Assembly (NCBI GenBank): GCA_028293625.1
Contig: JAQGOL010000030.1
Span: forward strand, 62,001-126,000
Source of the DNA: Chthoniobacteraceae bacterium
GTDB taxonomy: Bacteria; Verrucomicrobiota; Verrucomicrobiia; Chthoniobacterales; Chthoniobacteraceae
DNA length: 64,000 nt
Direction: 5' to 3'
Below, piece by piece: positions 1 through 64,000 of the stretch (position 1 is the stretch's first letter; every line of letters starts with the position of its first letter). A program made the translations under genes and the position numbers. The notes under the pieces were generated by a model. The model was not told where the DNA came from and did no database searches. It saw nothing but the letters and a program-made list of their open reading frames with translations.

Positions 1-1
1 C

Positions 2-625
2 ATAGGAAGTCCGGTGATTTACCTGGGAATTTTTGCCGGCACCGCCCTCGGCAGGACCTGGTTCAAAAAAGACGGCTCCAACATGCAGCTTTGCATCGTG
101 CCGCTGGTGGCAATGCTCGGGGGAAGCGAAATGGCGACGCGCACGGATCAACAGGCGGTCGTGGTGGATGAGATCCTGATTCATGCGTCGCCGGCCAAGG
201 TATGGCCCCACATCCTTGCCTTTCCCGATATTCCGGCCAAACCGGATTACTGGATCTTTCAGATCGGCCTCCCGTATCCGATGTCGACGACGAATGGTGG
301 CAACTTTGTGGGCGCGGACCGGCAATGCATTTTCAGCGACGGCATCGTGTTAAAAGAAAAGATCGCTGAACTGGTTCCTGAAAAGAAACTCACCTTCGAC
401 ATCGTGGAGCAACCGACGCATCCGGAGGCGTATGGGCATATCACATTGCACCGGGGCCGTTTTGAGCTTCGTGATAACGGAGACGGCACCACGACGCTTA
501 TCGGGTCGAGCTGGTATACGCTCCATGTGCGGCCGCTCTTTTATTTCGATTGGTGGACTCGCGACATGACGCGCGCCGTGCATTTGCGGGTGATGGAACA
601 CGTGCGCCAGCTCTCGGAGGCGTGA
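2..625 (+). CDS. SRPBCC-like protein, 5' end outside the window
   Basis: The reading frame is open to the left edge, so the gene very likely starts outside the window; the first in-window start codon is a GTG at 14. The first 35 residues are hydrophobic and resemble the end of a membrane segment. From about residue 45 the pattern 'VVVDEILIHASPAKVWPHI' followed by alternating strands and a C-terminal helix fits the START/SRPBCC (polyketide cyclase-like) fold, which binds hydrophobic ligands. No ligand can be inferred. The stop overlaps the GTG of the next gene, so the two are probably co-transcribed. The fold assignment is by pattern only. Confidence 0.55.
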   Translation: MGSPVIYLGIFAGTALGRTWFKKDGSNMQLCIVPLVAMLGGSEMATRTDQQAVVVDEILIHASPAKVWPHILAFPDIPAKPDYWIFQIGLPYPMSTTNGGNFVGADRQCIFSDGIVLKEKIAELVPEKKLTFDIVEQPTHPEAYGHITLHRGRFELRDNGDGTTTLIGSSWYTLHVRPLFYFDWWTRDMTRAVHLRVMEHVRQLSEA

Positions 626-1098
626 CACTTTTTAACCTGGTCGTCCGTCACGCCCACTGGCTGGCCCGGGTGCCGCTCCTGCCCCAGTTCTTTGATGCCG
701 TGCTTCTTACCTGGACCGCGTTATGGGATCGGGAACGGTTGCGCGCCATGGAGCTGATCGAGGAGGCGGCGCTTGAAATTCCCCGGGTCGCTCTTTGCAT
801 CCACCGTTTTGGCGGGACCGGCTTCGCCATTAACGGCCGGGAATTCGCGCACATCCACGGCAATGGGCTGCTGGATGTTTTTACCGGCAAAACCATTGCC
901 CGCAAGCTCGTCGCGCAAGGATTGGCGATACCGCATCACGTCTTCGGCGATTCGGCCTGGGCAAGCTACTGGGTCCGTTCGGCCGCTGACGTGCCCGACG
1001 CCATCGCGTTATTACAAACTGCCAGCGGAAGGGCTAATGATTCGAGGACCTGGGATGGATCAAATCTGGATGCGACACGAGGACTGGATCAAGGCTAA
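622..1098 (+). CDS. Luciferase-like domain protein (DUF5519 family)
   Basis: A 158-residue protein whose GTG start at 622 overlaps the upstream TGA as GTGA. The core 'HRFGGTGFAINGREFAHIHG' and the later 'PHHVFGDSAWASYWVRS' match the family named luciferase-like or DUF5519, in which a small alpha/beta domain carries conserved His and Gly residues. The family name comes from distant similarity to part of plant-associated and fungal proteins; light emission is not implied and the biochemical role is unknown. The overlap suggests translational coupling with the SRPBCC-like gene. An in-frame GTG further upstream, inside the previous gene, is less likely as the start. Confidence 0.6.
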   Translation: MTLFNLVVRHAHWLARVPLLPQFFDAVLLTWTALWDRERLRAMELIEEAALEIPRVALCIHRFGGTGFAINGREFAHIHGNGLLDVFTGKTIARKLVAQGLAIPHHVFGDSAWASYWVRSAADVPDAIALLQTASGRANDSRTWDGSNLDATRGLDQG

Positions 1099-1124
1099 CG
1101 AGAAGCTGTTGCATTTTTAATGCC

Positions 1125-1940
1125 ATGAAGCGTATTACAGGTTTACTGATCGGGCTCGTTTGGATGGACATCCATTTTGTTAGTGCACAGGATCAACTGT
1201 CTCCAGAAACGCATCGTTTCATCACGGAATTAACGAATGAGCAGCGTTCGCGCGAAGCATCTTCACTAAGCACTGGAGAGAAGCTAAGACGGATTCGCGA
1301 GCTAAGAGCTTGTTCATTGGAAAATCCTTCCGGGAAAAATATATGTCGTTTGATGATGGCTTGGTTGGGCGACGAGGAATCTCTTCTCCAGTTAATTCAG
1401 GAGTTTATACAGAATGATGCGACAGGCCCGGGTGTTTTGGGAATTATGCAGAATCCGCACATAATCGATCTGGTTGCGCCCGCATTCTTTGGCGAAGAAA
1501 AGTGGGAGTCAGGCGAAGGCGATGTATTTTATATACCTCGCTCATATCGTGCGGCTGAATTGGCAGTGGCGGTTCTCGATAACTCGCCAGCGTTCAATGA
1601 CAACGTCACGAACTGGGCGCGCACTCTTCGGCGCCTTACCAGCTCTGAGTTACGCGCAATTATACGACCGTGGTGGAAACAAAATGAAAAGTTTTTCCAC
1701 TCTATGAATTACAAGGCGGTACAACCAGGGTTATCGCCAGCACAAGACTTGGCTAGCACTAAATATTCTGATGCAGCTCCAGTGGCGACGACCGCAGCAA
1801 CCCCCATTTCTACCCCTGCCTCATCCGTTGTATCAGCAGATGAATCTCCTGCGCCTTCCACAAAAATGTTATGGATTGCTGTCGCAGTAGCGATGGCATT
1901 ACTAGCAACTGTGCTGGTTTTCTCAACGCGGCGTACGTAA
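1125..1940 (+). CDS. Hypothetical secreted, C-terminally anchored protein
   Basis: A 271-residue protein of unrecognised family. It opens with a signal-peptide-like stretch (MKRITGLLIGLVWM, cleavage probably after VSA near residue 21). A mostly helical region with many charged residues follows to about 205, then a Pro/Ala/Thr/Ser-rich linker, and one C-terminal transmembrane helix (about 248-268) ending in a short basic tail. This layout suggests an exported domain tethered to the membrane. Its codons are clearly richer in A and T than the flanking genes, which hints at recent acquisition. It sits 26 bp after the luciferase-like gene. No function is assigned. Confidence 0.6.
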   Translation: MKRITGLLIGLVWMDIHFVSAQDQLSPETHRFITELTNEQRSREASSLSTGEKLRRIRELRACSLENPSGKNICRLMMAWLGDEESLLQLIQEFIQNDATGPGVLGIMQNPHIIDLVAPAFFGEEKWESGEGDVFYIPRSYRAAELAVAVLDNSPAFNDNVTNWARTLRRLTSSELRAIIRPWWKQNEKFFHSMNYKAVQPGLSPAQDLASTKYSDAAPVATTAATPISTPASSVVSADESPAPSTKMLWIAVAVAMALLATVLVFSTRRT

Positions 1941-1982
1941 CTCGGATGAAAACTACAGGCTGCAGCGGCAGGCGCTTTATAG

Positions 1983-2456
1983 CTACGCGGCTTGATTGCG
2001 GGCGCGACGCCACGCCAATGGCGTCAACTCGGCGATGCGATTGATGCTCTAACCACCCAGTCGCGGCAGAAACTCCTCAAGGTATTGCGCAAAGACAAAG
2101 AGACGACCCGAGAGCGGATTTTCCTCAAGCTGGCTTTTTACCAGTCCGTAAAGTCCGTCATCACCTTTGCGCATGCCGGTGACTCCGCAGGCCAGGAAGA
2201 CCCGGGTCGCAGCTCCAAGCGAGTCAGCCCGGTCCGAATGCGGGTTAGCTCAGGCCAAATGCGAATCAGCCCGGTCCAAACGCGAGTCAGCCCACTCCAA
2301 ACGCGAGTCAGCCCAGTCCAAACGCGAGTCAGCCCCGTCCGAACACGGGTCTGCCCAGGCCAGATGCGAGTCGGCTTGGTCCGGATGCTTGTCAGGTCAG
2401 GCTTGCCGGCATTGCACGTCTCCGGGTTTTCGGAAGGGCGGTTTTGGAGTGGATAA
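1983..2456 (+). pseudogene. Possible remnant or repeat-bearing ORF of unknown function
   Basis: An open frame runs from just after a TAG at 1980 to a stop at 2456, with only a TTG (1992) as a plausible start. The first half has protein-like composition ('QLGDAIDALTTQSRQKLL' and following residues), but the second half is only the translation of a 21-bp tandem array, giving heptapeptides of the type RVSPVQT. No family is recognised. It may be a truncated gene whose end has been replaced by the repeat expansion. It could also be non-coding. Confidence 0.25.
2220..2408. repeat. Tandem array of a 21-bp unit (about 9 copies)
   Basis: Successive 21-base units begin at 2220, 2241, 2262, 2283, 2304, 2325, 2346, 2367 and 2388. 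The consensus begins cgagtcagcccggtccaaa. Units 3-6 are nearly identical, differing by one to three bases, and the outer units are more diverged, as expected for internal expansion. There are no unique spacers, so this is not a CRISPR array. Since 21 is a multiple of three, every reading frame on both strands gives a heptapeptide repeat, and three overlapping frames stay open through it. It lies about 145 bp upstream of fabF. Confidence 0.9.
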
Positions 2457-2551
2457 CGAGGCGAAAGACTCAGTCTGAGAGCAAGTTGAGAAGCGTGATG
2501 TGCGAATCCATTTGCAACCGGAGACGAATCCAATTTTTGTAGCGCCCCTCT

Positions 2552-3829
2552 ATGAGCCAGCCACGCAGAGTCGTAATCACCGGGATGGGCGTCATGTCGC
2601 CTATCGGCAATGACCTCACCACATTTTGGGAGAACGCAACCAATGGAGTGAGCGGAATTGGAAAGGTGACGCTTTTTGACGTTACCGGTTACGACTGCCA
2701 GATCGCAGGCGAGGTAAAAGGATTTGAGCCGGTCAAATGGTTTAAAAATCCCAAGGATGTCCGCCGGGCCGACCGTTATTCGCAGCTCGCCATTGCCGCC
2801 TCGCGCATGGCGATAGCCGATGCCGGCCTGGGTGAGGTTACCGAAGAGGAGTCCGAACGGTACGGCGTCATGATCGGCAGCGGCATCGGCGGCCTCAAAA
2901 GCCTCTCGGATCAACATACCATCCTCATGACCAAGGGACCGAGCCGGATCTCGCCTTTCATGATCCCGATGATGATCTCCAACATGGCAAGCGGCCTCGT
3001 TTCCATGGAGTTCGGATGGTGCGGGCCCAACTTCGCCCCGGTCTCCGCGTGCTCAACCGCCGCCCACGCCATCGGCGAGGCGTGGCGGATGATTCGCGAT
3101 GGCGACGCCGATGTGTTCGCCGCGGGCGGCTCGGAAGCGACCATCGTTCCCCTCGGTCTTGGCGGGTTTGGCGCCATGCGCGCCCTTTCCACCCGCAACG
3201 ACGATCCGACCCGCGCCTCACGGCCTTTTGATCAGGACCGCGATGGATTTGTCATGGGCGAAGGGGCCGGCATTGTCATTGTTGAAGAGCTCGAGCATGC
3301 CAAAAAACGCGGTGCCCGCATTTACGGCGAGATCATCGGGTATGGCTTAAGTGCGGACGCCTACCACATGAGTGCGCCGCATCCCGAAGGAAAAGGAGCG
3401 GTGCGTTGCATCAAGATGGCGCTGGAGAAGGCGGGGATCAACGCGAGCGACGTCGACTATGTCAACGCGCACGGCACATCGACGCCGGTGGGCGATGTCT
3501 GCGAGACCAACGCGATCAAGACGTTCTTTGGCGATCACGCGCGCCGGGCGGGTGCCGCGGGCGAGGCAGGCATGGTGGTCAGCTCGACAAAATCGATGAC
3601 CGGGCATCTCCTGGGCGCGGCGGGCGCCGTGGAAACCATCGTCTGCGCCATGGCGATCAAGACTGGCGTCATTCCTCCCACAATCAATCTCGAGAATCCC
3701 TCCCCCGACTGCGATCTCGATTACGTGCCAAACACGGCGCGGCAGAAAAAAGTGCGCGTGGCGTTGAACAATTCATTCGGGTTTGGCGGGCACAATGCTT
3801 CGCTTGTCACCAGAGAGTTCGTCGATTAA
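2552..3829 (+). CDS. fabF: 3-oxoacyl-[acyl-carrier-protein] synthase II
   Basis: Cytosolic elongating ketosynthase that condenses malonyl-ACP with acyl-ACP in fatty-acid synthesis. The 425-residue length and two-half thiolase fold match FabF. The Cys-His-His triad is visible: Cys167 in [11 protein letters not shown], His307 in [11 protein letters not shown] and His352 in [12 protein letters not shown]. The C-terminal [10 protein letters not shown] glycine motif is intact. The ATG at 2552 gives the usual N-terminus '[15 protein letters not shown]'. No acyl-carrier-protein gene is adjacent; instead an aldolase-family gene follows after 11 bp, probably in the same transcript. The upstream region is the 21-bp repeat array. 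Confidence 0.95.
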
Positions 3830-3840
3830 TCGGGAACCGA

Positions 3841-4677
3841 ATGAAAGACTTCCGCCTCAACCGGCTTTTTAACCCGAAGTCACGGCGCTGTTTTGATGTC
3901 GCGGTCGACCACGGTTTTTTCAATGAGCGCTCTTTTTTAAGCGGCATTGAGAATCTGGACCGGAGTGTGCGCACATTGGTCGCCGCGGGACCCGACGCCA
4001 TCCAGCTGACGGTAGGCCAGGCGGAACTCCTGCAGAAGATTCCGGGCAAATTAAAACCGGCGCTCGTGCTGCGGACCGATGTGGCCAACGTGTATGGGAA
4101 CACCCTGCCGCGGACCCTCTTCAGCAGGGTCATCGGCAATGCGGTCGAGCAGGCGTTGCGCCTGGATGCCGCCTGCGTGGTGGTAAACCTCTTCCTCCTT
4201 CCCGACGAGCCCGAGCTGACCGGCCAATGCATCAAAAACATTCTCCGGCTCAAACCCGAATGTGACCGTTATTGCATGCCGCTCATGATCGAGCCGCTCG
4301 TATTCAAACCAAACGAGGCATCCGGCGGATACATGGTGGATGGCAATTTTGATAAGATCCTGCCGCTTGTGCGCCAGGCGGTTGAGCTCGGCGCCGACAT
4401 CATCAAGGCCGATCCCACCGAGGATGTGACCCTTTATCACCGTGTGATCGAAGCCGCGGGGCGAATCCCGGTGCTCGTGCGGGGTGGCGGAAAAATCTCC
4501 GATTCGGAGATTTTAAGGCGCACGTATGATCTGATGGTGCAAGGCGCGGCCGGAATTGTTTATGGGCGTAATATCATCCAGCACGCCGATCCGGCCGGGA
4601 TGACGCGCGCGTTGCTGGCGATCGTGCACGATGGAGCGAGCGCGGCCGAAGCGGCCAAGCTGATCAAGCCCGCGTAG
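3841..4677 (+). CDS. DhnA/DeoC-type class I aldolase family protein
   Basis: A 278-residue TIM-barrel protein of the DhnA/LsrF/fructose-bisphosphate aldolase class I group, which forms a Schiff base on lysine. Visible landmarks are 'CFDVAVDHGFF' near the N-terminus, 'LGADIIKADPTED' (Lys in the barrel strand), 'IPVLVRGGGK' and 'AAGIVYGRNIIQH', the last two being phosphate-binding loops of this family. The ATG at 3841 follows a GGGAA that could serve as a weak ribosome site, one of few in the window. It lies 11 bp after fabF and is probably co-transcribed. The substrate cannot be told; LsrF-like thiolase or sugar-phosphate aldolase roles are both possible. Confidence 0.8.
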   Translation: MKDFRLNRLFNPKSRRCFDVAVDHGFFNERSFLSGIENLDRSVRTLVAAGPDAIQLTVGQAELLQKIPGKLKPALVLRTDVANVYGNTLPRTLFSRVIGNAVEQALRLDAACVVVNLFLLPDEPELTGQCIKNILRLKPECDRYCMPLMIEPLVFKPNEASGGYMVDGNFDKILPLVRQAVELGADIIKADPTEDVTLYHRVIEAAGRIPVLVRGGGKISDSEILRRTYDLMVQGAAGIVYGRNIIQHADPAGMTRALLAIVHDGASAAEAAKLIKPA

Positions 4678-4724
4678 CAGCCTCGCGTAAGAGCTTGATT
4701 AGTGGACGATGATGCCGCTTAAGC

Positions 4725-4742
4725 GAGCGCGCCCGCTCTTTT
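4725..4742 (+). terminator. Weak putative terminator after the fabF-aldolase pair
   Basis: A five-base stem (gagcg at 4725-4729, cgctc at 4734-4738) with a four-base loop is followed by TTTT. A ten-base palindrome (cgcttaagcg) lies just before it. The stem is short, so termination here is only a possibility. Confidence 0.3.
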
Positions 4743-4852
4743 GCGCAACGCATTTGGGATTTATTGGGGACTCCCCGCGCGTTGCGCCATGGGAATCCGA
4801 AGTAGCACTTTGAACGGCGCACCTTGCTCCGTGTCATACGCCCGCATAATCC

Positions 4853-6469
4853 ATGAAAACAGCTGCACTCTCATCCTCCATCTACGCACTGATTGCTGCC
4901 ACCCTTCTGACCACTCCTGGAACGACGACGCTTTTTGCCCAAGCCGCCGCCCCTGCGGCGCCGGCCGTCACACCGGCAGCCGCGCCCCCGGTGGTCAAGA
5001 TTGATCCCGCACCAGTGCAAACCAAACCCGGGTTCTTCACGAGCTTCGCTCCGATCGTGGAAAAGGTTTCACCCAGCGTGGTCACCATTTCGACCTCCAA
5101 GAACGTCAAAAACGTGATGCGCAATAATCCGCTTTTCAACGACCCGAATTTCCGGCGGTTCTTCGGGATTCCCGAGGACGGCGACGACAACGATCAGCAG
5201 GTTCCCCAGGCTCCGCAACGGCGCGGAGGCCGGAACAGCAAGCCTCCCGGCGGCAATGCACCCGGCGGCAATGACGGCGCTCAAGGCGGCGGCAACTTGC
5301 GCAAACAAGCGCTTGGCCTCGGCTCGGGCGTGATCGTCAGCGCCGATGGCCACATTCTGACAAACAACCACGTGGTCGAAGGCGCCGACGAGATCGAGGT
5401 CACCATCGGCAACAGCGAACATAAATATAAAGCGACCAAAGTGGGCACTGACCCAAGCACGGATGTCGCCGTTTTGAAAATTGAAGCGAAAAATCTCCCG
5501 GCGATCACGTTCGGCGACAGTGATAAGATCCGCGTTGGCGATATCGCCGTGGCGGTGGGAAATCCGTTCGGCCTGACTCAATCGGTCTCAATGGGTGTCA
5601 TCAGCGCTGTCGGACGCGGTGGCATGGGAATTGTCGACTATGAGAATTTCATCCAAACCGACGCTTCCATTAATCCCGGCAACTCGGGCGGTGCGCTTGT
5701 CGACATCGAAGGGCGTCTGATTGGCGTTAACACAGCCATCTTCAGCCGCACCGGTGGCAACCAGGGCATTGGTTTCGCAGTTCCCGCGAATCTGGCCCAC
5801 AGTGTCATGGATAGTTTGATCAAGAGCGGACGAGTCACACGCGGTTATCTTGGCACAAACATCCAGCCGCTCACTGAGGAACTCGCCACTGCCTTTAATA
5901 TCAAGGATCAAGCCGGCGCGCTTGTTTCCGGAGTGGAATCCAATACACCTGCCGGCAAGGCTGGGGTAAAAAGTGGCGACGTGATCGTGGAAGTGGCCGG
6001 TAAAAAAGTGGAAGGCCCGCGCGAACTTCGGCTTTTGATCAGCGGCATGGCTCCGGGCACCAAGATCGACGTGAAGATTGTCCGGGAAGGCAAGGAGATG
6101 GTGGTGCCAATTGAATTGGGCGAATTGCCCGCTGAAAAAGGTGCGGTCGTCCCTGAAAAACTCAAGGACAGTGCGCCTGATGTGCTTGATGGAGTCACGG
6201 TGGCGGACATCGATGACGCGCAACGCAAAGAGTTTGAGATTCCGGAAGGGACCCAGGGCGTTTTGATTACTGAAGTGCAGCCGGATTCGCTGAGCGCAAC
6301 GGCCGGGATCAAACGCGGCGATGTGGTGCTTGAGATCAACCGCAAGCCGGTAACCAACGCAAAGCAAGCCATCGAGCTGAGCGAACAGGTTAAAAACGAG
6401 AAGAAAGTACTCGTGCGAGTCTCCACCAAAGGCCAGAGCCGCTACGTGGTGGTCGGTCCGAGAGAATAG
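4853..6469 (+). CDS. degP: Periplasmic serine protease of the HtrA/DegP family
   Basis: Envelope protease-chaperone that degrades misfolded exported proteins. The 538-residue protein begins with a signal peptide (cleavage near residue 30) and an Ala/Pro-rich stretch. The trypsin-like domain carries His173 (LTNNHVVEG), Asp204 (STDVAVLKI) and Ser278 (NPGNSGGALVD), so the triad is complete. PDZ1 spans about 320-410 and PDZ2 about 440-535. The Gly/Pro/Asn-rich insert between residues 110 and 150, in the position of the LA loop, is long. The gene stands alone: 175 bp of non-coding DNA lies before it, with no obvious stress-type promoter, and a strong terminator follows directly. Confidence 0.93.
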   Translation: MKTAALSSSIYALIAATLLTTPGTTTLFAQAAAPAAPAVTPAAAPPVVKIDPAPVQTKPGFFTSFAPIVEKVSPSVVTISTSKNVKNVMRNNPLFNDPNFRRFFGIPEDGDDNDQQVPQAPQRRGGRNSKPPGGNAPGGNDGAQGGGNLRKQALGLGSGVIVSADGHILTNNHVVEGADEIEVTIGNSEHKYKATKVGTDPSTDVAVLKIEAKNLPAITFGDSDKIRVGDIAVAVGNPFGLTQSVSMGVISAVGRGGMGIVDYENFIQTDASINPGNSGGALVDIEGRLIGVNTAIFSRTGGNQGIGFAVPANLAHSVMDSLIKSGRVTRGYLGTNIQPLTEELATAFNIKDQAGALVSGVESNTPAGKAGVKSGDVIVEVAGKKVEGPRELRLLISGMAPGTKIDVKIVREGKEMVVPIELGELPAEKGAVVPEKLKDSAPDVLDGVTVADIDDAQRKEFEIPEGTQGVLITEVQPDSLSATAGIKRGDVVLEINRKPVTNAKQAIELSEQVKNEKKVLVRVSTKGQSRYVVVGPRE

Positions 6470-6482
6470 TTAGTTTCCCACA

Positions 6483-6518
6483 GGGCGGCGCCTCGAAAGG
6501 GGCGCCGCCCTTTTTTTT
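6483..6518 (+). terminator. Rho-independent terminator of the HtrA gene
   Basis: A perfect ten-base stem (gggcggcgcc at 6483-6492 pairing with ggcgccgccc at 6501-6510) with an eight-base loop is followed by eight T residues. It starts 14 bp after the protease stop codon. Confidence 0.93.
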
Positions 6519-6930
6519 GCGGCCAGGTTCTTGCGTTTCAAATGAAAACGGGTGAATGAAGAAGCGACACGATGTCACGGTACCGACACAGGAACGGCGA
6601 TGCACTTTGTGATTTAGCCAGGCAGGTTGGCGGCTTAGAGAGAGAAACAAAGCTTTTAAGGAGCTCGATAAGCGTCAAGCCATTTTGGCATAGCCGCTGC
6701 TAAGCAAGGAAGTTGCAATAGAAAGTAACAATGAACAAAGCAAACAGATGCCTTCTCCATCTGAGGTGCATCGCGGTAAAACTGAGCCGCGGTCAAAGTG
6801 CCCAGTGGCATTGGGAACATCTTCTTCGGGAATTTCACATGGGTCCGTACTCACGCCGCCCCGATCCTTCGCGTTATGCATCCTTTTAACCCTATCCGGC
6901 GTTCAACCCACGAACATCCGCCTCATTGCC
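6519..6930. other. Intergenic region without a recognised gene
   Basis: About 410 bp between the HtrA terminator and the TPR gene. Short open frames exist on both strands: one on the plus strand runs into the TPR gene from an ATG at 6748, and two overlapping ones lie on the minus strand at about 6656-6881. None has a recognisable motif. The region presumably holds the TPR gene promoter. Confidence 0.5.
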
Positions 6931-7428
6931 ATGCTCTACCTCGCTAATCGCAAACGCGAACACACCGCGGAAACCCAACGCCAGCTCCATGCGGCCGACG
7001 GTTATCTCTATTTGAACATGCCGGAGGAAGCACTCGAAGAAATTGAGGCGATTCAGGTACCTGAACAGCGGAATCCGGATGTGCTTCTGGCCCGGATCCG
7101 TGTCCTGCTCCACATGCATTGCTGGAGCGAGGCCGAAGCGCTTTCCCAAGCCAGTGGCATCGAGCATCCCGAAGAGGAAGAGTTTACGGTCCAAAGAGCG
7201 TTTGCCCTTCATCAGATGCAACAAAGCGCCGTTGCCGATGAAGTGCTCCTGGCCGCACCCGAGTGGCTCCGCCGTACCGGCATCCTGCATTACAACCTGG
7301 CGTGTTATGAAGCGCGTTTGGGCAACCTTTCCATCGCCCGGCAATGTGTTAAGACAGCGATTGAAATCAATGCAGCCATGAAAAAGAACGCATCAATTGA
7401 CCCCGATCTCGAAGCGCTCTGGAACTAG
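6931..7428 (+). CDS. Tetratricopeptide-repeat protein
   Basis: A 165-residue all-helical protein with TPR-like spacing: 'AADGYLYLNMPEEALEEIE', then helices around 'LLARIRVLLHMHCWSEAEAL' and 'LHYNLACYEARLGNLSIARQ'. TPRs mediate protein-protein contacts; the partner is unknown. There is no signal peptide, so it is probably cytosolic. The frame is open back to an ATG at 6748, but that 61-residue extension has no helical repeat character, so ATG 6931 is preferred. The gene converges on the ABC transporter gene with only 2 bp between the stop codons. Confidence 0.7.
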   Translation: MLYLANRKREHTAETQRQLHAADGYLYLNMPEEALEEIEAIQVPEQRNPDVLLARIRVLLHMHCWSEAEALSQASGIEHPEEEEFTVQRAFALHQMQQSAVADEVLLAAPEWLRRTGILHYNLACYEARLGNLSIARQCVKTAIEINAAMKKNASIDPDLEALWN

Positions 7429-7430
7429 GC

Positions 7431-9251
7431 TTACTGCGTTGTGAATTGGAGCTGCGAAAGGCGCTGATACGTGCCGCCCTCCCGCTCCATTAATTCAGCG
7501 TGTGTCCCTGATTCTGTGACAGTGCCATCTTCAATGACGCAGATGCGGTCAACCTGGCGCACTGTTGCGAGACGATGCGCGATAATAAAGGCGGTGCGTC
7601 CGGCCAGAAGCGTTTTCAAAGCCTGTTGAATCAACGACTCGCTCTCACTGTCGAGCGAACTGGTGGCTTCATCCAAAATCAGGATGGCCGGGTCTTTCAA
7701 AAGAGCACGTGCGATCGCAATGCGCTGGCGTTGTCCGCCTGACAATTTGATTCCCCGTTCGCCTACCAGCGTATTGTAACCCTCCGGGAAGCGCTCGATG
7801 AATTCGTGGCAGTTCGCACCACGCGAAGCCGCCATGATTGCTTCCTCGGTCGCATCGGGCCGGCCGTAAGCGATGTTATCGCGAATCGATCCGCCAAATA
7901 GCAGCACTTCCTGGGGAACGATCGCCATGTTGGCGCGCACAGTGGAGAGTTCATGCAACGCCGCATTCTTCCCGTCGAGGAGAAGCGCGCCGCTGTCGGG
8001 TTCATAGAAACGCAGCAGGAGTGAGACGATCGTCGATTTGCCAGCGCCGCTGGGTCCCACCAGAGCAATCTTTTCACCCGGCTTTGCCTGAAGCGAGAGG
8101 CCCCGCAGCACCTGCACATCGGGACGCGATGGATAACGGAAGTCGACGGAGGAAAACTCCACGGCGCCCGTCAGTTTCGGAAGATTGGAAGGGGAAAGTT
8201 CCTCGGGCAATTCTTCAAGCAATTCCCGGATGCGCTGGCTGGCTCCCAGCGCTTTTTGGGAGAGGCTGTAAACCTCCGCAAACGAAGAAACCGAGCCGCC
8301 GACAAAAACCGTGCAGAAAATAAACCGGGTAAGTTCACCGTGGGTCAATTCGCCAGCAAGCATGAGCCGCGCGCCCTGCCAAAGCACCAGCACGATTGAA
8401 CCAAAGATGCCGACGATGATGAATGCGATCAGCGCGGCGCGATACTTCGCGTTGGAAAGGGCGGCTTCCAAAAACCCCTCCAACCCGGAGGTATACCGCC
8501 GGGTTTCATACGATTCATTGGAGAACGCCTTCACATTGGCGATCCCCTGAAGCGTTTCATCGACGATCGTGGCCGTTTCCGCAAGCCGATCCTGGGCGGT
8601 GCGCGAAAACTTGCGGATGCGCCGTCCGAACACCACGGCAAGCAGGATCAACAGCGGAAAGGAGGAGATCATGACCAGCGACAACTTGAGCGAGGTCACC
8701 GCGATCACCGCGATTCCACCCAGAAGAAGAATGCTCTGGCGCAACGCCTGGGGGACAACGCCGGTGAGCATGTCCTGGAGCTGGCCCACGTCATTGGAAA
8801 GCCGGCTTGAAAGTTCGCCCACGCGATGTTCGCCAAAAAAGCTCATCGGCATCGAGATCAACCGGCTGTAAAGGGTGCGGCGCACCCCGATGATCGCCTT
8901 TTCGCCTACCCAGCTGAACGAATAGGAATAAAACCAGGTCAGCCCGGCCTGGATAACAAGTGTCGACATCAACACCAGGGCAACCTGATTGATGTTTCCC
9001 CTCCACCCCGCCGGATGCGCTGCTTTAAAAGAAGGAATGGCGGCATCGAGCAGATCGCCGAGCAAGATCGGGAACATCAGCCCGAAGCTCATCGAAACGA
9101 GCAAGGCAACCACGGCGGATGCAAAACGCATCCGCCATGGTTGCAGATAAGCAAAGATCACCCGCAGATCGCGGAACGAACTCTGACGCGGCGGTTTCGG
9201 GACGGCGTCCTGAACGCGTTCCGGTGAATCTGGAGACGGGCGGGCACTCAT
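7431..9251 (-). CDS. ABC exporter, fused permease and ATPase (MsbA-like)
   Basis: A 606-residue half-transporter that would act as a dimer. The N-terminal half has six predicted transmembrane helices (about 35-330) of the type-I exporter fold. The ATPase half has Walker A GPSGAGKS (about 399-406), the signature LSGGQRQR (about 503-510), Walker B ILILDEATSSLD and the switch histidine in IIAHR. Lipid A-core, lipid or drug export is typical of close relatives; the substrate is not shown by the sequence. It lies 20 bp downstream of the DUF1080 gene and probably shares its transcript. Confidence 0.9.
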   Translation of the reverse strand: MSARPSPDSPERVQDAVPKPPRQSSFRDLRVIFAYLQPWRMRFASAVVALLVSMSFGLMFPILLGDLLDAAIPSFKAAHPAGWRGNINQVALVLMSTLVIQAGLTWFYSYSFSWVGEKAIIGVRRTLYSRLISMPMSFFGEHRVGELSSRLSNDVGQLQDMLTGVVPQALRQSILLLGGIAVIAVTSLKLSLVMISSFPLLILLAVVFGRRIRKFSRTAQDRLAETATIVDETLQGIANVKAFSNESYETRRYTSGLEGFLEAALSNAKYRAALIAFIIVGIFGSIVLVLWQGARLMLAGELTHGELTRFIFCTVFVGGSVSSFAEVYSLSQKALGASQRIRELLEELPEELSPSNLPKLTGAVEFSSVDFRYPSRPDVQVLRGLSLQAKPGEKIALVGPSGAGKSTIVSLLLRFYEPDSGALLLDGKNAALHELSTVRANMAIVPQEVLLFGGSIRDNIAYGRPDATEEAIMAASRGANCHEFIERFPEGYNTLVGERGIKLSGGQRQRIAIARALLKDPAILILDEATSSLDSESESLIQQALKTLLAGRTAFIIAHRLATVRQVDRICVIEDGTVTESGTHAELMEREGGTYQRLSQLQFTTQ

Positions 9252-9271
9252 TTATCGGCCCTTATTACACA

Positions 9272-10087
9272 TCATGAGCCTGAATCAACCGGCTTAAGCT
9301 CGCGAATCCAGAGACTGCGATAGCGAACGGGGTTGTTGTGATCCTGAATGCGAATGGCCCCTTTTTCAGGATGCTCGGTGTAAGTGCCGACCTGCTGGTG
9401 GGGAGTTGATCCGGTGAGTTGCGTGTGGTTTTGCACGAGGACTCCGTTGTGAAGAATCGTCGCGTAAGCCGGGGTCTCCAGCTTGCCATCTTTAAACCGG
9501 GGCCCGTTGAAGACGATGTCGTACGTCTGCCATTCGCCCGGTTTGCGCGAGGCGTTGACCAGCGGCGGTGTCTGCCCGTAGATCGCGGTGGCCTGGCCAT
9601 CGGGATAGGTCGGGTTTTCATAACAATCGAGCACCTGAATCTCGTAGCGGCCGTAGAAAAAGATGCCGCTGTTGCCACGGCCCTGGCCGGAACCCACACC
9701 GGGAACCGGCGCCGTCCATTCCACATGCAGCTGCACGTCGGGACCAAACTCATCTTTGGTGGTTGCATCGCCGCCATGGACTTCGGCGTAGCCGTTCTCG
9801 ACTTTCCACTGAGGCTCGCCGCCACCATTGGAGGCCTTCCATTTGGAAAGGTCTTTGCCGTCAAAAAGAACCACCGCATCGCTCGGCGCGGTGCCGGCTT
9901 GTTCCTGGGTGCTTTCAGTGCCCGGCGTCACGATCTTCGGCTGCGGACGGTCGCCGTCATGCACATGCCATTTAGAGCCGGGAATCATCGGCGTCGTGGT
10001 GTAACCGAGCGATTTGCCGTCCGCGGCAAAGCCGGAGGAAGCCAAAGCCGCACTGGCTAGAACGGTAAAAAGAGGGAGGGATTTCAT
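9272..10087 (-). CDS. Secreted DUF1080 protein (3-keto-disaccharide hydrolase-like)
   Basis: A 271-residue exported protein with a signal peptide (MKSLPLFTVLASAALASSGFA). The jelly-roll domain from about residue 70 to the end has the family hallmarks 'VLFDGKDLSKWK', 'NSGIFFYGRYEIQVLDCY' and 'GEWQTYDIVFNGPRF'. This domain resembles laminarin/concanavalin-like lectins; some members cleave 3-keto-glycosides, others may bind glycans. It is abundant in Planctomycetes and Verrucomicrobia. The next gene upstream encodes a sugar-phosphate-isomerase-like TIM barrel, a frequent companion in keto-sugar catabolism. Confidence 0.88.
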   Translation of the reverse strand: MKSLPLFTVLASAALASSGFAADGKSLGYTTTPMIPGSKWHVHDGDRPQPKIVTPGTESTQEQAGTAPSDAVVLFDGKDLSKWKASNGGGEPQWKVENGYAEVHGGDATTKDEFGPDVQLHVEWTAPVPGVGSGQGRGNSGIFFYGRYEIQVLDCYENPTYPDGQATAIYGQTPPLVNASRKPGEWQTYDIVFNGPRFKDGKLETPAYATILHNGVLVQNHTQLTGSTPHQQVGTYTEHPEKGAIRIQDHNNPVRYRSLWIRELKPVDSGS

Positions 10088-10177
10088 GGGAAGTGTGGCA
10101 GGCGGCGATTACGCCCCTTTGATTCAATCCGTGAAAGCAGAAAGCCGTGGAATGAATCAACGCGGATCGCCTGGTTT

Positions 10178-11212
10178 CTACCAGCCGTGCGCTTCGCGGA
10201 CCTTGACCATCGCGCCGAGGATCGTATTCCAGGTTTCCTGCTTCTCGAGCATGGCGTTGGGGAACATGCAGCCATCCCAGCAGATGTGCTTGATGATCGA
10301 GCGCGGTTGGCCATTCGGCTCGCGCAGCCAGTAACCGGATGCCTTGGTGATATCCAGCTTGCCGTTCGGATCGTCAGCCGGGCAATGGCGCCCCGTCTTG
10401 TCGTGGGAACCGGTGCCATGGACGGAACCGTCATTTTGAGCGACGTGGAAATCGAGGGTCCACGGACGCAGCGCATCGGTCATCTGCTTGTAAGCGGCCT
10501 CGAATTCCTCAGTGGAATATCCGGGTTTAAGCAAGGCATGCTCCGGTGCGTTGACCCCCAGGAGATAAAGATAGGTGTGCGCCAAATCCGCCTGGAAACC
10601 GACCACGCCGGGACGGCCGACTGCCTCGAGCAACTCCACCATGTTTTTCCAGCTGTGCATGCCGGCCCAGCAAATCTCGCCTTCGGCCGCGAGCCGTTCT
10701 CCATTGTCTTCTGCCACGATCGCCGCTTCCCGGAAGGTCTCGGCGATCTTTTGCGTCCCGGCGACCGGATCCGCATACCATTGATCCGGGCCCACCGCGG
10801 AATCGATCCGGATCACGCCATATTTGCGGACTCCGTGGTTATTAAGAATGGTTGTGATGCGGCATGCCTTTTTGACCGCGAGCACAAACTTCGCACGGTC
10901 TTCTGCATCGCCCATGGCGCTTGCCCCGACGGTGCCCGGCCAGACCGGTGCGACCACGGAACCGATATTGAGTCCCTTGGCGGCGATTTTGTCGGCGATG
11001 ACCTTGAGCGCGTCCTCGTCGATGTCGATTGGGATATGCGGGTCAAAAAGAAAAATGTCGACCCCGTCGAACTTCTGGCCATCCACTTCGGCATTCGCGG
11101 TCAGTTCAAGCATCCGATCGAGGCTCAATGGCGACTCATCGGTGCCGGGTGTTTTGCCGACGAGGCCGGGCCACATCGCGTTGTGAAGTTTGGGAGAAGT
11201 GTTCGTGCTCAT
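10178..11212 (-). CDS. Sugar phosphate isomerase/epimerase-like TIM-barrel protein
   Basis: A 344-residue protein of the xylose-isomerase-like TIM-barrel family (AP endonuclease 2 superfamily). Metal-ligand-type acidic and His residues are visible in '[17 protein letters not shown]', '[16 protein letters not shown]' and '[14 protein letters not shown]'. The protein lacks a signal peptide and should be cytosolic. The ATG at 11212 gives a sensible N-terminus; the frame extends upstream without coding character. With the secreted DUF1080 protein 90 bp downstream, a role in uptake and isomerisation of an unusual sugar or keto-sugar is a reasonable inference, not shown. Confidence 0.82.
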
Positions 11213-11391
11213 TGAGGGTAAGGGGTTTAAAAGCGCGCGCCCGGCCGGGAGCCGAAAATGCGTCGCGCCATGGCTGCATTCCTGTGCAGGAAAGCGCTCG
11301 GAGCGACAAGCTTCTTTTGCCATGGCGCATGCACGCCATATTTTTTTCGCCAGTCCTCGCCCGGCACGGGAAGCTTGTTACATTGCGCCCA

Positions 11392-13425
11392 ATGAAAACC
11401 GCCCTGCTGCTTGCCTTCGCGAGCTTTGCCGCCGCCGCTTCGTTATCGGCGGCCGATTCGCTGCCGCCTCTCGCGCGTTTCTCGGTTGAAAATATGGATC
11501 GCACAGTCGATCCGGGCACCGATTTTTACCGATTTGCCAACGGGACCTGGCTTAAGGAGCAAACGATTCCGGCCGATCAGGTCACATGGAGTCCCACGGC
11601 GCGGCTGATTGAACGCAACGCCTTCCTGGTCCGCGAAATTCTCGAATCGTGCAGCACCGCTCCAAAAGAAGGCGGCGACCCGGTCAGCCGCCAACTCGGC
11701 GATTTTTATGCGTCGGCCATGGAGACAGAGCGGATCGAGAAACTTGGCTTTGAACCGATCGCCGCCGATCTCAAGCGCATTGCAGGCATCAGTTCGCGGG
11801 AAGAGTTTTCCACGCTTTTGGCTGACTTTCATTCCCGGGGAATTGACGCGCTTTTTGACGCATCGGTTTCCGCCGATGAACGCAACAGCGGCATTTACGC
11901 GTTTCAACTTGGCCAGGGCGGGATCGGGTTGCCCGAGCGCGATTATTATTTGGAGAAAAAATTCGCCAAGGATCTCGAAGGCTACCGGGCGCACATCGCG
12001 CGGATGCTTAAGCTTTTGGGCGAAGACGAAAAAACAATCGCCCATGATGTAAAGGCCATCCTTGGCATTGAAACCGCCCTTGCCCGGGCAAGTAAAAAGC
12101 TCGAAGACCTCGAGGATCCGATCTCCAACTATCACAAGCTTACCCTTCAGGAGCTCGGCACGCTGACACCCTCGATCAATTGGCCCCAGTATCTGGAGGG
12201 AGCGCACGCCGCCAAGCTCGATTACGTCCTCGTCGGGCAACCCGAGTTTTTTAAAGCCGCCAGTGCGTTGCTTAAAAACAGGCCGCTGGATGAACTAAAA
12301 AGCTATCTGCGCTGGCACGTGCTCGTCGCCAATGCGCCGCTGCTCCACGAAGCGGCCGAAAAGGAAAGTTTCTCATTTTACGGCACCGTCCTGCGCGGCC
12401 AGCCAAAAATGTTGCCTCGCTGGAAACGGGCTGCCCGCCGCGTCGATGAGTCGCTCGGCGAGGCATTGGGGAAAATCTATGTCGATCGCCATTTCCCCGC
12501 GCTTGCCCGCGAGCGGATGAACGAGATGGTGAAAAACATCGAGGCCGTTTACCACGATCGGCTTACCAAAGTCCCCTGGATGAGCGAGGAAACCCGCAAA
12601 CGCGCAGTTGAAAAGTTCGACCGCTTTACCGCCAAAATCGGGGCACCGGCCAAATTCCGCGATTACTCCACGGTAGAGGTGCGGCGTGACGATTACGTAG
12701 GCAACGTTCAGCGCGCCGCCATTTTTGAAGCACGCCGCGAGATGGGCCGGATTGGAGCACCGGTCGACCGGAGCGAATGGGGAATGACGCCGCCCACGGT
12801 CAACGCCTATTTCAACGCCACAATGAACGAGATCGTCTTCCCGGCAGGAATCCTGCAGCCGCCTTTTTTCGATCCGGAGATCGACGATGCCGTCAATTAC
12901 GGGGAGACCGGCGCCACGATCGGCCACGAGATGACCCACGGTTATGATAGCGAAGGCCGCAAATACGACGCGGAAGGCAACCTCAAGGAATGGTGGACAG
13001 ATCAGGACGCCAAAGAATTTGACGCGCGCGCCCGGAAGCTGGTCGAGCAATTCAACAGCTGCGAAGTGCTTCCCGGCCTGAAGGTGAATGGAAAACTGAC
13101 CCTTGCTGAAAACATCGCCGATCTCGGCGGCCTGAGCATCGCGTTCGAAGCGCTGGAACGCGCATTGGCGGCCGATCCATCGAAGCGCAAAACCATTGAC
13201 GGCTACACGCCCGAGCAACGTTTTTTTATCGCGTATGCCCAAAGCTGGGCGGCAAAGGAACGTGACGAGTATGTGCGCCAAGCTTTAACCACCGACACGC
13301 ATTCTCCGGACATGCTGCGCGGAGTGGAGCCGCTGCTCAACCTGCAGGAGTTCTACGACGCCTTTGACATCAAAGAGACCGCACCGCTTTTCCGGACAAA
13401 AGAAAAGCGTGCGGTCATCTGGTAG
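11392..13425 (+). CDS. pepO: M13 family zinc metallopeptidase (neprilysin/PepO-like)
   Basis: A 677-residue exported endopeptidase that cleaves oligopeptides. It has a signal peptide (MKTALLLAFASFAAAASLSA) and both M13 domains. The zinc site is complete: HEMTH with His512, Glu513 and His516, and third ligand Glu573 in ENIADLGG. The substrate-binding motif NAYF (family NAYY) precedes 'EIVFPAGILQPPFF'. The C-terminus AVIW fits the family's conserved terminal Trp. The frame is open 120 codons upstream, but ATG 11392 is the start that gives the signal peptide. It is divergent from the isomerase gene. Confidence 0.93.
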   Translation: MKTALLLAFASFAAAASLSAADSLPPLARFSVENMDRTVDPGTDFYRFANGTWLKEQTIPADQVTWSPTARLIERNAFLVREILESCSTAPKEGGDPVSRQLGDFYASAMETERIEKLGFEPIAADLKRIAGISSREEFSTLLADFHSRGIDALFDASVSADERNSGIYAFQLGQGGIGLPERDYYLEKKFAKDLEGYRAHIARMLKLLGEDEKTIAHDVKAILGIETALARASKKLEDLEDPISNYHKLTLQELGTLTPSINWPQYLEGAHAAKLDYVLVGQPEFFKAASALLKNRPLDELKSYLRWHVLVANAPLLHEAAEKESFSFYGTVLRGQPKMLPRWKRAARRVDESLGEALGKIYVDRHFPALARERMNEMVKNIEAVYHDRLTKVPWMSEETRKRAVEKFDRFTAKIGAPAKFRDYSTVEVRRDDYVGNVQRAAIFEARREMGRIGAPVDRSEWGMTPPTVNAYFNATMNEIVFPAGILQPPFFDPEIDDAVNYGETGATIGHEMTHGYDSEGRKYDAEGNLKEWWTDQDAKEFDARARKLVEQFNSCEVLPGLKVNGKLTLAENIADLGGLSIAFEALERALAADPSKRKTIDGYTPEQRFFIAYAQSWAAKERDEYVRQALTTDTHSPDMLRGVEPLLNLQEFYDAFDIKETAPLFRTKEKRAVIW

Positions 13426-13435
13426 ACAAACAGAT

Positions 13436-13467
13436 GGAGGGCAGCGGTTCGAAAACCGCCACCCTCC
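13436..13467. terminator. Hairpin between convergent genes
   Basis: A stem of two segments (ggaggg/ccctcc and gcggtt/aaccgc) separated by a 2 x 2 internal loop and closed by a CGAA tetraloop lies between the convergent M13 and cupin genes. There is no T-run on either side, so it may act as a bidirectional transcript-end hairpin rather than a classic terminator. Confidence 0.5.
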
Positions 13468-13494
13468 CCTGACGTGCCGCGTTCGCGGCGGCGA

Positions 13495-14760
13495 CTAAAA
13501 AGCGTTGCCGCGATAGGCGCCCATGTCAGGCGCATCGGGGTTCACTTCAGGACCAAAGTAACGGAGCACGACGAGCGGCTCGGTGGAGCTGGTGTTCTCG
13601 AAAGTCACACCAGCTTTCGCGCCATCTTCGGTGCAGAAATACTCGTCTTCGGTAAGCTCGAGGAAGCGGATCATTTTCGGGCTGTTCAGTGGCAGCCCAT
13701 TGATCATGCCGCTGCCCTGCACACAAACCAGACCGTAAGCGCCGGTGTCTTTGACGACGGCTTTCACGCCTGGATCCACCGTAAGTTCCTTGGCGGTAAA
13801 GAGCTGTTCGCCCTTGATGCGGCCATAAACGATCCAGCGATCCACGTAGCCTTCGCTGCGGGTATCAGCGACAGGGACGGGTTCGAGGTAATGGTTGTCC
13901 TTGAAGTTGGGGTCAACGTTGCCTTCCCAGTCGAGCTGATCGACGATGAAGTCGATGTCGTTATGCTTGTCGGCGGGCATGTCCTTGACCAGCAACGCCC
14001 AAGGCACTTCCCGGCCTTCCACGAGCGATTGATACATCCCGAACACATCGCTGCCCCATTGCGGCTCGTAGGTGCAAAGTGAACCGGGCGCATGCAGCAC
14101 AGCCGGAGGAATGAGCCAGCCTGTGCCGGGCTTGAGCCGGTAAGCGCGGGACAGATCGAGGATCCCGTTGTCGCCCTTGTTCCAGTTCTCAATGCACTTG
14201 CGGACCTGCGCCTTGGTTGTGCCGGGCTCAAAACCCATGAACGTGTAAGGAAAGTTATTGCCGACCGGGTTGTGCTGGGGTGGGAAATAATACGATTCCG
14301 GCTTTCCTTCCTGGCCAACCAGCGCCGCTTGTTCCTTGGACTGATGCATGTGATGCGGGATCGGTCCCATGTTATCGAAGAACTTCGAATAAACGGGCCA
14401 CTTGCTGTATTTATCCCAGATCGATTTGCCGATCAGCGTTGCACCGCATTCAGCCACGGCATCGGCCAGCGTGAACCGGCTTCCGTCAGCCACAACGTAG
14501 CTTAAGCCTTCATCCGGTGTGCGGTTATCGTTGGCGGCGGGAGTCGTGGAGGAAAACCAGCGTTCATCAATTCCGCCACGGTTGAGGCCAAAAGCGTAGA
14601 CATCGTCCGGATGGAGCTTGAGCCGTTTGCCGGGCTGCAGGAATGAGCGAGGAACCCAGCATGGGGCCATGCGAAGGAGTCCGCCGTTTTTTTCAAGCGC
14701 GCCTTCGACGAGCGATTTGACGTTTTTTGAAACGGTTTTCAAGGAGGTGACACTGTTCAT
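13495..14760 (-). CDS. Cupin enzyme resembling type I mannose-6-phosphate isomerase
   Basis: A 421-residue protein with two cupin-like beta barrels. Metal-binding residues of the phosphomannose-isomerase type are visible in 'PIPHHMHQSKEQA' (two His and a Glu) and 'GWLIPPAVLHAPG' (His). Family members interconvert mannose-6-phosphate and fructose-6-phosphate, but many distant relatives act on other sugars. The ATG at 14760 gives 'MNSVTSLKTVSKN'; the frame continues upstream without sense. There is no signal peptide. The gene is divergent from putA, with 108 bp between them. Confidence 0.72.
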   Translation of the reverse strand: MNSVTSLKTVSKNVKSLVEGALEKNGGLLRMAPCWVPRSFLQPGKRLKLHPDDVYAFGLNRGGIDERWFSSTTPAANDNRTPDEGLSYVVADGSRFTLADAVAECGATLIGKSIWDKYSKWPVYSKFFDNMGPIPHHMHQSKEQAALVGQEGKPESYYFPPQHNPVGNNFPYTFMGFEPGTTKAQVRKCIENWNKGDNGILDLSRAYRLKPGTGWLIPPAVLHAPGSLCTYEPQWGSDVFGMYQSLVEGREVPWALLVKDMPADKHNDIDFIVDQLDWEGNVDPNFKDNHYLEPVPVADTRSEGYVDRWIVYGRIKGEQLFTAKELTVDPGVKAVVKDTGAYGLVCVQGSGMINGLPLNSPKMIRFLELTEDEYFCTEDGAKAGVTFENTSSTEPLVVLRYFGPEVNPDAPDMGAYRGNAF

Positions 14761-14868
14761 AGATAGGTTCGGAAGCGGATCACGCGAAAATGCGGGGCGG
14801 CTTTTATTCCAATGGCTCTTTGAAGCGTCAACGGCATTCCGCATTCCCTCTCTTCTTCCCTCCGTATA

Positions 14869-17800
14869 ATGTCCGCCATGCACGGCACGATCGACTTGAT
14901 TGAAAAAGCAATCGCTCTGGCCCGGGCGCTTCAAAAGCGCGCCGGAGAACTTCAAACAGCGGCCGAGGTCCGGCAGCAATTGGAACTCGATCGCATGCTT
15001 CAAAGCCCCACCGACAAGGCGACTTTGATGCAAATGACCGACCAGTCGTTCCGCTCAAAAACCGCATCGCGCACGGTCGACCAGTTTGTCCATATCCTCG
15101 ACGTCCAGGGGATCCCACGGTTTTTCAGCCCGGTAAGCAAGGCGTTGCTGCGTGGATTCCAGCAGTTTGGCGGATGGCTCCCAAGTGTCTCGGTGCCGCT
15201 TGTGGTCGATCGAATGCAGCATGAGACGGCCAACGTCATCCTGCCCGCTGAACGTGAGCCGCTGAAAACCCATTTGCGCGCCCGGATCGAGCAGGGAGTT
15301 CGAATGAACGTGAACTTTCTCGGGGAAGCGCTCCTTGGGGAACACGAAGCCAGGCGGCGGCTTGAGAACTATCTTGAAGCCCTGCAGTTGCCGGAAATTG
15401 AGGTGCTCTCCGTCAAGATCTCCACCCTCTACTCGCAAATCTCGGCGCTGGCCCGGGAACAGACCGTGGCGATCCTTTGCGACCGGCTCGAGCGGCTCTA
15501 CCGCGAAGCCGACCATATGCGCTTCACCCGGCGCGACCTCAGCACGGTGCCAAAATTTGTCTACCTCGATATGGAGGAATACCGGGACATGCGGCTGACC
15601 GCGGAGGCGTTCATGCGCACGCTCGACCGGCCGGGACTTGAGCAGGCCAGCGCGGGAATCGCGCTTCAGGCTTACATCCCCGATTCATTCGAAGTTCAAC
15701 GCGAGATCAATGCGTGGGCCAAACAGCGGGTCGCGGCGGGCCGCGCGCCGGTCACGATCCGGATTGTCAAAGGGGCAAACTATGAGATGGAACGCGTGGA
15801 AGCCGCCCTGCGCGGCTGGCCCCAGGCGCCCTTTAAAAACAAGGCTGAGACCGACGCCAATTTTAAACGGATGCTCCATGAAGCGATGTCAAACCTCGAT
15901 GCGGTCCGAATCGGGGTCGCTTCGCACAATGTGTTTGATCTCGCCTATGGGCTTGTCCTCGCCGCCAACACCGAGGGCGGTCATCATGTTCAGTTTGAGA
16001 TGCTCGAAGGGATGGCCAATCCTCAGCGGCGCGCGCTTTTGGAAAGAACCGATCATCTCCTCCTCTATGCCCCCGCCTGCCTCAGGGAGGATTTCGTCAA
16101 TGCAATCGGCTACCTGATCCGGCGCCTCGATGAAAATACCGGGCCCGAGAACTTCCTGCGTCACGCATTCAAATTGGAAGTAGGCGACGCCGACTGGACC
16201 CGGCTGGAAGAAGGATTTCGCGCCTGTTTTAAGATCGATTTCCGCTCGACACCGCGACGCACTCAGGACCGAAATCTTTCCCTCGCGGATGAACCGGTGG
16301 CGGAAATGACGTTCGAAAATTTCGTCAATGAACCGGACACCGATTTCTCTCTTCCGCATAACAGCAACTGGGCGCGCGCGTTGGTTGAATCCGGTAACAA
16401 TTTTGACTCCGGACAACTGGAAGGTGACGCCGTGCATGAATGCCTCGATCCATCGCACCCCGGCGTTGTGATCGCCCGGTTCCCGATGGCAGGTAAGGGC
16501 GATGCCGAGCGGGCGGTGGCCATCGCGCAAGCCGATCCGGGCGGATGGCGGGCAATGGGCTTGGAGAAACGCTCCTTTCTTCTTGGCCGTGCCGCGCAGG
16601 AATTGCGGCGCTCCCGCGGACGGCTCATCCGGGCGGCCATCGCCAATGGCGGCAAGACTTTCACGGAAGCCGATGCGGAGGTTTCAGAAGCGATCGATTT
16701 CGTGGAGTTCTACCGAAGCGCGGCGCGTTTTTTCTACGAGCTGCCGGAAATCGCCGCCACGGGAAAAGGCGTTGTGCTGGTGGTTTCGCCCTGGAACTTT
16801 CCGATTGCGATTCCGTGCGGTGGAATCGCAGCCGCGCTGGCTGCCGGCAATACCGTAATCCTTAAGCCCTCGAGCGATACATTGCTTGTTGCCGCGGAAT
16901 TATGCGGCTGTTTTGCACGGGCCGGGATCCCGCCTGAAACGCTTCAGTTTCTCCCCTGCTCCGTGCCGGCTTATCTTGTCAGCCGGCCGGGTATCGACGC
17001 CATCATCCTGACCGGTGGAACCGAAACGGCGCTGGCGATGTTAAAGGCGCAGCCGGGTCTGCCGCTTTTTGCCGAAACCGGTGGAAAAAACGCGACGATC
17101 GTGACCGCGCTTTCGGACCGGGAACAAGCGATTCGAAACGTCGTGCATTCCGCGTTCAGCCATAGCGGCCAGAAATGTTCGGCCACCTCCCTTCTATTGC
17201 TTGAAGCGGAGGTTTATGATGATCCCGATTTTAAGCGCGCACTTTGCGATGCGGTGGAAAGCCTGCCGGTCGGCTCCGCTTGGAATCTGCAAACCCGTGT
17301 CGGCCCGCTGATCCGGCCACCACGCGGACTTTTGGAAGAGTCGCTCAAGACCTTGGAACTGGGTGAAAGCTGGGCGCTGATGCCCGAGCAAATCCACGGC
17401 AATCTCTGGTCACCGGGGATCAAATGGAATGTGCAGCCGGGCAGCGTCACGCATTTGAATGAACTCTTTGGCCCCGTGTTGGGGGTCATGCGTTTTGAAA
17501 CATTGGAGCAAGCCATTGAACTGGTCAACGCGACCGGATTCGGCCTGACGAGCGGTTTGGAAAGCCTCGATGACCGCGAACAGGCGCTCTGGCGGGATGC
17601 AATCCGTGCCGGCAATCTTTATATCAATCGCTCAACCACAGGCGCCATCGTGCTCCGGCAGCCCTTTGGAGGAATGGGCAAATCGGCAGTTGGACCGGGG
17701 CTCAAAGCAGGCGGCCCGAATTACATCGCGCAATTCATGCGGTTTGAAGAGCAATCCGAGGAACCGCCAAACTCGCACCGGAGTTCACATCTTTTGCGGG

Positions 17801-18327
17801 CGATCGAGAGCTATGAGCAGGCTTGGACCACCGAGTTCAGCCGGGAACACGATCACTTCCGGTTGCTGGGGGAAGATAACATCCGGCGTTATCTGCCAAT
17901 GGCCGAGATCCGGGTCCGGGTTGACCCGCGGGATTCAGCTTTCGAAATCAGCGCCAGAATCCGCGCCGCGCAAATCACCGGCGCCCGGGTTTTGGTAAGC
18001 GTGCCGCCCGGCGAGCCGTTTCCTGAAAAGCCCGGTCTGCCATCGATGGAGCAGGTCCGGTTTATTCATGAAACCGACGCCGAGCTTGCCCAACTCATTC
18101 GTGACGCACGCATTGAACGGATCCGGTTCGCCGCACCCGGCCGGGTTCCGGCGCTCTTGCGGAAGGCGGCTGCTGAAGCCGGCCATTATTTGGCTGATGC
18201 GCCGGTGCTGGCCTCCGGACGGATTGAGCTGCTCTGGTATTTGCGTGAACAGAGCCTGAGCCACCAATACCACCGCTACGGGAACCTGGGTGCGCGCGGC
18301 ACCGAAAACCGGCTCCCGGTCGATTAA
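14869..18327 (+). CDS. putA: Bifunctional proline dehydrogenase / glutamate semialdehyde dehydrogenase
   Basis: Converts proline to glutamate through P5C, using FAD and then NAD. Residues about 70-450 form the proline-dehydrogenase barrel ('TIRIVKGANYEMERVE', 'RIGVASHNVFDL', 'FEMLEGMANPQR'). Residues about 530-1000 form the aldehyde dehydrogenase, with Glu736 in FAETGGKNA and catalytic Cys770 in SGQKCSATS. No ribbon-helix-helix DNA-binding domain precedes them, so self-repression as in E. coli is unlikely. About 130 residues beyond the dehydrogenase form an unassigned C-terminal extension. ATG 14869 is used; ATG 14878 is an equal alternative. It converges on the TPM gene 4 bp away. Confidence 0.93.
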   Translation: MSAMHGTIDLIEKAIALARALQKRAGELQTAAEVRQQLELDRMLQSPTDKATLMQMTDQSFRSKTASRTVDQFVHILDVQGIPRFFSPVSKALLRGFQQFGGWLPSVSVPLVVDRMQHETANVILPAEREPLKTHLRARIEQGVRMNVNFLGEALLGEHEARRRLENYLEALQLPEIEVLSVKISTLYSQISALAREQTVAILCDRLERLYREADHMRFTRRDLSTVPKFVYLDMEEYRDMRLTAEAFMRTLDRPGLEQASAGIALQAYIPDSFEVQREINAWAKQRVAAGRAPVTIRIVKGANYEMERVEAALRGWPQAPFKNKAETDANFKRMLHEAMSNLDAVRIGVASHNVFDLAYGLVLAANTEGGHHVQFEMLEGMANPQRRALLERTDHLLLYAPACLREDFVNAIGYLIRRLDENTGPENFLRHAFKLEVGDADWTRLEEGFRACFKIDFRSTPRRTQDRNLSLADEPVAEMTFENFVNEPDTDFSLPHNSNWARALVESGNNFDSGQLEGDAVHECLDPSHPGVVIARFPMAGKGDAERAVAIAQADPGGWRAMGLEKRSFLLGRAAQELRRSRGRLIRAAIANGGKTFTEADAEVSEAIDFVEFYRSAARFFYELPEIAATGKGVVLVVSPWNFPIAIPCGGIAAALAAGNTVILKPSSDTLLVAAELCGCFARAGIPPETLQFLPCSVPAYLVSRPGIDAIILTGGTETALAMLKAQPGLPLFAETGGKNATIVTALSDREQAIRNVVHSAFSHSGQKCSATSLLLLEAEVYDDPDFKRALCDAVESLPVGSAWNLQTRVGPLIRPPRGLLEESLKTLELGESWALMPEQIHGNLWSPGIKWNVQPGSVTHLNELFGPVLGVMRFETLEQAIELVNATGFGLTSGLESLDDREQALWRDAIRAGNLYINRSTTGAIVLRQPFGGMGKSAVGPGLKAGGPNYIAQFMRFEEQSEEPPNSHRSSHLLRAIESYEQAWTTEFSREHDHFRLLGEDNIRRYLPMAEIRVRVDPRDSAFEISARIRAAQITGARVLVSVPPGEPFPEKPGLPSMEQVRFIHETDAELAQLIRDARIERIRFAAPGRVPALLRKAAAEAGHYLADAPVLASGRIELLWYLREQSLSHQYHRYGNLGARGTENRLPVD

Positions 18328-18331
18328 GGAA

Positions 18332-18766
18332 CTAATCTCTGAGGATCTCGTTGGGCAACTCGTTGGTGCCATCTTCACGACGCGGAAAATGCCGTGCGAG
18401 CAGTTCCCCGCAGCGCACAATAGCCCCCAGCAGAGCTTCGTGGAATTTGCCGGTGCGCAGATCCGCTTGAATCTGCGCAGCGAGTTCTTCCCAAAAAGGC
18501 TGGCCACATTTGGAATGGATCCCGGAGTCGCCAACCACCGCGAATCGCTGGATGCGCGGCGCAAAGTAAAGAAGGATGGCGTTACGATCCCGGGTTTCGC
18601 GCATTCCAAGTTTATCAAACCGACATTTCGCCCGTTCCTGGGCGTTATCGGTCAGGCGTTCAGATACATAAACCCGTATCTGGCCCGATGTGCGGCTTTC
18701 CGCCTCGGCAATGGCATCGGTGATCGCTTTGTCGTCGAGGCAATCGAGAAATTCAGACGGCTTCAT
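18332..18766 (-). CDS. TPM domain protein (DUF477 type)
   Basis: A 144-residue protein with the TPM fold: 'AIAEAESRTSGQIRVYVSER', 'RNAILLYFAPRIQRFAVVGD' and 'CGQPFWEELAAQIQADL'. TPM domains occur in thylakoid and bacterial envelope proteins, with proposed phosphatase or assembly roles. Unlike its neighbour it has no signal peptide or membrane helix. It is the last gene of a LemA-TPM-TPM set, 3 bp after the preceding stop. The biochemical role in bacteria is unsettled. Confidence 0.8.
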   Translation of the reverse strand: MKPSEFLDCLDDKAITDAIAEAESRTSGQIRVYVSERLTDNAQERAKCRFDKLGMRETRDRNAILLYFAPRIQRFAVVGDSGIHSKCGQPFWEELAAQIQADLRTGKFHEALLGAIVRCGELLARHFPRREDGTNELPNEILRD

Positions 18767-18769
18767 AAT

Positions 18770-19552
18770 TTACCAATCGCCTCCTGCGCCACCGCCGCCA
18801 AAACTGCCGCCGCCGCCGGAAAATCCGCCGCCCCCGCCGCCGCCGGAACCTCCGCCCCAACCGCCACCGCCTCCTCCGATGATTGGCGGAAACCAACCGC
18901 CACGGTAGGCACGCCGGCCATTGGAACCGTACACGGTGCCCGAACGCCGGAATATTCGCGAAATGATAAAGAGGCCGACGAAGATCGCAATGATCACCGG
19001 AAACCCGAATGAATCGCCTCCCCGCCCCTCGGCCACCGTTCGTCCCGAGCCACGATATTCGCCACGGGTCGCCTTGATCATCGATTCGACCCCGGCGATG
19101 AGACCAGCATCAAAATTGCCCGACTTGAAAGCCGGGGTGATTTCATTCGCAATGATCTGTTTGCACGTGATGTCGGGAAGCGCTCCCTCCAGTCCGTACC
19201 CGACCTGAATGAAGATCTTGCGCGGCTCGGTGAAAACAAAAAGCACGGCCCCGTTGTCCTTCTTGACCTGGCCGACCTTCCACGATTCAGCGATCCGAAA
19301 CGTGTAATCCTGCACCGAGGAATCCGTTTCCAGCTTCGAATAGACCGCCACAACAATCTGATTCGAGGTCGTTCGCTCAAACTCCTTCAACTCCTCATCC
19401 AGCCGCTGCGCGGTCGTGGCCGAAACCACCCCGGAGTAATCGTTGAAATAGTTCGCCGGTTTGGCGGGGAGCGTCTCAGCCCTGGCGGCTGCCGACAGGA
19501 TGAGGAAAACCAGTGCGAACCAGATCCATCCGGACTGAGATACGCGGCGCAC
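18770..19552 (-). CDS. Exported TPM domain protein with glycine-rich tail
   Basis: A 260-residue protein with an N-terminal signal or anchor helix (about 8-26), a TPM domain (about 35-165: 'YFNDYSGVVSATTAQRLDEE', 'DNGAVLFVFTEPRKIFIQVG'), a transmembrane helix near 185-205 and a C-terminal tail made almost wholly of glycine with Trp/Phe/Ser. This is the usual layout of LemA-linked TPM membrane proteins. The GTG at 19552 starts 4 bp after the lemA stop; in-frame starts further up would overlap lemA heavily. Role: envelope protein of unknown activity. Confidence 0.85.
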   Translation of the reverse strand: MRRVSQSGWIWFALVFLILSAAARAETLPAKPANYFNDYSGVVSATTAQRLDEELKEFERTTSNQIVVAVYSKLETDSSVQDYTFRIAESWKVGQVKKDNGAVLFVFTEPRKIFIQVGYGLEGALPDITCKQIIANEITPAFKSGNFDAGLIAGVESMIKATRGEYRGSGRTVAEGRGGDSFGFPVIIAIFVGLFIISRIFRRSGTVYGSNGRRAYRGGWFPPIIGGGGGGWGGGSGGGGGGGFSGGGGSFGGGGAGGDW

Positions 19553-19556
19553 GGCG

Positions 19557-20183
19557 TTAGCGGGCCGGAGCCGGCGAATTACCGAAGTTAAAATTGACCG
19601 GCGGCGGTAAATCGGATCCCTCACGCGCGGTAAAATACGGTTTTGGCTGGAACCCGAATGCACCCGCATAAAGCCGGGTCGGCATTGAATTAACCGTCGT
19701 ATTATAAGCACCAACCGCTGAGTTAAAACGTCCGCGCTCCACGGAGATCCGGTTCTCGGTGCCTTCGAGCTGCGTCTGCAGATCGCGGAAGGCCGCGCTC
19801 GACTTCAAATCGGGATAGCGTTCAGAAACCACCAGCAGACGCGAGAGCGCCGAGGAAAGGCCATCCTGCATCTGCTGAAATTTCTGGAGAGCGGCGGGAT
19901 CGGTCGGCGCGCTATTGGGGTCAAGCTTGATGTTATTGACCTGCTGGCGGGCTTGCGTGACTTCAGTGAGGGTCGATTTTTCGAAATTGGCCGAGCCTTC
20001 CACGGTTTTGACCAGGTTGGGGATCAGATCAGCGCGGCGCTGATAGACGTTCTGCACGTCCGCCCAGCTCTTATCGACATCCTGTTTGAGCGTATTCAGC
20101 CGGTTGTAACTGCCGCATCCGCCGACCAGCAACACCACCACGACAAGGACAATTACGCCTACAAACAATGAAGCACTTTTCAT
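19557..20183 (-). CDS. lemA: LemA family protein
   Basis: A 208-residue membrane-anchored helical protein. An N-terminal hydrophobic helix ends in VGGC (possible lipobox, Cys23). The conserved body reads 'YNRLNTLKQDVDKSWADVQN', 'RRADLIPNLVKTVEG', 'RLLVVSERYPDLKS' and 'RGRFNSAVGAYNTTV', all LemA hallmarks. The function of LemA proteins is unknown apart from a link to envelope and TPM-domain partners. It is the first gene of a tight three-gene operon with two TPM proteins. The upstream spacing to the cytochrome gene (229 bp, divergent) should hold its promoter. Confidence 0.92.
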   Translation of the reverse strand: MKSASLFVGVIVLVVVVLLVGGCGSYNRLNTLKQDVDKSWADVQNVYQRRADLIPNLVKTVEGSANFEKSTLTEVTQARQQVNNIKLDPNSAPTDPAALQKFQQMQDGLSSALSRLLVVSERYPDLKSSAAFRDLQTQLEGTENRISVERGRFNSAVGAYNTTVNSMPTRLYAGAFGFQPKPYFTAREGSDLPPPVNFNFGNSPAPAR

Positions 20184-20411
20184 AATTAAAAAAAATCTCG
20201 GCAGGGATGGATCGCCAGGCTCACGGCGGATGCCGTGGCGGAACTCCCAGTTTACGGATTCGCCAGCGCAGCCGGATGCAACCGGCCTGGCACTTGGATG
20301 AGGCGCCGCCTAAGAAGCTCCGTGACGGCCGGTTCATGGAGACCGGTGAATTTGCCGACTTCTTTGACGAAGCTGGAACCCGGAGCCTCACTGTGCTTAG
20401 GGTTCGCCTCC

Positions 20412-23400
20412 ATGCGAACTCCCGCGCTTTTGCTTTCTCTTTCGCTCGCCTTCACTCCCCTGCTCAGCCACGCCGCCTCCCCGTTTGAAATCCGCGAAGG
20501 CGACCGGGTGCTTCTCATCGGTGACACGCTTTTGGAACGCGAAGCCGCTTTCGGAGCGCTTGAAACCCGGATCGATGAGCAGTTTGCCGATCGCAAATTT
20601 ACCGTGCGCAATCTCGCCTTCAGCGCTGACACGCCGGCGGGCTGGTCGCGCGCGAGCTTCGATCCCGCCGCAAAAGGATTCGATCGAGTCAAAGAAGAAC
20701 TCGATTTGGTGAAACCAACCGTCGCCATCCTCGGTTACGGCATGGCGGCCAGCCTGCAGGAGATAACCGATCGCAGCGGCGACATTTCCCTCAATCGCGA
20801 CCCGGTGCGTTACGGCGCGGAACCGATGAACGCCGCGCGTTTCAAAAAGGAACTCGGCCAGCTCATGGACGCCATCGAGGCCAGCAGCGGAGGCTCTGAC
20901 AAGGTCCGTTTTATTCTTCTCTCTCCGATCCGGCACGAAGACCTGCGAGCCACCCGGCCTGGCTTGCCCGATCCCGCCGCCCACAACGCGTTGCTTTCCG
21001 AATATTCCAAAGCCATCGAGGAACTGGCGGCCGAACGAGGCGCGCGTTTTGTTAATCAATCGGCGCAGCGCGCCACCCCCCTCACCGAAAACGGCATTCA
21101 TCCCGATGCGCCGGGGATGGAGGCAGTTGCCGCGGGAATCGCCGCGGAGCTTGGCTGGCAAGCCCAGGGCCGGACCCCGGAGGCATCGGCCGCCTTGCGC
21201 AAAGCTATTATACGCAAGAACGAACTTTTCTTTTACCGGTGGCGCCCGGCCAATTCGACCTACCTTTTCGGGTTCCGCAAACATGAGCAGGGACGCAACG
21301 CGGCTGAGATCCCGCTTTTTGATCCGCTTGTCGCGCAAGCCGAAGTGGAGATTGAAAAACTCAAAGCGGCAAAAGAGGCCCTGCCAGCCGCACCGGCACC
21401 CGAGCCGCAGCCAACGCCGCCGGTCGTCGTCCCAACCAGGCCCAACTTCAAAATTGCCGACGGATACCAGATTGAACTCTGGGCGGAGAACCCGCTTCTT
21501 GAAAAACCGACCCAGATGAATTGGGACGCCAAAGGCCGGCTTTGGGTTTGCAGCTCCTCGCTTTACCCGATGATCGCCCCGGGTGAACCGGCAAACGACA
21601 AGATTCTGGTGCTTGAAGATAGCGATCGCGATGGGAAAGCGGACAAGTCGGCCGTTTTTACCGGTGGTTTGCTGCTTCCAACCGGCGTTGAGCCCGATCT
21701 GGTTAACAGCGGGAAAAGCAAAGATCAGGAGTACGGATGTTACGTCGGCCAGAGCACCGAGCTGCTCCATTTTGGCGCCAAGGGCGAAAAGCGGATCGTA
21801 TTCAGCGGGTTCGGCACTGAAGATACGCATCATATCATTCACACCCTCCACTGGGGTGGCGATGGACGGCTTTATTTTAATCAAAGCGTTTACATCCACA
21901 GCCATATTGAAACGCCCTGGGGCGTCGTACGCCTCAACTCAGGAGGCGTTTTTGCCTACGACCCACGCAATGAACGGCTTGAAGTCTTTGATAAAGGACA
22001 CTGGAACAGCTGGGGCCATCAGATGGACAAATGGGGCCAGTCTTTCCAAACCGATGGCGCCGGTTCCACCGGAATTTCGTGGGCCATTCCCGGCGCGGTT
22101 TTTCCCGCTTACGAAGGCTCGCGCCGGCTTGAACCAGCGATCAGCCCGGGATCGTATCCAAAGTTCGCCGGGCTTGAATTGATCGCCTCCCCGCACTTCC
22201 CGGCCGACTGGCAGGGCAACGCGATCACATGCGATTTTCGCGCCCATCGGATAGTAAGATTCGCGTTTGAAGACCTGGCCCGGGGCGACAAGCCGCAGTC
22301 CGGCTACGTGGCAAAAGAACAGGCCGACTTTATTCGCACTGATGATGTCAGCTTCCGTCCTATCGACGTCAAAATGGGACCCGATGGCGCCCTTTATATC
22401 GCCGACTGGAGCAACCCGGTGATTAACCATGGCGAAGTCGATTTTCGCGATCCACGCCGCGACAAACACATGGGGCGCATCTGGCGGGTGACCAAAAAAG
22501 AGGCGGCCATCGTGAAGTGGGAGGCGCTCGACAATAAATCCAATGCGGAGCTGCTCGAAAAATTGCCAAGTGAAAACCTCTGGGAAAAAGAGCAGGCCGG
22601 CAATCTTCTCATCAGCCGTGGCGAGACGTTGCAAAAAGAGACCGGTGAAAAGGCATCAAACGATGACGCCCGCGTTCGAGCCATGGCGATGCGTGAACTC
22701 GGCAGGCAGCCGGATTTGAAAGGGAGCGAACTCCTGGCAAAAGGAACGCTTGATCCAAATCCTCGCGTCCGGGTGGAAGCCGTTCGCGCCCTGGCAAAGA
22801 TCCCGACTGCGCGCAGCGCGGAACTGGTTCTGGACGCCGCGGTGGGCGTGCAATCGGCTGGCGCCGCCGACCCTTACCTCGATTACGCCGCGTGGCTCTC
22901 AATCAACGACCTCGCCAGGCCGTGGACCAACGCAATTGTTGATGGAAGCTGGAAAGTGGATGGCCACGAAAAGCAGCTTGCTTACGGGCTCGCATCCATT
23001 GATCCGGCACTCGCCGGAGAAGTCGTAACCGCCGTATTTAAAGACCGCCAGATCCCGCAAAACGGCAGCGGCCCGTGGATTGAAATCATCGGGCGCTCCG
23101 GCGGTCCGGCTGAGCTCCAACGCATTTACGATGCGCTGCTTGGAAGTTACACCGGCGATTGTTGCGAGGACGACGAAACCCGCGCGATTGACTCGTCGCT
23201 TCGTTGGGAAGCCGCCGGAGCTGAACGCGCCATCGCCGCGCTTCTCGACGCTGCCCGTTTGCGAAACGTTCGGCCTCCGGCACGGCAGCATCTTGTCACT
23301 AACCTTCTGCACGCTCCCGGCCCAATTGGCATCGGCGCGATCCGCCTGGCGGGGATGTGGAAGGATGCAAAACTACCGGCTGCGCTCGATGAGTTGCTTT

Positions 23401-24674
23401 CCGATAAAGAGACAAAAACGCCTGTCATCCTTGCCGCCGTTGATGGACTCCGCTCCTTTGGCGGGGAGGCGGCACTCAAACGCCTCGATCTACTCAGCCG
23501 CGGACCGCGGCTGATTGAAATCCGGCGCGCCGCACTTCTGGCAATCACCCAGCTCAATCTCCAGGAGGGAGTGACTCGGGCCGCGGATGTTCTCCCCGAT
23601 ATTTTAAGTGAAACAGAGGCGCTCGAAACCTGGCGCGCCCTGCTCCAGGTCAAGGATGCAGCCGATCTTTTCGCGGCGAAACTTCCCCATGCATTGCCAA
23701 AACAGGTCGCCGCGGCCGGAGTGCGCGCCGCGCGTGAAATCGGCAAACGCGGCGATGGGCTGATCAAAGTGCTTGGACCAATTGGAGGAGTCAGTTCCGT
23801 GCCAAACGCCGGCCCCGAAGTGGCCCAGCTAATCGCCTCCGGCCGCGCAGGCGATCCAGCCCGTGGCGAGCTTGTCTATCGGCGAGCCGGGAACGGTTGC
23901 GTTACCTGCCACGCAATCGGCGGCGCCGGCGGCCATGTGGGGCCCGAGTTAACCAGCCTCGGAGCGAGCGCGCCGATTGATTACATCATTGAAAGCGTCA
24001 TCAATCCGAATGCGAAAGTGAAGGAAGGCTTCAACGGCATTACCGTCACCCTCAAGGATGGGAGTATGCTCAGCGGCATCAAGGCTCGCGAAACCCCGCA
24101 GGAACTCTTCCTGCGCGATGTGAGCGGAGCTGAGCAAGCGGTGGTTAAAACCAATATCACCGCCACGCAAAATGTGGGCTCCATCATGCCTCCGGGTCTC
24201 ATTGACCAGTTGCCGGAGCAGGATCGCTGGGACCTCTATTCGTTCCTTGCACAGCTCGGCAAACCCGGCCCTTTCGATGCAAGCAAAGGAAGCGTGGCGC
24301 GGCTCTGGACCCTCTATCCGGGAGCGGAAGCCGATCACATCGCCCAGGGCGATCTGAAAAGCGCCAACTCCGCCAATGCTTTTACCCTGGTGGATGGAAG
24401 GCTCTCAAAAGAAAAACTCATCGAGACTCTTCAACTCGTGACCAAGCCCGGGGAGAGCGTCCTTGCCGTCGCCCACTTCCAAAGCAGTGGCAAAACTGTG
24501 ATCAAAGTCGAGGGCGCCCAGCAGATCTTCCTCGATGGAAAAGCCATGACTGCCGGCAACTCCGGTGTCGACCTGAGCTCGGGAATCCACACCCTCGCTG
24601 TCAAACTCGACCTGAAAGCGCTTCCGGAAATCCTTCGTGCCGAATCGCCGGAGGCGCGCTTTCTGGGAAACTAG
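20412..24674 (+). CDS. PVC-type multidomain c-type cytochrome dehydrogenase
   Basis: A 1,420-residue exported protein. Order: signal peptide (MRTPALLLSLSLAFTPLLSHA), SGNH-hydrolase-like region (about 25-260, 'DRVLLIGDTLLERE'), Pro/Ala linker, a beta-propeller 'membrane-bound dehydrogenase' domain of the Planctomycetes-Verrucomicrobia type (about 330-690), HEAT-like helical repeats (about 700-1110), one heme-c site CVTCH (about 1163-1167) with 'GPELTSLG' after it, and a C-terminal beta domain. It probably oxidises a sugar or alcohol in the periplasm and passes electrons to the heme; the substrate is unknown. The canonical GDSL catalytic set is not obvious. ATG 20412 is chosen for the signal peptide. 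Confidence 0.88.
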   Translation: MRTPALLLSLSLAFTPLLSHAASPFEIREGDRVLLIGDTLLEREAAFGALETRIDEQFADRKFTVRNLAFSADTPAGWSRASFDPAAKGFDRVKEELDLVKPTVAILGYGMAASLQEITDRSGDISLNRDPVRYGAEPMNAARFKKELGQLMDAIEASSGGSDKVRFILLSPIRHEDLRATRPGLPDPAAHNALLSEYSKAIEELAAERGARFVNQSAQRATPLTENGIHPDAPGMEAVAAGIAAELGWQAQGRTPEASAALRKAIIRKNELFFYRWRPANSTYLFGFRKHEQGRNAAEIPLFDPLVAQAEVEIEKLKAAKEALPAAPAPEPQPTPPVVVPTRPNFKIADGYQIELWAENPLLEKPTQMNWDAKGRLWVCSSSLYPMIAPGEPANDKILVLEDSDRDGKADKSAVFTGGLLLPTGVEPDLVNSGKSKDQEYGCYVGQSTELLHFGAKGEKRIVFSGFGTEDTHHIIHTLHWGGDGRLYFNQSVYIHSHIETPWGVVRLNSGGVFAYDPRNERLEVFDKGHWNSWGHQMDKWGQSFQTDGAGSTGISWAIPGAVFPAYEGSRRLEPAISPGSYPKFAGLELIASPHFPADWQGNAITCDFRAHRIVRFAFEDLARGDKPQSGYVAKEQADFIRTDDVSFRPIDVKMGPDGALYIADWSNPVINHGEVDFRDPRRDKHMGRIWRVTKKEAAIVKWEALDNKSNAELLEKLPSENLWEKEQAGNLLISRGETLQKETGEKASNDDARVRAMAMRELGRQPDLKGSELLAKGTLDPNPRVRVEAVRALAKIPTARSAELVLDAAVGVQSAGAADPYLDYAAWLSINDLARPWTNAIVDGSWKVDGHEKQLAYGLASIDPALAGEVVTAVFKDRQIPQNGSGPWIEIIGRSGGPAELQRIYDALLGSYTGDCCEDDETRAIDSSLRWEAAGAERAIAALLDAARLRNVRPPARQHLVTNLLHAPGPIGIGAIRLAGMWKDAKLPAALDELLSDKETKTPVILAAVDGLRSFGGEAALKRLDLLSRGPRLIEIRRAALLAITQLNLQEGVTRAADVLPDILSETEALETWRALLQVKDAADLFAAKLPHALPKQVAAAGVRAAREIGKRGDGLIKVLGPIGGVSSVPNAGPEVAQLIASGRAGDPARGELVYRRAGNGCVTCHAIGGAGGHVGPELTSLGASAPIDYIIESVINPNAKVKEGFNGITVTLKDGSMLSGIKARETPQELFLRDVSGAEQAVVKTNITATQNVGSIMPPGLIDQLPEQDRWDLYSFLAQLGKPGPFDASKGSVARLWTLYPGAEADHIAQGDLKSANSANAFTLVDGRLSKEKLIETLQLVTKPGESVLAVAHFQSSGKTVIKVEGAQQIFLDGKAMTAGNSGVDLSSGIHTLAVKLDLKALPEILRAESPEARFLGN

Positions 24675-24766
24675 GATGGTGCGCAACGGAAAGCGCCCCT
24701 GATTTCCGGCGAATACTCTGGAGTTTGAGAGCTGGAAAGCTAGGGTCGCGCACACCTTTTTTCCCC

Positions 24767-25387
24767 ATGGCTGAACGCACCCGTCACGAAGATCCATACA
24801 CCGATGTCCACGACGAAGGAGCCATGGACGGAGAACACCTCGATTCGCAGGTGCAAAAGGCGCAGGAACAAATCTACGCGCTGAAACGCCAGCAGGAGCT
24901 TATCGAACGCCAGAAGCGCGAGCTCGAGGAGCTAAGCCGGCGCCAGGAGCAGCTGCATGTCGGTAAAACGGAGATGATGGAAAAGCTCACCCGAGCCATC
25001 GTCATCATCGAGCGCCAATCGTATGACGCGCAGAAACGCGTTGAAACGCTCCATGCCATCGATGAGTCGTTTCATCAGCATCTCGACCTGCTCGATTCAA
25101 TTAATCCCAAGAATTGGGAGGGTCTGGATCTTAATAAAGAGCTTACTAAGGCACTCAGTGCGGTTGACGATTCTCGCGCCGAATATAATCGTTCCATTCC
25201 GAAGATCAGCCATGCTACTGATTCGGAAGGTGATACGGTGGCCGAGGCCGCCGGCTATCAGCTCGATTATAGTGGCGAGAGTTCCAAAGATTTTGGTTAC
25301 TGGCTTAAAGCCGGTTTCGCTTTCACCCTGCCTTTGGTGGCAGTCGGCCTGATCCTGATTCTCGTGATTCTGGCTTCCCTCAGATAA
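24767..25387 (+). CDS. Coiled-coil protein with C-terminal membrane anchor
   Basis: A 206-residue protein of no recognised family. Residues about 25-75 are rich in Gln, Glu, Arg and Leu with heptad spacing ('ALKRQQELIERQKRELEELS'), a clear coiled coil. A short acidic helical region follows, and one transmembrane helix closes the protein (about 180-204, ending ILASLR). This predicts a tail-anchored cytosolic coiled coil. The next gene, 7 bp away, has a similar plan, so the two may form a membrane complex. The leader just before ATG 24767 is a run of T and C. Confidence 0.6.
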   Translation: MAERTRHEDPYTDVHDEGAMDGEHLDSQVQKAQEQIYALKRQQELIERQKRELEELSRRQEQLHVGKTEMMEKLTRAIVIIERQSYDAQKRVETLHAIDESFHQHLDLLDSINPKNWEGLDLNKELTKALSAVDDSRAEYNRSIPKISHATDSEGDTVAEAAGYQLDYSGESSKDFGYWLKAGFAFTLPLVAVGLILILVILASLR

Positions 25388-25394
25388 CTGTTAG

Positions 25395-25778
25395 ATGCGT
25401 ATTAAAAACCCAAAAGAAAAATCCCGTTCCGCATCTCCAATCGATGCGCAGAAGCGTGCCCTGGCCGAGCAAGAATCCAAACTTGGCGAGGAGATCGCGC
25501 GCCGTCAGAAGCTGATTGAAGAAGCACCCCGTCTGGCCGAACAAGCGGCCCGGCGCCGGCGCGAAGAATTGATCCAGCGCAAAAGCCACAGCGAAGCGCG
25601 GTTTGCGCCGCCCCGTGCCCTGGCCGATCCGCGTTACGGTTACCAGGCGACGGTCAACACGCCGGCCCGGCCCCTGCGCAAACATCGCAACCAAGGGATG
25701 TTTACATTTTTTGCGCTCTGCATCGTCCTCGCCTGGGTTGTCTTTTATCTCTACACAAAAGTCCTTCACGGAGGATGA
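25395..25778 (+). CDS. Small coiled-coil, tail-anchored protein
   Basis: A 127-residue protein of unknown family. The first 65 residues are basic and helical with many Arg, Glu and Gln residues ('EEIARRQKLIEEAPRLAEQA'), a middle stretch is rich in Pro/Arg, and residues about 101-121 form a single transmembrane helix ending just before the C-terminus. It lies 7 bp after a longer protein of the same layout, so they are probably co-transcribed and may interact. The 212 bp after it, up to gatC, contain no supported gene. Confidence 0.55.
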   Translation: MRIKNPKEKSRSASPIDAQKRALAEQESKLGEEIARRQKLIEEAPRLAEQAARRRREELIQRKSHSEARFAPPRALADPRYGYQATVNTPARPLRKHRNQGMFTFFALCIVLAWVVFYLYTKVLHGG

Positions 25779-25990
25779 TTCGACGCGAGTTCGCGGCCGG
25801 CGCGCCCATGCTGACTTCTCGCGATGGAAGCGGGCGGGCCGTGGGTTGCATTCAAATCGACCGGCGGAATTAGCACCGGGCGCAGGCACGTGGCAAAACC
25901 AAAGCCCGGCCCTGAGGCACTCACTGGCCCGGATGGCTTTGCACATCGCCCGCACTAAACCTTACAATTCTCACTACCCCGTAAATTTCC

Positions 25991-26275
25991 ATGAACGCCG
26001 CCTTTGATGTTCGATACACAGCGCAGCTTGCCCGCTTGAACCTGAGCGAAGAAGAAATCGTCAAGTTCCAGGCGCAACTCTCCCATGTGCTCAAATATGT
26101 CGAGAAGCTCAAGGAAGTGGATATCACGGGAGTCGAACCGACCGCGCATACGAGTCCCATCTACAACGTCTTTCGGGCTGACGAGCCAAGGCAATGGCTC
26201 GACGCTGAGCAGGCGCTTGCCAATGCGCCCCGCCAGGCCAACCAGCTTTTTATCGTTCCAAAAGTAATCGAATAA
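25991..26275 (+). CDS. gatC: Asp-tRNA(Asn)/Glu-tRNA(Gln) amidotransferase subunit C
   Basis: A 94-residue protein matching GatC in size and in the pattern 'VRYTAQLARLNLSEEEI', 'YVEKLKEVDITGVEPTAH' and 'NVFRADEPRQW'. GatC stabilises the GatA-GatB complex that converts Glu-tRNA(Gln) or Asp-tRNA(Asn) to the amide form, needed where glutaminyl- or asparaginyl-tRNA synthetase is absent. gatA follows 47 bp downstream; gatB is not in the window. Confidence 0.93.
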   Translation: MNAAFDVRYTAQLARLNLSEEEIVKFQAQLSHVLKYVEKLKEVDITGVEPTAHTSPIYNVFRADEPRQWLDAEQALANAPRQANQLFIVPKVIE

Positions 26276-26322
26276 GCGGCTGCCCGCCCGTCCCTGCTCT
26301 TTTCCTTTTACAAGCTTTTTAG

Positions 26323-27768
26323 ATGTCCCTGACCGCCCTTTCCATCGCCGACCTTCAAGAAAAACTTCGTGCCGGCGAGCTTTCGCCGCTTGAAGCGCTC
26401 AATTCACTGGAGGACCGTATCGCGCAGGTTGATTCCCGGATTGGCGGCTACCTCTGGCGCGATTTTGAAGTGGCCAAAAAATTCGCGGCCGAGGCCGATG
26501 TCTCCCTGCCATTGGGCGGCGTGCCAATCGCCATCAAGGACGCGATCAATGTGCAAGGCGAGCCGTCGATGAGCGCCTCAAAAATCTTAAAGGGTTACAT
26601 CTCTCCGTATGACGCCACGGTCATTGCAAGACTGCGCGCGGCGGGTGCCATCCCTTTCGGACGCACCAACATGGATGAGTTCGCGATGGGTTCTTCCACG
26701 GAGAATTCCGCTTTTCAAAAAACTTTCAATCCCTGGGATATCAGCCGCATCCCCGGCGGATCGAGCGGCGGTTCCGCCGCCGTGGTGGCCGCTGATGAAG
26801 CATTCGCGGCGCTCGGCTCGGATACCGGCGGCTCCATTCGCCAGCCAGCGGCGCTCTGTGGCTGCGTCGGATTTAAACCGAGTTATGGCCGGGTCTCGCG
26901 CTTTGGACTGATCGCTTTCGCCTCGTCACTCGATCAAATCGGACCGATCACAAAAACGGTTCGCGATTCCGCTTTGGTCATGAACGCAATCGCCGGCAAA
27001 GACGCTCACGATTCGACCAGCCTGGACGAGCCGGTGCCCGATTTTACCGCGCAGCTCGGCCAGGACCTAAAAGGGGTCAGGCTTGGCATGCCGCGCGAGT
27101 ATTTTATCGATGGGATCGAGCCAAATGTTGACGCCGCCATCCGGACCGCCATCAAGCATTACGAATCGCTTGGGGCGGAAATCGTCGAGGTTTCCCTCCC
27201 CCATACCGAGCATGCGGTCGGCGTTTATTATATCATTGCGACGGCGGAGGCTTCGGCCAATCTCGCTCGCTTCGATGGAGTCCGATATGGTCATCGCGCC
27301 CAGGCGCCCAACCTGATTGAGCAGTATGGGCGCACCCGGGAGGAAGGATTCGGGCCGGAAGTCAAACGGCGCATTATCCTTGGCACCTACGTGCTAAGCA
27401 GCGGCTATCGGGATGCCTATTATCTTCAGGCGCAAAAGGTGCGCACGCTGATCCGGCGCGACTTCACCGAAGCGTTCAAAACCGTCGATGCCATCATTTG
27501 TCCCACCACAGCCGAGGTGGCATTTAAAGTGGGCGAACGCAGCGATGATCCGCTGAAAATGTATTTGGCCGATATTTTCACGATTGCGGCCAATCTGGCC
27601 GGCATCTGCGGAATCAGCCTGCCGTGCGGATTTGCAAACGTGGACGGAAAACAGCTTCCGATTGGCTTGCAGCTCCTTGGAAAACCGTTTGAGGAAGCGG
27701 AGTTATTAAAGATCGCTCACGCCTACGAGCAATCGACTAGCTGGCATCAATCGCGGGCGATGGCCTAA
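26323..27768 (+). CDS. gatA: Asp-tRNA(Asn)/Glu-tRNA(Gln) amidotransferase subunit A
   Basis: A 481-residue amidase-signature enzyme that releases ammonia from glutamine for tRNA-dependent amidation. The Ser-cisSer-Lys set is complete with normal spacing: Lys72 in VPIAIKDAINV, Ser147 in PGGSSGGSAA and nucleophile Ser171 in SDTGGSIRQPA. The C-terminal 'LPIGLQLLGKPFEEAELL' is typical. It follows gatC. The following gene starts 92 bp later and is functionally unrelated. Confidence 0.96.
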   Translation: MSLTALSIADLQEKLRAGELSPLEALNSLEDRIAQVDSRIGGYLWRDFEVAKKFAAEADVSLPLGGVPIAIKDAINVQGEPSMSASKILKGYISPYDATVIARLRAAGAIPFGRTNMDEFAMGSSTENSAFQKTFNPWDISRIPGGSSGGSAAVVAADEAFAALGSDTGGSIRQPAALCGCVGFKPSYGRVSRFGLIAFASSLDQIGPITKTVRDSALVMNAIAGKDAHDSTSLDEPVPDFTAQLGQDLKGVRLGMPREYFIDGIEPNVDAAIRTAIKHYESLGAEIVEVSLPHTEHAVGVYYIIATAEASANLARFDGVRYGHRAQAPNLIEQYGRTREEGFGPEVKRRIILGTYVLSSGYRDAYYLQAQKVRTLIRRDFTEAFKTVDAIICPTTAEVAFKVGERSDDPLKMYLADIFTIAANLAGICGISLPCGFANVDGKQLPIGLQLLGKPFEEAELLKIAHAYEQSTSWHQSRAMA

Positions 27769-27860
27769 GCGGCGTGGGCATTGCGCCTAAAGAATTGTGA
27801 GTGGGCGGATTGTTGAAGGAGAGGACAACGGCGTGGCTGCCGGATCTCCCCTCTTCCCCC

Positions 27861-30305
27861 ATGAACGCAAGACTCTTCTTCTTCTTTGCCGCTTCCTCTC
27901 TTTTTCAAGCCACTCTGCGCTGCGAGCCGGCTGAACAGCCGGTTTTAAACTTCGACCTTAAATCGGTGCGAAGCGGAATGTGGTCCGATGCGCGAACATG
28001 GGAACCGGCGCGTGTTCCTGCCCAAGGGGAACGCGTTCTTGTAAGCTCAAGGACGCAAGTCACCTACGATAGCGAGAGCGAGCAAGTCATCCGGCTTATC
28101 CAGGTCGCCGGGGAACTGAAGTTTGCGCGCGACCGCAATACCACGCTGAATGCCGGCTTGGTAAAGGTGCAGAACAGCGAGCATTGCTCGGAGAATGGTT
28201 TTCGTTGCGACCTGCATGCCATGAGTGAGGCGGGCGAACCAAACGCGCTCCCTTCCGGCGGCATGGCCGCCCTTGAAGTCGGCACGCTTGAGGATCCTAT
28301 TCCCGCCCAATTCACCGCGCGCATCCGGCTTCATTATCTTGAAGGGATGAACAAGGATGATGCGCCGGCCATTAGCGCCTGCTCCGCGCGCATGGATTTT
28401 CACGGAGCGCCAATGAGCCGGACCTGGGTGAAACTGGGTGCCGGCGTGCAGCCCGGCGATACCACTCTTACACTCGCCGAGGCCGTTACCGGATGGCGTG
28501 TTGGCGATGAAATCATCGTAACCGGATCAAAGCACGGCGAGCATCTGCGCACCTATCGTGAGGGTGAAAAGTATGCGGCCAAAGCGCAAACCGAGCAGAG
28601 GATCATCACCGCGATTGATGGCACGACCCTCACCCTTGACCGTCCGCTTGAGAACATCCACTTCGGCACCGGCGACCTGCGCAGCGAAGCGGCCGATCTC
28701 TCGCGCAACGTCATCGTCGAAAGCGCGGAGCCCAACGGCGTGCGTGGCCACACGATCTATCATCAGTTCAGCAGTGGCGGAATTAGCTACGCGCGTTTTG
28801 CCCATCTGGGAAAAGAAGGCGTGCTCGGCCGTTACCCGATCCATTTTCATCTTACCGAGGAGACCATGCGCGGCAGCGGAGTCATCGGCGCCGCAATCGT
28901 TGACAGTCATAACCGGTGGGTAACAATCCACGGCTCGCAATATCTGCTCGTGCGCGATTGTGTCGGTTACCGCAGCGTCGGCCACGGGTTTTTCATGGAG
29001 GATGGGAGCGAGGTTTTCAATCTGCTCGACCGCAACCTCGGCGTGCAGGCGTTCCGCGGAAAACCGCTTCCCAAACAGGTCCTCGGATTTGATCCAAATG
29101 AAGGCGCCGCGTTCTGGTGGGCCAATGGCCGCAACTCGCTTACGCGAAATGTCTCTTGCGAGAACGACGAATACGGCTTCCGCTACGACAGCCAGAGCAC
29201 AGGCAGCTTTAACAGCCGGATCGCGGTGCGCACGGCCGCGGGCGACGAGGAGAAAGTCGATATTCGCACCCTGCCCTTCTATCGCTTTGAATCAAACGAA
29301 GCGCATACCGAAGGACTTTATGGGATGGTGTTCGCGGGCAATAACCAGACTGGCGATCCCTTTTCAAAAACCGCAGATCTTGACCGGATCGACCGCACCG
29401 CTCCCGACACGCGCCACCCGCACATTGTGCGCGATGCCAGGATCTGGCAGGTTCATTACGGGCTGCGTCCACAGATCCCCAACATGCTGCTCGACCACGT
29501 ACATATCGAGCACGCGACTTACGGCATCTACCGCCCTGCGTTTGAAAATCATGTCTATCGCGATCTCACCATTGCGGAGGTCACGAGCGAACCGTTCAAC
29601 CGCGGCATGGATGACGCAAGCACCCAGACAGGGCGCCTCACCGTCGATGGCCTGACGTTTTTGCGATTCCCTCATGATTCGCACATCCCTCTTATCCAAA
29701 TCAGCGACAACAACGCGACCGGACAGGCCGAAAGCCACTTCCGCAACGTGCGCCTCCTTGACCGCAAAGACGGGACCCGGCGCGCCCTCGTTAATCGCGG
29801 CGGCGGAGCGCGAACCCCGCCACTGACCGAACGGGGTGTGCCGATCTATCTTCACGACTATTTCGGGCCCGGCCGCACCGCCAAGTTTGCAAGCGCGCTG
29901 GCTGCCAACCTCATGAATGACGGCAGCGCCTGGCGAAAAGAGCCGCCGCTCACGGGAGACGAGTCGCTCGTCACGGAAACCCCGGAGATCCCCTTTCCGA
30001 ATCTCCTCGACCCAGTCGATGACCTGGCGCCGGTCACCCTCATTACCGGCACGCGGGCGCGGGACGGAAAACTGATCGTAACAGGCGTTTCATACGATAA
30101 CGGCGAAATTGACTCGGTGCTGGTGAATGGACAAGCGGCCACGATTCTTTCGATCAACGCCGGCGTGGCCGACTGGCAAACCACCATCGACGCCACGCCT
30201 GCGGTCATTGCCTTTGCCAAAGATAAAGCGGGTAATATTGAACAAAATGCGCATCAACTGGAGCCCGCGCGGGTGGCTTTAGGGCGTCCGATCTTACCGC
30301 CGTAA
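27861..30305 (+). CDS. G8-domain beta-helix protein, CEMIP/TMEM2-like
   Basis: An 814-residue exported protein. After a signal peptide come a G8 domain (about 38-165: 'GMWSDARTWEPARVPAQGER') and a right-handed beta-helix region (about 280-640). The segment around residues 320-400 ('GRYPIHFHL', 'VTIHGSQYLLVRDCVGY', 'GHGFFMEDGSEVFNLLDR') closely matches the corresponding part of the vertebrate hyaluronan-depolymerising proteins CEMIP and TMEM2 as I recall them. A C-terminal beta domain (about 710-800, 'VDDLAPVTLITGTRA') looks Ig-like. Function is inferred as polysaccharide binding or cleavage outside the cell. The last 12 bp overlap the convergent rsgA gene. Confidence 0.8.
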   Translation: MNARLFFFFAASSLFQATLRCEPAEQPVLNFDLKSVRSGMWSDARTWEPARVPAQGERVLVSSRTQVTYDSESEQVIRLIQVAGELKFARDRNTTLNAGLVKVQNSEHCSENGFRCDLHAMSEAGEPNALPSGGMAALEVGTLEDPIPAQFTARIRLHYLEGMNKDDAPAISACSARMDFHGAPMSRTWVKLGAGVQPGDTTLTLAEAVTGWRVGDEIIVTGSKHGEHLRTYREGEKYAAKAQTEQRIITAIDGTTLTLDRPLENIHFGTGDLRSEAADLSRNVIVESAEPNGVRGHTIYHQFSSGGISYARFAHLGKEGVLGRYPIHFHLTEETMRGSGVIGAAIVDSHNRWVTIHGSQYLLVRDCVGYRSVGHGFFMEDGSEVFNLLDRNLGVQAFRGKPLPKQVLGFDPNEGAAFWWANGRNSLTRNVSCENDEYGFRYDSQSTGSFNSRIAVRTAAGDEEKVDIRTLPFYRFESNEAHTEGLYGMVFAGNNQTGDPFSKTADLDRIDRTAPDTRHPHIVRDARIWQVHYGLRPQIPNMLLDHVHIEHATYGIYRPAFENHVYRDLTIAEVTSEPFNRGMDDASTQTGRLTVDGLTFLRFPHDSHIPLIQISDNNATGQAESHFRNVRLLDRKDGTRRALVNRGGGARTPPLTERGVPIYLHDYFGPGRTAKFASALAANLMNDGSAWRKEPPLTGDESLVTETPEIPFPNLLDPVDDLAPVTLITGTRARDGKLIVTGVSYDNGEIDSVLVNGQAATILSINAGVADWQTTIDATPAVIAFAKDKAGNIEQNAHQLEPARVALGRPILPP

Positions 30306-31403
30306 TGGCTCGTGATCGTGGTCGGGATCGCTTCGCTCGGAGAACTTGCGCGACCGGCTTTGCTGATCACGGCGGGCGCGCCGATCGACGGTCATCTGGC
30401 GCTTCTTGCGGCTCTTGCGAAGCTTCTCAATTTCTTCATCGAGCTTGAGATAACCCTCAAACCTTGCGGGATTCAACTGACCGGCAGCAATCGCAGCCCG
30501 GATCGCGCAACCGGCATCGGAGCCATGCTTGCAATCGTGGAACTTGCATTGCATCGCCAATTCGTCCAGATCGCGAAACCGTTCACGCAACGTGGTTTCA
30601 TCGGTCCACATGCAAACTTCGCGAATGCCGGGATTATCAATCAGGATACCGCCACCGGGCAGGACAATAAGCTCCCGCGCCGTCGTGCTATGGCGTCCTT
30701 TGCCGGTCGTTTCGCTCACCTCATCGGTCCACTGATAATCTTCCCCCAGGATTTGATTGATTACAGACGACTTGCCCACCCCACTGGAACCAACCAACGC
30801 CATCGAAGCGCCCGGTGTAAGGTATTGTTTAAGCACCAAAAGACTTTTCTCTTTCTCGGCGCTGGTAATATGCACGTCCGCATCCGGGTTAAGCGATCGG
30901 ATTGCCTCGGCCGCCTTCCGGTTTTCTGAAGCCGGATAAAGATCTGATTTATTAACCAGCACCACCGCCTTTGCCCCGCTTTTCCCGATAATCGCAAAAA
31001 AACGCTCCATCCGGCGCAAACTAAAATCGGAGCCCGCATCGGTCACAACGACCACCACCGTCACGTTTGCGGCGATGACCTGTTCCTCGGTGCTTTTGCC
31101 AGCCATCTTCCGGGAAAGGCAGGTCTGCCTCTCAAGCCGCGCGCGGATCATGGTCTCGGTCTCTTCATTCCCTAATTCAAGCGCCACCCAATCGCCCACC
31201 GCCGGAAGTTCCGCATCGGTCTGCGCGTCATGATAAACCTTCCCACTCATGATCACCTCCACCTCATCGCCACCCTCCAGAAGCGCCCCGTAGGCAATCT
31301 TGTTGTCGCGCACAATGCGAGCCGGCGTCCATCCCTGCCGTCGGAAAGAGGCAAACTCCTTTTCAAAGGCGGCGTTCCAACCGAGTTCTTCTAGTGTCAT
31401 CAT
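30294..31403 (-). CDS. rsgA: Ribosome small-subunit biogenesis GTPase RsgA
   Basis: A 369-residue circularly permuted GTPase acting in late 30S maturation. Domain order is OB fold (about 30-105), GTPase with G4 NKSD before G1 GSSGVGKSS and G3 DNPGIRE (the permuted order), then the zinc knuckle CKFHDCKHGSDAGC. The C-terminus is a highly charged Arg/Lys/Ser tail. ATG 31403 is preceded by AGGATCGC, one of the few purine-rich ribosome-site candidates here. The gene converges with and overlaps the G8 gene by 12 bp. Confidence 0.94.
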   Translation of the reverse strand: MMTLEELGWNAAFEKEFASFRRQGWTPARIVRDNKIAYGALLEGGDEVEVIMSGKVYHDAQTDAELPAVGDWVALELGNEETETMIRARLERQTCLSRKMAGKSTEEQVIAANVTVVVVVTDAGSDFSLRRMERFFAIIGKSGAKAVVLVNKSDLYPASENRKAAEAIRSLNPDADVHITSAEKEKSLLVLKQYLTPGASMALVGSSGVGKSSVINQILGEDYQWTDEVSETTGKGRHSTTARELIVLPGGGILIDNPGIREVCMWTDETTLRERFRDLDELAMQCKFHDCKHGSDAGCAIRAAIAAGQLNPARFEGYLKLDEEIEKLRKSRKKRQMTVDRRARRDQQSRSRKFSERSDPDHDHEPLRR

Positions 31404-31498
31404 TGCGATCCTAACTTTTTAATTTGGAAGAAGAAATCAACCTTCTTTCAAAAAAAGAAAGCGCTTTGTCCATGTTCTCACCCGGACTGGTGTCATGC

Positions 31499-31875
31499 TC
31501 ATAACCTGGACGACCTCCAGAGGCCACCGCCGAAAGTCGTGACCCAAATGGTTTCGGCATCCCTCAAACGCCACACGGTTGACAGACGTAAATGGAATTC
31601 CGCGCACCTCGCAAGTAAGCGTGACGATTCAGCCTTGTTGAGCTATCGCACCAAGGCGTCCGCTGTCGTCTGACTTATAGATACCGTGTCCAAAAACCGC
31701 GGGCGGCTCCTGGCTTTTACCATCCAGCACGCTACTTGTCACCGGCGCGTCCGGAAGCCCCCCTTGTTAAGCGGCTTCCAGCGTATGCCGTGATCCTCGC
31801 TCCGACAAACTGCTCCACCCGCTTTTACCGTCTCCACATTGGTCCACCTGGTCTTCGCTTACGTTCAAAACCGCA
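31499..31875 (-). pseudogene. Decayed BNR-repeat (sialidase/VPS10-like) gene
   Basis: The minus strand carries pieces of a BNR/Asp-box propeller protein split over frames. 'AGGAVCRSEDHGIRWKPL' (about 31771-31828) shifts frame into 'GGLPDAPVTSSVLDGKSQ' and 'AVFGHGIYKSDDSGR', which meets a stop after AIAQQG. 'PFTSVNRVAFEG' follows in the same frame, and a second shift gives the natural-looking C-terminus 'IWVTTFGGGLWRSSRL' with TGA at 31499-31501. Two Asp-box-like motifs (S-E-D-H-G-x-x-W and S-D-D-S-G-R) are visible. The 5' part is missing or unrecognisable. Intact relatives are secreted propellers. Confidence 0.75.
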
Positions 31876-32215
31876 TCAACTCATAGGAGGTAAGGGTTTC
31901 ACTTAAATCGATATATTAATGCAACCTGTCTTAAACCTTATAAAAGATCGCCAGCCCGGTCTATAGAATCACAGCGCACGGCACAAGCATTGCTAGAGTC
32001 TCAACCATGCATTCTCACCCATGCCATCTCAGACGGTTTAAGAGAGATCACAAGACCAATCGGCGCCATACGGGTGAAGTCCATTGTTATCAAATCACAA
32101 GAATAAATCAGCCGGGTAGCTAACGCAATTTTTCGAGAACTTCAATTTGTTTACTTCCCGCGGATTGAGCCAAGCGCCCGCCTTTCTTACTTCTCCCATC
32201 AATGACTTCAGCGCT
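31876..32215. other. AT-richer leader region upstream of the prepilin operon
   Basis: About 340 bp with no supported gene, between the BNR remnant and the first prepilin gene. It is AT-rich around 31895-31945 (for example atcgatatattaatg). The frame of the prepilin gene is open upstream to an ATG at 32147, but those 23 residues do not fit a prepilin leader. The promoter of the pilin-like operon is probably here; no convincing box pair or riboswitch was found. Confidence 0.4.
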
Positions 32216-32683
32216 ATGAGAGTAAAAAAACTGCGGGCCGCTTTTAGCATCATTGAAACCATTCTTGCCATTGGGGTGATGGGCATTGCCACCTCGGCGA
32301 CCATGGCCGGACTTCTTAAGATGAATAACAACGCGGCGCTTTCCCGGGTCCGCACCGGGGCAAGCACCGCCGCGCAGAACCAGATTGATTACCTGCTTTC
32401 CATCCAGCCGTACAACCCGCAGCGCAACCAGGTGCCGCCCGAACTGGCAACCGGCACACTCTTAACCGGAAGCGCTGCCAATCCGACCATTCCGATCTAT
32501 ATCGATCCGGCAACGAACACGTCATTGGTGAAAGCATACATGTCAACGGAAGTCACCGACATGAATCAAACCGTTAATGGGATTAACACCAATCTTCGAA
32601 GGATAAACGTCAAGATTTTCTATACCTTCAGAGGGCAAACATACATCACCACAATGTCAACCCTGCGAGCCAGCGATATCTAG
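32216..32683 (+). CDS. Prepilin-type protein, PulG/GspI-like
   Basis: A 155-residue protein with a class III signal: basic leader MRVKKLRA, then 'AFSIIETILAIGVMGIATSA' with Glu at mature position +5. The -1 residue is Ala rather than the usual Gly. A hydrophobic helix follows, then a small beta domain ('INTNLRRINVKIFYTFRGQT') like minor pseudopilins. It would be processed by a prepilin peptidase and join a type IV pilus or type II secretion pseudopilus. ATG 32216 is preferred over 32147 because it gives the correct leader length. It is the first of four tightly packed genes. Confidence 0.78.
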   Translation: MRVKKLRAAFSIIETILAIGVMGIATSATMAGLLKMNNNAALSRVRTGASTAAQNQIDYLLSIQPYNPQRNQVPPELATGTLLTGSAANPTIPIYIDPATNTSLVKAYMSTEVTDMNQTVNGINTNLRRINVKIFYTFRGQTYITTMSTLRASDI

Positions 32684-32685
32684 TA

Positions 32686-33480
32686 ATGAAAAACTCGCGG
32701 ACCCGGGCATTTACGTTGGTTGAACTTTCTATCTCGACAAGCATAGCCTGCCTGGTTGGGATCATCCTATATGTGGTGGCTTGGAACGGCATGATCCTCT
32801 ACGCCAAGAACACGGCCATTAACTCGGCTCACCAACAAGCCAGGATCGCCGTGATGAAAATCGAAGACAACATCCATCGCTGCGTCTCCGTGCCTCAATT
32901 GGTCGACTCCAACCGGGCGCCAGTCACGGGCAACGGGCCGGCTGCCGGAATCGCTTTCCATCGTTTTGCGGGTGGGCCCTACCAGGTCTCCCCCGGCAAT
33001 TACACGGGCAATACCATCACGATAATTTGCAGCGGCGTGCTTCCCAAAGTGAACCAGCGCCTCAACATTCCCACTCATTTTACCGAATGCTTTATCACCG
33101 CGATCTCGGGCAGTGGCGCCACCCGGACATTGACCTTGGCCACCAGCGTCGGCAACCCGGTCAATACGGCGCTCAATGGAGCCGAGGTAAATATCACCTG
33201 CTTTACGACTGAGCTGCTTACATACACCGTCGTCGGAAGCGAACTTCGCTTTTATCCCAGCTACAACAATGCGAATTATTCAAAGCTCGCCGACGGAATT
33301 ACAACCTCCAAGCCTTTCCAGATTCCTGTCACCGCCACCGGGGCTGCGTATAACCGGTTTGTCGCTGCCATCAACCTGAGCACCGCGGAAATCAACAGCA
33401 CGAACCGCGGATTCAAGTCGGCTAACATGTTTATTAATTCACAGGTACCTTATCGTGTCCGGCTCACAGACACGCAATAA
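32686..33480 (+). CDS. Prepilin-type protein, GspJ-like
   Basis: A 264-residue protein starting 2 bp after the preceding stop. The leader MKNSRTRA is followed by 'FTLVELSISTSIACLVGIIL', with Glu at +5 and again Ala at -1. The long C-terminal part is beta-rich, with Thr/Asn-rich loops, in the size range of GspJ/PilW-type minor pilins. Role: minor pseudopilin or pilin in a surface fibre or secretion machine; the machine's ATPase and secretin genes are not in the window. Confidence 0.75.
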   Translation: MKNSRTRAFTLVELSISTSIACLVGIILYVVAWNGMILYAKNTAINSAHQQARIAVMKIEDNIHRCVSVPQLVDSNRAPVTGNGPAAGIAFHRFAGGPYQVSPGNYTGNTITIICSGVLPKVNQRLNIPTHFTECFITAISGSGATRTLTLATSVGNPVNTALNGAEVNITCFTTELLTYTVVGSELRFYPSYNNANYSKLADGITTSKPFQIPVTATGAAYNRFVAAINLSTAEINSTNRGFKSANMFINSQVPYRVRLTDTQ

Positions 33481-33482
33481 TC

Positions 33483-35336
33483 ATGAAAGGACAACATTCG
33501 GAAAAAGGCGCCACGCTGGCGGTGGTAACGATGGTGGTCGGAGCGCTTGCGGTTCTGAGCGTTTGCGCGCTGACCTATACGATGTTAATCGCCAAGAATG
33601 TGCGGCGCACCAATACTTACCGCGAAGCGGTCAGTACCGGCGACGGCGCATTGCAGCACGCCTTTGCTTATTGGCGGGAAACCTGCCGGCAACGCACCAA
33701 CATATTCCGGCCCGGCAAAGATTTCGCGGCGCTTACCCCGCCAACAACGGCGATGTTCAATCTCATTCCGGGATTCACCGCATCGACTGGCGCCAACCCT
33801 GCAAACGGCACGCCATATACTATCGCGAACTTCAAAATCGAGGTAGTAACTCCGCAATACCTTCCATGCGACCAGAACGCGGCGGCCCCAACCGGCACCG
33901 GGATGAGCGTTGGAAGCCGCAGCGCTTTCTATAAGGCGAGCGCGGATGTCTCACTGCCAACCTCCTCCGGGTTCATCCAGGTTAAACTGCGGCAGATCTT
34001 TGAAAAGCAGATCTTGTCTCCCTGGAATTATGCGATCTTTTACGCCGACGATCTTGAGATCCATCCCGGGCCGATTTTCACGGTAAGCGGCTGGGTTCAT
34101 TCCAATTCGAACGTATACACCGGTCACAACACCCTTAGTTTCCTGAGTAAGATGAGTTATGGAGACAACTGGAAGATCGGGTTCAGCCCTTTGGAAAATA
34201 CCCATTCAGGGGAGGTTCCAGCTAATCCATCTTATCCATCCAACCTGCCGCCCACGCGGGAACAAGGACAGCAGCCTTACGGACTGGACGCTCAGCGTAT
34301 TTTCTCAACAACAGATACAAACCCTAACAACGATTCCTACCGCGAAATCCTTGACCAGGCTGCCGTCGGCTATCCCGATCCGTTCACCGATATCACCGAT
34401 CCGGACAATCCCAGAAAAGCACGGTATTACGATCAAGCCGGTGTGAAGATCCGCATCTCGGGCACCAACGGCACGACGGTCGTCATCAAGAACGCGGAGG
34501 ATACGACCATCACAAGCAGCAGCACGGGAAACGACAAGCTTCTTTATGACATGGTCAATGCGGCGCTCATAACCAACCAAAATATTCAGGACGCCAGGGA
34601 AGCTGCAACGGTGAGGTTGACCACTCTGGACCTTAGCAAGTTTTACACCGCTCTCAAACCAGGCGGAACGATGAGCGGGGCCGCATTCAATGGGGTCGTC
34701 TACATCTCTGATACCACCGCGGCGGCGGCCAGCACCAGCCAACGCCGTGGAATCCGTTTGAAAAACGGTCAATTCATCGCCGCACCGGGACTCACGATCG
34801 CCTCGGACAATGCCATTTATATTCAAGGCGATTACAATACCGGCATCTCGCCTCCGTCAAACCTTACGGGCAATGCGAATGATCCCACCAAACCGACGGG
34901 AATCGTCTCGACCGGCATTTTGTATAACAAGCAGCCGTGTGCGGTGATCGGCGACGCTGTCATGTTTCTTTCCAACGCATGGGTCGATTCGAACTCCTCC
35001 GCCACTCTCAGCTCAAGGGACGCCAGCAATACAACCATCAACACCGCGATTATCTCCGGCATCGTTCCCTCCGGGAGCAACGGTACAAACTACTCGGGCG
35101 GCGCTGAAAACTTCCCGCGTTTCCTTGAGGACTGGGGCAGTTCAGCCGTGCTCACTTACTACGGGTCGATGATCGAGCTTTACAAGAGCCGCTATCACAT
35201 AAGCCCCTGGGGCGGGAGCAACGTCTACAGCGCACCTATCCGAAAATGGTATTTCGATACTTTGTTTTATACGGCACCCCCGCCAGGGACTCTCGATCTG
35301 GTGCTCTACAAGAAAGGGCTTTGGTATAATGAATAG
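33483..35336 (+). CDS. PilX-like pilus assembly protein with large C-terminal domain
   Basis: A 617-residue protein with N-terminal 'KGATLAVVTMVVGALAVLS', the PilX-type membrane start that lacks the +5 Glu, followed by an N-terminal helix to about 70. The large rest is beta-rich and Asn/Thr/Ser-rich, with 'GPIFTVSGWVHSNSNVY' and 'AIYIQGDYNTGISPP', resembling extracellular domains fused to PilX in many PVC-group and Myxococcus-type genomes. It lies 2 bp after the GspJ-like gene and overlaps the next gene by 8 bp. It may be the tip or adhesive subunit; this is inference. Confidence 0.68.
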   Translation: MKGQHSEKGATLAVVTMVVGALAVLSVCALTYTMLIAKNVRRTNTYREAVSTGDGALQHAFAYWRETCRQRTNIFRPGKDFAALTPPTTAMFNLIPGFTASTGANPANGTPYTIANFKIEVVTPQYLPCDQNAAAPTGTGMSVGSRSAFYKASADVSLPTSSGFIQVKLRQIFEKQILSPWNYAIFYADDLEIHPGPIFTVSGWVHSNSNVYTGHNTLSFLSKMSYGDNWKIGFSPLENTHSGEVPANPSYPSNLPPTREQGQQPYGLDAQRIFSTTDTNPNNDSYREILDQAAVGYPDPFTDITDPDNPRKARYYDQAGVKIRISGTNGTTVVIKNAEDTTITSSSTGNDKLLYDMVNAALITNQNIQDAREAATVRLTTLDLSKFYTALKPGGTMSGAAFNGVVYISDTTAAAASTSQRRGIRLKNGQFIAAPGLTIASDNAIYIQGDYNTGISPPSNLTGNANDPTKPTGIVSTGILYNKQPCAVIGDAVMFLSNAWVDSNSSATLSSRDASNTTINTAIISGIVPSGSNGTNYSGGAENFPRFLEDWGSSAVLTYYGSMIELYKSRYHISPWGGSNVYSAPIRKWYFDTLFYTAPPPGTLDLVLYKKGLWYNE

Positions 35337-35907
35337 TCCGGGCAGAAATTGCGCCGTCACCCTGGCGTTCGCATTGCTCCTTGCTCCGGGCGCTTTGGCT
35401 CAATCCGATAAATTAAACCTTACCCCTGTCGACTCCGCCTTCGAACTTGACGGCGTGAAATTGAAGATCACAAGGTTCTACAGCGAAGCCTCTTTCGTGG
35501 AATATAGCCCCCCATGGCCGATCGCCGGTTCACCTGAAATCGCACGTATGCCAGTCCCGGGCATGGACGCTCAAGCTGATATCCAGCGCGTACAGACAGC
35601 TGTTCCTTTGGATTTAACCAATGACGAGGCGGTTAAGAAGTTTGTGACAGGCCGGCTCCCCAAGGAAGCTGAAGATGTGGAGGTGGCACAGGTCGAACGG
35701 GATGCCCTCAAGATTAACAACAAACCAACGGTTGAAGTCACCCTCGACTACGTCATTGGAGGCCGCAGATTAGAGTTAAGCACGCTGTTAGTCCAGCGAT
35801 CACCCGGGGACACGGTCTATCTCTTTTCGCTCTCAGCGAATCCGGCAAATTTTCAAAAGCTGCGGCAACTCTTCCGCCGCAGCCTCTACTCGATCACCGA
35901 GTTTTAA
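35329..35907 (+). CDS. Hypothetical secreted protein of the prepilin operon
   Basis: A 192-residue protein with a signal peptide (about 1-25, ending ALAQ). The body is a mixed alpha/beta domain of no recognised family ('DGVKLKITRFYSEASFVEYS', 'VEVTLDYVIGGRRLELSTLL'). Its start overlaps the stop of the PilX-like gene by 8 bp, so it is translated from the same message and probably serves the same structure, for example as a periplasmic accessory. No cysteine lipobox is seen. Confidence 0.6.
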   Translation: MNSPGRNCAVTLAFALLLAPGALAQSDKLNLTPVDSAFELDGVKLKITRFYSEASFVEYSPPWPIAGSPEIARMPVPGMDAQADIQRVQTAVPLDLTNDEAVKKFVTGRLPKEAEDVEVAQVERDALKINNKPTVEVTLDYVIGGRRLELSTLLVQRSPGDTVYLFSLSANPANFQKLRQLFRRSLYSITEF

Positions 35908-35974
35908 GTCCGTTTCCTCCCGTTTGCCGCAGCCGGAGATGAAGCTATACAGCAGACCAGTCCGGACAAAAAAA

Positions 35975-36002
35975 AGCCGCCCCGTATTTTTACGGGGCGG
36001 CT
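35975..36002 (-). terminator. Strong rho-independent terminator of the pseudopilin gene
   Basis: A perfect twelve-base stem (agccgccccgta at 35975-35986, tacggggcggct at 35991-36002) with a four-base loop. Read on the minus strand, the stem is followed by eight T residues. It lies 22 bp after the pseudopilin stop, and on the plus strand it may also stop read-through from the prepilin operon. Confidence 0.93.
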
Positions 36003-36024
36003 CTCGGTTAAGAGTTACCGGATA

Positions 36025-36435
36025 TTATTGCAGAGTATAAGGCGACCAGAATTCGTCCGGGGCAACATCACTCAAGGCATCTTTGGTGCCGGTTGGAGTT
36101 CCGATCGTACCGTCAACCTTATAGGTCGCCAAAGAGTAGTCTCCGCCAAGGATGCTCTTGCCGGTCTCATACAAGCTCGTGCCCTTCTTGATATAGAGTT
36201 TGACCTGATCTAAGGATACATCAGTTCCGCCTGCCAGACCGGATTCAATCGCGTATTGATCCACTGCGGAATCAATCATGCGGAGATCCTCCAAGATGCG
36301 GGTGGCTTGGGAGCGCTTGCGCGAACGCAAGAAATTAGGGACCGCAATAGCCGCCAGCAACGCAATGATGGCTACCACGATCATGATTTCTACGAGGGTA
36401 AAGCCTGCCCGCTTCTGTCTGAGTTTTTTTAACAT
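36025..36435 (-). CDS. Type II secretion/type IV pilus pseudopilin (PulG-like)
   Basis: A 136-residue major-pseudopilin-like protein. The leader MLKKLRQKRAG is cleaved before 'FTLVEIMIVVAIIALLAAIA', with Gly at -1 and Glu at +5, and 'VPNFLRSRKRSQATRILEDL' continues the classic N-terminal helix. The short C-terminal part ends 'DEFWSPYTLQ'. ATG 36435 gives the leader; an upstream in-frame ATG at 36471 is less likely. It has its own strong terminator and a separate transcript from the convergent prepilin operon, so it could be the abundant subunit for that machine. Confidence 0.85.
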   Translation of the reverse strand: MLKKLRQKRAGFTLVEIMIVVAIIALLAAIAVPNFLRSRKRSQATRILEDLRMIDSAVDQYAIESGLAGGTDVSLDQVKLYIKKGTSLYETGKSILGGDYSLATYKVDGTIGTPTGTKDALSDVAPDEFWSPYTLQ

Positions 36436-36576
36436 GGGATGAGTTCGATTTTTTGGTGTTGAGATGGGCAATCAATTATTTTTTTTGCCCGCTTGTCCTG
36501 CAGAACAGGACACAATTCCAAAGAGCAGGATACAAGCCACCCTCTCACCGATTTATTCTTCCCGAGGCCCGCTCCT

Positions 36577-37287
36577 TTATTGCAAATCCATCGCCCGCAT
36601 CCGGCGTCTCTCGGCTCTCCTGCGGCGCCGTCCAAGTATCGCGGCCACCATCGCCACGATGCCCGCACCCAATGCAATTGCGGGAAACCAGCCCCGAAAC
36701 GACCCGGCATTCCCCCTCTCTCCGCTCATCGCGGCCCACATCGCCCCGGCATCAGCGAACTGAAGCAATTCCAAGTTGCCCAGGTCGACCGCCCCCCGCC
36801 CTGGCAGAACGAGATCAAATTGGAGCGCACTTGGAAACGACTTGCTTTGCGTCGCATCGAAAGGGAGCCAGACCTCGCGCCATTGGGAGGAACCGGAGAT
36901 TTTTTGCGTCGGCCCCGTATCGGCAAGTGTACGGGTGAAATACCGGGAGGGGGGTGCTCCGGTCGTCTCAAATTCATTCCATAGCTGGAGATAGCCGATG
37001 CCTGCGACTTCGCGATAGCGGATCCGGCCGCGAAGCGCATAACATTTAGTGCGAATCCCGGGCTCCTTGATTGAGAAAAGCGTCACACTCACCGGTTTTT
37101 CTTCCGGATTGACAATAGATACAAAAGAGCCGGTTTCGGCTGTTGCACCCTCCAGCTTCGCCTCCGGCGGCAACGCCACTTTGCTCCACTCGATCTGCTT
37201 TACCAGCGCCGCGCCGGGCGGAAGATCTCCGGCCCGCACGGCCGAGAATATCATTAAACAGGACGTTATTAGGATAGGTATCTTCAT
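36577..37287 (-). CDS. Hypothetical exported protein with C-terminal anchor
   Basis: A 236-residue protein: signal peptide (MKIPILITSCLMIFSAVRA), a beta-sandwich-like domain of about 150 residues ('FVSIVNPEEKPVSVTLFSI', 'QWREVWLPFDATQSKSFP') and a transmembrane helix (about 200-220) followed by an Arg-rich tail. This layout of signal, domain, helix and basic tail resembles sorted or surface-anchored proteins, and the fold resembles carbohydrate-binding modules. Its start overlaps the stop of the DUF2089 regulator gene as ATGA, implying translational coupling. Confidence 0.6.
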   Translation of the reverse strand: MKIPILITSCLMIFSAVRAGDLPPGAALVKQIEWSKVALPPEAKLEGATAETGSFVSIVNPEEKPVSVTLFSIKEPGIRTKCYALRGRIRYREVAGIGYLQLWNEFETTGAPPSRYFTRTLADTGPTQKISGSSQWREVWLPFDATQSKSFPSALQFDLVLPGRGAVDLGNLELLQFADAGAMWAAMSGERGNAGSFRGWFPAIALGAGIVAMVAAILGRRRRRAERRRMRAMDLQ

Positions 37288-37580
37288 GGCTGTGATGGAT
37301 TGATGGAACGTAAAAGCGATTCAAAAATGACATCAGATATTTTCCCTTCCGCGTAATAAGCACGCAGAAGCCGCTCGGTTTCGCTTCGCTCGCGAAACTT
37401 TTCAAATACCTCGATTTTTTGGATCAGCCGATCCAACCGCAATCGTAACGTCGGATAACTGACTTCGTATGCGGTGGCCAACTCTTTTAATGAACCCGAG
37501 GCGAGGATAAATCGTCGGATGAAAGCGAGCTCCTCCTCGTCGAGCAGATCGACCCAACCGGATGCAGAACGCGAAGTCAT
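37284..37580 (-). CDS. DUF2089 family helix-turn-helix regulator
   Basis: A 98-residue protein. 'EEELAFIRRFILASGSLKEL' followed by 'AYEVSYPTLRLRLDRLIQKI' is the DUF2089 helix-turn-helix region, usually found with an N-terminal zinc ribbon that is missing here. It should be a small DNA-binding protein. The gene overlaps the exported-protein gene by 4 bp. A perfect inverted repeat sits 5 bp upstream of its ATG, in a strongly AT-rich region, and is a natural candidate for autoregulation. The regulated target is otherwise unknown. Confidence 0.75.
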   Translation of the reverse strand: MTSRSASGWVDLLDEEELAFIRRFILASGSLKELATAYEVSYPTLRLRLDRLIQKIEVFEKFRERSETERLLRAYYAEGKISDVIFESLLRSINPSQP

Positions 37581-37585
37581 GTTTA

Positions 37586-37612
37586 GTTTTATTGATTAAT
37601 TTTCAATAAAAC
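37586..37612. promoter_or_regulatory. Perfect inverted repeat upstream of the DUF2089 gene
   Basis: Ten-base arms gttttattga (37586-37595) and tcaataaaac (37603-37612) flank a seven-base AT spacer, within an AT-rich tract that continues to about 37650. The repeat begins 5 bp before the start codon on the minus strand. It could be an operator for the regulator or a hairpin in the mRNA leader. Confidence 0.6.
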
Positions 37613-37781
37613 ACAAATTAATTTAGATTTTATCTTAATATAATTAAATCGCGTCCCCTCCTCCCTTCCGCAATCGGGGCGTGGAAATTTAAAAACAAGC
37701 CACGCCTCATGAAAAAATGTCCGCGAATTGTGCTGCTGCGTACCGAAGCGCCGCGCTCCCGGAGTGGTCTCTCCATAAAAA

Positions 37782-37824
37782 AGGCGGATGACTAACAGGA
37801 ATTGATCCCATCAGCCATCCGCCT
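37782..37824 (-). terminator. Terminator of the cyclophilin gene
   Basis: Arms aggcggatg (37782-37790) and catccgcct (37816-37824) can be extended inward with mismatches. On the minus strand the stem is followed by six T residues. It begins 16 bp after the cyclophilin stop codon. Confidence 0.8.
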
Positions 37825-37840
37825 AAATGGAGCTCAGCGC

Positions 37841-38338
37841 TTACTTGAGCGAAGCATTCCACTTATCCAGGTTCGCCTGTTGCGCGGCGAACAAGTCATC
37901 GGTGGAATCAAGCACTTCAATGCCTGTAATCTTATCGCCTTGGGCAATCTTATTAACGACATCCTGGCCCTTAGTCACTTCACCAAAAACGGCATGTTTT
38001 CCATCGAGATGCGGCGTCGGCACGTGCGTGATAAAAAACTGGCTGCCATTGGTTGCCGGACCTGCGTTTGCCATCGAAAAGATCCCCGGTTTGCTGTGTC
38101 GCAGGGAACGATCGATCTCGTCGGCGAAGCGATAGCCCGGGCCTCCGGAACCAGTGCCGGTCGGGTCACCACCCTGGATCATGAAGTTAGGAATCACGCG
38201 GTGGAAAGTGATGCCGTTGTAGTAACCACGCTTGGCGAGGTTCAGGAAGTTGGCTGTCGTCATGGGGACTTTGCTCGAAAAGAGCGTTCCCTCAATGTCG
38301 CCCTTGCTCGTTTTGACGATGATACGGATGTCTGTCAT
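37841..38338 (-). CDS. Peptidyl-prolyl cis-trans isomerase, cyclophilin type
   Basis: A 165-residue single-domain cyclophilin that speeds proline isomerisation during folding. Catalytic and binding residues are visible in '[20 protein letters not shown]', 'GSQFFIT' and '[12 protein letters not shown]', where the position often held by Trp is His, a common bacterial variant. ATG 38338 gives '[17 protein letters not shown]'; there is no signal peptide, so it is cytosolic. It is a stand-alone gene with its own terminator and a 273-bp upstream region. Confidence 0.93.
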
Positions 38339-38611
38339 AAGAAGAGAACTTTCGTTGCCGTTCCCGCAACTTGGCAAGCCGCGATTCCAACCTGACCTGG
38401 CGCGCTCCCTGGCCGGCCGGCGTTGCAATATGAAGTTTATAAAAAGCTAAACGATTCAGTAAATAAAATCGAATTTTCATTAAACCATTCGTTAACTTTT
38501 AAAAAATCCAATGTCACGGCATCAAAATAGCGCTCGGTTCAAAACGCTCATGCGTGCTGGAAAGATCAACGCCGCAGTCACGGCTCCTTGGCACGCGCCA
38601 AACACTCCTCC

Positions 38612-39943
38612 CTATGGAATACCTAAAAAACGGGTAACGAGAGGAAAGAGCGGCTGATGGGCAATGTAGATATTAAAGAACACGAACACGACGACACATG
38701 GCAGAGCGGGCGAGAATCTGTAGTGCCAGACTGAAGTATCGATGCTTTCAAGAATAGTTTGCGAAGAAATAATGCCACTGACTATGGCTGCTGCCACGAT
38801 GAGCTGCGAGGCAAGCAGCGAGATGTAGAACCATCCCCCTGGCGTCTCGTTGGCGAACAACGCCGTACCTAATGCGGAACAGAGAAAGACCGCGATAGTA
38901 AAGGTGCGTGGAGAATAACGCGTATGAAGAAGCCGGCGAACACCGAGTAATAGAAGAATTGCTCCGAGGCCCCCCGGGAGGGCACCGCCCAGCAGAGGCG
39001 ATTTACCATGGTTTGCAGCCGCCCAGCCTGCCATAAGAATATAGACAGAGTGACTATAGAAGACTGCGGCAATGGCGCGGATCCAGCCATGGCTTAAGCG
39101 CAGTGCCAACGGAGCCAGCACGCAGAAACCGAAGGTCAATCCGTAGGGAAAATAGAACTGATTCCTAAAAAGCTCAGGCGCATTCTCGATCTCGCTTTTG
39201 AAGAAAATCGCAGCCGTCACAGCAGCCACAAAGCCGAGCACGACGCCAATTCCACTCTGCCACAACAGCCGGAAATCGGGTCCCGGCAACCGTTCATCCG
39301 CGCGAATCGACGCATTAGCGAGTTGCTGCCCAATGAGTGCTACGATGCAATAAGCAGCGAAAAAATAAAATCCGATGCCAAACTCCGATTTAAAAGCAAC
39401 GGCCTGAGTGGTGCCGACCGTCGCTTTGGCAGCGAGATAGGCAATGAAGATCGCCACGACAAATACGTCGGCCATCGACCATTTTCCCATGGCATTAACA
39501 ATTCGAAGAATCGCGGTCCGCCGTCTCCCTTCCACGTTCATCAACGCTGAATAAAGCAACGCCGCCTTGCTTACCGGAACACAAATACTAAAGAGCAAAA
39601 TCAATGTCGGGGCAAACCATGCGCCGTTTCTATATAGATTGGCTACCGAACCTAATATACTCCGCGTCTGCACATAAACCTCCTTGCTCTCATTCATTGG
39701 TATGAATGCCGAGATAAATTGAGCGATGCCGGTCTTCTTGAGCTGCCGTCCCACTCCGGTAAAGTTAACCTGCTCCTCTGGCGGCGCCTTTGCTGCCATT
39801 GTATCAACCACCACGTCGACCAGGCCGTCGGGCATCAGCATTCCGCGAATGGTAATGACTGGCGCAGTCACACCCACAACAAGAAGGATCAATGAAAGAA
39901 GAAACGCCGCCAGCGCGAGATTGAGCCGCGTGTAAGATGTCAT
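38612..39943 (-). CDS. PqiA-like multi-spanning membrane protein
   Basis: A 443-residue inner-membrane protein with about ten hydrophobic segments. The segment 'KWSMADVFVVAIFIAYLAAK' is the hallmark of the paraquat-inducible protein A domain. It begins 'MTSYTRLNLALAAFLLSLIL', with a large periplasmic loop after the first helix. In gammaproteobacteria PqiA works with MCE-domain PqiB in lipid traffic across the envelope; no MCE gene is adjacent here, so the role is open. Its codons are AT-richer than those of the dcw genes. Confidence 0.7.
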   Translation of the reverse strand: MTSYTRLNLALAAFLLSLILLVVGVTAPVITIRGMLMPDGLVDVVVDTMAAKAPPEEQVNFTGVGRQLKKTGIAQFISAFIPMNESKEVYVQTRSILGSVANLYRNGAWFAPTLILLFSICVPVSKAALLYSALMNVEGRRRTAILRIVNAMGKWSMADVFVVAIFIAYLAAKATVGTTQAVAFKSEFGIGFYFFAAYCIVALIGQQLANASIRADERLPGPDFRLLWQSGIGVVLGFVAAVTAAIFFKSEIENAPELFRNQFYFPYGLTFGFCVLAPLALRLSHGWIRAIAAVFYSHSVYILMAGWAAANHGKSPLLGGALPGGLGAILLLLGVRRLLHTRYSPRTFTIAVFLCSALGTALFANETPGGWFYISLLASQLIVAAAIVSGIISSQTILESIDTSVWHYRFSPALPCVVVFVFFNIYIAHQPLFPLVTRFLGIP

Positions 39944-40120
39944 AATCTAAGGAGGCGGCGGAATTGATCGCTGTAGTTCATGGGGAAGTCCTGCGAATGC
40001 TTTTTGGGCATGCGGAGTTTGAATCCTCGACTTCCGGCCGCCAAGTCGCAAAACGCGAAATGTGCGTCCGATCAATGCCAGCCGTCCTATGCGCGATTGG
40101 TGGGCGCCGATGAGCCCCGC

Positions 40121-40555
40121 TTATTTATCCCGCGTCGAGGGAGGCATCGGCACTCCAATTACCATCGCGTTTTTTTGATCACCGCGAGCTGTCGCATCGC
40201 ACGAAGGCGCAACGCCGCCAATCGAGCGCCGGGTTGCGCACGACAAAAACAAGAAGGGAACGAGCGCCGCGAAGAGCGCCGCCGCTGCCCAGCGCACGCC
40301 CCGAAAGGGTTGAACCAGCAAATCCCAGCGGGACGGCGTAACCATTGAGCCGTCCGGGTGGAGTTCATACGCAATGCAGGCGAGCCCGCCTGGTTCGCTG
40401 GCAAAGCGTCTCCGCTCGCGGGAGGACATCGCCGAGAGGTTGTGAACGTGAAGCTCGCACTGCTCGCAGAAGCGCCGCTTTGTATCGCCGCTCATCTCTT
40501 CCCATTGCTTGGGACACGGCGTTTTGATCTGAAACGGTGGCTGCTCGGTTTTCAT
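40121..40555 (-). CDS. Cys-motif protein with one membrane helix
   Basis: A 144-residue protein. The N-terminal region holds C-P-K-x-W-x-x-M-x-G-D-x-x-x-R-F-C-x-x-C (residues about 14-34) followed by 'ELHVHNLSAMS', a likely metal-binding or redox knuckle that recurs in proteins of several phyla with no known function. A transmembrane helix follows at about 90-108 ('AAAALFAALVPFLFLSC'). The Cys-rich part should face the cytosol. ATG 40555 is used. It is 62 bp downstream of the DUF5722 gene and may share its transcript. Confidence 0.6.
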   Translation of the reverse strand: MKTEQPPFQIKTPCPKQWEEMSGDTKRRFCEQCELHVHNLSAMSSRERRRFASEPGGLACIAYELHPDGSMVTPSRWDLLVQPFRGVRWAAAALFAALVPFLFLSCATRRSIGGVAPSCDATARGDQKNAMVIGVPMPPSTRDK

Positions 40556-40617
40556 GGAATGGAAAAACGGTTTGTCCGATTGCGGCACAGGCTGCAGCTC
40601 CTTGGAAAAAGTCTGCT

Positions 40618-42750
40618 CTACCTGATCTCGCCGCGGAATGGAATCTCGGCAAAATCGCGGATGCCAATGATTTCTTTGGCGAACTCGCTTGCCTCGGCTT
40701 CATGAGGAGTGTCGAGGGCTTCAAAAACCGACAAGGCGAGTTTCTTATCGCCGAAAGGTTTGCCTGGAGAGCCAAGGGTGCGCAAACCGAGGAGCAAACC
40801 GCCTTCGCCAGCGGCATCGATCCAGCGATGGTTCTGGAAGCATTCGATACTCTTTAGCGGACGGATTTTGTGCCAGGTATAAACCAGGGCCGCAGCCTGC
40901 AGCTTCTGGGCGGCTTCACTGTAGTCCATCGTATGGAAGCCTTGTTCGGAAAGCATCACGCTGCGCAGCTGCGTACCATGGTAAAGGAAACGAGGCTGAT
41001 GAAGATAAGCGTCGAGAACCTCGATATTTTTCGGGGTAATCATTTCGGTATCGAAGCTGAATGTCGCCTTTTTATCATTCCAGGCCGCCGCATGGAAAAG
41101 GCTTTCGGGATAAGGATGATAGGCGACGCCCCACTCAAAATCGCCTTCCAGCTTTGTATACTTGGCAAGAAGCTCAAGCATATCGCGCGTCACATAGTTT
41201 TTTCCATCACTGCCTTCGGGAGCTGTCCAATTATGGGTTAGCGAAATGAAGACCTTTGCGTGCGGATTAAACTGGCGCGCCGTGTAATAGGCAAGCCGCA
41301 TGGAGCGCACATAATGATCCATGAAGATGTTCATCGGCTGCTCGCCCATGTTCGTCCACGACCACGCGTAATCGACTTCATTATGCAAAATCCAATGCGT
41401 AATCAGCCCGTTCTCCACTTTCGAATAACGTTCAGCCAGATAAGCCAGCGCCGCCTGGTAAGTCCGCACGCCGGCCTCGGTGGTGAGGTTGGGCATCGCA
41501 AAGATTCCGGGCGAGCGCGCTTCGGGATGATTGAAGGCGGCGCGTTCCGCAGGATCGCCAGGGAAACCAATCAGGATAATCGCCGAGACGATCATCTTGT
41601 TTTCACTATAGAACTTGATGGTGCGGTCATAGCCGGCGATTGCGGCTTTGGAAATATAATAGGTCACACCCTGGTGTACAAACTCGGTCCCGTCCTTTAC
41701 CGGAGCCAGATGCAGGAAGCTATTTAGCACAATATTAACCGTCACGTGCTCGACTCCCAGATCGACCATCTCGGAGGCAATGTCGTTGTAGGTCACGCCG
41801 CCCATCCCTTTCTTGGTTTTGGTCTTTAGAACCGGAAAATCCTGGGTGGCGATTCCTTCTATCTCGGTCGCATAGACGGCATGCGAGGCGATTGAACTCC
41901 TTTGAGGTTCATTTACATCATGGGTAGCTCGAAACGGGCGATAAATTACACACCAACGCGAGAACAGCCTGTCCCGGCCATCAACAAACCGTGGAAGGGT
42001 AAATTCCGATGAGGGCTTCTCTTTGCTTATCTCGTTCAACCGATTGAAAGCAGACATTGCCCACGGTTCCTGATACGGCTCGATTTCGGAAAGAAAAAGA
42101 GCTCCAAACTCATCTCGAAGAAGATTGACGCCTATCGAAATCGTTTCCTTGCCCACTTTTACCGAGGTTACTTCCGCGCGGAAGGACTTTCTATCGATAT
42201 ACTGAGCCGCACTTTCCGAAGCCGCCTTCTTTTTCTCGCGCTCCGCTTCAGCCTGGGTTGCAAGGCGCATTTCCTCGGCGTTCGGCGGCCGCAATTGAAG
42301 ATTGCGCACCTGGATGCGCACGTTGGGCTTGGTACCGAAGTCGAAGCGGAACTGTTTAAACCCGGCATTCCACTTTCCACCGGACCGATTTTTCAGGTCA
42401 ATTGCCGCGGGCTGCCATACTTCAGCGCGTCCGAGTTTGATGCCTGAAACTGAATTAGCCTCGCCAATCGGCGGCCCGTAAAAGACCTGGAACTCGTCGA
42501 TTCCATCCGGGCAGAAATACTCGAATGAAAGGATGAAATTTTCGGCCGACTGTCCGGCTGCCGGCTCTACCGCCGCCTGAAGGAATGGATCGCTTCCAGT
42601 GGTGGTGATGGAGAAGAGGCCGGGCGCGCTTTGGGTTACATCAAGCTGATGGGTGCGGCTTGTCTCGATCATGACTGGCACCGGATCGGCAAAAAGGGCG
42701 ATACTCGCCAGCCCGAGTATGAGGCATGGAAGAAACAGTCTGATGTGCAT
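40618..42750 (-). CDS. DUF5722 family secreted protein, glycosidase-like
   Basis: A 710-residue protein with a signal peptide (MHIRLFLPCLILGLASIALFA). A galactose-binding-like N-terminal part (about 25-150) precedes the DUF5722 domain (about 200-705). The domain has TIM-barrel landmarks of glycoside-hydrolase clan A: 'LITHWILHNEVDYAW' with Glu458 as a candidate acid/base, and 'SVMLSEQGFHTMDYS' with Glu602 as a candidate nucleophile. A glycan substrate is inferred. It begins 2 bp after the stop of the SNF2 helicase, an odd pairing for a secreted enzyme. The family name is from memory. Confidence 0.62.
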   Translation of the reverse strand: MHIRLFLPCLILGLASIALFADPVPVMIETSRTHQLDVTQSAPGLFSITTTGSDPFLQAAVEPAAGQSAENFILSFEYFCPDGIDEFQVFYGPPIGEANSVSGIKLGRAEVWQPAAIDLKNRSGGKWNAGFKQFRFDFGTKPNVRIQVRNLQLRPPNAEEMRLATQAEAEREKKKAASESAAQYIDRKSFRAEVTSVKVGKETISIGVNLLRDEFGALFLSEIEPYQEPWAMSAFNRLNEISKEKPSSEFTLPRFVDGRDRLFSRWCVIYRPFRATHDVNEPQRSSIASHAVYATEIEGIATQDFPVLKTKTKKGMGGVTYNDIASEMVDLGVEHVTVNIVLNSFLHLAPVKDGTEFVHQGVTYYISKAAIAGYDRTIKFYSENKMIVSAIILIGFPGDPAERAAFNHPEARSPGIFAMPNLTTEAGVRTYQAALAYLAERYSKVENGLITHWILHNEVDYAWSWTNMGEQPMNIFMDHYVRSMRLAYYTARQFNPHAKVFISLTHNWTAPEGSDGKNYVTRDMLELLAKYTKLEGDFEWGVAYHPYPESLFHAAAWNDKKATFSFDTEMITPKNIEVLDAYLHQPRFLYHGTQLRSVMLSEQGFHTMDYSEAAQKLQAAALVYTWHKIRPLKSIECFQNHRWIDAAGEGGLLLGLRTLGSPGKPFGDKKLALSVFEALDTPHEAEASEFAKEIIGIRDFAEIPFRGEIR

Positions 42751-42752
42751 GC

Positions 42753-45700
42753 TTACTCCGCGAATAAATGATGCAAGTCTTCGAGGGTGAGGCTCTGGGC
42801 AAACTTCTCCTCGCCCAGCACATCATCCGCCAGCGCACGCTTGCCAGTCTGCAAGGCGCGGATTTTCTCTTCGATACTGTCTTTAATCAGCAACCGGTAG
42901 GCCATGACTTTGTTTACCTGGCCGATCCGATGGGTTCGATCGATTGCCTGGTTTTCCACCGCGGGATTCCACCATGGATCAAATAGAACCACGTAACTTG
43001 CCGCGGTTAGATTCAAACCGAATCCGCCCGCTTTCAACGAGATAAGAAAGACAGCGGCGCCTTCGTGCGCCTGGAACTCGCGCACCAGGTTGCCGCGGTT
43101 TTCGGTCTTGCCTGCGAGGTAATAAAGCGGCCAGTTTCGCTTCTCAATTTCAGCGCGCAGAATGTCGAGCATTTCGACAAACTGGGAGAAGACGAGCACC
43201 TTCTGGCCTTCTTCAATCAGCGGCTCGAGCTGTTCCATGAGCGCATCAAGCTTGGCGCTGGCGGCTTTGGATTCGGGCTTAACCAGGCGCGGATGGCAGC
43301 AGATCTGGCGCAAGCGCATCAGCGAAGTGAGGACATGGAAGCGTTCCTTCGCCAGCTGTTTCTGGGTCGTGACATGCAGAAGCATCTGTTGGGCGCGTTT
43401 AAGCTCCGCGCGGTACAAGGTGCGCTGTTCGCCTTCCAGTTCACAGTAAAGATCTTCCTCCACACGATCAGGCAGATCGGTGGCAACCTGCGCCTTGGTG
43501 CGCCGCAATACAAATGGACGCACCCGCGCAGCCAGACGGCGCCGGGCAAAAGGATCGTCTTTTGAATCGTATAGCTTGGCGAATTGCGCGCGGCTGCCAA
43601 GGGCGCCCGGCATGGCAAACGACATCAGGCTCCACAGGTCAAGGAGCCGGTTTTCGATCGGCGTGCCGCTAAGCACAAGGCGATGGGCCGAACGCAGGGA
43701 GCGTGCAATCTGGGCCGTGGCGGAACTTGGATTCTTAATAAACTGGCCTTCATCGAGGATCACGGAGAGGAAGGCGATGGAGGCGAGCGCTTCGCCCATT
43801 GAACGAAGTTGCGCGTAGTTGATGACGTGCAGATCGGCACTGGCGGTCTGTTTGGCAAGCAATTGAAGATCGCTTCCATGCCAGACGCGGACCCGGGTTC
43901 CGGGCAGGAAACGCTCGGTTTCAACCCGCCAGTTATCGGCAACGCTCTTTGGACAGATCACCAGCGAGGGCAGAGCGGCCTCCGAGCCGGGCCTTCCGCG
44001 CAGCCACGCCAGCCAGGTCAATGTCTGGAGCGTTTTACCCAAGCCCATGTCATCGGCCAGAATACCGCCGAAATTATTGACGCTCAGGTAAGCAAGGAAA
44101 TGGAATCCTTCGATCTGGTAAGGACGCAGATCGGCGCGGATCACAGCGGGCACATCGGGCATGACTCGCGCCTGAAGTTCGGCGGCGCGGCGCTCGATCT
44201 GATCGCATTGTTCAGCCGGCAGGAAACGGCGGGCCGCTTTGTCGGCAAGCTGCAAGGCATGGAGGCGCTGCGGTTCACTGGAAAGATCGCTTGCGCTGAG
44301 TCCAAGCCGGGAGAGCTGTTCGTCGTCCTGCTCGGTCAATTTAAATTCAAGTCGGCGCCATCCCTTGTTGCCAAGGCGCACCCAGCCGCCGCGGGCATCG
44401 AGCAGAAGTTTAAGCTCTTCCTTGCTGAGCTCGGTTTCGGAAACATCGAGCACCACCCGCAGGTCAAACCAGTCAACACCCGCCTCTTCCACATCGAGCC
44501 GGACGGAACCCGCCACGGCTTCTTTTTGAAAGGAAGCGAGTTCGCCGCGTAGTTCGACAGGGATGTTGGAGGGAAGCAGTTTAAGCCAGGCCGAGAAAGT
44601 GTCCGCGAACTTGCGCGTTACCTTAAAATGCCAATGCGAACGATGCTCATCCCATTTGAGAGCGAGCGGTTCGAGCAGGACCGGAAGCGGGGCAAGGGCG
44701 GACCGATCGTAATAAATGTCCGGATCGTTGGAAGGCTCGTCATCGCTGGCACGCCGCCAGCCATCCGGCGTATAGACCATGCGCAATGCGCCATCGTTGG
44801 ATTCGGCGATCGCTTCAAGAATACAGCTCTCCTCTTTGGCGCCAGCCCAGGTCGGCTGCACATCGCAACGGATAAACGGTTTTACCTCAATGGTGCGGAC
44901 TTTTTCGCGGAGACGAGTCGGCAGTTCCACACCAAGCCGGCGCAGGAATCGAACACCATGACCGCTTTCCAGCGCGGGCGCCGGAATGCGTGCCTCGGCG
45001 CCGGGATCGATGGCGCGCGCGTCGACTTCAGGACCGGTCCAGATGGCGTCCCGGGTGAGGTAATAAGTGGGTACCCCTTTGGCTACAAAGAGGAATGGGC
45101 CGGCATGCGAGCCGTCCGGGAGCACCAGGCGCAGCTTGTAATCCTCGCTTTCGTCGTAAACAGGCGAGAGATCCCAGCGCAAAGGCTCCGCGGGATGCGC
45201 CATCGGCATGCCATTCTCGGCAACCAGCCGGCTTGCAAGCCATGGGACACGCAGGATTTCATTCAGGATCCCGCTCGCATCGGCCTCAAAATAACGCAAT
45301 GAGGGCTCCATTCCGAACTCGGCGCGTTCCACAAGGCGCTGGCAAAGAAGCGCCGCCTCCGGTGTGCATTCACTGTCAGGTACATTGGCCAGCGCCTTGA
45401 ACTGCGGCGGCTTCATCGGCGCAAACTCCGGTTCACCCGCCCGCCGAGATTCGATGATCGCCTGGCCTGAAGTGAAGCGAAGCCGCAAATCGAGTTCGCG
45501 CGGCGGAGAGACCGGGACATCGTCATGGAGATGGGAAAGCAATTTTTTCCAGCGCTCCACATCGCGCTCGCGTTTCCATTGTTCGACCCGGTCGCGCACC
45601 GGCCCCGGGTCGCTCACCGGTTCCATGAAAAAGGGAATCCGAACCGAGCGTTCCTCGAGAAAAAGGACGAGGTAAAGCCAGAACTCGCGTTCATTGGCAG

Positions 45701-46259
45701 GCAAAGCGGGCCAGATGGCAACCCGATCCCTCGCAAATCCCGGCACATCGAGATCAAGGGAATCGAGATCTTCGCTTTGAAGCACCCCGTTTTTTTTCAC
45801 CTGGGCAAACGCCTGGCCGATCGCGCCGAGGTATTCGAGTTCGGAAACGCTCAGCTTGCGCTCGTGGGCGGCTTCCAACTCGGCGGTAAACGGGCTTACC
45901 GTCTGCTTTTTGGGAGCAACCGGTGGAACGTCGGGGGTTTCGGAGGCAGCTTCCGCGGCCGGAACAGGGGCCACAAGCAACGATTTCATCAACGCGTACG
46001 TGTGGCGGCATTGGGACCCGGTCGAGCAGCTGCAGGTCTCCACCCATCTATTGCTGCCGGGTTCATACACCACCACGGTGCGGTAAGATCGTGAGCCGGT
46101 GACTTCAGCGCTGAAACTTTCACCACCAGCGTGTTGAGCAATGTCCTGCACAGCGCCCCCGACAAAATAGGCCATCCCCTTCCGGGCTGTCGCAGGCGAA
46201 AATCCGCGCAAAAACTTGTGTGCGGCAGCGCGTGCAGCGGCCGAGATTACGAAAAACAT
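42753..46259 (-). CDS. SNF2-family helicase with SWIM zinc finger
   Basis: A 1,168-residue Swi2/Snf2 DNA translocase. It has an N-terminal SWIM zinc finger (Cys76, Cys78, Cys84, His86 in 'CSCSTGSQCRH'), a long middle region, and the two ATPase lobes from about 700. Motif I is DDMGLGKT (about 735), motif II reads DEGQ instead of DEAH/DEAQ, and the second lobe has 'VLVFSQFVEMLDIL', 'LISLKAGGFGLNL' and 'DRTHRIGQ'. Role: chromatin-like nucleoprotein remodelling or repair, unproven in bacteria. A TTG at 46295 is the farthest start; ATG 46259 is chosen. It lies 112 bp downstream of ftsZ. Confidence 0.87.
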   Translation of the reverse strand: MFFVISAAARAAAHKFLRGFSPATARKGMAYFVGGAVQDIAQHAGGESFSAEVTGSRSYRTVVVYEPGSNRWVETCSCSTGSQCRHTYALMKSLLVAPVPAAEAASETPDVPPVAPKKQTVSPFTAELEAAHERKLSVSELEYLGAIGQAFAQVKKNGVLQSEDLDSLDLDVPGFARDRVAIWPALPANEREFWLYLVLFLEERSVRIPFFMEPVSDPGPVRDRVEQWKRERDVERWKKLLSHLHDDVPVSPPRELDLRLRFTSGQAIIESRRAGEPEFAPMKPPQFKALANVPDSECTPEAALLCQRLVERAEFGMEPSLRYFEADASGILNEILRVPWLASRLVAENGMPMAHPAEPLRWDLSPVYDESEDYKLRLVLPDGSHAGPFLFVAKGVPTYYLTRDAIWTGPEVDARAIDPGAEARIPAPALESGHGVRFLRRLGVELPTRLREKVRTIEVKPFIRCDVQPTWAGAKEESCILEAIAESNDGALRMVYTPDGWRRASDDEPSNDPDIYYDRSALAPLPVLLEPLALKWDEHRSHWHFKVTRKFADTFSAWLKLLPSNIPVELRGELASFQKEAVAGSVRLDVEEAGVDWFDLRVVLDVSETELSKEELKLLLDARGGWVRLGNKGWRRLEFKLTEQDDEQLSRLGLSASDLSSEPQRLHALQLADKAARRFLPAEQCDQIERRAAELQARVMPDVPAVIRADLRPYQIEGFHFLAYLSVNNFGGILADDMGLGKTLQTLTWLAWLRGRPGSEAALPSLVICPKSVADNWRVETERFLPGTRVRVWHGSDLQLLAKQTASADLHVINYAQLRSMGEALASIAFLSVILDEGQFIKNPSSATAQIARSLRSAHRLVLSGTPIENRLLDLWSLMSFAMPGALGSRAQFAKLYDSKDDPFARRRLAARVRPFVLRRTKAQVATDLPDRVEEDLYCELEGEQRTLYRAELKRAQQMLLHVTTQKQLAKERFHVLTSLMRLRQICCHPRLVKPESKAASAKLDALMEQLEPLIEEGQKVLVFSQFVEMLDILRAEIEKRNWPLYYLAGKTENRGNLVREFQAHEGAAVFLISLKAGGFGLNLTAASYVVLFDPWWNPAVENQAIDRTHRIGQVNKVMAYRLLIKDSIEEKIRALQTGKRALADDVLGEEKFAQSLTLEDLHHLFAE

Positions 46260-46371
46260 GGGTTGTGAGTCTAGGGCAGCGAAGCTTTCGGGCAAGCGTC
46301 ACTCTCCAAGAAAATTCTCAGACCGGATTTCCCCCCTTCCGGAGGCTCGCGAAGAGAGACAAATGACGGCT

Positions 46372-47670
46372 TTACCGCCCCTGCCCCGCCTTTGCATTGC
46401 GGCGCAAAAAGGTGGGCACATCGAGATCCTGGCCATCGACGATAGTCGGCTCGCTCTTTTCAAAGCGGCCCCGCGTGGCCGGTTCAAACTGCACCTGCGC
46501 CGGTTCAGGGAGGCGCTGCGGTGGATGGATATCATCGGATTCCTCCGCGGTGCGGGAGACATTGCGCACATTCAGTCCGGTCAAGGGAGCCGTAACAAGC
46601 GGGCTGTAGGCTTCAACCACCACTGGGGGGGCAATTGGCTCGGCTTTTTTGATTTCCAAATGCGCGGGAACCCGCCTTGGCACCGCAACCTCCACCGGGA
46701 TCGGCTCGCCCAAGGCACTTACAATAACAATACTGAGCCGCTCCCCGAGTAGCGGATCGATCGCCGCGCTGAACAGAATCCGAGTCCGTTCGCCGATATG
46801 CCGATTAAACTCCGTCATAAAGAGCTGCACCTCATCAAGGGTGAGGTTCCGGCCGGCCGCGACGTGGATTAGCACATTATGCACATCGGACAATAATCTG
46901 CCCCGATCCATCAGCGGACTTTGAAGCGCTCGCTCAAGGGCCGTCAAAGCGCGATGAGTGCCATCGGCCTCTCCCAACCCAAAGAGGGCACGCGCATTCT
47001 GGGCGCGCAACGCCGCGGCAACCTGGGCAAATCCGGCATGAATGAGGCCGCGCCGCCGCATCAGCGCCGTTATCGAGCGCATTGCCTGGCTTAAGATCAG
47101 GTCCGCCATCGCGAACGCTTCGCGCAACTCCGTGCCGGCGGAAACCGTGGAGGCCATCTTGTCGTTCTCAAAACAAATCACAAGGTCGGCGTAACTTTCA
47201 AGCGTGGCCAGCGTTTCCTCCGCAAGCGCCCGCCGGCGTTCTCCTTCAAAGCTAAACGGCATCGTGGCGAATACGATCACCAACGCCTCCTGCTCCTGGC
47301 CATAAGCAGCCACCAAAGCCGCGGCACCTGATCCGGTCCCACCACCGAGTCCCATGCAGACAAACAACAGATCCGCTCCATCAATGGACGCGCGAATCTC
47401 CTCGGCCGATTCCTCGGCGGCACGATAACCAAGCTCCGGATCGCCTCCCGTGCCAAGTCCCTGGGCAACCCCCGTGCCGAGCAGCACCTTGAGCGCCGCC
47501 TCCGAGGAGTCAAACATTTGGGAATCGGTATCAAGCACAACGAGATCCGTGGCCGGCACTCCATCGCGTTGCAGCCGATTTAAAAGGTGGTTTCCCGCAC
47601 CGCCGAGCCCAATGACCTTGATACGAAGATCCGCCGTGGATGATTGGGCGCTGCCAGGTAATTCGATCAT
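46372..47670 (-). CDS. ftsZ: Cell division protein FtsZ with altered T7 loop
   Basis: A 432-residue tubulin homologue. The GTP-binding half is present: 'IKVIGLGGAGNHLLNRL', tubulin signature GGGTGSG (109-115) and a T6 region reading ENDKM. The C-terminal conserved peptide LDVPTFLRR is also present, after a linker of about 80 residues. The T7 loop, which in other FtsZs reads N-x-D-x-x-D and completes the active site of the neighbouring subunit, reads H-A-G-F-A-Q (211-216), so the Asn and both catalytic Asp residues are gone. The flanking sequence aligns in frame, so this is no frameshift. It is the last dcw gene, 117 bp after ftsA. Confidence 0.9.
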   Translation of the reverse strand: MIELPGSAQSSTADLRIKVIGLGGAGNHLLNRLQRDGVPATDLVVLDTDSQMFDSSEAALKVLLGTGVAQGLGTGGDPELGYRAAEESAEEIRASIDGADLLFVCMGLGGGTGSGAAALVAAYGQEQEALVIVFATMPFSFEGERRRALAEETLATLESYADLVICFENDKMASTVSAGTELREAFAMADLILSQAMRSITALMRRRGLIHAGFAQVAAALRAQNARALFGLGEADGTHRALTALERALQSPLMDRGRLLSDVHNVLIHVAAGRNLTLDEVQLFMTEFNRHIGERTRILFSAAIDPLLGERLSIVIVSALGEPIPVEVAVPRRVPAHLEIKKAEPIAPPVVVEAYSPLVTAPLTGLNVRNVSRTAEESDDIHPPQRLPEPAQVQFEPATRGRFEKSEPTIVDGQDLDVPTFLRRNAKAGQGR

Positions 47671-47787
47671 AAGAGGAAAAAACCAATCTGAAGGTGAAGG
47701 AACCCGCGCATCGTGAACAAATGCTGCCTCTTCGGCAACCGCCGACCCTAAAAAGAGTCCGATTGCCCGAACCCGTCCCCGCCTGAT

Positions 47788-48993
47788 TTAACCAAAAATC
47801 CGCAGTTTGCGACTGAATCGCGAAAACCAGCCGCGCGGTTTTTCCCCCTGCATGGCCTGCGCGTATTTCACCAGGCCGATTGCGGTGGAAAACTGCGGAT
47901 TTTCGAAGGGCGAAGTGATTCCTCCAACGGTGTGGGAATGGCTCAAATGGACAGGCATCCCAAACACTTCTTCAGCAAGTTGATCAATTCCTTTTATCAG
48001 CGAGCAACCTCCCGTTAGTAAAAGACCGGACCCAAGAAAATGCAGGATATTGCCTTTTTCGAAATCGCGCTTAAGCAACTCGAAGATCTCCCGCACCCGG
48101 CAATGGATGATCGTGTTAAGCATTTCGCGATCGAGTTCACGCCCTGAAAACCCGGTTTCATCCTTGAGCACGACCCGGTCGCCGGGCCGCGATTGCCCAA
48201 GCAACACGCTTCCTTCCTCAATCTTAAGACGTTCGGCGCGTGCCATCGGAATCCGCAATCCAAGGGAAATATCGTTGGTGATATGATCGCCTCCGACCGC
48301 CAGGCAACGGCTGTATTTGACCGCGCCGTCGATATAAACGATGTAACCGCTGGTGCCGCCGCCCATATCGATGACGAGGGCGCCGAGGTTTTTTTGATTC
48401 AGATCGAGCATGACCTGGGCGGCGGCCAGCGGAGCGAACACGACGGCTTCGACATTGATATCCAGCTCTTTAACGCAGCGGATACTATTCTTTATCCGTG
48501 TTCCAACCCCGTGAATGATGTGGAAGTCCGCTTCCAGCTTGCGGCCCATCATTCCAATCGGGTTTAGCACACCGTCTTGTCCATCGACGTAATAATGCTG
48601 AAGGACCGAATGCACAAACTGGTTGGCCGGCGGAATGGAGACTTCGCGCGCCGCGGCTTGCACCTCTTCAAAATCTTCTTCGCAGATCTCTTCCCGATCC
48701 TCGGGGATGTCGACCGACCCGCGATTATTGAGGCTTCCAATATGGCTGCCCGTCACCGCAAGCAGAACGCTGCGGATCATCACGTCACTTTTTTCCTCCG
48801 CATCAGCAAGCGCTTCACGCACGCATTTCCCGGCTGTCTCAAAATCGACAATCTCGCCCTTGCGCACGCCGCGCGAGGGCGATTGGCCGACTCCAAGGAT
48901 TTTCACCGAGCCATCCCGGCGCGTTTCCCCGACAACGGCGCATATTTTGGATGTTCCGATTTCGAGCCCAACAACAATGTCTTCACTAGCCAT
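47788..48993 (-). CDS. ftsA: Cell division protein FtsA
   Basis: A 401-residue actin-like membrane tether for FtsZ. The N-terminal 'VGLEIGTSKICAVVGE' and central 'LGALVIDMGGGTSGYIVY' are the ATP-binding phosphate loops, and the SHS2/1C domain follows 'VDFETAGKCVREALADAEEK'. The C-terminus 'RGWFSRFSRKLRIFG' is the amphipathic membrane-targeting helix. Its start overlaps the end of ftsQ by 8 bp. In the usual third phosphate loop the motif reads GGCSLI. A complete FtsA argues that the FtsZ system is in use. Confidence 0.94.
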   Translation of the reverse strand: MASEDIVVGLEIGTSKICAVVGETRRDGSVKILGVGQSPSRGVRKGEIVDFETAGKCVREALADAEEKSDVMIRSVLLAVTGSHIGSLNNRGSVDIPEDREEICEEDFEEVQAAAREVSIPPANQFVHSVLQHYYVDGQDGVLNPIGMMGRKLEADFHIIHGVGTRIKNSIRCVKELDINVEAVVFAPLAAAQVMLDLNQKNLGALVIDMGGGTSGYIVYIDGAVKYSRCLAVGGDHITNDISLGLRIPMARAERLKIEEGSVLLGQSRPGDRVVLKDETGFSGRELDREMLNTIIHCRVREIFELLKRDFEKGNILHFLGSGLLLTGGCSLIKGIDQLAEEVFGMPVHLSHSHTVGGITSPFENPQFSTAIGLVKYAQAMQGEKPRGWFSRFSRKLRIFG

Positions 48994-50095
48994 TGGCGCG
49001 AAATGGTTTCCGGATCGAATCGAGGCTTCTCGGCAAGGGCGCTTCGGATTTGCGCCGCGTCGGGGAAGCGGATTCTTTTTTCACTTTTGGGGCGGGCTCT
49101 TTTTTGGAGGACCCTGATTTACCGGAAGCACTCTTTTGAGCCGACTGTTTGGCGGCCGGCGGTTTGGCTGGCTCGACTTTGGCGGACGGAACCTCTGAGG
49201 CGTCGTCGGATTCGACCACGGGATCCACGAATGTGACAGGCATGTTGCGTTCCACCAAAAGATTCACCGTCTGGATGCCGCGATGGCTTGGCTCGAGATG
49301 ATCAAGAAGGCGGTTAAGCCGTTCAAGTTGAAGATCCACCCGGTCGAGCCCGAATGTGATCTCGGATCGGGTCTGGGAAAGCACTTTCAAACAGTAACCT
49401 TTTGAAATGTCGATCAGCCGGGCCTGGAACCGCGTGCTGTCGGCATTGAGCCGGACGAGTTCAAGCGCAGCTTGCATTTCAAGGCTGTGAACACGCTGCC
49501 CGGCTGCGAGGTTATCCATTTCCACGCCGGTGATCACCGGCATGTGCAAATATTCCGGCAAGACCGTTTTCGAATGCATCACAATGCCGTGGGCATCGAT
49601 AAGAAACGATTTTTCAGAATCGAGCGGGTTGGTTTCGCCTTTGGCGCAGACCCACGCCAGCGGCCGGCGTTCATTGATGGTGACATTCAAACGATTGGGC
49701 AGGACCCGCTGGATTTCCACCCGCTCGGCTTGCGGCAGCCGGATCAGGCCTTCGCGCGCCTTGGCCAGGTCGATTTTGAAGATATTGCTCCCCATCATGA
49801 TTCCGCCCGCGCTGACAATCTGTTCGCGGGTGATGGCGCCATCGGTGGAGATCCGCAGATCGCTGAGAAAATAATCCGGGTTCTCCCAGAGAAATTTTTT
49901 GAGCGCTGTCTTGCCGCCGACATAGGCGCCAATGCCAAGCCCGGCGATGAGCAGGAATTTAAAGCTGAAAGCCAGAATGGTGCGGTTGCGTTGGGAAACC
50001 GCGACGTCGTGACGCACGGTGACCTCAAGCAACTGTTGCTGCTTGCGCTGACGCGTATTCGAGACGCGCCGATTGCGGGCTCGGGTGTTACTCAT
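48986..50095 (-). CDS. ftsQ: Cell division protein FtsQ/DivIB
   Basis: A 369-residue bitopic protein of the divisome that links FtsZ-ring assembly to septal peptidoglycan synthesis. The cytosolic N-terminus is basic (about 1-40), a transmembrane helix spans about 42-64, a POTRA domain follows ('YFLSDLRISTDGAITREQIV') and then the FtsQ beta domain. The C-terminus (about 305-369) is a long Pro/Ala/Lys/Ser-rich tail not found in most FtsQ proteins. ftsQ lies 5 bp after the ddl stop and overlaps ftsA by 8 bp. Confidence 0.9.
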   Translation of the reverse strand: MSNTRARNRRVSNTRQRKQQQLLEVTVRHDVAVSQRNRTILAFSFKFLLIAGLGIGAYVGGKTALKKFLWENPDYFLSDLRISTDGAITREQIVSAGGIMMGSNIFKIDLAKAREGLIRLPQAERVEIQRVLPNRLNVTINERRPLAWVCAKGETNPLDSEKSFLIDAHGIVMHSKTVLPEYLHMPVITGVEMDNLAAGQRVHSLEMQAALELVRLNADSTRFQARLIDISKGYCLKVLSQTRSEITFGLDRVDLQLERLNRLLDHLEPSHRGIQTVNLLVERNMPVTFVDPVVESDDASEVPSAKVEPAKPPAAKQSAQKSASGKSGSSKKEPAPKVKKESASPTRRKSEAPLPRSLDSIRKPFRANG

Positions 50096-50100
50096 GAAGT

Positions 50101-51018
50101 TTAATGGAAGCGGGTAAGAGAAAGTTCAATGATCCGGGCACAGAGCTCCGGATAACCAATGCCATGCGCGGCGGCGGCTTCAGGCAGAAGACTGACCGGT
50201 GTCATGCCGGGGATGGTATTGACCTCAAGCACAAATGGTTCGTCCTGTCCGCTTAAAACGAAGTCGACCCGTGAATAGACTTGCAGATCGAGCGCACGAT
50301 GCGCGGCCAGAGCCAGCTGCTGAACTTTGGCTGTCAATTCCGGACTCAACGCCGCGGGGCAAAAATGGTCAGCCCCCGCCGCGTTTGGATTCAGGAAAGG
50401 ATATTTGTTGGCGAAATTATAAAAATCATCTTTTGCCACAATCTCAATGATCGGGAGCGCGAGATCGCCGACGACACCGACCGTCAGCTCCCGGCCAGGA
50501 ACAAATTTTTCCACGAGCAGTTCATTTCCGTGGGTGCGTGCCTGAACAAGGCTTTTCTCAAGCGACGCCGGTTCTTTCACAATGTAGATCCCAACACTTG
50601 ATCCTTCCTTTGGCGCTTTAATGACAAATGGAAGCGATAATGTTGGTTCGGCTCCGTTACGCAGAATCTCAAATTCCGCTGTCGGTACACCACGTTCAAC
50701 CAATCGTTGTTTGGTGGCAATCTTGTCGATGGCCAGTTCGCTGCCCGCAACGCCTTCCCCGGTATACGGCACATTGCGCGCCTCCAGGATCCGCTGGATC
50801 TGCCCATCCTCGCCGAAAGTGCCGTGGATGACGTTAAAAGCGATTTCGGTTCCGGGCGGAACAATGAAGTCGGGGCCGTCCACGTCGACGCCGGTCACGT
50901 CAGCGCCAAGGCTGCGGAGCGCTTCCATTACGCCTTCCCCGGATTTTAGGGAGACTTTCCGTTCTGAACCAGGGCCGCCTAAAAGAACGGCAATCCGTTT
51001 GTTGCGAAGATCAATCAT
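50101..51018 (-). CDS. ddl: D-alanine--D-alanine ligase
   Basis: A 305-residue ATP-grasp enzyme that makes the D-Ala-D-Ala dipeptide for MurF. Landmarks: 'IAVLLGGPGSERKVSLKSGE', 'PFVIKAPKEGSSVGI' (ATP lid) and 'FVLEVNTIPGMTPVSLLP' (Mg ligands and substrate loop). ATG 51018 gives a standard N-terminus; a TTG at 51036 overlapping the murC-murB stop as TTGA is an alternative. In chlamydiae the ligase is fused to MurC, whereas here it is separate and adjacent. Confidence 0.95.
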   Translation of the reverse strand: MIDLRNKRIAVLLGGPGSERKVSLKSGEGVMEALRSLGADVTGVDVDGPDFIVPPGTEIAFNVIHGTFGEDGQIQRILEARNVPYTGEGVAGSELAIDKIATKQRLVERGVPTAEFEILRNGAEPTLSLPFVIKAPKEGSSVGIYIVKEPASLEKSLVQARTHGNELLVEKFVPGRELTVGVVGDLALPIIEIVAKDDFYNFANKYPFLNPNAAGADHFCPAALSPELTAKVQQLALAAHRALDLQVYSRVDFVLSGQDEPFVLEVNTIPGMTPVSLLPEAAAAHGIGYPELCARIIELSLTRFH

Positions 51019-51032
51019 GTTAAGAGGTCGGT

Positions 51033-53333
51033 TCAATCGTGAAAACTGCCGTCTTCGCCGATGATTTGCACTTCGGTCTCCAGGGTGATGCCGCGTTCTT
51101 CCAATGCCTTCTCCCGGATCCGTGTGATTAACGCAAGCACATCGACCGCGGTCGCTCCGCCGTCGTTGACAATAAAATTGCCGTGCACTTCGGAGACGCG
51201 CGCCTGTCCGATCCGTTCTCCTTTGAGGCCAAGTTCATCGACAAGTTTTCCCGCCGGGATGGTGCCGGGGTTCTTAAAAATACAGCCCGCGCTCGATTCC
51301 CGCGGCTGGCTTGAGCGACGCTTGGATTGGGAGGCATCAAGCAATCGCTCAATCTCCGCTGGAACGCCAGGCTGGCCTTTAAATGTGGCCGAGACCGCAT
51401 ACGCATTTTCCAGGGCGGCAGCATGGCGGTAACGCACCCCCAATTCAGCTGGAGTGCGGGTATGGAATTCGCCGTTCTGATCGACAAAGCGGACGCTGAC
51501 CACGTGGTCAAACGTTTCTCCGCCCATTGCCCCGGCGTTCATCCGCAGGCTGCCGCCGACATTGCCGGGAATGCCCTCCATCCACTCAAATCCACCGAGT
51601 TGGGCGTCCCGGGCCGCATACGCCACTTCTTTTAATCGGACTCCCACACCCGCCATGATCTGGCCTTCCCGGGACTCCAATTTACGAAACTCGCCTTTGG
51701 CCAAATGCACGACCACACCGCGGATCCCGCCGTCGCGAATTAATAAATTCGAGCCCCGCCCGATCACATAAAGCGGAATGCCTCGCTCATGACAAAAACG
51801 GACCAGACGCGCGAACCCCTCTTCGGTTTCCGGCTCAACCCAAAACTGAGCGGGACCGCCAACGCGCATGGTGGTGTGTTTGGCCAGCGGTTCATAAAGT
51901 CTTACCAAGCCGATCCCGATGACCGCCTGGATTTCTTCAAGAACCGCGAGATCCCGGGCGAGCACCTTCGCCGATTCGTGAATATTTCCGGCCCCCAAGC
52001 TGATCACGCAATCGCCGGGCTCGAGCATATGCCCGATTTCAAGGGCGAGTTTTTTGCGATCCGGCTGGTAGATGACGCGTTCATGCCCATCGCGAATGAT
52101 TTCATCAACGATCGTCTGGCCGCTTACGCCAGCGATGGGCGTTTCACTGGCCGCATAAACATCGGTGATCACCACCGCCGAGGCGTCATGGAATGCGCGC
52201 CCGAATTCTTTCTTTAAGGCAAGCGTGCGTGTGTACCGATGTGGTTGAAACATCACCAAGACGCGTTTGCGGCCCGTGTTTTTCGCCGTGGCCAGCGTCG
52301 CGCAAATCTCGCTTGGATGATGCCCGTAATCGTCAACCACCATGAACCGATCGCTGCGATGTTTGATTTCGAAACGCCGCCGCGCGCCGCGGAAACTTTC
52401 AAGGGCTTCCGCGATTTTTTCAAAGGGAACTCCAAGCTCGGTTGCCAGCGCAATGGCGCCGAGCGCATTGCTTACGTTGTGGCGGCCCGGCACATTGAGG
52501 GTCACGGCGCCGAGCACTTCTCCACCGCGCAAGACCCGGAAATGGGATTGGAAATCCTTGGCGTGCACATCGTCAAAACGATAAAAAGCCGAGTGCGATT
52601 CGCCATACGAGATAGCGCCGGGATGCACGGAGCAAATCCGCGTGGCATGAGGGTCATCGGCGCAATAAAAGACGTGGCCCCGGGTCTGGCTTAAGAGCGT
52701 GTTAAAGACCAGCTCGATCGCCGCGAGATCGGCATAGAAATCGAGATGCTCCTCCTCGATGTTTAAAATGATCGCGTGCTCAACGTGATAAAGAGCCAGC
52801 GTGCCATCGCTTTCATCGCCTTCGGCTACAAAATAATCTCCAGCCGGCTCCCAATGCGCGTTCGTGCCGAGGATCGGGATCTCAGCGCCAACATAATGGG
52901 ACGGCTGCACTCCGCCGATTCTAAGGATATGCGCGGCCATCGACGACGTGGTGGTCTTTCCGTGCATGCCAGCCACGACGATCGCCTTTTTGGCACGCAT
53001 CAGGGCGGCAAGCGCTTCCGCACGCCGCAGCAATGTTTTTCCCAGCCTAAGCGCTTCCGCATAATCGGGATGCGCGGCCCGGATGGCGGATGAATAGATG
53101 ACCAGATCGGCACGTTCGACCGCGGCGGGTTGATCAGGTGAGAAGAATTCAAGACCCAGTTTTTTGAGCCGCTCCACCTCTCCGGACCCGACCTTGTCCG
53201 AGCCGCTTACCCGATGACCAAGGGCGATTAGCAAGCCGGCAATGCCGCTCATGCCTGAACCGGCAACGCCGATCAGGTGAATGTTGAGTTTACCGGCGCT
53301 TAAACTCTCGGCAATGGCCTGGCATGATTCCAT
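51033..53333 (-). CDS. murC-murB: MurC-MurB fusion (UDP-MurNAc:L-Ala ligase / UDP-MurNAc dehydrogenase)
   Basis: A 766-residue two-enzyme protein. Residues 1 to about 460 are MurC: 'NIHLIGVAGSGMSGIAGLL', P-loop GMHGKTTTS near 122 and 'FMVVDDYGHHPSEI'. From about 475 it is MurB: 'EPLAKHTTMRVGGPAQFW', 'YVIGRGSNLLIRDGG', 'GSLRMNAGAMGGE' and a C-terminal Glu in TEVQIIGED. The catalytic Ser position of the MurB loop reads AGCIFKNP, a Cys variant known in the family. The order in the chain is the reverse of the pathway, MurB acting before MurC. It lies 43 bp downstream of murG. Confidence 0.95.
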   Translation of the reverse strand: MESCQAIAESLSAGKLNIHLIGVAGSGMSGIAGLLIALGHRVSGSDKVGSGEVERLKKLGLEFFSPDQPAAVERADLVIYSSAIRAAHPDYAEALRLGKTLLRRAEALAALMRAKKAIVVAGMHGKTTTSSMAAHILRIGGVQPSHYVGAEIPILGTNAHWEPAGDYFVAEGDESDGTLALYHVEHAIILNIEEEHLDFYADLAAIELVFNTLLSQTRGHVFYCADDPHATRICSVHPGAISYGESHSAFYRFDDVHAKDFQSHFRVLRGGEVLGAVTLNVPGRHNVSNALGAIALATELGVPFEKIAEALESFRGARRRFEIKHRSDRFMVVDDYGHHPSEICATLATAKNTGRKRVLVMFQPHRYTRTLALKKEFGRAFHDASAVVITDVYAASETPIAGVSGQTIVDEIIRDGHERVIYQPDRKKLALEIGHMLEPGDCVISLGAGNIHESAKVLARDLAVLEEIQAVIGIGLVRLYEPLAKHTTMRVGGPAQFWVEPETEEGFARLVRFCHERGIPLYVIGRGSNLLIRDGGIRGVVVHLAKGEFRKLESREGQIMAGVGVRLKEVAYAARDAQLGGFEWMEGIPGNVGGSLRMNAGAMGGETFDHVVSVRFVDQNGEFHTRTPAELGVRYRHAAALENAYAVSATFKGQPGVPAEIERLLDASQSKRRSSQPRESSAGCIFKNPGTIPAGKLVDELGLKGERIGQARVSEVHGNFIVNDGGATAVDVLALITRIREKALEERGITLETEVQIIGEDGSFHD

Positions 53334-53376
53334 CAGATTGGGGTTTGGTTTTATAAAAAAGAAATCGGGACCGGGA

Positions 53377-54474
53377 TTACGGCCTCTTCGGCTTGCAAAA
53401 GTTCAGGATCGTATCGACCACCCGCTCAGCAGCATCGTGGGGCGCGAGCTTGGCGCTTCGCCGGGACATTTCGGCGAGACGCTCGGGATCCTGCACAAAC
53501 CACAGGAGCGTCTTGGCGAGCGTGCTGCCTGCGATTTCGCTCTCTTTTATTAATGCCGCAGCGCCCGCCGCATCAAAGATTTTCGCGTTTAAAGTTTGGT
53601 GATCCTCGGCCGCAAACGGATAGGGAATCAGCACGCTCGGCAACGCAAAGTGCGAAAGCTCCGTCAGACTCGCCGCTCCCGATCGGGCAATGCAAAAATC
53701 AGCGGCGCTGTAAGCTTCGCCCATGCGATGGGAAAACGCCGCTACAAACGCCGGGATTCGCTCCTTTTCATACGCCTCGCGCACGGCGGCTTCATCCTGC
53801 TTGCCGCTTAGATGGATGACTTGCATCGGCATCTCCTTTAACAATGGCAATGCAGCAATCAGCGCCCGGTTGATCCCCTGGGCGCCCTGACTGCCTCCCA
53901 TTACGAGTAAAGTTTTACGTCCCGGCTCAAGGCCAAAAGCCGCCAGGGCCTCCCGCTTTTCGAGCCGGTTGGCAAGGGAGGCCCTGACCGGGGTGCCTGT
54001 CACAATTGAGCGTCCGCTTGGAAAATGAGCCGCGCATTCTTTAAATCCAAGCAGCACACCCGTCGCCATCCATCCATTCAGCCGATTCGCTTTTCCGGGA
54101 ATCGCGTTGGATTCATGGACAAACGTCGGGATTCCACGGCGGCGTCCGGCCAGAATCGGCGCGGTGGAAGTAAATCCGCCCATGCCAAGCACCGCATCGG
54201 GCTTGAATTCGCTGTAAAGCGCGCGGCACTGATCAAGACCGCTTTTGAAACGGCGGATAAAGCCGAAGATTGCCGGGGAAAAAACCTTTGGCATACCGAT
54301 GCCGGGCAGTTTTTCGAAACGGAATTCACTTCGGCCCTGGGTGGCAAGCGCGTCGATCTCTTTTTCAGAAATCAGGACCATCACTTGGTGACCGCGCGCG
54401 AGCAGAACTTCGCCCACGGCAAGTCCAGGAAAGAGATGGCCGCCAGTACCTCCGGCAGCGATGACAAATTTCAT
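53377..54474 (-). CDS. murG: UDP-GlcNAc:lipid I N-acetylglucosaminyltransferase
   Basis: A 365-residue GT28 enzyme on the inner face of the membrane that makes lipid II. The N-terminal glycine loop 'FVIAAGGTGGHLFPGLAVGE', the lipid-binding 'ESNAIPGKANRL', the second G loop 'LLVMGGSQGAQGINRAL' and the C-terminal 'SGAASLTELSHFALPSVLIP' with 'AAEDHQTLNA' are all family hallmarks. It lies between ftsW and murC-murB in the usual dcw position; the gap to ftsW is 82 bp. Confidence 0.96.
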   Translation of the reverse strand: MKFVIAAGGTGGHLFPGLAVGEVLLARGHQVMVLISEKEIDALATQGRSEFRFEKLPGIGMPKVFSPAIFGFIRRFKSGLDQCRALYSEFKPDAVLGMGGFTSTAPILAGRRRGIPTFVHESNAIPGKANRLNGWMATGVLLGFKECAAHFPSGRSIVTGTPVRASLANRLEKREALAAFGLEPGRKTLLVMGGSQGAQGINRALIAALPLLKEMPMQVIHLSGKQDEAAVREAYEKERIPAFVAAFSHRMGEAYSAADFCIARSGAASLTELSHFALPSVLIPYPFAAEDHQTLNAKIFDAAGAAALIKESEIAGSTLAKTLLWFVQDPERLAEMSRRSAKLAPHDAAERVVDTILNFCKPKRP

Positions 54475-54556
54475 GAGTAATGGTTAGGGCGTAAATCTCA
54501 CTCTTCGAAAGTCTTCAGAAGATTCCAAAAACTCAGGGGACAAAGAGAGAGGGTCC

Positions 54557-55714
54557 TTAGATACGGAATGGGCGGCGGTACGGCCGGGTGCGGGCGCTAA
54601 AACGGACGGTGGTGGTGTCTGCTTTTTCACTGACGCCCTGACGGTAAATATTGATCAGCACTCCAAGGCAAAGCAGGCAAAAGGCGAGGTTGGAACCGCC
54701 ATAACTGATGAACGGCAGCGGCAGACCTTTATTGGGAAGCAACGAAGTGGTAACCCCGATGTTCAGCGCGGCTTGCAAAGCAACAATAACAACCAGACCA
54801 AACCCAAGGAGCATTCCAAACCGGTCCCGCGCATGGACGGAGATGATCGTTCCACAAAGGACGACAACCACGTAGCAGAAAACGACAAGCAGCGTGCAAC
54901 GAAGCCCGAGTTCCTCGCCGATCATCGGGAAAATAAAATCGGTGTGGGCAAACGGGAGATACGCCATTTTCATGCGTCCGTTACCCAGCCCGAGTCCTTC
55001 CACTCCGCCTGAACCAAACGCAAGTTGTGCCATCCATTGCTGCAGTCCGGCGCCATCCTTGTATCGTTCAAGGTCCAGGAACGCCATTAAACGGCCGTGC
55101 CGTTCACCGATATGCGTGGCGATATAGAGCATTGCCCCAATGCCACCGACAAAAATCGGGATGATATAGCGAAGCCCGGTTCCGGCCACAAACATCATGG
55201 TAAACATCGTGGCGCCAATCAGCGCGGTGCTGCCCATATCGACTTCCGGCGCGATGAGCCCCATCAAAATTCCGGTGCCGGCAATCGGATAAATAAAGCC
55301 TTTTAGAAAACTTTTAGCATCGGTTTCTTCCCGTGAAAACCACCACGCCAGCGCCGCCACGGCTGCGAACTTCGCCATTTCGGAAGGCTGACACTGCAAC
55401 GGACCGATTTTAAGCCAACGCGCCGAGCCGTTGATGCGGTAACCGATCGGCGGAACAAAACAGAGGAGCAACAGGACGATTGAAAGCCCGAACCAGATTG
55501 CCCAGGTTCTTTGCCAAAAATGATAGTCAATGTTGGCGGCAATCACGCAGGCGAGTCCGCCGATCAGGAGCCATTCAAACTGGCGCACGATAATCGAGTT
55601 AGGGTGCCCGGCATTGCCTTTGGCAAACGCGCTCGTACTAAAAAGCATCACGCAGCCGAGAACGATCAGCACCATAACCGATATCACCATGAAATAAACG
55701 CTTTTACGGTGCAT
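54557..55714 (-). CDS. ftsW: Septal peptidoglycan polymerase FtsW
   Basis: A 385-residue SEDS-family membrane protein with about ten helices that polymerises lipid II with its partner PBP FtsI. Landmarks: 'LCFVPPIGYRINGSARWLKI', 'QPSEMAKFAAVAALAWWFS', 'APEVDMGSTALIG' (catalytic Asp region) and 'LLPNKGLPLPFISYGGSNLA'. The first possible start is a TTG at 55717; ATG 55714 is chosen. It sits between the LysM-protein gene and murG. Confidence 0.95.
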   Translation of the reverse strand: MHRKSVYFMVISVMVLIVLGCVMLFSTSAFAKGNAGHPNSIIVRQFEWLLIGGLACVIAANIDYHFWQRTWAIWFGLSIVLLLLCFVPPIGYRINGSARWLKIGPLQCQPSEMAKFAAVAALAWWFSREETDAKSFLKGFIYPIAGTGILMGLIAPEVDMGSTALIGATMFTMMFVAGTGLRYIIPIFVGGIGAMLYIATHIGERHGRLMAFLDLERYKDGAGLQQWMAQLAFGSGGVEGLGLGNGRMKMAYLPFAHTDFIFPMIGEELGLRCTLLVVFCYVVVVLCGTIISVHARDRFGMLLGFGLVVIVALQAALNIGVTTSLLPNKGLPLPFISYGGSNLAFCLLCLGVLINIYRQGVSEKADTTTVRFSARTRPYRRPFRI

Positions 55715-55796
55715 CAATCAGCAAGGGAACGCCCTTCCTCCATCCATTTCGTTCAGGCTAAGCTGCGTTAAAAGGGCGCTTTTCATCAATAAGCGC

Positions 55797-56573
55797 TCAG
55801 TTTTTCTTCTGAGGCACTTTAAGGGTGCGTCCCACCTGCAGCTTGGTTGGGTCCTCGATATTATTGAGCTTAAGCAGTTCCTGATAATTAACCCCGAGTT
55901 TCCGGGCAATGATTTCGGGAATATCGCCCTTGGCCACGACGTAGGTTTTGGGCAGCGGTTTTGCAGCCGCTTTCGGCGTTGTCTCGGTTTTCTTAACAGC
56001 GGCCGCCGCGGGCTTCGACTTGGGCAGGTTGAGCACCTGGCCGGCACGCAAGGTTGCCACCGATTTTGCGCCGCCGTTGACTTCTTCAAGCTCTCCCACG
56101 CTGACGTTATACATCGCCGCGATGCGGGTGAGATTTTCACCCGATTTAACATGATGAACTCGCACGCCTGTAATCGGTGAAATGGCGGCGGCAGGCGCAA
56201 CGGGAGCCCGTTCGACCACTTCCGGCTTCGTGTTCGGCGGCGGCTTGGAAACGGGAGACTTGGAGACGGGCGGTGTCTCAACCTGCTGAACAACGGATGC
56301 GGCAGGCTTTGCGGCGGCCGGTTCGACCGCCACCGCGGCGACTTCCTGGGTTTTGCGATGCGCTTTGATCCCTTGGAAAGCGTAGATACCGCCCACCGCC
56401 ACCAGATGCAGAATCAACACGACAATAATCGCACTCGAAAAATTCGTCTGCGGTTCATCGTACGATTCCTCGACGGGTTGAGCTGTGCGGCGCGAAGCGG
56501 CTGCCACGTGCAATTTCTTGCGCCCTTTGGGCGGAAAAAGTTTCGGGAACTTTGGAAGCTTCGGGAGCATCAT
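55797..56573 (-). CDS. Membrane-anchored double-LysM protein in the dcw cluster
   Basis: A 258-residue protein: basic Pro/Lys-rich cytosolic N-terminus, one transmembrane helix (about 45-69), a long Pro/Ala/Val linker, then two LysM domains (about 138-184, 'HHVKSGENLTRIAAMYNVSV'; about 211-255, 'TYVVAKGDIPEIIARKLGVN'). LysM domains bind GlcNAc-containing glycans, so the protein should reach from the inner membrane to peptidoglycan. No catalytic domain is present. Its ATG overlaps the murD stop as ATGA, which argues for a role in cell-wall synthesis or division. It is not a standard dcw member. Confidence 0.88.
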   Translation of the reverse strand: MMLPKLPKFPKLFPPKGRKKLHVAAASRRTAQPVEESYDEPQTNFSSAIIVVLILHLVAVGGIYAFQGIKAHRKTQEVAAVAVEPAAAKPAASVVQQVETPPVSKSPVSKPPPNTKPEVVERAPVAPAAAISPITGVRVHHVKSGENLTRIAAMYNVSVGELEEVNGGAKSVATLRAGQVLNLPKSKPAAAAVKKTETTPKAAAKPLPKTYVVAKGDIPEIIARKLGVNYQELLKLNNIEDPTKLQVGRTLKVPQKKN

Positions 56574-57910
56574 TGGGTGGTTGGGTAGGTGGGAAGGGCG
56601 AGCACGAGCGCGCGAAACTGGTTTCCGCGATCGGCGTAATTCTTAAACATGTCGAAGGACGATGTGCCTGGGCTGAAGAGCACCACATCGCCCGGTTGCG
56701 CGGTTTGGCTGGCCAATTCGACCGCGCGTTCCAGCGACCAGCCGGCATTGAGGCATGGCACGCTATCCTTCCAAAGCGCCTCAATCCGATCACTCATTTC
56801 GCCCAGAACCACGACCGCGCGGCATTTGCCAACCACAAGTTCGGTCAGCGATTCATATTCAAACCCTTTGTCTTTGCCGCCGGCAATCAAAACCACCGGT
56901 TGTGTCTCCGATAACAGCGCTTTTTCCACCGAATCGAGGTTGGTTCCCTTTGAATCGTTGATCCATTCGACCCCGTTGATTGAACGCAAAATCTCGCACC
57001 GGTGCGGCAACGCTTCATACCGGCAAAGCAGAGGCGTCATCCGCTCAAATTCAATCCCGCGCACCAGCCCCACTCCAAGGGCCGCCATCAGGTTCTCGGC
57101 ATTGTGCGCCCCGCGAAGCCGGGTGTCGCTCATCGCCAGCACCGCGCGTTCGCCGTAAAAAATAACGCCTTCGCGCAAAGAAAAATCGCCTCCGGATTCA
57201 TACGCGCTGAACGTGATTTTCTTCGCGGCGAGCTTCGGCAGTTTGTCACGCAGGTTTACAATCGCCCAGTCGGCCGGCGTCTGGTTTTCGAACACGCGGA
57301 TCTTGGCGGCGTAATACTCCTCCATTGAAGAATACCGATCGAGATGATCGGGAGCAAATCCGAGCCAGACCGCGATATCGGCATGGAATTTTTCGATGCG
57401 CTCAAGCTGGAAAGAACTAACTTCCACTGTCACGACATCGAGCTCGCCGCTTTGGGAAACGCGGGCGGAAAATGCCGGACCGATATTGCCGCAAGCCACG
57501 GTTCTGACTCCGCAACCGCTTAGCATTTTATCAATGAGCTGAGTGGTGGTTGTTTTACCATTCGTCCCCGTGATCGCAATGATCGGGCAGCGGCACATCT
57601 CGTAGGCGAGCTCAAGTTCGCCGATCATCGGCGCCGGTTTGTGCAGAAAGTTCTGTACCAGCGGCATCGCCGGATCAATCCCCGGACTGATCACTGTCAG
57701 GTCGTAATTGCTCCCGTCGCTCTCAGCGGACGGCCCCGCAATCACCCGAATCCCAAGCGCGCCAAGCGATTCGATTTTTTTGCACAGCTTTTCTTCGGGC
57801 GCGGAATCGAGCACGGTGACAATCGCCCCGTTTTGATTCAGCAGGATCGCCGCGGATTCGCCGCTTTCCCCGGCACCGAGCACCGCAATTTGTTTATTCT
57901 TATAAGACAC
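56570..57910 (-). CDS. murD: UDP-MurNAc-L-alanine--D-glutamate ligase
   Basis: A 446-residue Mur ligase adding D-Glu. 'QIAVLGAGESGESAAILL' (UMP-binding fold), the P-loop AITGTNGKTTTTQ, 'VEVSSFQLERIEKF' and the C-terminal 'VEWINDSKGTNLDSVEKAL' are typical. A GTG start at 57910 follows the mraY stop by 2 bp; a TTG at 57916 that overlaps it is the alternative. Sequence further upstream in the frame belongs to mraY. The stop overlaps the LysM gene start. Confidence 0.95.
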   Translation of the reverse strand: MSYKNKQIAVLGAGESGESAAILLNQNGAIVTVLDSAPEEKLCKKIESLGALGIRVIAGPSAESDGSNYDLTVISPGIDPAMPLVQNFLHKPAPMIGELELAYEMCRCPIIAITGTNGKTTTTQLIDKMLSGCGVRTVACGNIGPAFSARVSQSGELDVVTVEVSSFQLERIEKFHADIAVWLGFAPDHLDRYSSMEEYYAAKIRVFENQTPADWAIVNLRDKLPKLAAKKITFSAYESGGDFSLREGVIFYGERAVLAMSDTRLRGAHNAENLMAALGVGLVRGIEFERMTPLLCRYEALPHRCEILRSINGVEWINDSKGTNLDSVEKALLSETQPVVLIAGGKDKGFEYESLTELVVGKCRAVVVLGEMSDRIEALWKDSVPCLNAGWSLERAVELASQTAQPGDVVLFSPGTSSFDMFKNYADRGNQFRALVLALPTYPTTQ

Positions 57911-57912
57911 AA

Positions 57913-59043
57913 TCAACGAAGTTTGAGGGTGGCAAGACCGATCAGGGCGAACATGACCGAGAGAATCCAGAACCGGACGATCACGGTATTTTCCTTCCAC
58001 CCTTTGAGTTCGAAATGATGATGAATGGGCGACATCAGGAAGACGCGGCGTCCTTCGCCATAGACGCGCTTGGTGATCTTGAACCAAGTGCGCTGGATGA
58101 GCACCGAAACCGCTTCGATGACGAACACGCCGCCGACCACGACCAGCAACAGTTCCTGTTTGCAGCAGATCGCCACCACGCCAAGGAATCCGCCGATGGC
58201 AAGCGATCCAGTATCACCCATGAAAACCTTGGCTGGATGACAATTAAACCAAAGAAAGCCAAATGACGCTCCGACCAGCGCCATGCAGACCACCGCCAGT
58301 TCCCCGGCAAACGGGTAAAACGGGATCTGCAAATATTGGGCGATCTTCATGTTGCCCGCGGCGTAAGCCAGCACCGAATAAGCGACACCGGTGGTGATCG
58401 TACAACCGGTGGCCAACCCATCGAGGCCGTCGGTGAGGTTAACCGAATTGGAGGCGCCCATGATGACGATCGCAAAAAAGAGGATCGTGAAAATGCCGAG
58501 GTTCGAGATGATCGGTTCCTTGTAAAAAGGAACGTAAAGTGCGCGTGCCTGCACTTGGATTGCAGGATTGGATAGGAAAAAAACGGCGACGATCAGCGCC
58601 AGTATTCCCTGCCCGATAAGCTTTGTTCTCTCACTGATCCCTGCCGAGTTCTTCTTGGCAACCTTGAGGTAATCATCCCAAAAACCAAGAGCCCCGCAGT
58701 AAACCATCGTAAAAAGCAACAGCCAGACCGCGCTGTTGTCGGGCCGTGCCCAAAGCAGTGAAGAGGCGACCACGACCCCGATAATCAGCACCCCGCCCAT
58801 CGTCGGCGTGCCCGCTTTGCTTCCCTGCAATTCAAAAAGTTTGTGGACCTCTTCCTTGGTCCGGATCGGCTGCCCCATCTTGAGGGAGATCAATTTGCGA
58901 ATCACCCAGTTTCCGTAGATGAGTGAGAGGAGGAATGCGGTCACCGCCGCCGCGACCGCGCGGAACGTGATGTATTGGAACACATTGGCGACCTTGAGGA
59001 AATCAGGCGCGCCGCTGCTTAGATAGTGCAGGTAATACATCAT
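57913..59043 (-). CDS. mraY: Phospho-MurNAc-pentapeptide transferase
   Basis: A 376-residue integral membrane enzyme with about ten helices that loads UDP-MurNAc-pentapeptide onto undecaprenyl phosphate (lipid I). Landmarks: 'GTPTMGGVLIIG', 'SNSVNLTDGLDGLATG' (catalytic Asp pair), 'AKVFMGDTGSLAIGG' and 'MSPIHHHFELKGWKE' (His motif). The ATG at 59043 overlaps the murF stop as ATGA. The first 30 residues of the longer frame lie inside murF and were excluded. Confidence 0.96.
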   Translation of the reverse strand: MMYYLHYLSSGAPDFLKVANVFQYITFRAVAAAVTAFLLSLIYGNWVIRKLISLKMGQPIRTKEEVHKLFELQGSKAGTPTMGGVLIIGVVVASSLLWARPDNSAVWLLLFTMVYCGALGFWDDYLKVAKKNSAGISERTKLIGQGILALIVAVFFLSNPAIQVQARALYVPFYKEPIISNLGIFTILFFAIVIMGASNSVNLTDGLDGLATGCTITTGVAYSVLAYAAGNMKIAQYLQIPFYPFAGELAVVCMALVGASFGFLWFNCHPAKVFMGDTGSLAIGGFLGVVAICCKQELLLVVVGGVFVIEAVSVLIQRTWFKITKRVYGEGRRVFLMSPIHHHFELKGWKENTVIVRFWILSVMFALIGLATLKLR

Positions 59044-60407
59044 AATGCTTGCAGTCCTTCCACGATGCGTTCCATGCGCGCCGAACGGCTTCCTTTGACG
59101 AGTACCACATCCCCGGGTCTCGCCAGGCCGCACAACGTTTGCACGCCTTCGTCGATCGTCGCCGCCTTGAAAACCATTGTGATTCCTCCACGCGCGGCGG
59201 CTTCCACGATCAGCCCGGGTTCTTCTCCGACTCCGATTAAAGCATCAATTCCCACCTCGGCGGCAACCACGCCGGCCGATGTGTGGCCCGCATCGGACTC
59301 TGTTCCGAGCTCAGCCATCCGGCCAAGCACGGCGATCCGGCGGCCGGCCGTCGGCATCTGCGCCAGGGTGCGCAACGCCGCGGCCATCGAATCAGGATTG
59401 GCATTATACGTGTCGTCGAGCACTTGAATCCCCCGGATCAGCTTCTGTTCGAGGCGTCCCTTGGTCAGCTCAAGCTTGCCTAGCCCGGCCGCGCATTCCT
59501 CCAGGCTCAAGCCAAAAACGAGTCCGGCCCCGACGGCAAGCAATGCGTTTCTGACCATGTGAATCCCCGGCACCGGGAGCAGCACTTCCACTTCAACTCC
59601 CCGCGCCTGAAGCAAAAAGCGGGTGCCTGAGAAATCGTGGCGCAAATTGGAGGCACGCACTTCGCCGTTCTCAATCCCGCAAAGGATCACGTTTGCCTTG
59701 GTCCGTGCTGCGATCGATTCAGAAAAATCGTCATCCGCGCAAAGAATCACATGGCCATCCGCGCCGATCGCTTCGGCCAGCATCCCTTTTTCCTGGGCAA
59801 TCGCTTCACGGCTCCCCATGAACTCGATATGCGCGATGCCGATGTTGGTGATGATCGCCACGTCCGGCGCAGCCAGTTCAGCCAGCGGCGCGATCTCGCC
59901 CGGGTGATTCATTCCAATCTCAAAGACGCCGGCCTGATGCGCGCCCTCCGCCGCAAGCATGGTGAGCGGCAGCCCGATGTGATTATTAAAATTGCCGGCC
60001 GTTCGGGTTACACGGAAGCGTTCGCCGAGCACCGCTGCGGTGAGATCCTTTGTGCTCGTTTTGCCGCTGCTCCCAGTAATTGCCACGACTTTTAAATCCA
60101 AAGTCCGTCGATAATGCCCGGCGATCTGCTGGAGCGCTCGCAAGGTGTCGTCGACTACGATCACAGCGAGGTTTTCAGGCAGACCCGGTGGAACTTCCTC
60201 AACCACCACGCCCAGGGCGCCGCTCAGGGCCGCCTTTGGGACAAAGGCGTGGCCGTCAAATTTTTCCCCGCGCAAGGCGACAAAAATGTCCCCTGCTTTG
60301 AGGGCGCGCGAGTCTGTGCAGAGCGTCGTGACGGCTCCCAGAGGGTCGCCCGACACAAGGTCTCCCCCTGCCCATCGCGTGAGCATTTCAACACTTGTGG
60401 GATCCAT
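59040..60407 (-). CDS. murF: UDP-MurNAc-tripeptide--D-alanyl-D-alanine ligase
   Basis: A 455-residue Mur ligase adding D-Ala-D-Ala. The N-terminal domain has 'LCTDSRALKAGDIFVALRGE', the P-loop reads AITGSSGKTSTKD, and the central and C-terminal domains carry 'EIGMNHPGEIAPLAELAAPD' and 'LDDTYNANPDSMAAALRTLA'. It starts 3 bp after the murE stop and overlaps mraY by 4 bp. Confidence 0.95.
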   Translation of the reverse strand: MDPTSVEMLTRWAGGDLVSGDPLGAVTTLCTDSRALKAGDIFVALRGEKFDGHAFVPKAALSGALGVVVEEVPPGLPENLAVIVVDDTLRALQQIAGHYRRTLDLKVVAITGSSGKTSTKDLTAAVLGERFRVTRTAGNFNNHIGLPLTMLAAEGAHQAGVFEIGMNHPGEIAPLAELAAPDVAIITNIGIAHIEFMGSREAIAQEKGMLAEAIGADGHVILCADDDFSESIAARTKANVILCGIENGEVRASNLRHDFSGTRFLLQARGVEVEVLLPVPGIHMVRNALLAVGAGLVFGLSLEECAAGLGKLELTKGRLEQKLIRGIQVLDDTYNANPDSMAAALRTLAQMPTAGRRIAVLGRMAELGTESDAGHTSAGVVAAEVGIDALIGVGEEPGLIVEAAARGGITMVFKAATIDEGVQTLCGLARPGDVVLVKGSRSARMERIVEGLQAL

Positions 60408-60410
60408 AGG

Positions 60411-61892
60411 TTATCGGTCCAGCTCCACGCGCTTGCCTTCAAGCGCCTGGGTTGCCACCGCCACGTCGTCAAACGGCACGATCTGATCCGCGAACTCCTG
60501 CGTGTTCTCGTGCCCTTTTCCGGCAATGAGAATGATGTCACGCGGCTGTGCCAGGGCAATGGCCCGGAAAATCGCTTCCCGCCGATCGAGCACCACCTCA
60601 TAGCGGCCGCGTTTCATTCCCGGCTTGATATCTTCAACAATGGCCGCCGGATCTTCCTTGCGCGGATTATCCGAGGTGACGATTCCAAAATCGGCATATT
60701 CATCCACCACGGCACCCATTCGAGCCCGCTTGGTTTTGTCGCGGTTTCCTCCACACCCAAATACGACGATCACGCGTCCGGGCTGAAGTTCGCGGCACGT
60801 TTTGATCACATTTAACAAAGCGTCGTCCGTATGCGCGTAATCGACAAAGACCCGGAATTGGCGCTGGGCGGGCACCGGCTGCAGCCGCCCCGGCACCGCG
60901 GGCGCATTGGCGAGCGCAAGGACGGCTGAACGGATATCGGCGCCGATCGCATTGGCTGCGGCGATGGCCGAAAGCGAGTTGTAGACGTTGAACATGCCGA
61001 TGAGCGGGAGCCGCACCAGAAAGCTGCGGCCGCCGGCATCGAGCTGATAACTGCTTCCATGGAAGTCAGTGCGCACATTGCTGGCGCGAAAATCGGCATG
61101 CACGCCGACGCCAAAAGTGGTTACCGGCACATCGCCGCGAAGCCGGATGATAAGCTGCGCGCCGAAGCGGTCATCCGAGTTGATAATGGCGCGCGCCTTC
61201 TTTTTCGATTGCGCGCCAAGCCCTGTAAAAAGGGCCGCTTTCGCCTCGAAATAGGCGTCCATCGTGCCGTGATAATCGAGGTGATCCTGGGTGAGATTGG
61301 TAAAAACCGCGGCATCAAATTCGACCCCACGAATACGTGACTGGCTGATGGCATGGGAGGAGACTTCCATGGCGGCGGCTTTGCAGCCGGCCGAACGCAT
61401 CTGCCAGAGGAGATCCTGGAGATCGAGCGATTCGGGCGTGGTCCGCGCCGCGGGCAGGATCCGTTCGCCGATTTCGTAACGCACCGTGCCAAGCAATCCG
61501 CAGCGCAATTGCATGTGATCGCAAATGTGCTTGATGAGAAATGCCGTGGTGGTCTTTCCGTTGGTGCCGGTCACGCCCGCAATCTTCAGAAACCTCGAGG
61601 GATGCTGGAAAAACGCGGCGGCAAGATCCGCCAGAGCCAGACGCGCATTTGGCACCACAACGCTCGTTGCGGCGGTTTTGACCTGGCCATGTTCACTGAC
61701 GATCGCTGCGGCGCCGCGCTCCACTGCCTGGGCAATAAATTCCGAGCCGTCTGATTTTTCGCCCTTAAGCGCGACAAAAAGTGCTCCGGGCTCAACGCGA
61801 CGTGAATCGTAGGCGATGGAAGTGATCTCACGGTCCACTGGACCGTCGACAAAGGTGGTGGCTGCGGCTGAAAGGAGTGCCTTTAATTGCAT
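60411..61892 (-). CDS. murE: UDP-MurNAc-dipeptide--meso-diaminopimelate ligase
   Basis: A 493-residue Mur ligase adding the third stem-peptide residue. The P-loop is GTNGKTTTA, 'TNLTQDHLDYHGTMDAYFEA' is conserved, and the specificity loop DNPRKEDP is the form associated with meso-diaminopimelate rather than lysine. This predicts A1gamma-type peptidoglycan. It lies 2 bp after ftsI and 3 bp before murF. Confidence 0.95.
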   Translation of the reverse strand: MQLKALLSAAATTFVDGPVDREITSIAYDSRRVEPGALFVALKGEKSDGSEFIAQAVERGAAAIVSEHGQVKTAATSVVVPNARLALADLAAAFFQHPSRFLKIAGVTGTNGKTTTAFLIKHICDHMQLRCGLLGTVRYEIGERILPAARTTPESLDLQDLLWQMRSAGCKAAAMEVSSHAISQSRIRGVEFDAAVFTNLTQDHLDYHGTMDAYFEAKAALFTGLGAQSKKKARAIINSDDRFGAQLIIRLRGDVPVTTFGVGVHADFRASNVRTDFHGSSYQLDAGGRSFLVRLPLIGMFNVYNSLSAIAAANAIGADIRSAVLALANAPAVPGRLQPVPAQRQFRVFVDYAHTDDALLNVIKTCRELQPGRVIVVFGCGGNRDKTKRARMGAVVDEYADFGIVTSDNPRKEDPAAIVEDIKPGMKRGRYEVVLDRREAIFRAIALAQPRDIILIAGKGHENTQEFADQIVPFDDVAVATQALEGKRVELDR

Positions 61893-61894
61893 GT

Positions 61895-63688
61895 CTAATC
61901 GCGAAAAACTTGGGTGATCATTTCCGACGTTGCCTGCTCTTCAACGGTCGGCGTGAGGTTGAGGTAACGCGCGGCTTTTTCTCCAATACGCGAAAAAACA
62001 GGGGCCGCGATCATTCCGCCGTAGTTCTGCTCCGGTTTGGTTTGGGGCTCATCGAGCATGACGAGGGCGACAAATTCGGGCGCTTCAGCGGGCATGAATC
62101 CAACAAAAGAGACGACATGTTTGCCGCGCTCATAGCCGCCTTCCGGGCTCGCTTTTTGCGCGGTGCCGGTCTTGCCGGCGACATTGTAACCAACCACATG
62201 CGCGAGCGGGGCAGTCCCCTTTTTGCTCACGACCTGGACCAGCGCGTCGCGCACGATGGCAATGGCTTCCGGGGTCGCCACGCGTCGCACCTCCGTTTTT
62301 TGCATGCTCTGGACGACATTCCCGTCTTCATCGGTGATGGAGTGGACAATCTGCGGCATCATGAGGCTGCCACCGTTGGCGATGGCACCCATTGCGGTGA
62401 CCACCTGAAGGGGCGTTGCCGCGACTTCCTGGCCCATTGGCACATGGGTAATGGAGACCTGGCTCCAAACGTTGACCGGATGCACGATACCGGAAATTTC
62501 ACCCGGAAGATTCACTCCGGTGCGTTCGCCAAAACCAAACTTGCGAACCGCATCGTAAAGCCGCTGGGGCCCAAGCTGGATGCCGAGTTTGGCCACGCCG
62601 ATGTTGCTGGAATGCACCAGGAGTTCCTCCACGGAAAGATCTCCATAGGCGCGATGATCATGGAGTGTTTTGCCACCCCAAAGAAACGCGCCGTTTTCAC
62701 AAAAAATGTAGCTGTTGCGGTTGACCAGGTTCTGGCTCAGTGCCGCGGCCGTCGTCACGATTTTGAAGGTCGACCCGGGCTCAACCATATCGGTGATGGC
62801 ACGGTTACGACGCGCCGCTTCCGGACTATCCTCGATCACGTTCGGGTCAAAGTTCGGACGATTGGCAAGTGCAAGGATTTCGCCCGTCTGTGGACGCATC
62901 AGGATGACGCAGGCCATTTTCGGCCGGAATTGTTTGCAGGCGGCATCAAGCTCGGCTTCCACGATTTGCTGGAGGCCCATATCGATGGTCAGGCGCACGG
63001 TGAACCCATTGCGGGGCGCTCTTTCCTGGCCGCGGAAAGCCACCAATTCCTTGCCGGTCCGGTCCCGTTCCACTGAACGGAATCCCGCATGCCCACGCAG
63101 GTAGGCATCGAGATTGCGCTCAATTCCTTCGACCCCGGTATTGTAGTTGTTTACGTAACCCACCACATGACAGAGCATCTCGCCATTGGGATAGCGACGC
63201 TCCGAATCGGGCTCAAAATGGATCCCGCGCAGTTTATTTTCGGACAGCGCCAGCGTGATCTCACTGGCAACACTCTCGGGAACTTTCTTTTTTAATACAA
63301 TGTAACGTGACGGCGCCGTCTTTTTCTCGGCGCCATCTTTGACTTCACGCTCGGTGGAAAGTTTCTCGAGAAGAAGAGCCTCGCTCAGGCCAAGCGGCTT
63401 GGCGAGAAGCGCTGCCATCCCGGCCCGATCGGCCACGTCGATGAGCGACCCATCGGCAATGACCGTCCGGATCGGTTCATTCTGAGCCAGGGGCTCGCCG
63501 TGGACATCCTCGATGACGCCGCGCCGCGCGCTGATCGCTTCCTTATTGGTATGTTTTTCAGCGGCTTTCGCCGTGTATTCGTCGCGTTTGGTGACCTGCA
63601 AATGCACCAGCCGCGCTGAAAAGAGCGTAAAGCAAAAAACAAATCCGCAGCAGGCCACCAGCGCCCGCGTTTTGGCGGGGTCTCTCAC
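61895..63688 (-). CDS. ftsI: Division-specific penicillin-binding protein FtsI
   Basis: A 597-residue class B PBP with one N-terminal transmembrane helix. It has a pedestal domain (about 50-230) and a transpeptidase domain with the three active-site motifs: S-x-x-K in PGSTFKIVT (Ser near 305), S-x-N in HSSNIGVAK and K-T-G in AGKTGTAQK. It crosslinks septal peptidoglycan with FtsW. The GTG start overlaps the ftsL stop as GTGA. No PASTA domains are present. Confidence 0.95.
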   Translation of the reverse strand: MRDPAKTRALVACCGFVFCFTLFSARLVHLQVTKRDEYTAKAAEKHTNKEAISARRGVIEDVHGEPLAQNEPIRTVIADGSLIDVADRAGMAALLAKPLGLSEALLLEKLSTEREVKDGAEKKTAPSRYIVLKKKVPESVASEITLALSENKLRGIHFEPDSERRYPNGEMLCHVVGYVNNYNTGVEGIERNLDAYLRGHAGFRSVERDRTGKELVAFRGQERAPRNGFTVRLTIDMGLQQIVEAELDAACKQFRPKMACVILMRPQTGEILALANRPNFDPNVIEDSPEAARRNRAITDMVEPGSTFKIVTTAAALSQNLVNRNSYIFCENGAFLWGGKTLHDHRAYGDLSVEELLVHSSNIGVAKLGIQLGPQRLYDAVRKFGFGERTGVNLPGEISGIVHPVNVWSQVSITHVPMGQEVAATPLQVVTAMGAIANGGSLMMPQIVHSITDEDGNVVQSMQKTEVRRVATPEAIAIVRDALVQVVSKKGTAPLAHVVGYNVAGKTGTAQKASPEGGYERGKHVVSFVGFMPAEAPEFVALVMLDEPQTKPEQNYGGMIAAPVFSRIGEKAARYLNLTPTVEEQATSEMITQVFRD

Positions 63689-64000
63689 TCGGCAAGCCTT
63701 TCATTGGAAACAGCGCGCAGCTCGCTGACCTCCTTGCGCGAGGAAACATCGACGCGCACCAGCCGATCATCGGAAACGGGCACAAGCTTAATGAAGCCTT
63801 CACTGAGACGGCGCTTCATGGCGTCGTGCGAGGAAAGCACGGCGATCTTGGCGCGCATGACTTCATCCTGGGTGTTCAGTTTGGCGAGCTCGTTTTCAAG
63901 CGACTTGATCTTGGCGCCTGTCACGTGGATCTCATTCTTAAGGTAAACATATCCGAGTCCAGCGACGCCCACGGCACCAAGGACCAAAATCCAGGTGGCG
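63685..64000 (-). CDS. ftsL: FtsL-like division protein, 5' end outside the window
   Basis: The frame is open to the right edge; the nearest start in view is a TTG at 63987, inside a membrane helix, so the true start is probably beyond 64000. The visible 104 codons give a transmembrane helix ('LGAVGVAGLGYVYLKNEI'), a coiled coil ('IKSLENELAKLNTQDEVMRA') and a short C-terminal region. This small bitopic coiled-coil plan, directly before ftsI, is that of FtsL, which joins FtsQ and FtsB in the divisome. Similarity of FtsL proteins is weak, so the call leans on position. Confidence 0.75.
   Translation of the reverse strand, partial: ATWILVLGAVGVAGLGYVYLKNEIHVTGAKIKSLENELAKLNTQDEVMRAKIAVLSSHDAMKRRLSEGFIKLVPVSDDRLVRVDVSSRKEVSELRAVSNERLAE

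Follow-up and report, generated by a model that had tools for sequence, protein, structure and literature searches.

A verrucomicrobial FtsZ that has lost the catalytic residues of its T7 loop, and the varied T7 loops of its relatives

The GTPase of FtsZ typically works at about 1–10 per min, and the need for this hydrolysis and the resulting treadmilling in cell division has mostly been probed in model bacteria that carry damaged alleles. The ftsZ gene found in a 64,000-nucleotide stretch of a Chthoniobacteraceae genome (contig JAQGOL010000030.1; this stretch is hereafter called the window) carries HAGFAQ at the T7 loop, where the solved FtsZs aligned with it have NLDFAD. It thus raises the question of whether such a protein is still used in division and, if so, what has become of its catalysis.

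The codons concerned, cat gcc gga ttt gcc cag (47040–47023, minus strand), encode H211, A212, G213, F214, A215 and Q216, and phmmer aligns the T7 region without gaps to solved FtsZs (RRRGLIHAGFAQV in the window protein against AVPSLINLDFADI and ATPGLINLDFADV). Window residue numbers exceed those of Staphylococcus aureus FtsZ (SaFtsZ) by three, such that H211, G213 and Q216 correspond to SaFtsZ N208, D210 and D213 (E. coli N207, D209 and D212); positions are given below in SaFtsZ numbering unless stated otherwise. The canonical N-x-D-x-x-D is therefore replaced by H-x-G-x-x-Q. Misalignment of the T7 loop was ruled out by a MAFFT realignment, which agreed on all three residues in 236 of 237 genomes and differed only at locus L268, not in the window genome.

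In other respects the protein is recognisably an FtsZ. Both the Tubulin/FtsZ GTPase domain (PF00091, 136 bits) and the FtsZ_C domain (PF12327, 55.8 bits) score above the Pfam cut-offs. Its score against the NCBIfam ftsZ equivalog TIGR00065 (248.5 bits) falls below the curated cut-off of 295.2. This cut-off is exceeded by only 54 of the 286 genomes of the class (232 lack a match above it) versus all 61 of a control phylum (that of a Bacteroidia MAG), and we therefore do not take it as excluding verrucomicrobial FtsZs. The protein is not a bacterial tubulin of the BtubA/B type: its best solved relative is an FtsZ (E 3.9e-58), and the sole tubulin among the solved matches listed is a beta chain (E 9.5e-4). 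AlphaFold2, run with a 67-row alignment, predicts a structure with a mean pLDDT of 84.4, with core blocks mostly above 90 and the block 211–220 that holds the T7 loop at 94 (window numbering). All 50 PDB matches listed for this predicted fold are FtsZ entries (best E 3.4e-38), with TMt mostly above 0.8 and a few at 0.5–0.77, in keeping with an FtsZ fold. The equivalents of R143, D46 and Q48 are retained. Thus, the window protein shares with the canonical FtsZs of S. aureus, E. coli and B. subtilis the fold, the GTP signature, these three residues, the C-terminal peptide and the dcw position, but differs from them in having H for N208, G for D210, Q for D213 and D for N44.

The gene lies beside ftsA and ftsQ in a dcw cluster with the order ftsZ, ftsA, ftsQ, ddl, murC-murB fusion, murG, ftsW, a LysM-domain protein gene, mur genes with mraY, and ftsI (Table 1). 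The protein carries a conserved C-terminal peptide that, judging by its position, we take to be the FtsA-binding peptide, and short C-terminal pieces of it are 66–81% identical to five relatives. A murC-murB fusion is likewise reported for V. spinosum in the available text of PMC12283558. Several other genes of the window deserve mention in their own right. The LysM-domain protein gene separates ftsW from a mur ligase gene within the cluster, and ftsZ is followed directly, in the same orientation, by a 1180-aa ORF for a SNF2-type helicase. Elsewhere, one ORF combines G8 and CEMIP beta-helix domains, which are familiar from animal hyaluronan-related proteins, and another ORF of 617 aa, a putative gene, has no Pfam matches.

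Table 1. Features of the window discussed in the text (coordinates in window positions)
Feature	Coordinates	Strand	Remarks
ORF with G8 and CEMIP beta-helix domains	27801..30305		
Putative gene, 617 aa	33483..35336		
SNF2-type helicase ORF	42753..46295	(-)	
ftsZ, intact, 432 aa	46372..47670	(-)	ORF open along full reading frame
Conserved C-terminal peptide DLDVPTFLRR	46399..46428	(-)	
T7 loop, residues 211-216, HAGFAQ	47023..47040	(-)	SaFtsZ N208-x-D210-F-A-D213
GTP-binding T4 signature GGGTGSG	47326..47346	(-)	conserved; agrees with GGGTG(S/T)G
D47, loop T2 (SaFtsZ N44)	47530..47532	(-)	N in 31/32 other family members with residue there
ftsA	47788..48993	(-)	Pfam FtsA, SHS2_FTSA
ftsQ	48986..50095	(-)	POTRA_1
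ddl	50101..51036	(-)	
murC-murB fusion	51033..53333	(-)	
murG	53377..54474	(-)	Pfam Glyco_transf_28, Glyco_tran_28_C; name inferred by position
ftsW	54557..55717	(-)	
LysM-domain protein gene	55797..56573		
ftsI (PBP transpeptidase)	61895..63688	(-)	

Could the motif be an artefact, either a sequencing or assembly error or a sign that a canonical FtsZ resides in an unassembled part of the genome? The genome is 96.4% complete in 43 contigs (6.83 Mb), which leaves some room for a missing copy. However, a PF00091 search of the whole 6.83-Mb genome found no second FtsZ or tubulin, the window ftsZ at its expected dcw place being the single match. The codon pair GCC-CAG (A215-Q216, window numbering) differs by at least two bases from that of each of the five relatives compared, and the contig is 977 kb long, which makes an artefact unlikely; a frameshift or single-base error as the cause of HAGFAQ is ruled out by these base changes and the open frame. 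The loss of N208 and D210 is, moreover, shared by all 67 genomes of the order that were read. We accordingly regard an error or missing copy as very improbable. An origin from a phage was considered and rejected, as 23 phage records match but none reaches 80% query coverage. The five phage matches listed (MT839183.1, MT835561.1, MT835570.1, MT835696.1 and MT837026.1) encode FtsZ-like proteins 31–34% identical to the window protein; they are "Bacteriophage sp." entries from human faeces that lack annotation, and their FtsZ-like genes may truly belong to phages or be bacterial DNA that was misassigned. The earlier note on this locus had described a substitution of N-x-D-F-A-D rather than a frameshift, in a protein probably in use, with GTP-binding motifs, C-terminal peptide, ftsA, ftsQ, ftsW and ftsI present, and had proposed a genome-wide search for a second copy. 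The codons, the ungapped phmmer alignment and the MAFFT realignment all bear out the substitution, and the intact ORF, motifs, peptide and dcw neighbours agree with a protein that is used.

Our initial expectation that NxDFAD would be conserved in the order of the window genome was ruled out, as N208 or an acid at 210 is kept in none of the 67 genomes read. An acid at 213 is kept in 63 of these, and four have neither acid. Within the family, G210 is universal (35/35), and D or E occupies 213 in 34 of 35 genomes, the window genome alone having Q; this Q213, together with A212 and D44, is private to it in the family. Most relatives show an x-x-G-hydrophobic-D-D/E pattern at T7, and an acid at 212 is present in 64 of the 73 genomes with G at 210 versus 5 of the 107 with D or E there. 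As the acid at 212 goes with G210, the relatives have an alternative acidic pair, both members of which the window protein lacks (A215 and Q216 in its own numbering). Compensation of G210 by D212 was nonetheless rejected, given that the strong raw association is not significant in pair tests (median p 1). Loci titled Prosthecobacter debontii (T7 loop KLGLDD), Akkermansia sp. and Chthoniobacter sp. have G210 like the window protein: the four named loci read K-G-D (L044), N-G-E (L048) and H-G-E (L032, L033) at 208-210-213, and all four keep D212 and D/E213, unlike the window protein, which has neither. Across the aligned domain, some family sequences do not differ at all from MAG loci that bear the titles Chthoniobacter sp. 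and Spartobacteria bacterium. The motif change is thus not mainly a novelty of the window species, and only its final step, the loss of the acid at 213, is private in the family. The branch thus exchanged NxDFAD for xxG-hydrophobic-D-D/E long ago, and the window protein went on to lose both remaining acids.

We then surveyed the Verrucomicrobiota using one FtsZ locus per genome. The searches touched 391 genomes, six of which gave no FtsZ match; the T7 loop was read in 237, leaving out the fragment L030, and was alignable in 229, with seven of the remaining eight belonging to family code f20. Since the sampling was non-random, being enriched for relatives, best scorers and deliberately weak scorers, the following counts are not phylum frequencies: the full triad of N208 with acids at 210 and 213 is found in 26 of the 229 (including G128, with E at 210), the acid at 213 alone in 98, N208 and the acid at 210 without that at 213 in 41, the acid at 210 alone in 30, N208 with the acid at 213 in 17, both acids without N208 in 10, and neither acid in 7 (among them L173, which reads P-P-N and whose T2 region is misaligned). 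At least one full-triad member occurs in 16 of 79 family codes, and the losses differ in kind, with some families keeping D/E213 alone and others N208-D210 without D213. The earlier note had centred on the loss in this one protein and suggested alignment with other Verrucomicrobiota; that alignment upholds the loss of the motif here but assigns the N208 and D210 losses to the whole order, in a phylum sample where the full triad is itself infrequent.

In the control, a single phylum from which 50 of 61 genomes were read (30 best and 20 lowest-scoring, the second copies listed in G437 and G453 not among them), all 50 FtsZs have N-D-D together with N44, D46 and Q48. The looseness in Verrucomicrobiota is therefore not a product of the method, and HAGFAQ is not a chance reading. 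D213 is also lost outside the phylum, as two outgroup loci titled Staskawiczbacteria (L045 and L051) read N-I-D-F-A-S, with S at 213. On an FtsZ tree of 224 rows and 8 outgroup rows, built without the T7 test columns and leaving out 8 rows that could not be aligned and 5 that were partial or misaligned (L066, L272, L173, L245 and L250), the loss of both acids (6 of 224 rows) requires at least four changes, a count that is approximate because this was a rapidly built tree in which long branches meet.

The survey also turned up several divergent groups. All 24 genomes read of family code f23 (e.g., L073, L083 and L085), which may be the Opitutaceae, though this is a guess, keep N208 and D210 and have T, S, A or G at 213; f21, f44 and f46 similarly keep N208 and D210 and have lost D213, which is opposite to what the window's order has lost. 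Family code f12 (among L175–L187) has a very divergent FtsZ whose T7 loop is basic (VKITRAD, VRINRSH), whose position 48 is acidic and in which G72 is a gap; both acids are lost in three of nine genomes. The matches in family code f20 (L188, L189 and L264–L269) are weak, with T7 unalignable in seven of the eight genomes read, and the FtsZ search of G129 of this family, a 99% complete genome, gave no match. In other classes of the phylum (f63–f86), D44 is common, D210 is often kept and 213 is highly variable (A/S/G/R/H/T). Two published V. spinosum ftsZ primers had no match among 325 loci.

The window FtsZ is also unusually diverged. In the 30 of 35 family genomes whose loci hold enough of ftsA for comparison, the window genome shows the largest gap between the two proteins, its mean identity to the 29 relatives being 50.6% for FtsZ versus 65.4% for FtsA. 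The end branch of its FtsZ is 0.4, against a median of 0.16. Of the 84 columns that reach 90% conservation or more in the family, 13 are changed, the joint highest of the 32 (of 35) family genomes included, together with two that keep E213. Such divergence would be expected of a gene on its way to loss, with relaxed selection behind the T7 changes and division having become FtsZ-independent, as it has in Planctomycetota and Chlamydiota. However, 71 of the 84 conserved columns are kept, the ORF, GTP motifs and C-terminal peptide are intact in a dcw neighbourhood that is present, and the core blocks of the AlphaFold2 model are mostly above a pLDDT of 90. Moreover, ftsZ is reported to be essential in V. 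spinosum (PMC12283558, in the part available). We therefore consider incipient gene loss improbable, and functional decay the less likely reading, though the accelerated divergence in itself fits decay as well.

What the altered residues do is known from canonical FtsZs. According to the available text of PMC8936486 on SaFtsZ filament structures, K+ in the T7 loop is coordinated by the side chain of N208, and a swing of D210 brings the catalytic water into place. D213 helps to hold this water and is also linked to R143 in the lower subunit, whose N44, D46 and Q48 complete the catalytic site, with N44 holding waters of the Mg2+ sphere. The same text calls the T7 catalytic residues conserved across species and reports that N208L, D210N and D213N suppress assembly in solution and that E. 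coli FtsZ altered at these positions is inactive when tested for complementation. In E. coli, FtsZ-D212G is described as having a GTPase almost tenfold down in the authors' fusion construct, is cited as having less than 1% of the wild-type GTPase, and forms rings that are static (PMC7320174, in part); it does not complement a null without a suppressor mutation, though suppressor strains arise (PMC5405962, in part).

These roles bring up the possibility that catalysis has moved rather than weakened, in which case hydrolysis would be near normal; the candidate is D47 (SaFtsZ 44), a loop T2 residue of the lower subunit adjacent to the Mg2+ shell. The window protein has D44, whereas N is found in 31 of the 32 other family genomes that have a residue at this position, and D44 occurs in none of the 26 full-triad genomes versus 63 of the 203 others (two of which have no residue there). 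The changes at the most conserved columns, which include N44D, L50F, A121G, Q146L, D212A and V308I, tend to cluster near the active site: four of six changes at columns conserved at 95% in the family lie within three residues of a listed active-site residue (p 0.017), as do four of five order-wide (p 0.014), though this distance was picked after looking at the data and looser thresholds give p 0.05–0.12. Against this, D44 is frequent among generally divergent FtsZs, and tree-aware pairs are not significant (median p 0.5 for D44 with the acid at 213 and 0.25 with N208). Further, the residue at position 44 is part of the lower subunit and, in the available text of PMC8936486, holds Mg2+ waters rather than the catalytic water. 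An acidic swap from T7 to position 44 thus has suggestive counts but non-significant tree tests, and was kept only as a rival explanation that we rate as rather unlikely, even if another residue may have taken over catalysis.

The best-supported reading is that of an FtsZ that still functions although its catalytic site is much weakened: most likely, the window protein can bind GTP and form polymers, while its GTP hydrolysis is very slow. Taking together the sequence, its conservation pattern, the single copy, the predicted fold and the FtsZ-specific acceleration, we lean towards seeing it as the working FtsZ of a Chthoniobacter-like verrucomicrobium whose lineage tolerates slow turnover. The protein would be expressed, and its intact nucleotide pocket would bind GTP, which would drive head-to-tail assembly. 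The T7 loop of the incoming subunit would then offer no carboxylate that could keep the attacking water in place and oriented, and the Asn that holds the potassium ion would be missing as well. With hydrolysis very slow, filaments would turn over mostly via subunit loss, nucleotide exchange or partner proteins, and the lineage could tolerate this if its divisome had no need for fast GTP-driven treadmilling. As to such partners, a search of the window genome for the ZapA family, a possible filament partner, gave no match. The earlier note had suggested filaments that are slow or stable, or that need a partner to trigger hydrolysis; the roles of the SaFtsZ residues and E. coli D212G, as far as described in the texts cited above, agree with its direction and predict very slow hydrolysis, in filaments that may be slow, stable, poorly assembling or triggered by a partner. 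E. coli FtsZ2 (D212G) resembles the window protein in being non-acidic at the D212 position, but is a laboratory mutant, whereas the window protein is a natural sequence in which the D209 and N207 positions are lost too. The T7 loop of beta-tubulin also has no catalytic acid, and filaments are still made; however, beta-tubulin acts as a heterodimer with a catalytic alpha-tubulin, whereas the window genome has a single FtsZ. The failure of SaFtsZ and E. coli T7 mutants to assemble or complement, as given in PMC8936486 and PMC5405962, means that a dead T7 loop may signify no function rather than slow function. The stronger proposal, that a natural and essentially GTPase-dead FtsZ still drives division without hydrolysis-driven treadmilling, as the end point of a repeated phylum-wide dismantling of the catalytic site in which either acid can be lost first, we put forward tentatively and with some doubt.

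The fast evolution of ftsZ in Verrucomicrobia is already known. Based on the available parts of the sources, the V. spinosum FtsZ has been described as divergent (PMC1845146), V. spinosum divides by binary fission with an essential ftsZ (PMC12283558), and ftsZ evolution is accelerated in Methylacidiphilum infernorum and Prosthecobacter (PMC2474590), the last also containing a reviewer's remark that calls the Lentisphaera ftsZ homolog non-functional. A fast ftsZ without a fast FtsA is common to the window genome and these M. infernorum and Prosthecobacter cases, for which the part of PMC2474590 at hand gives "data not shown" and no residue-level account. The open-access text searched held no report of a phylum-wide T7 loss, though Pilhofer 2007/2008 may hold a residue-level account. 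The phylum-wide T7 pattern is the more interesting part of the finding, with the window protein as its extreme case.

The T7 loop is incomplete in most of the phylum genomes read, and evolution seems to have run the experiment on the need for hydrolysis several times, through at least two complementary modes of T7 loss and in a few lineages without both acids. The window FtsZ could hence be used to ask whether division requires fast GTP consumption by FtsZ, and a graded natural set (N-D-D, N-D-T, x-G-D and H-G-Q) could reveal the level of GTPase that a working Z-ring needs. Finally, the phylum is related to lineages that have discarded FtsZ, and we speculate that division relying less on GTP turnover could mark a stage on the way to dividing without FtsZ.
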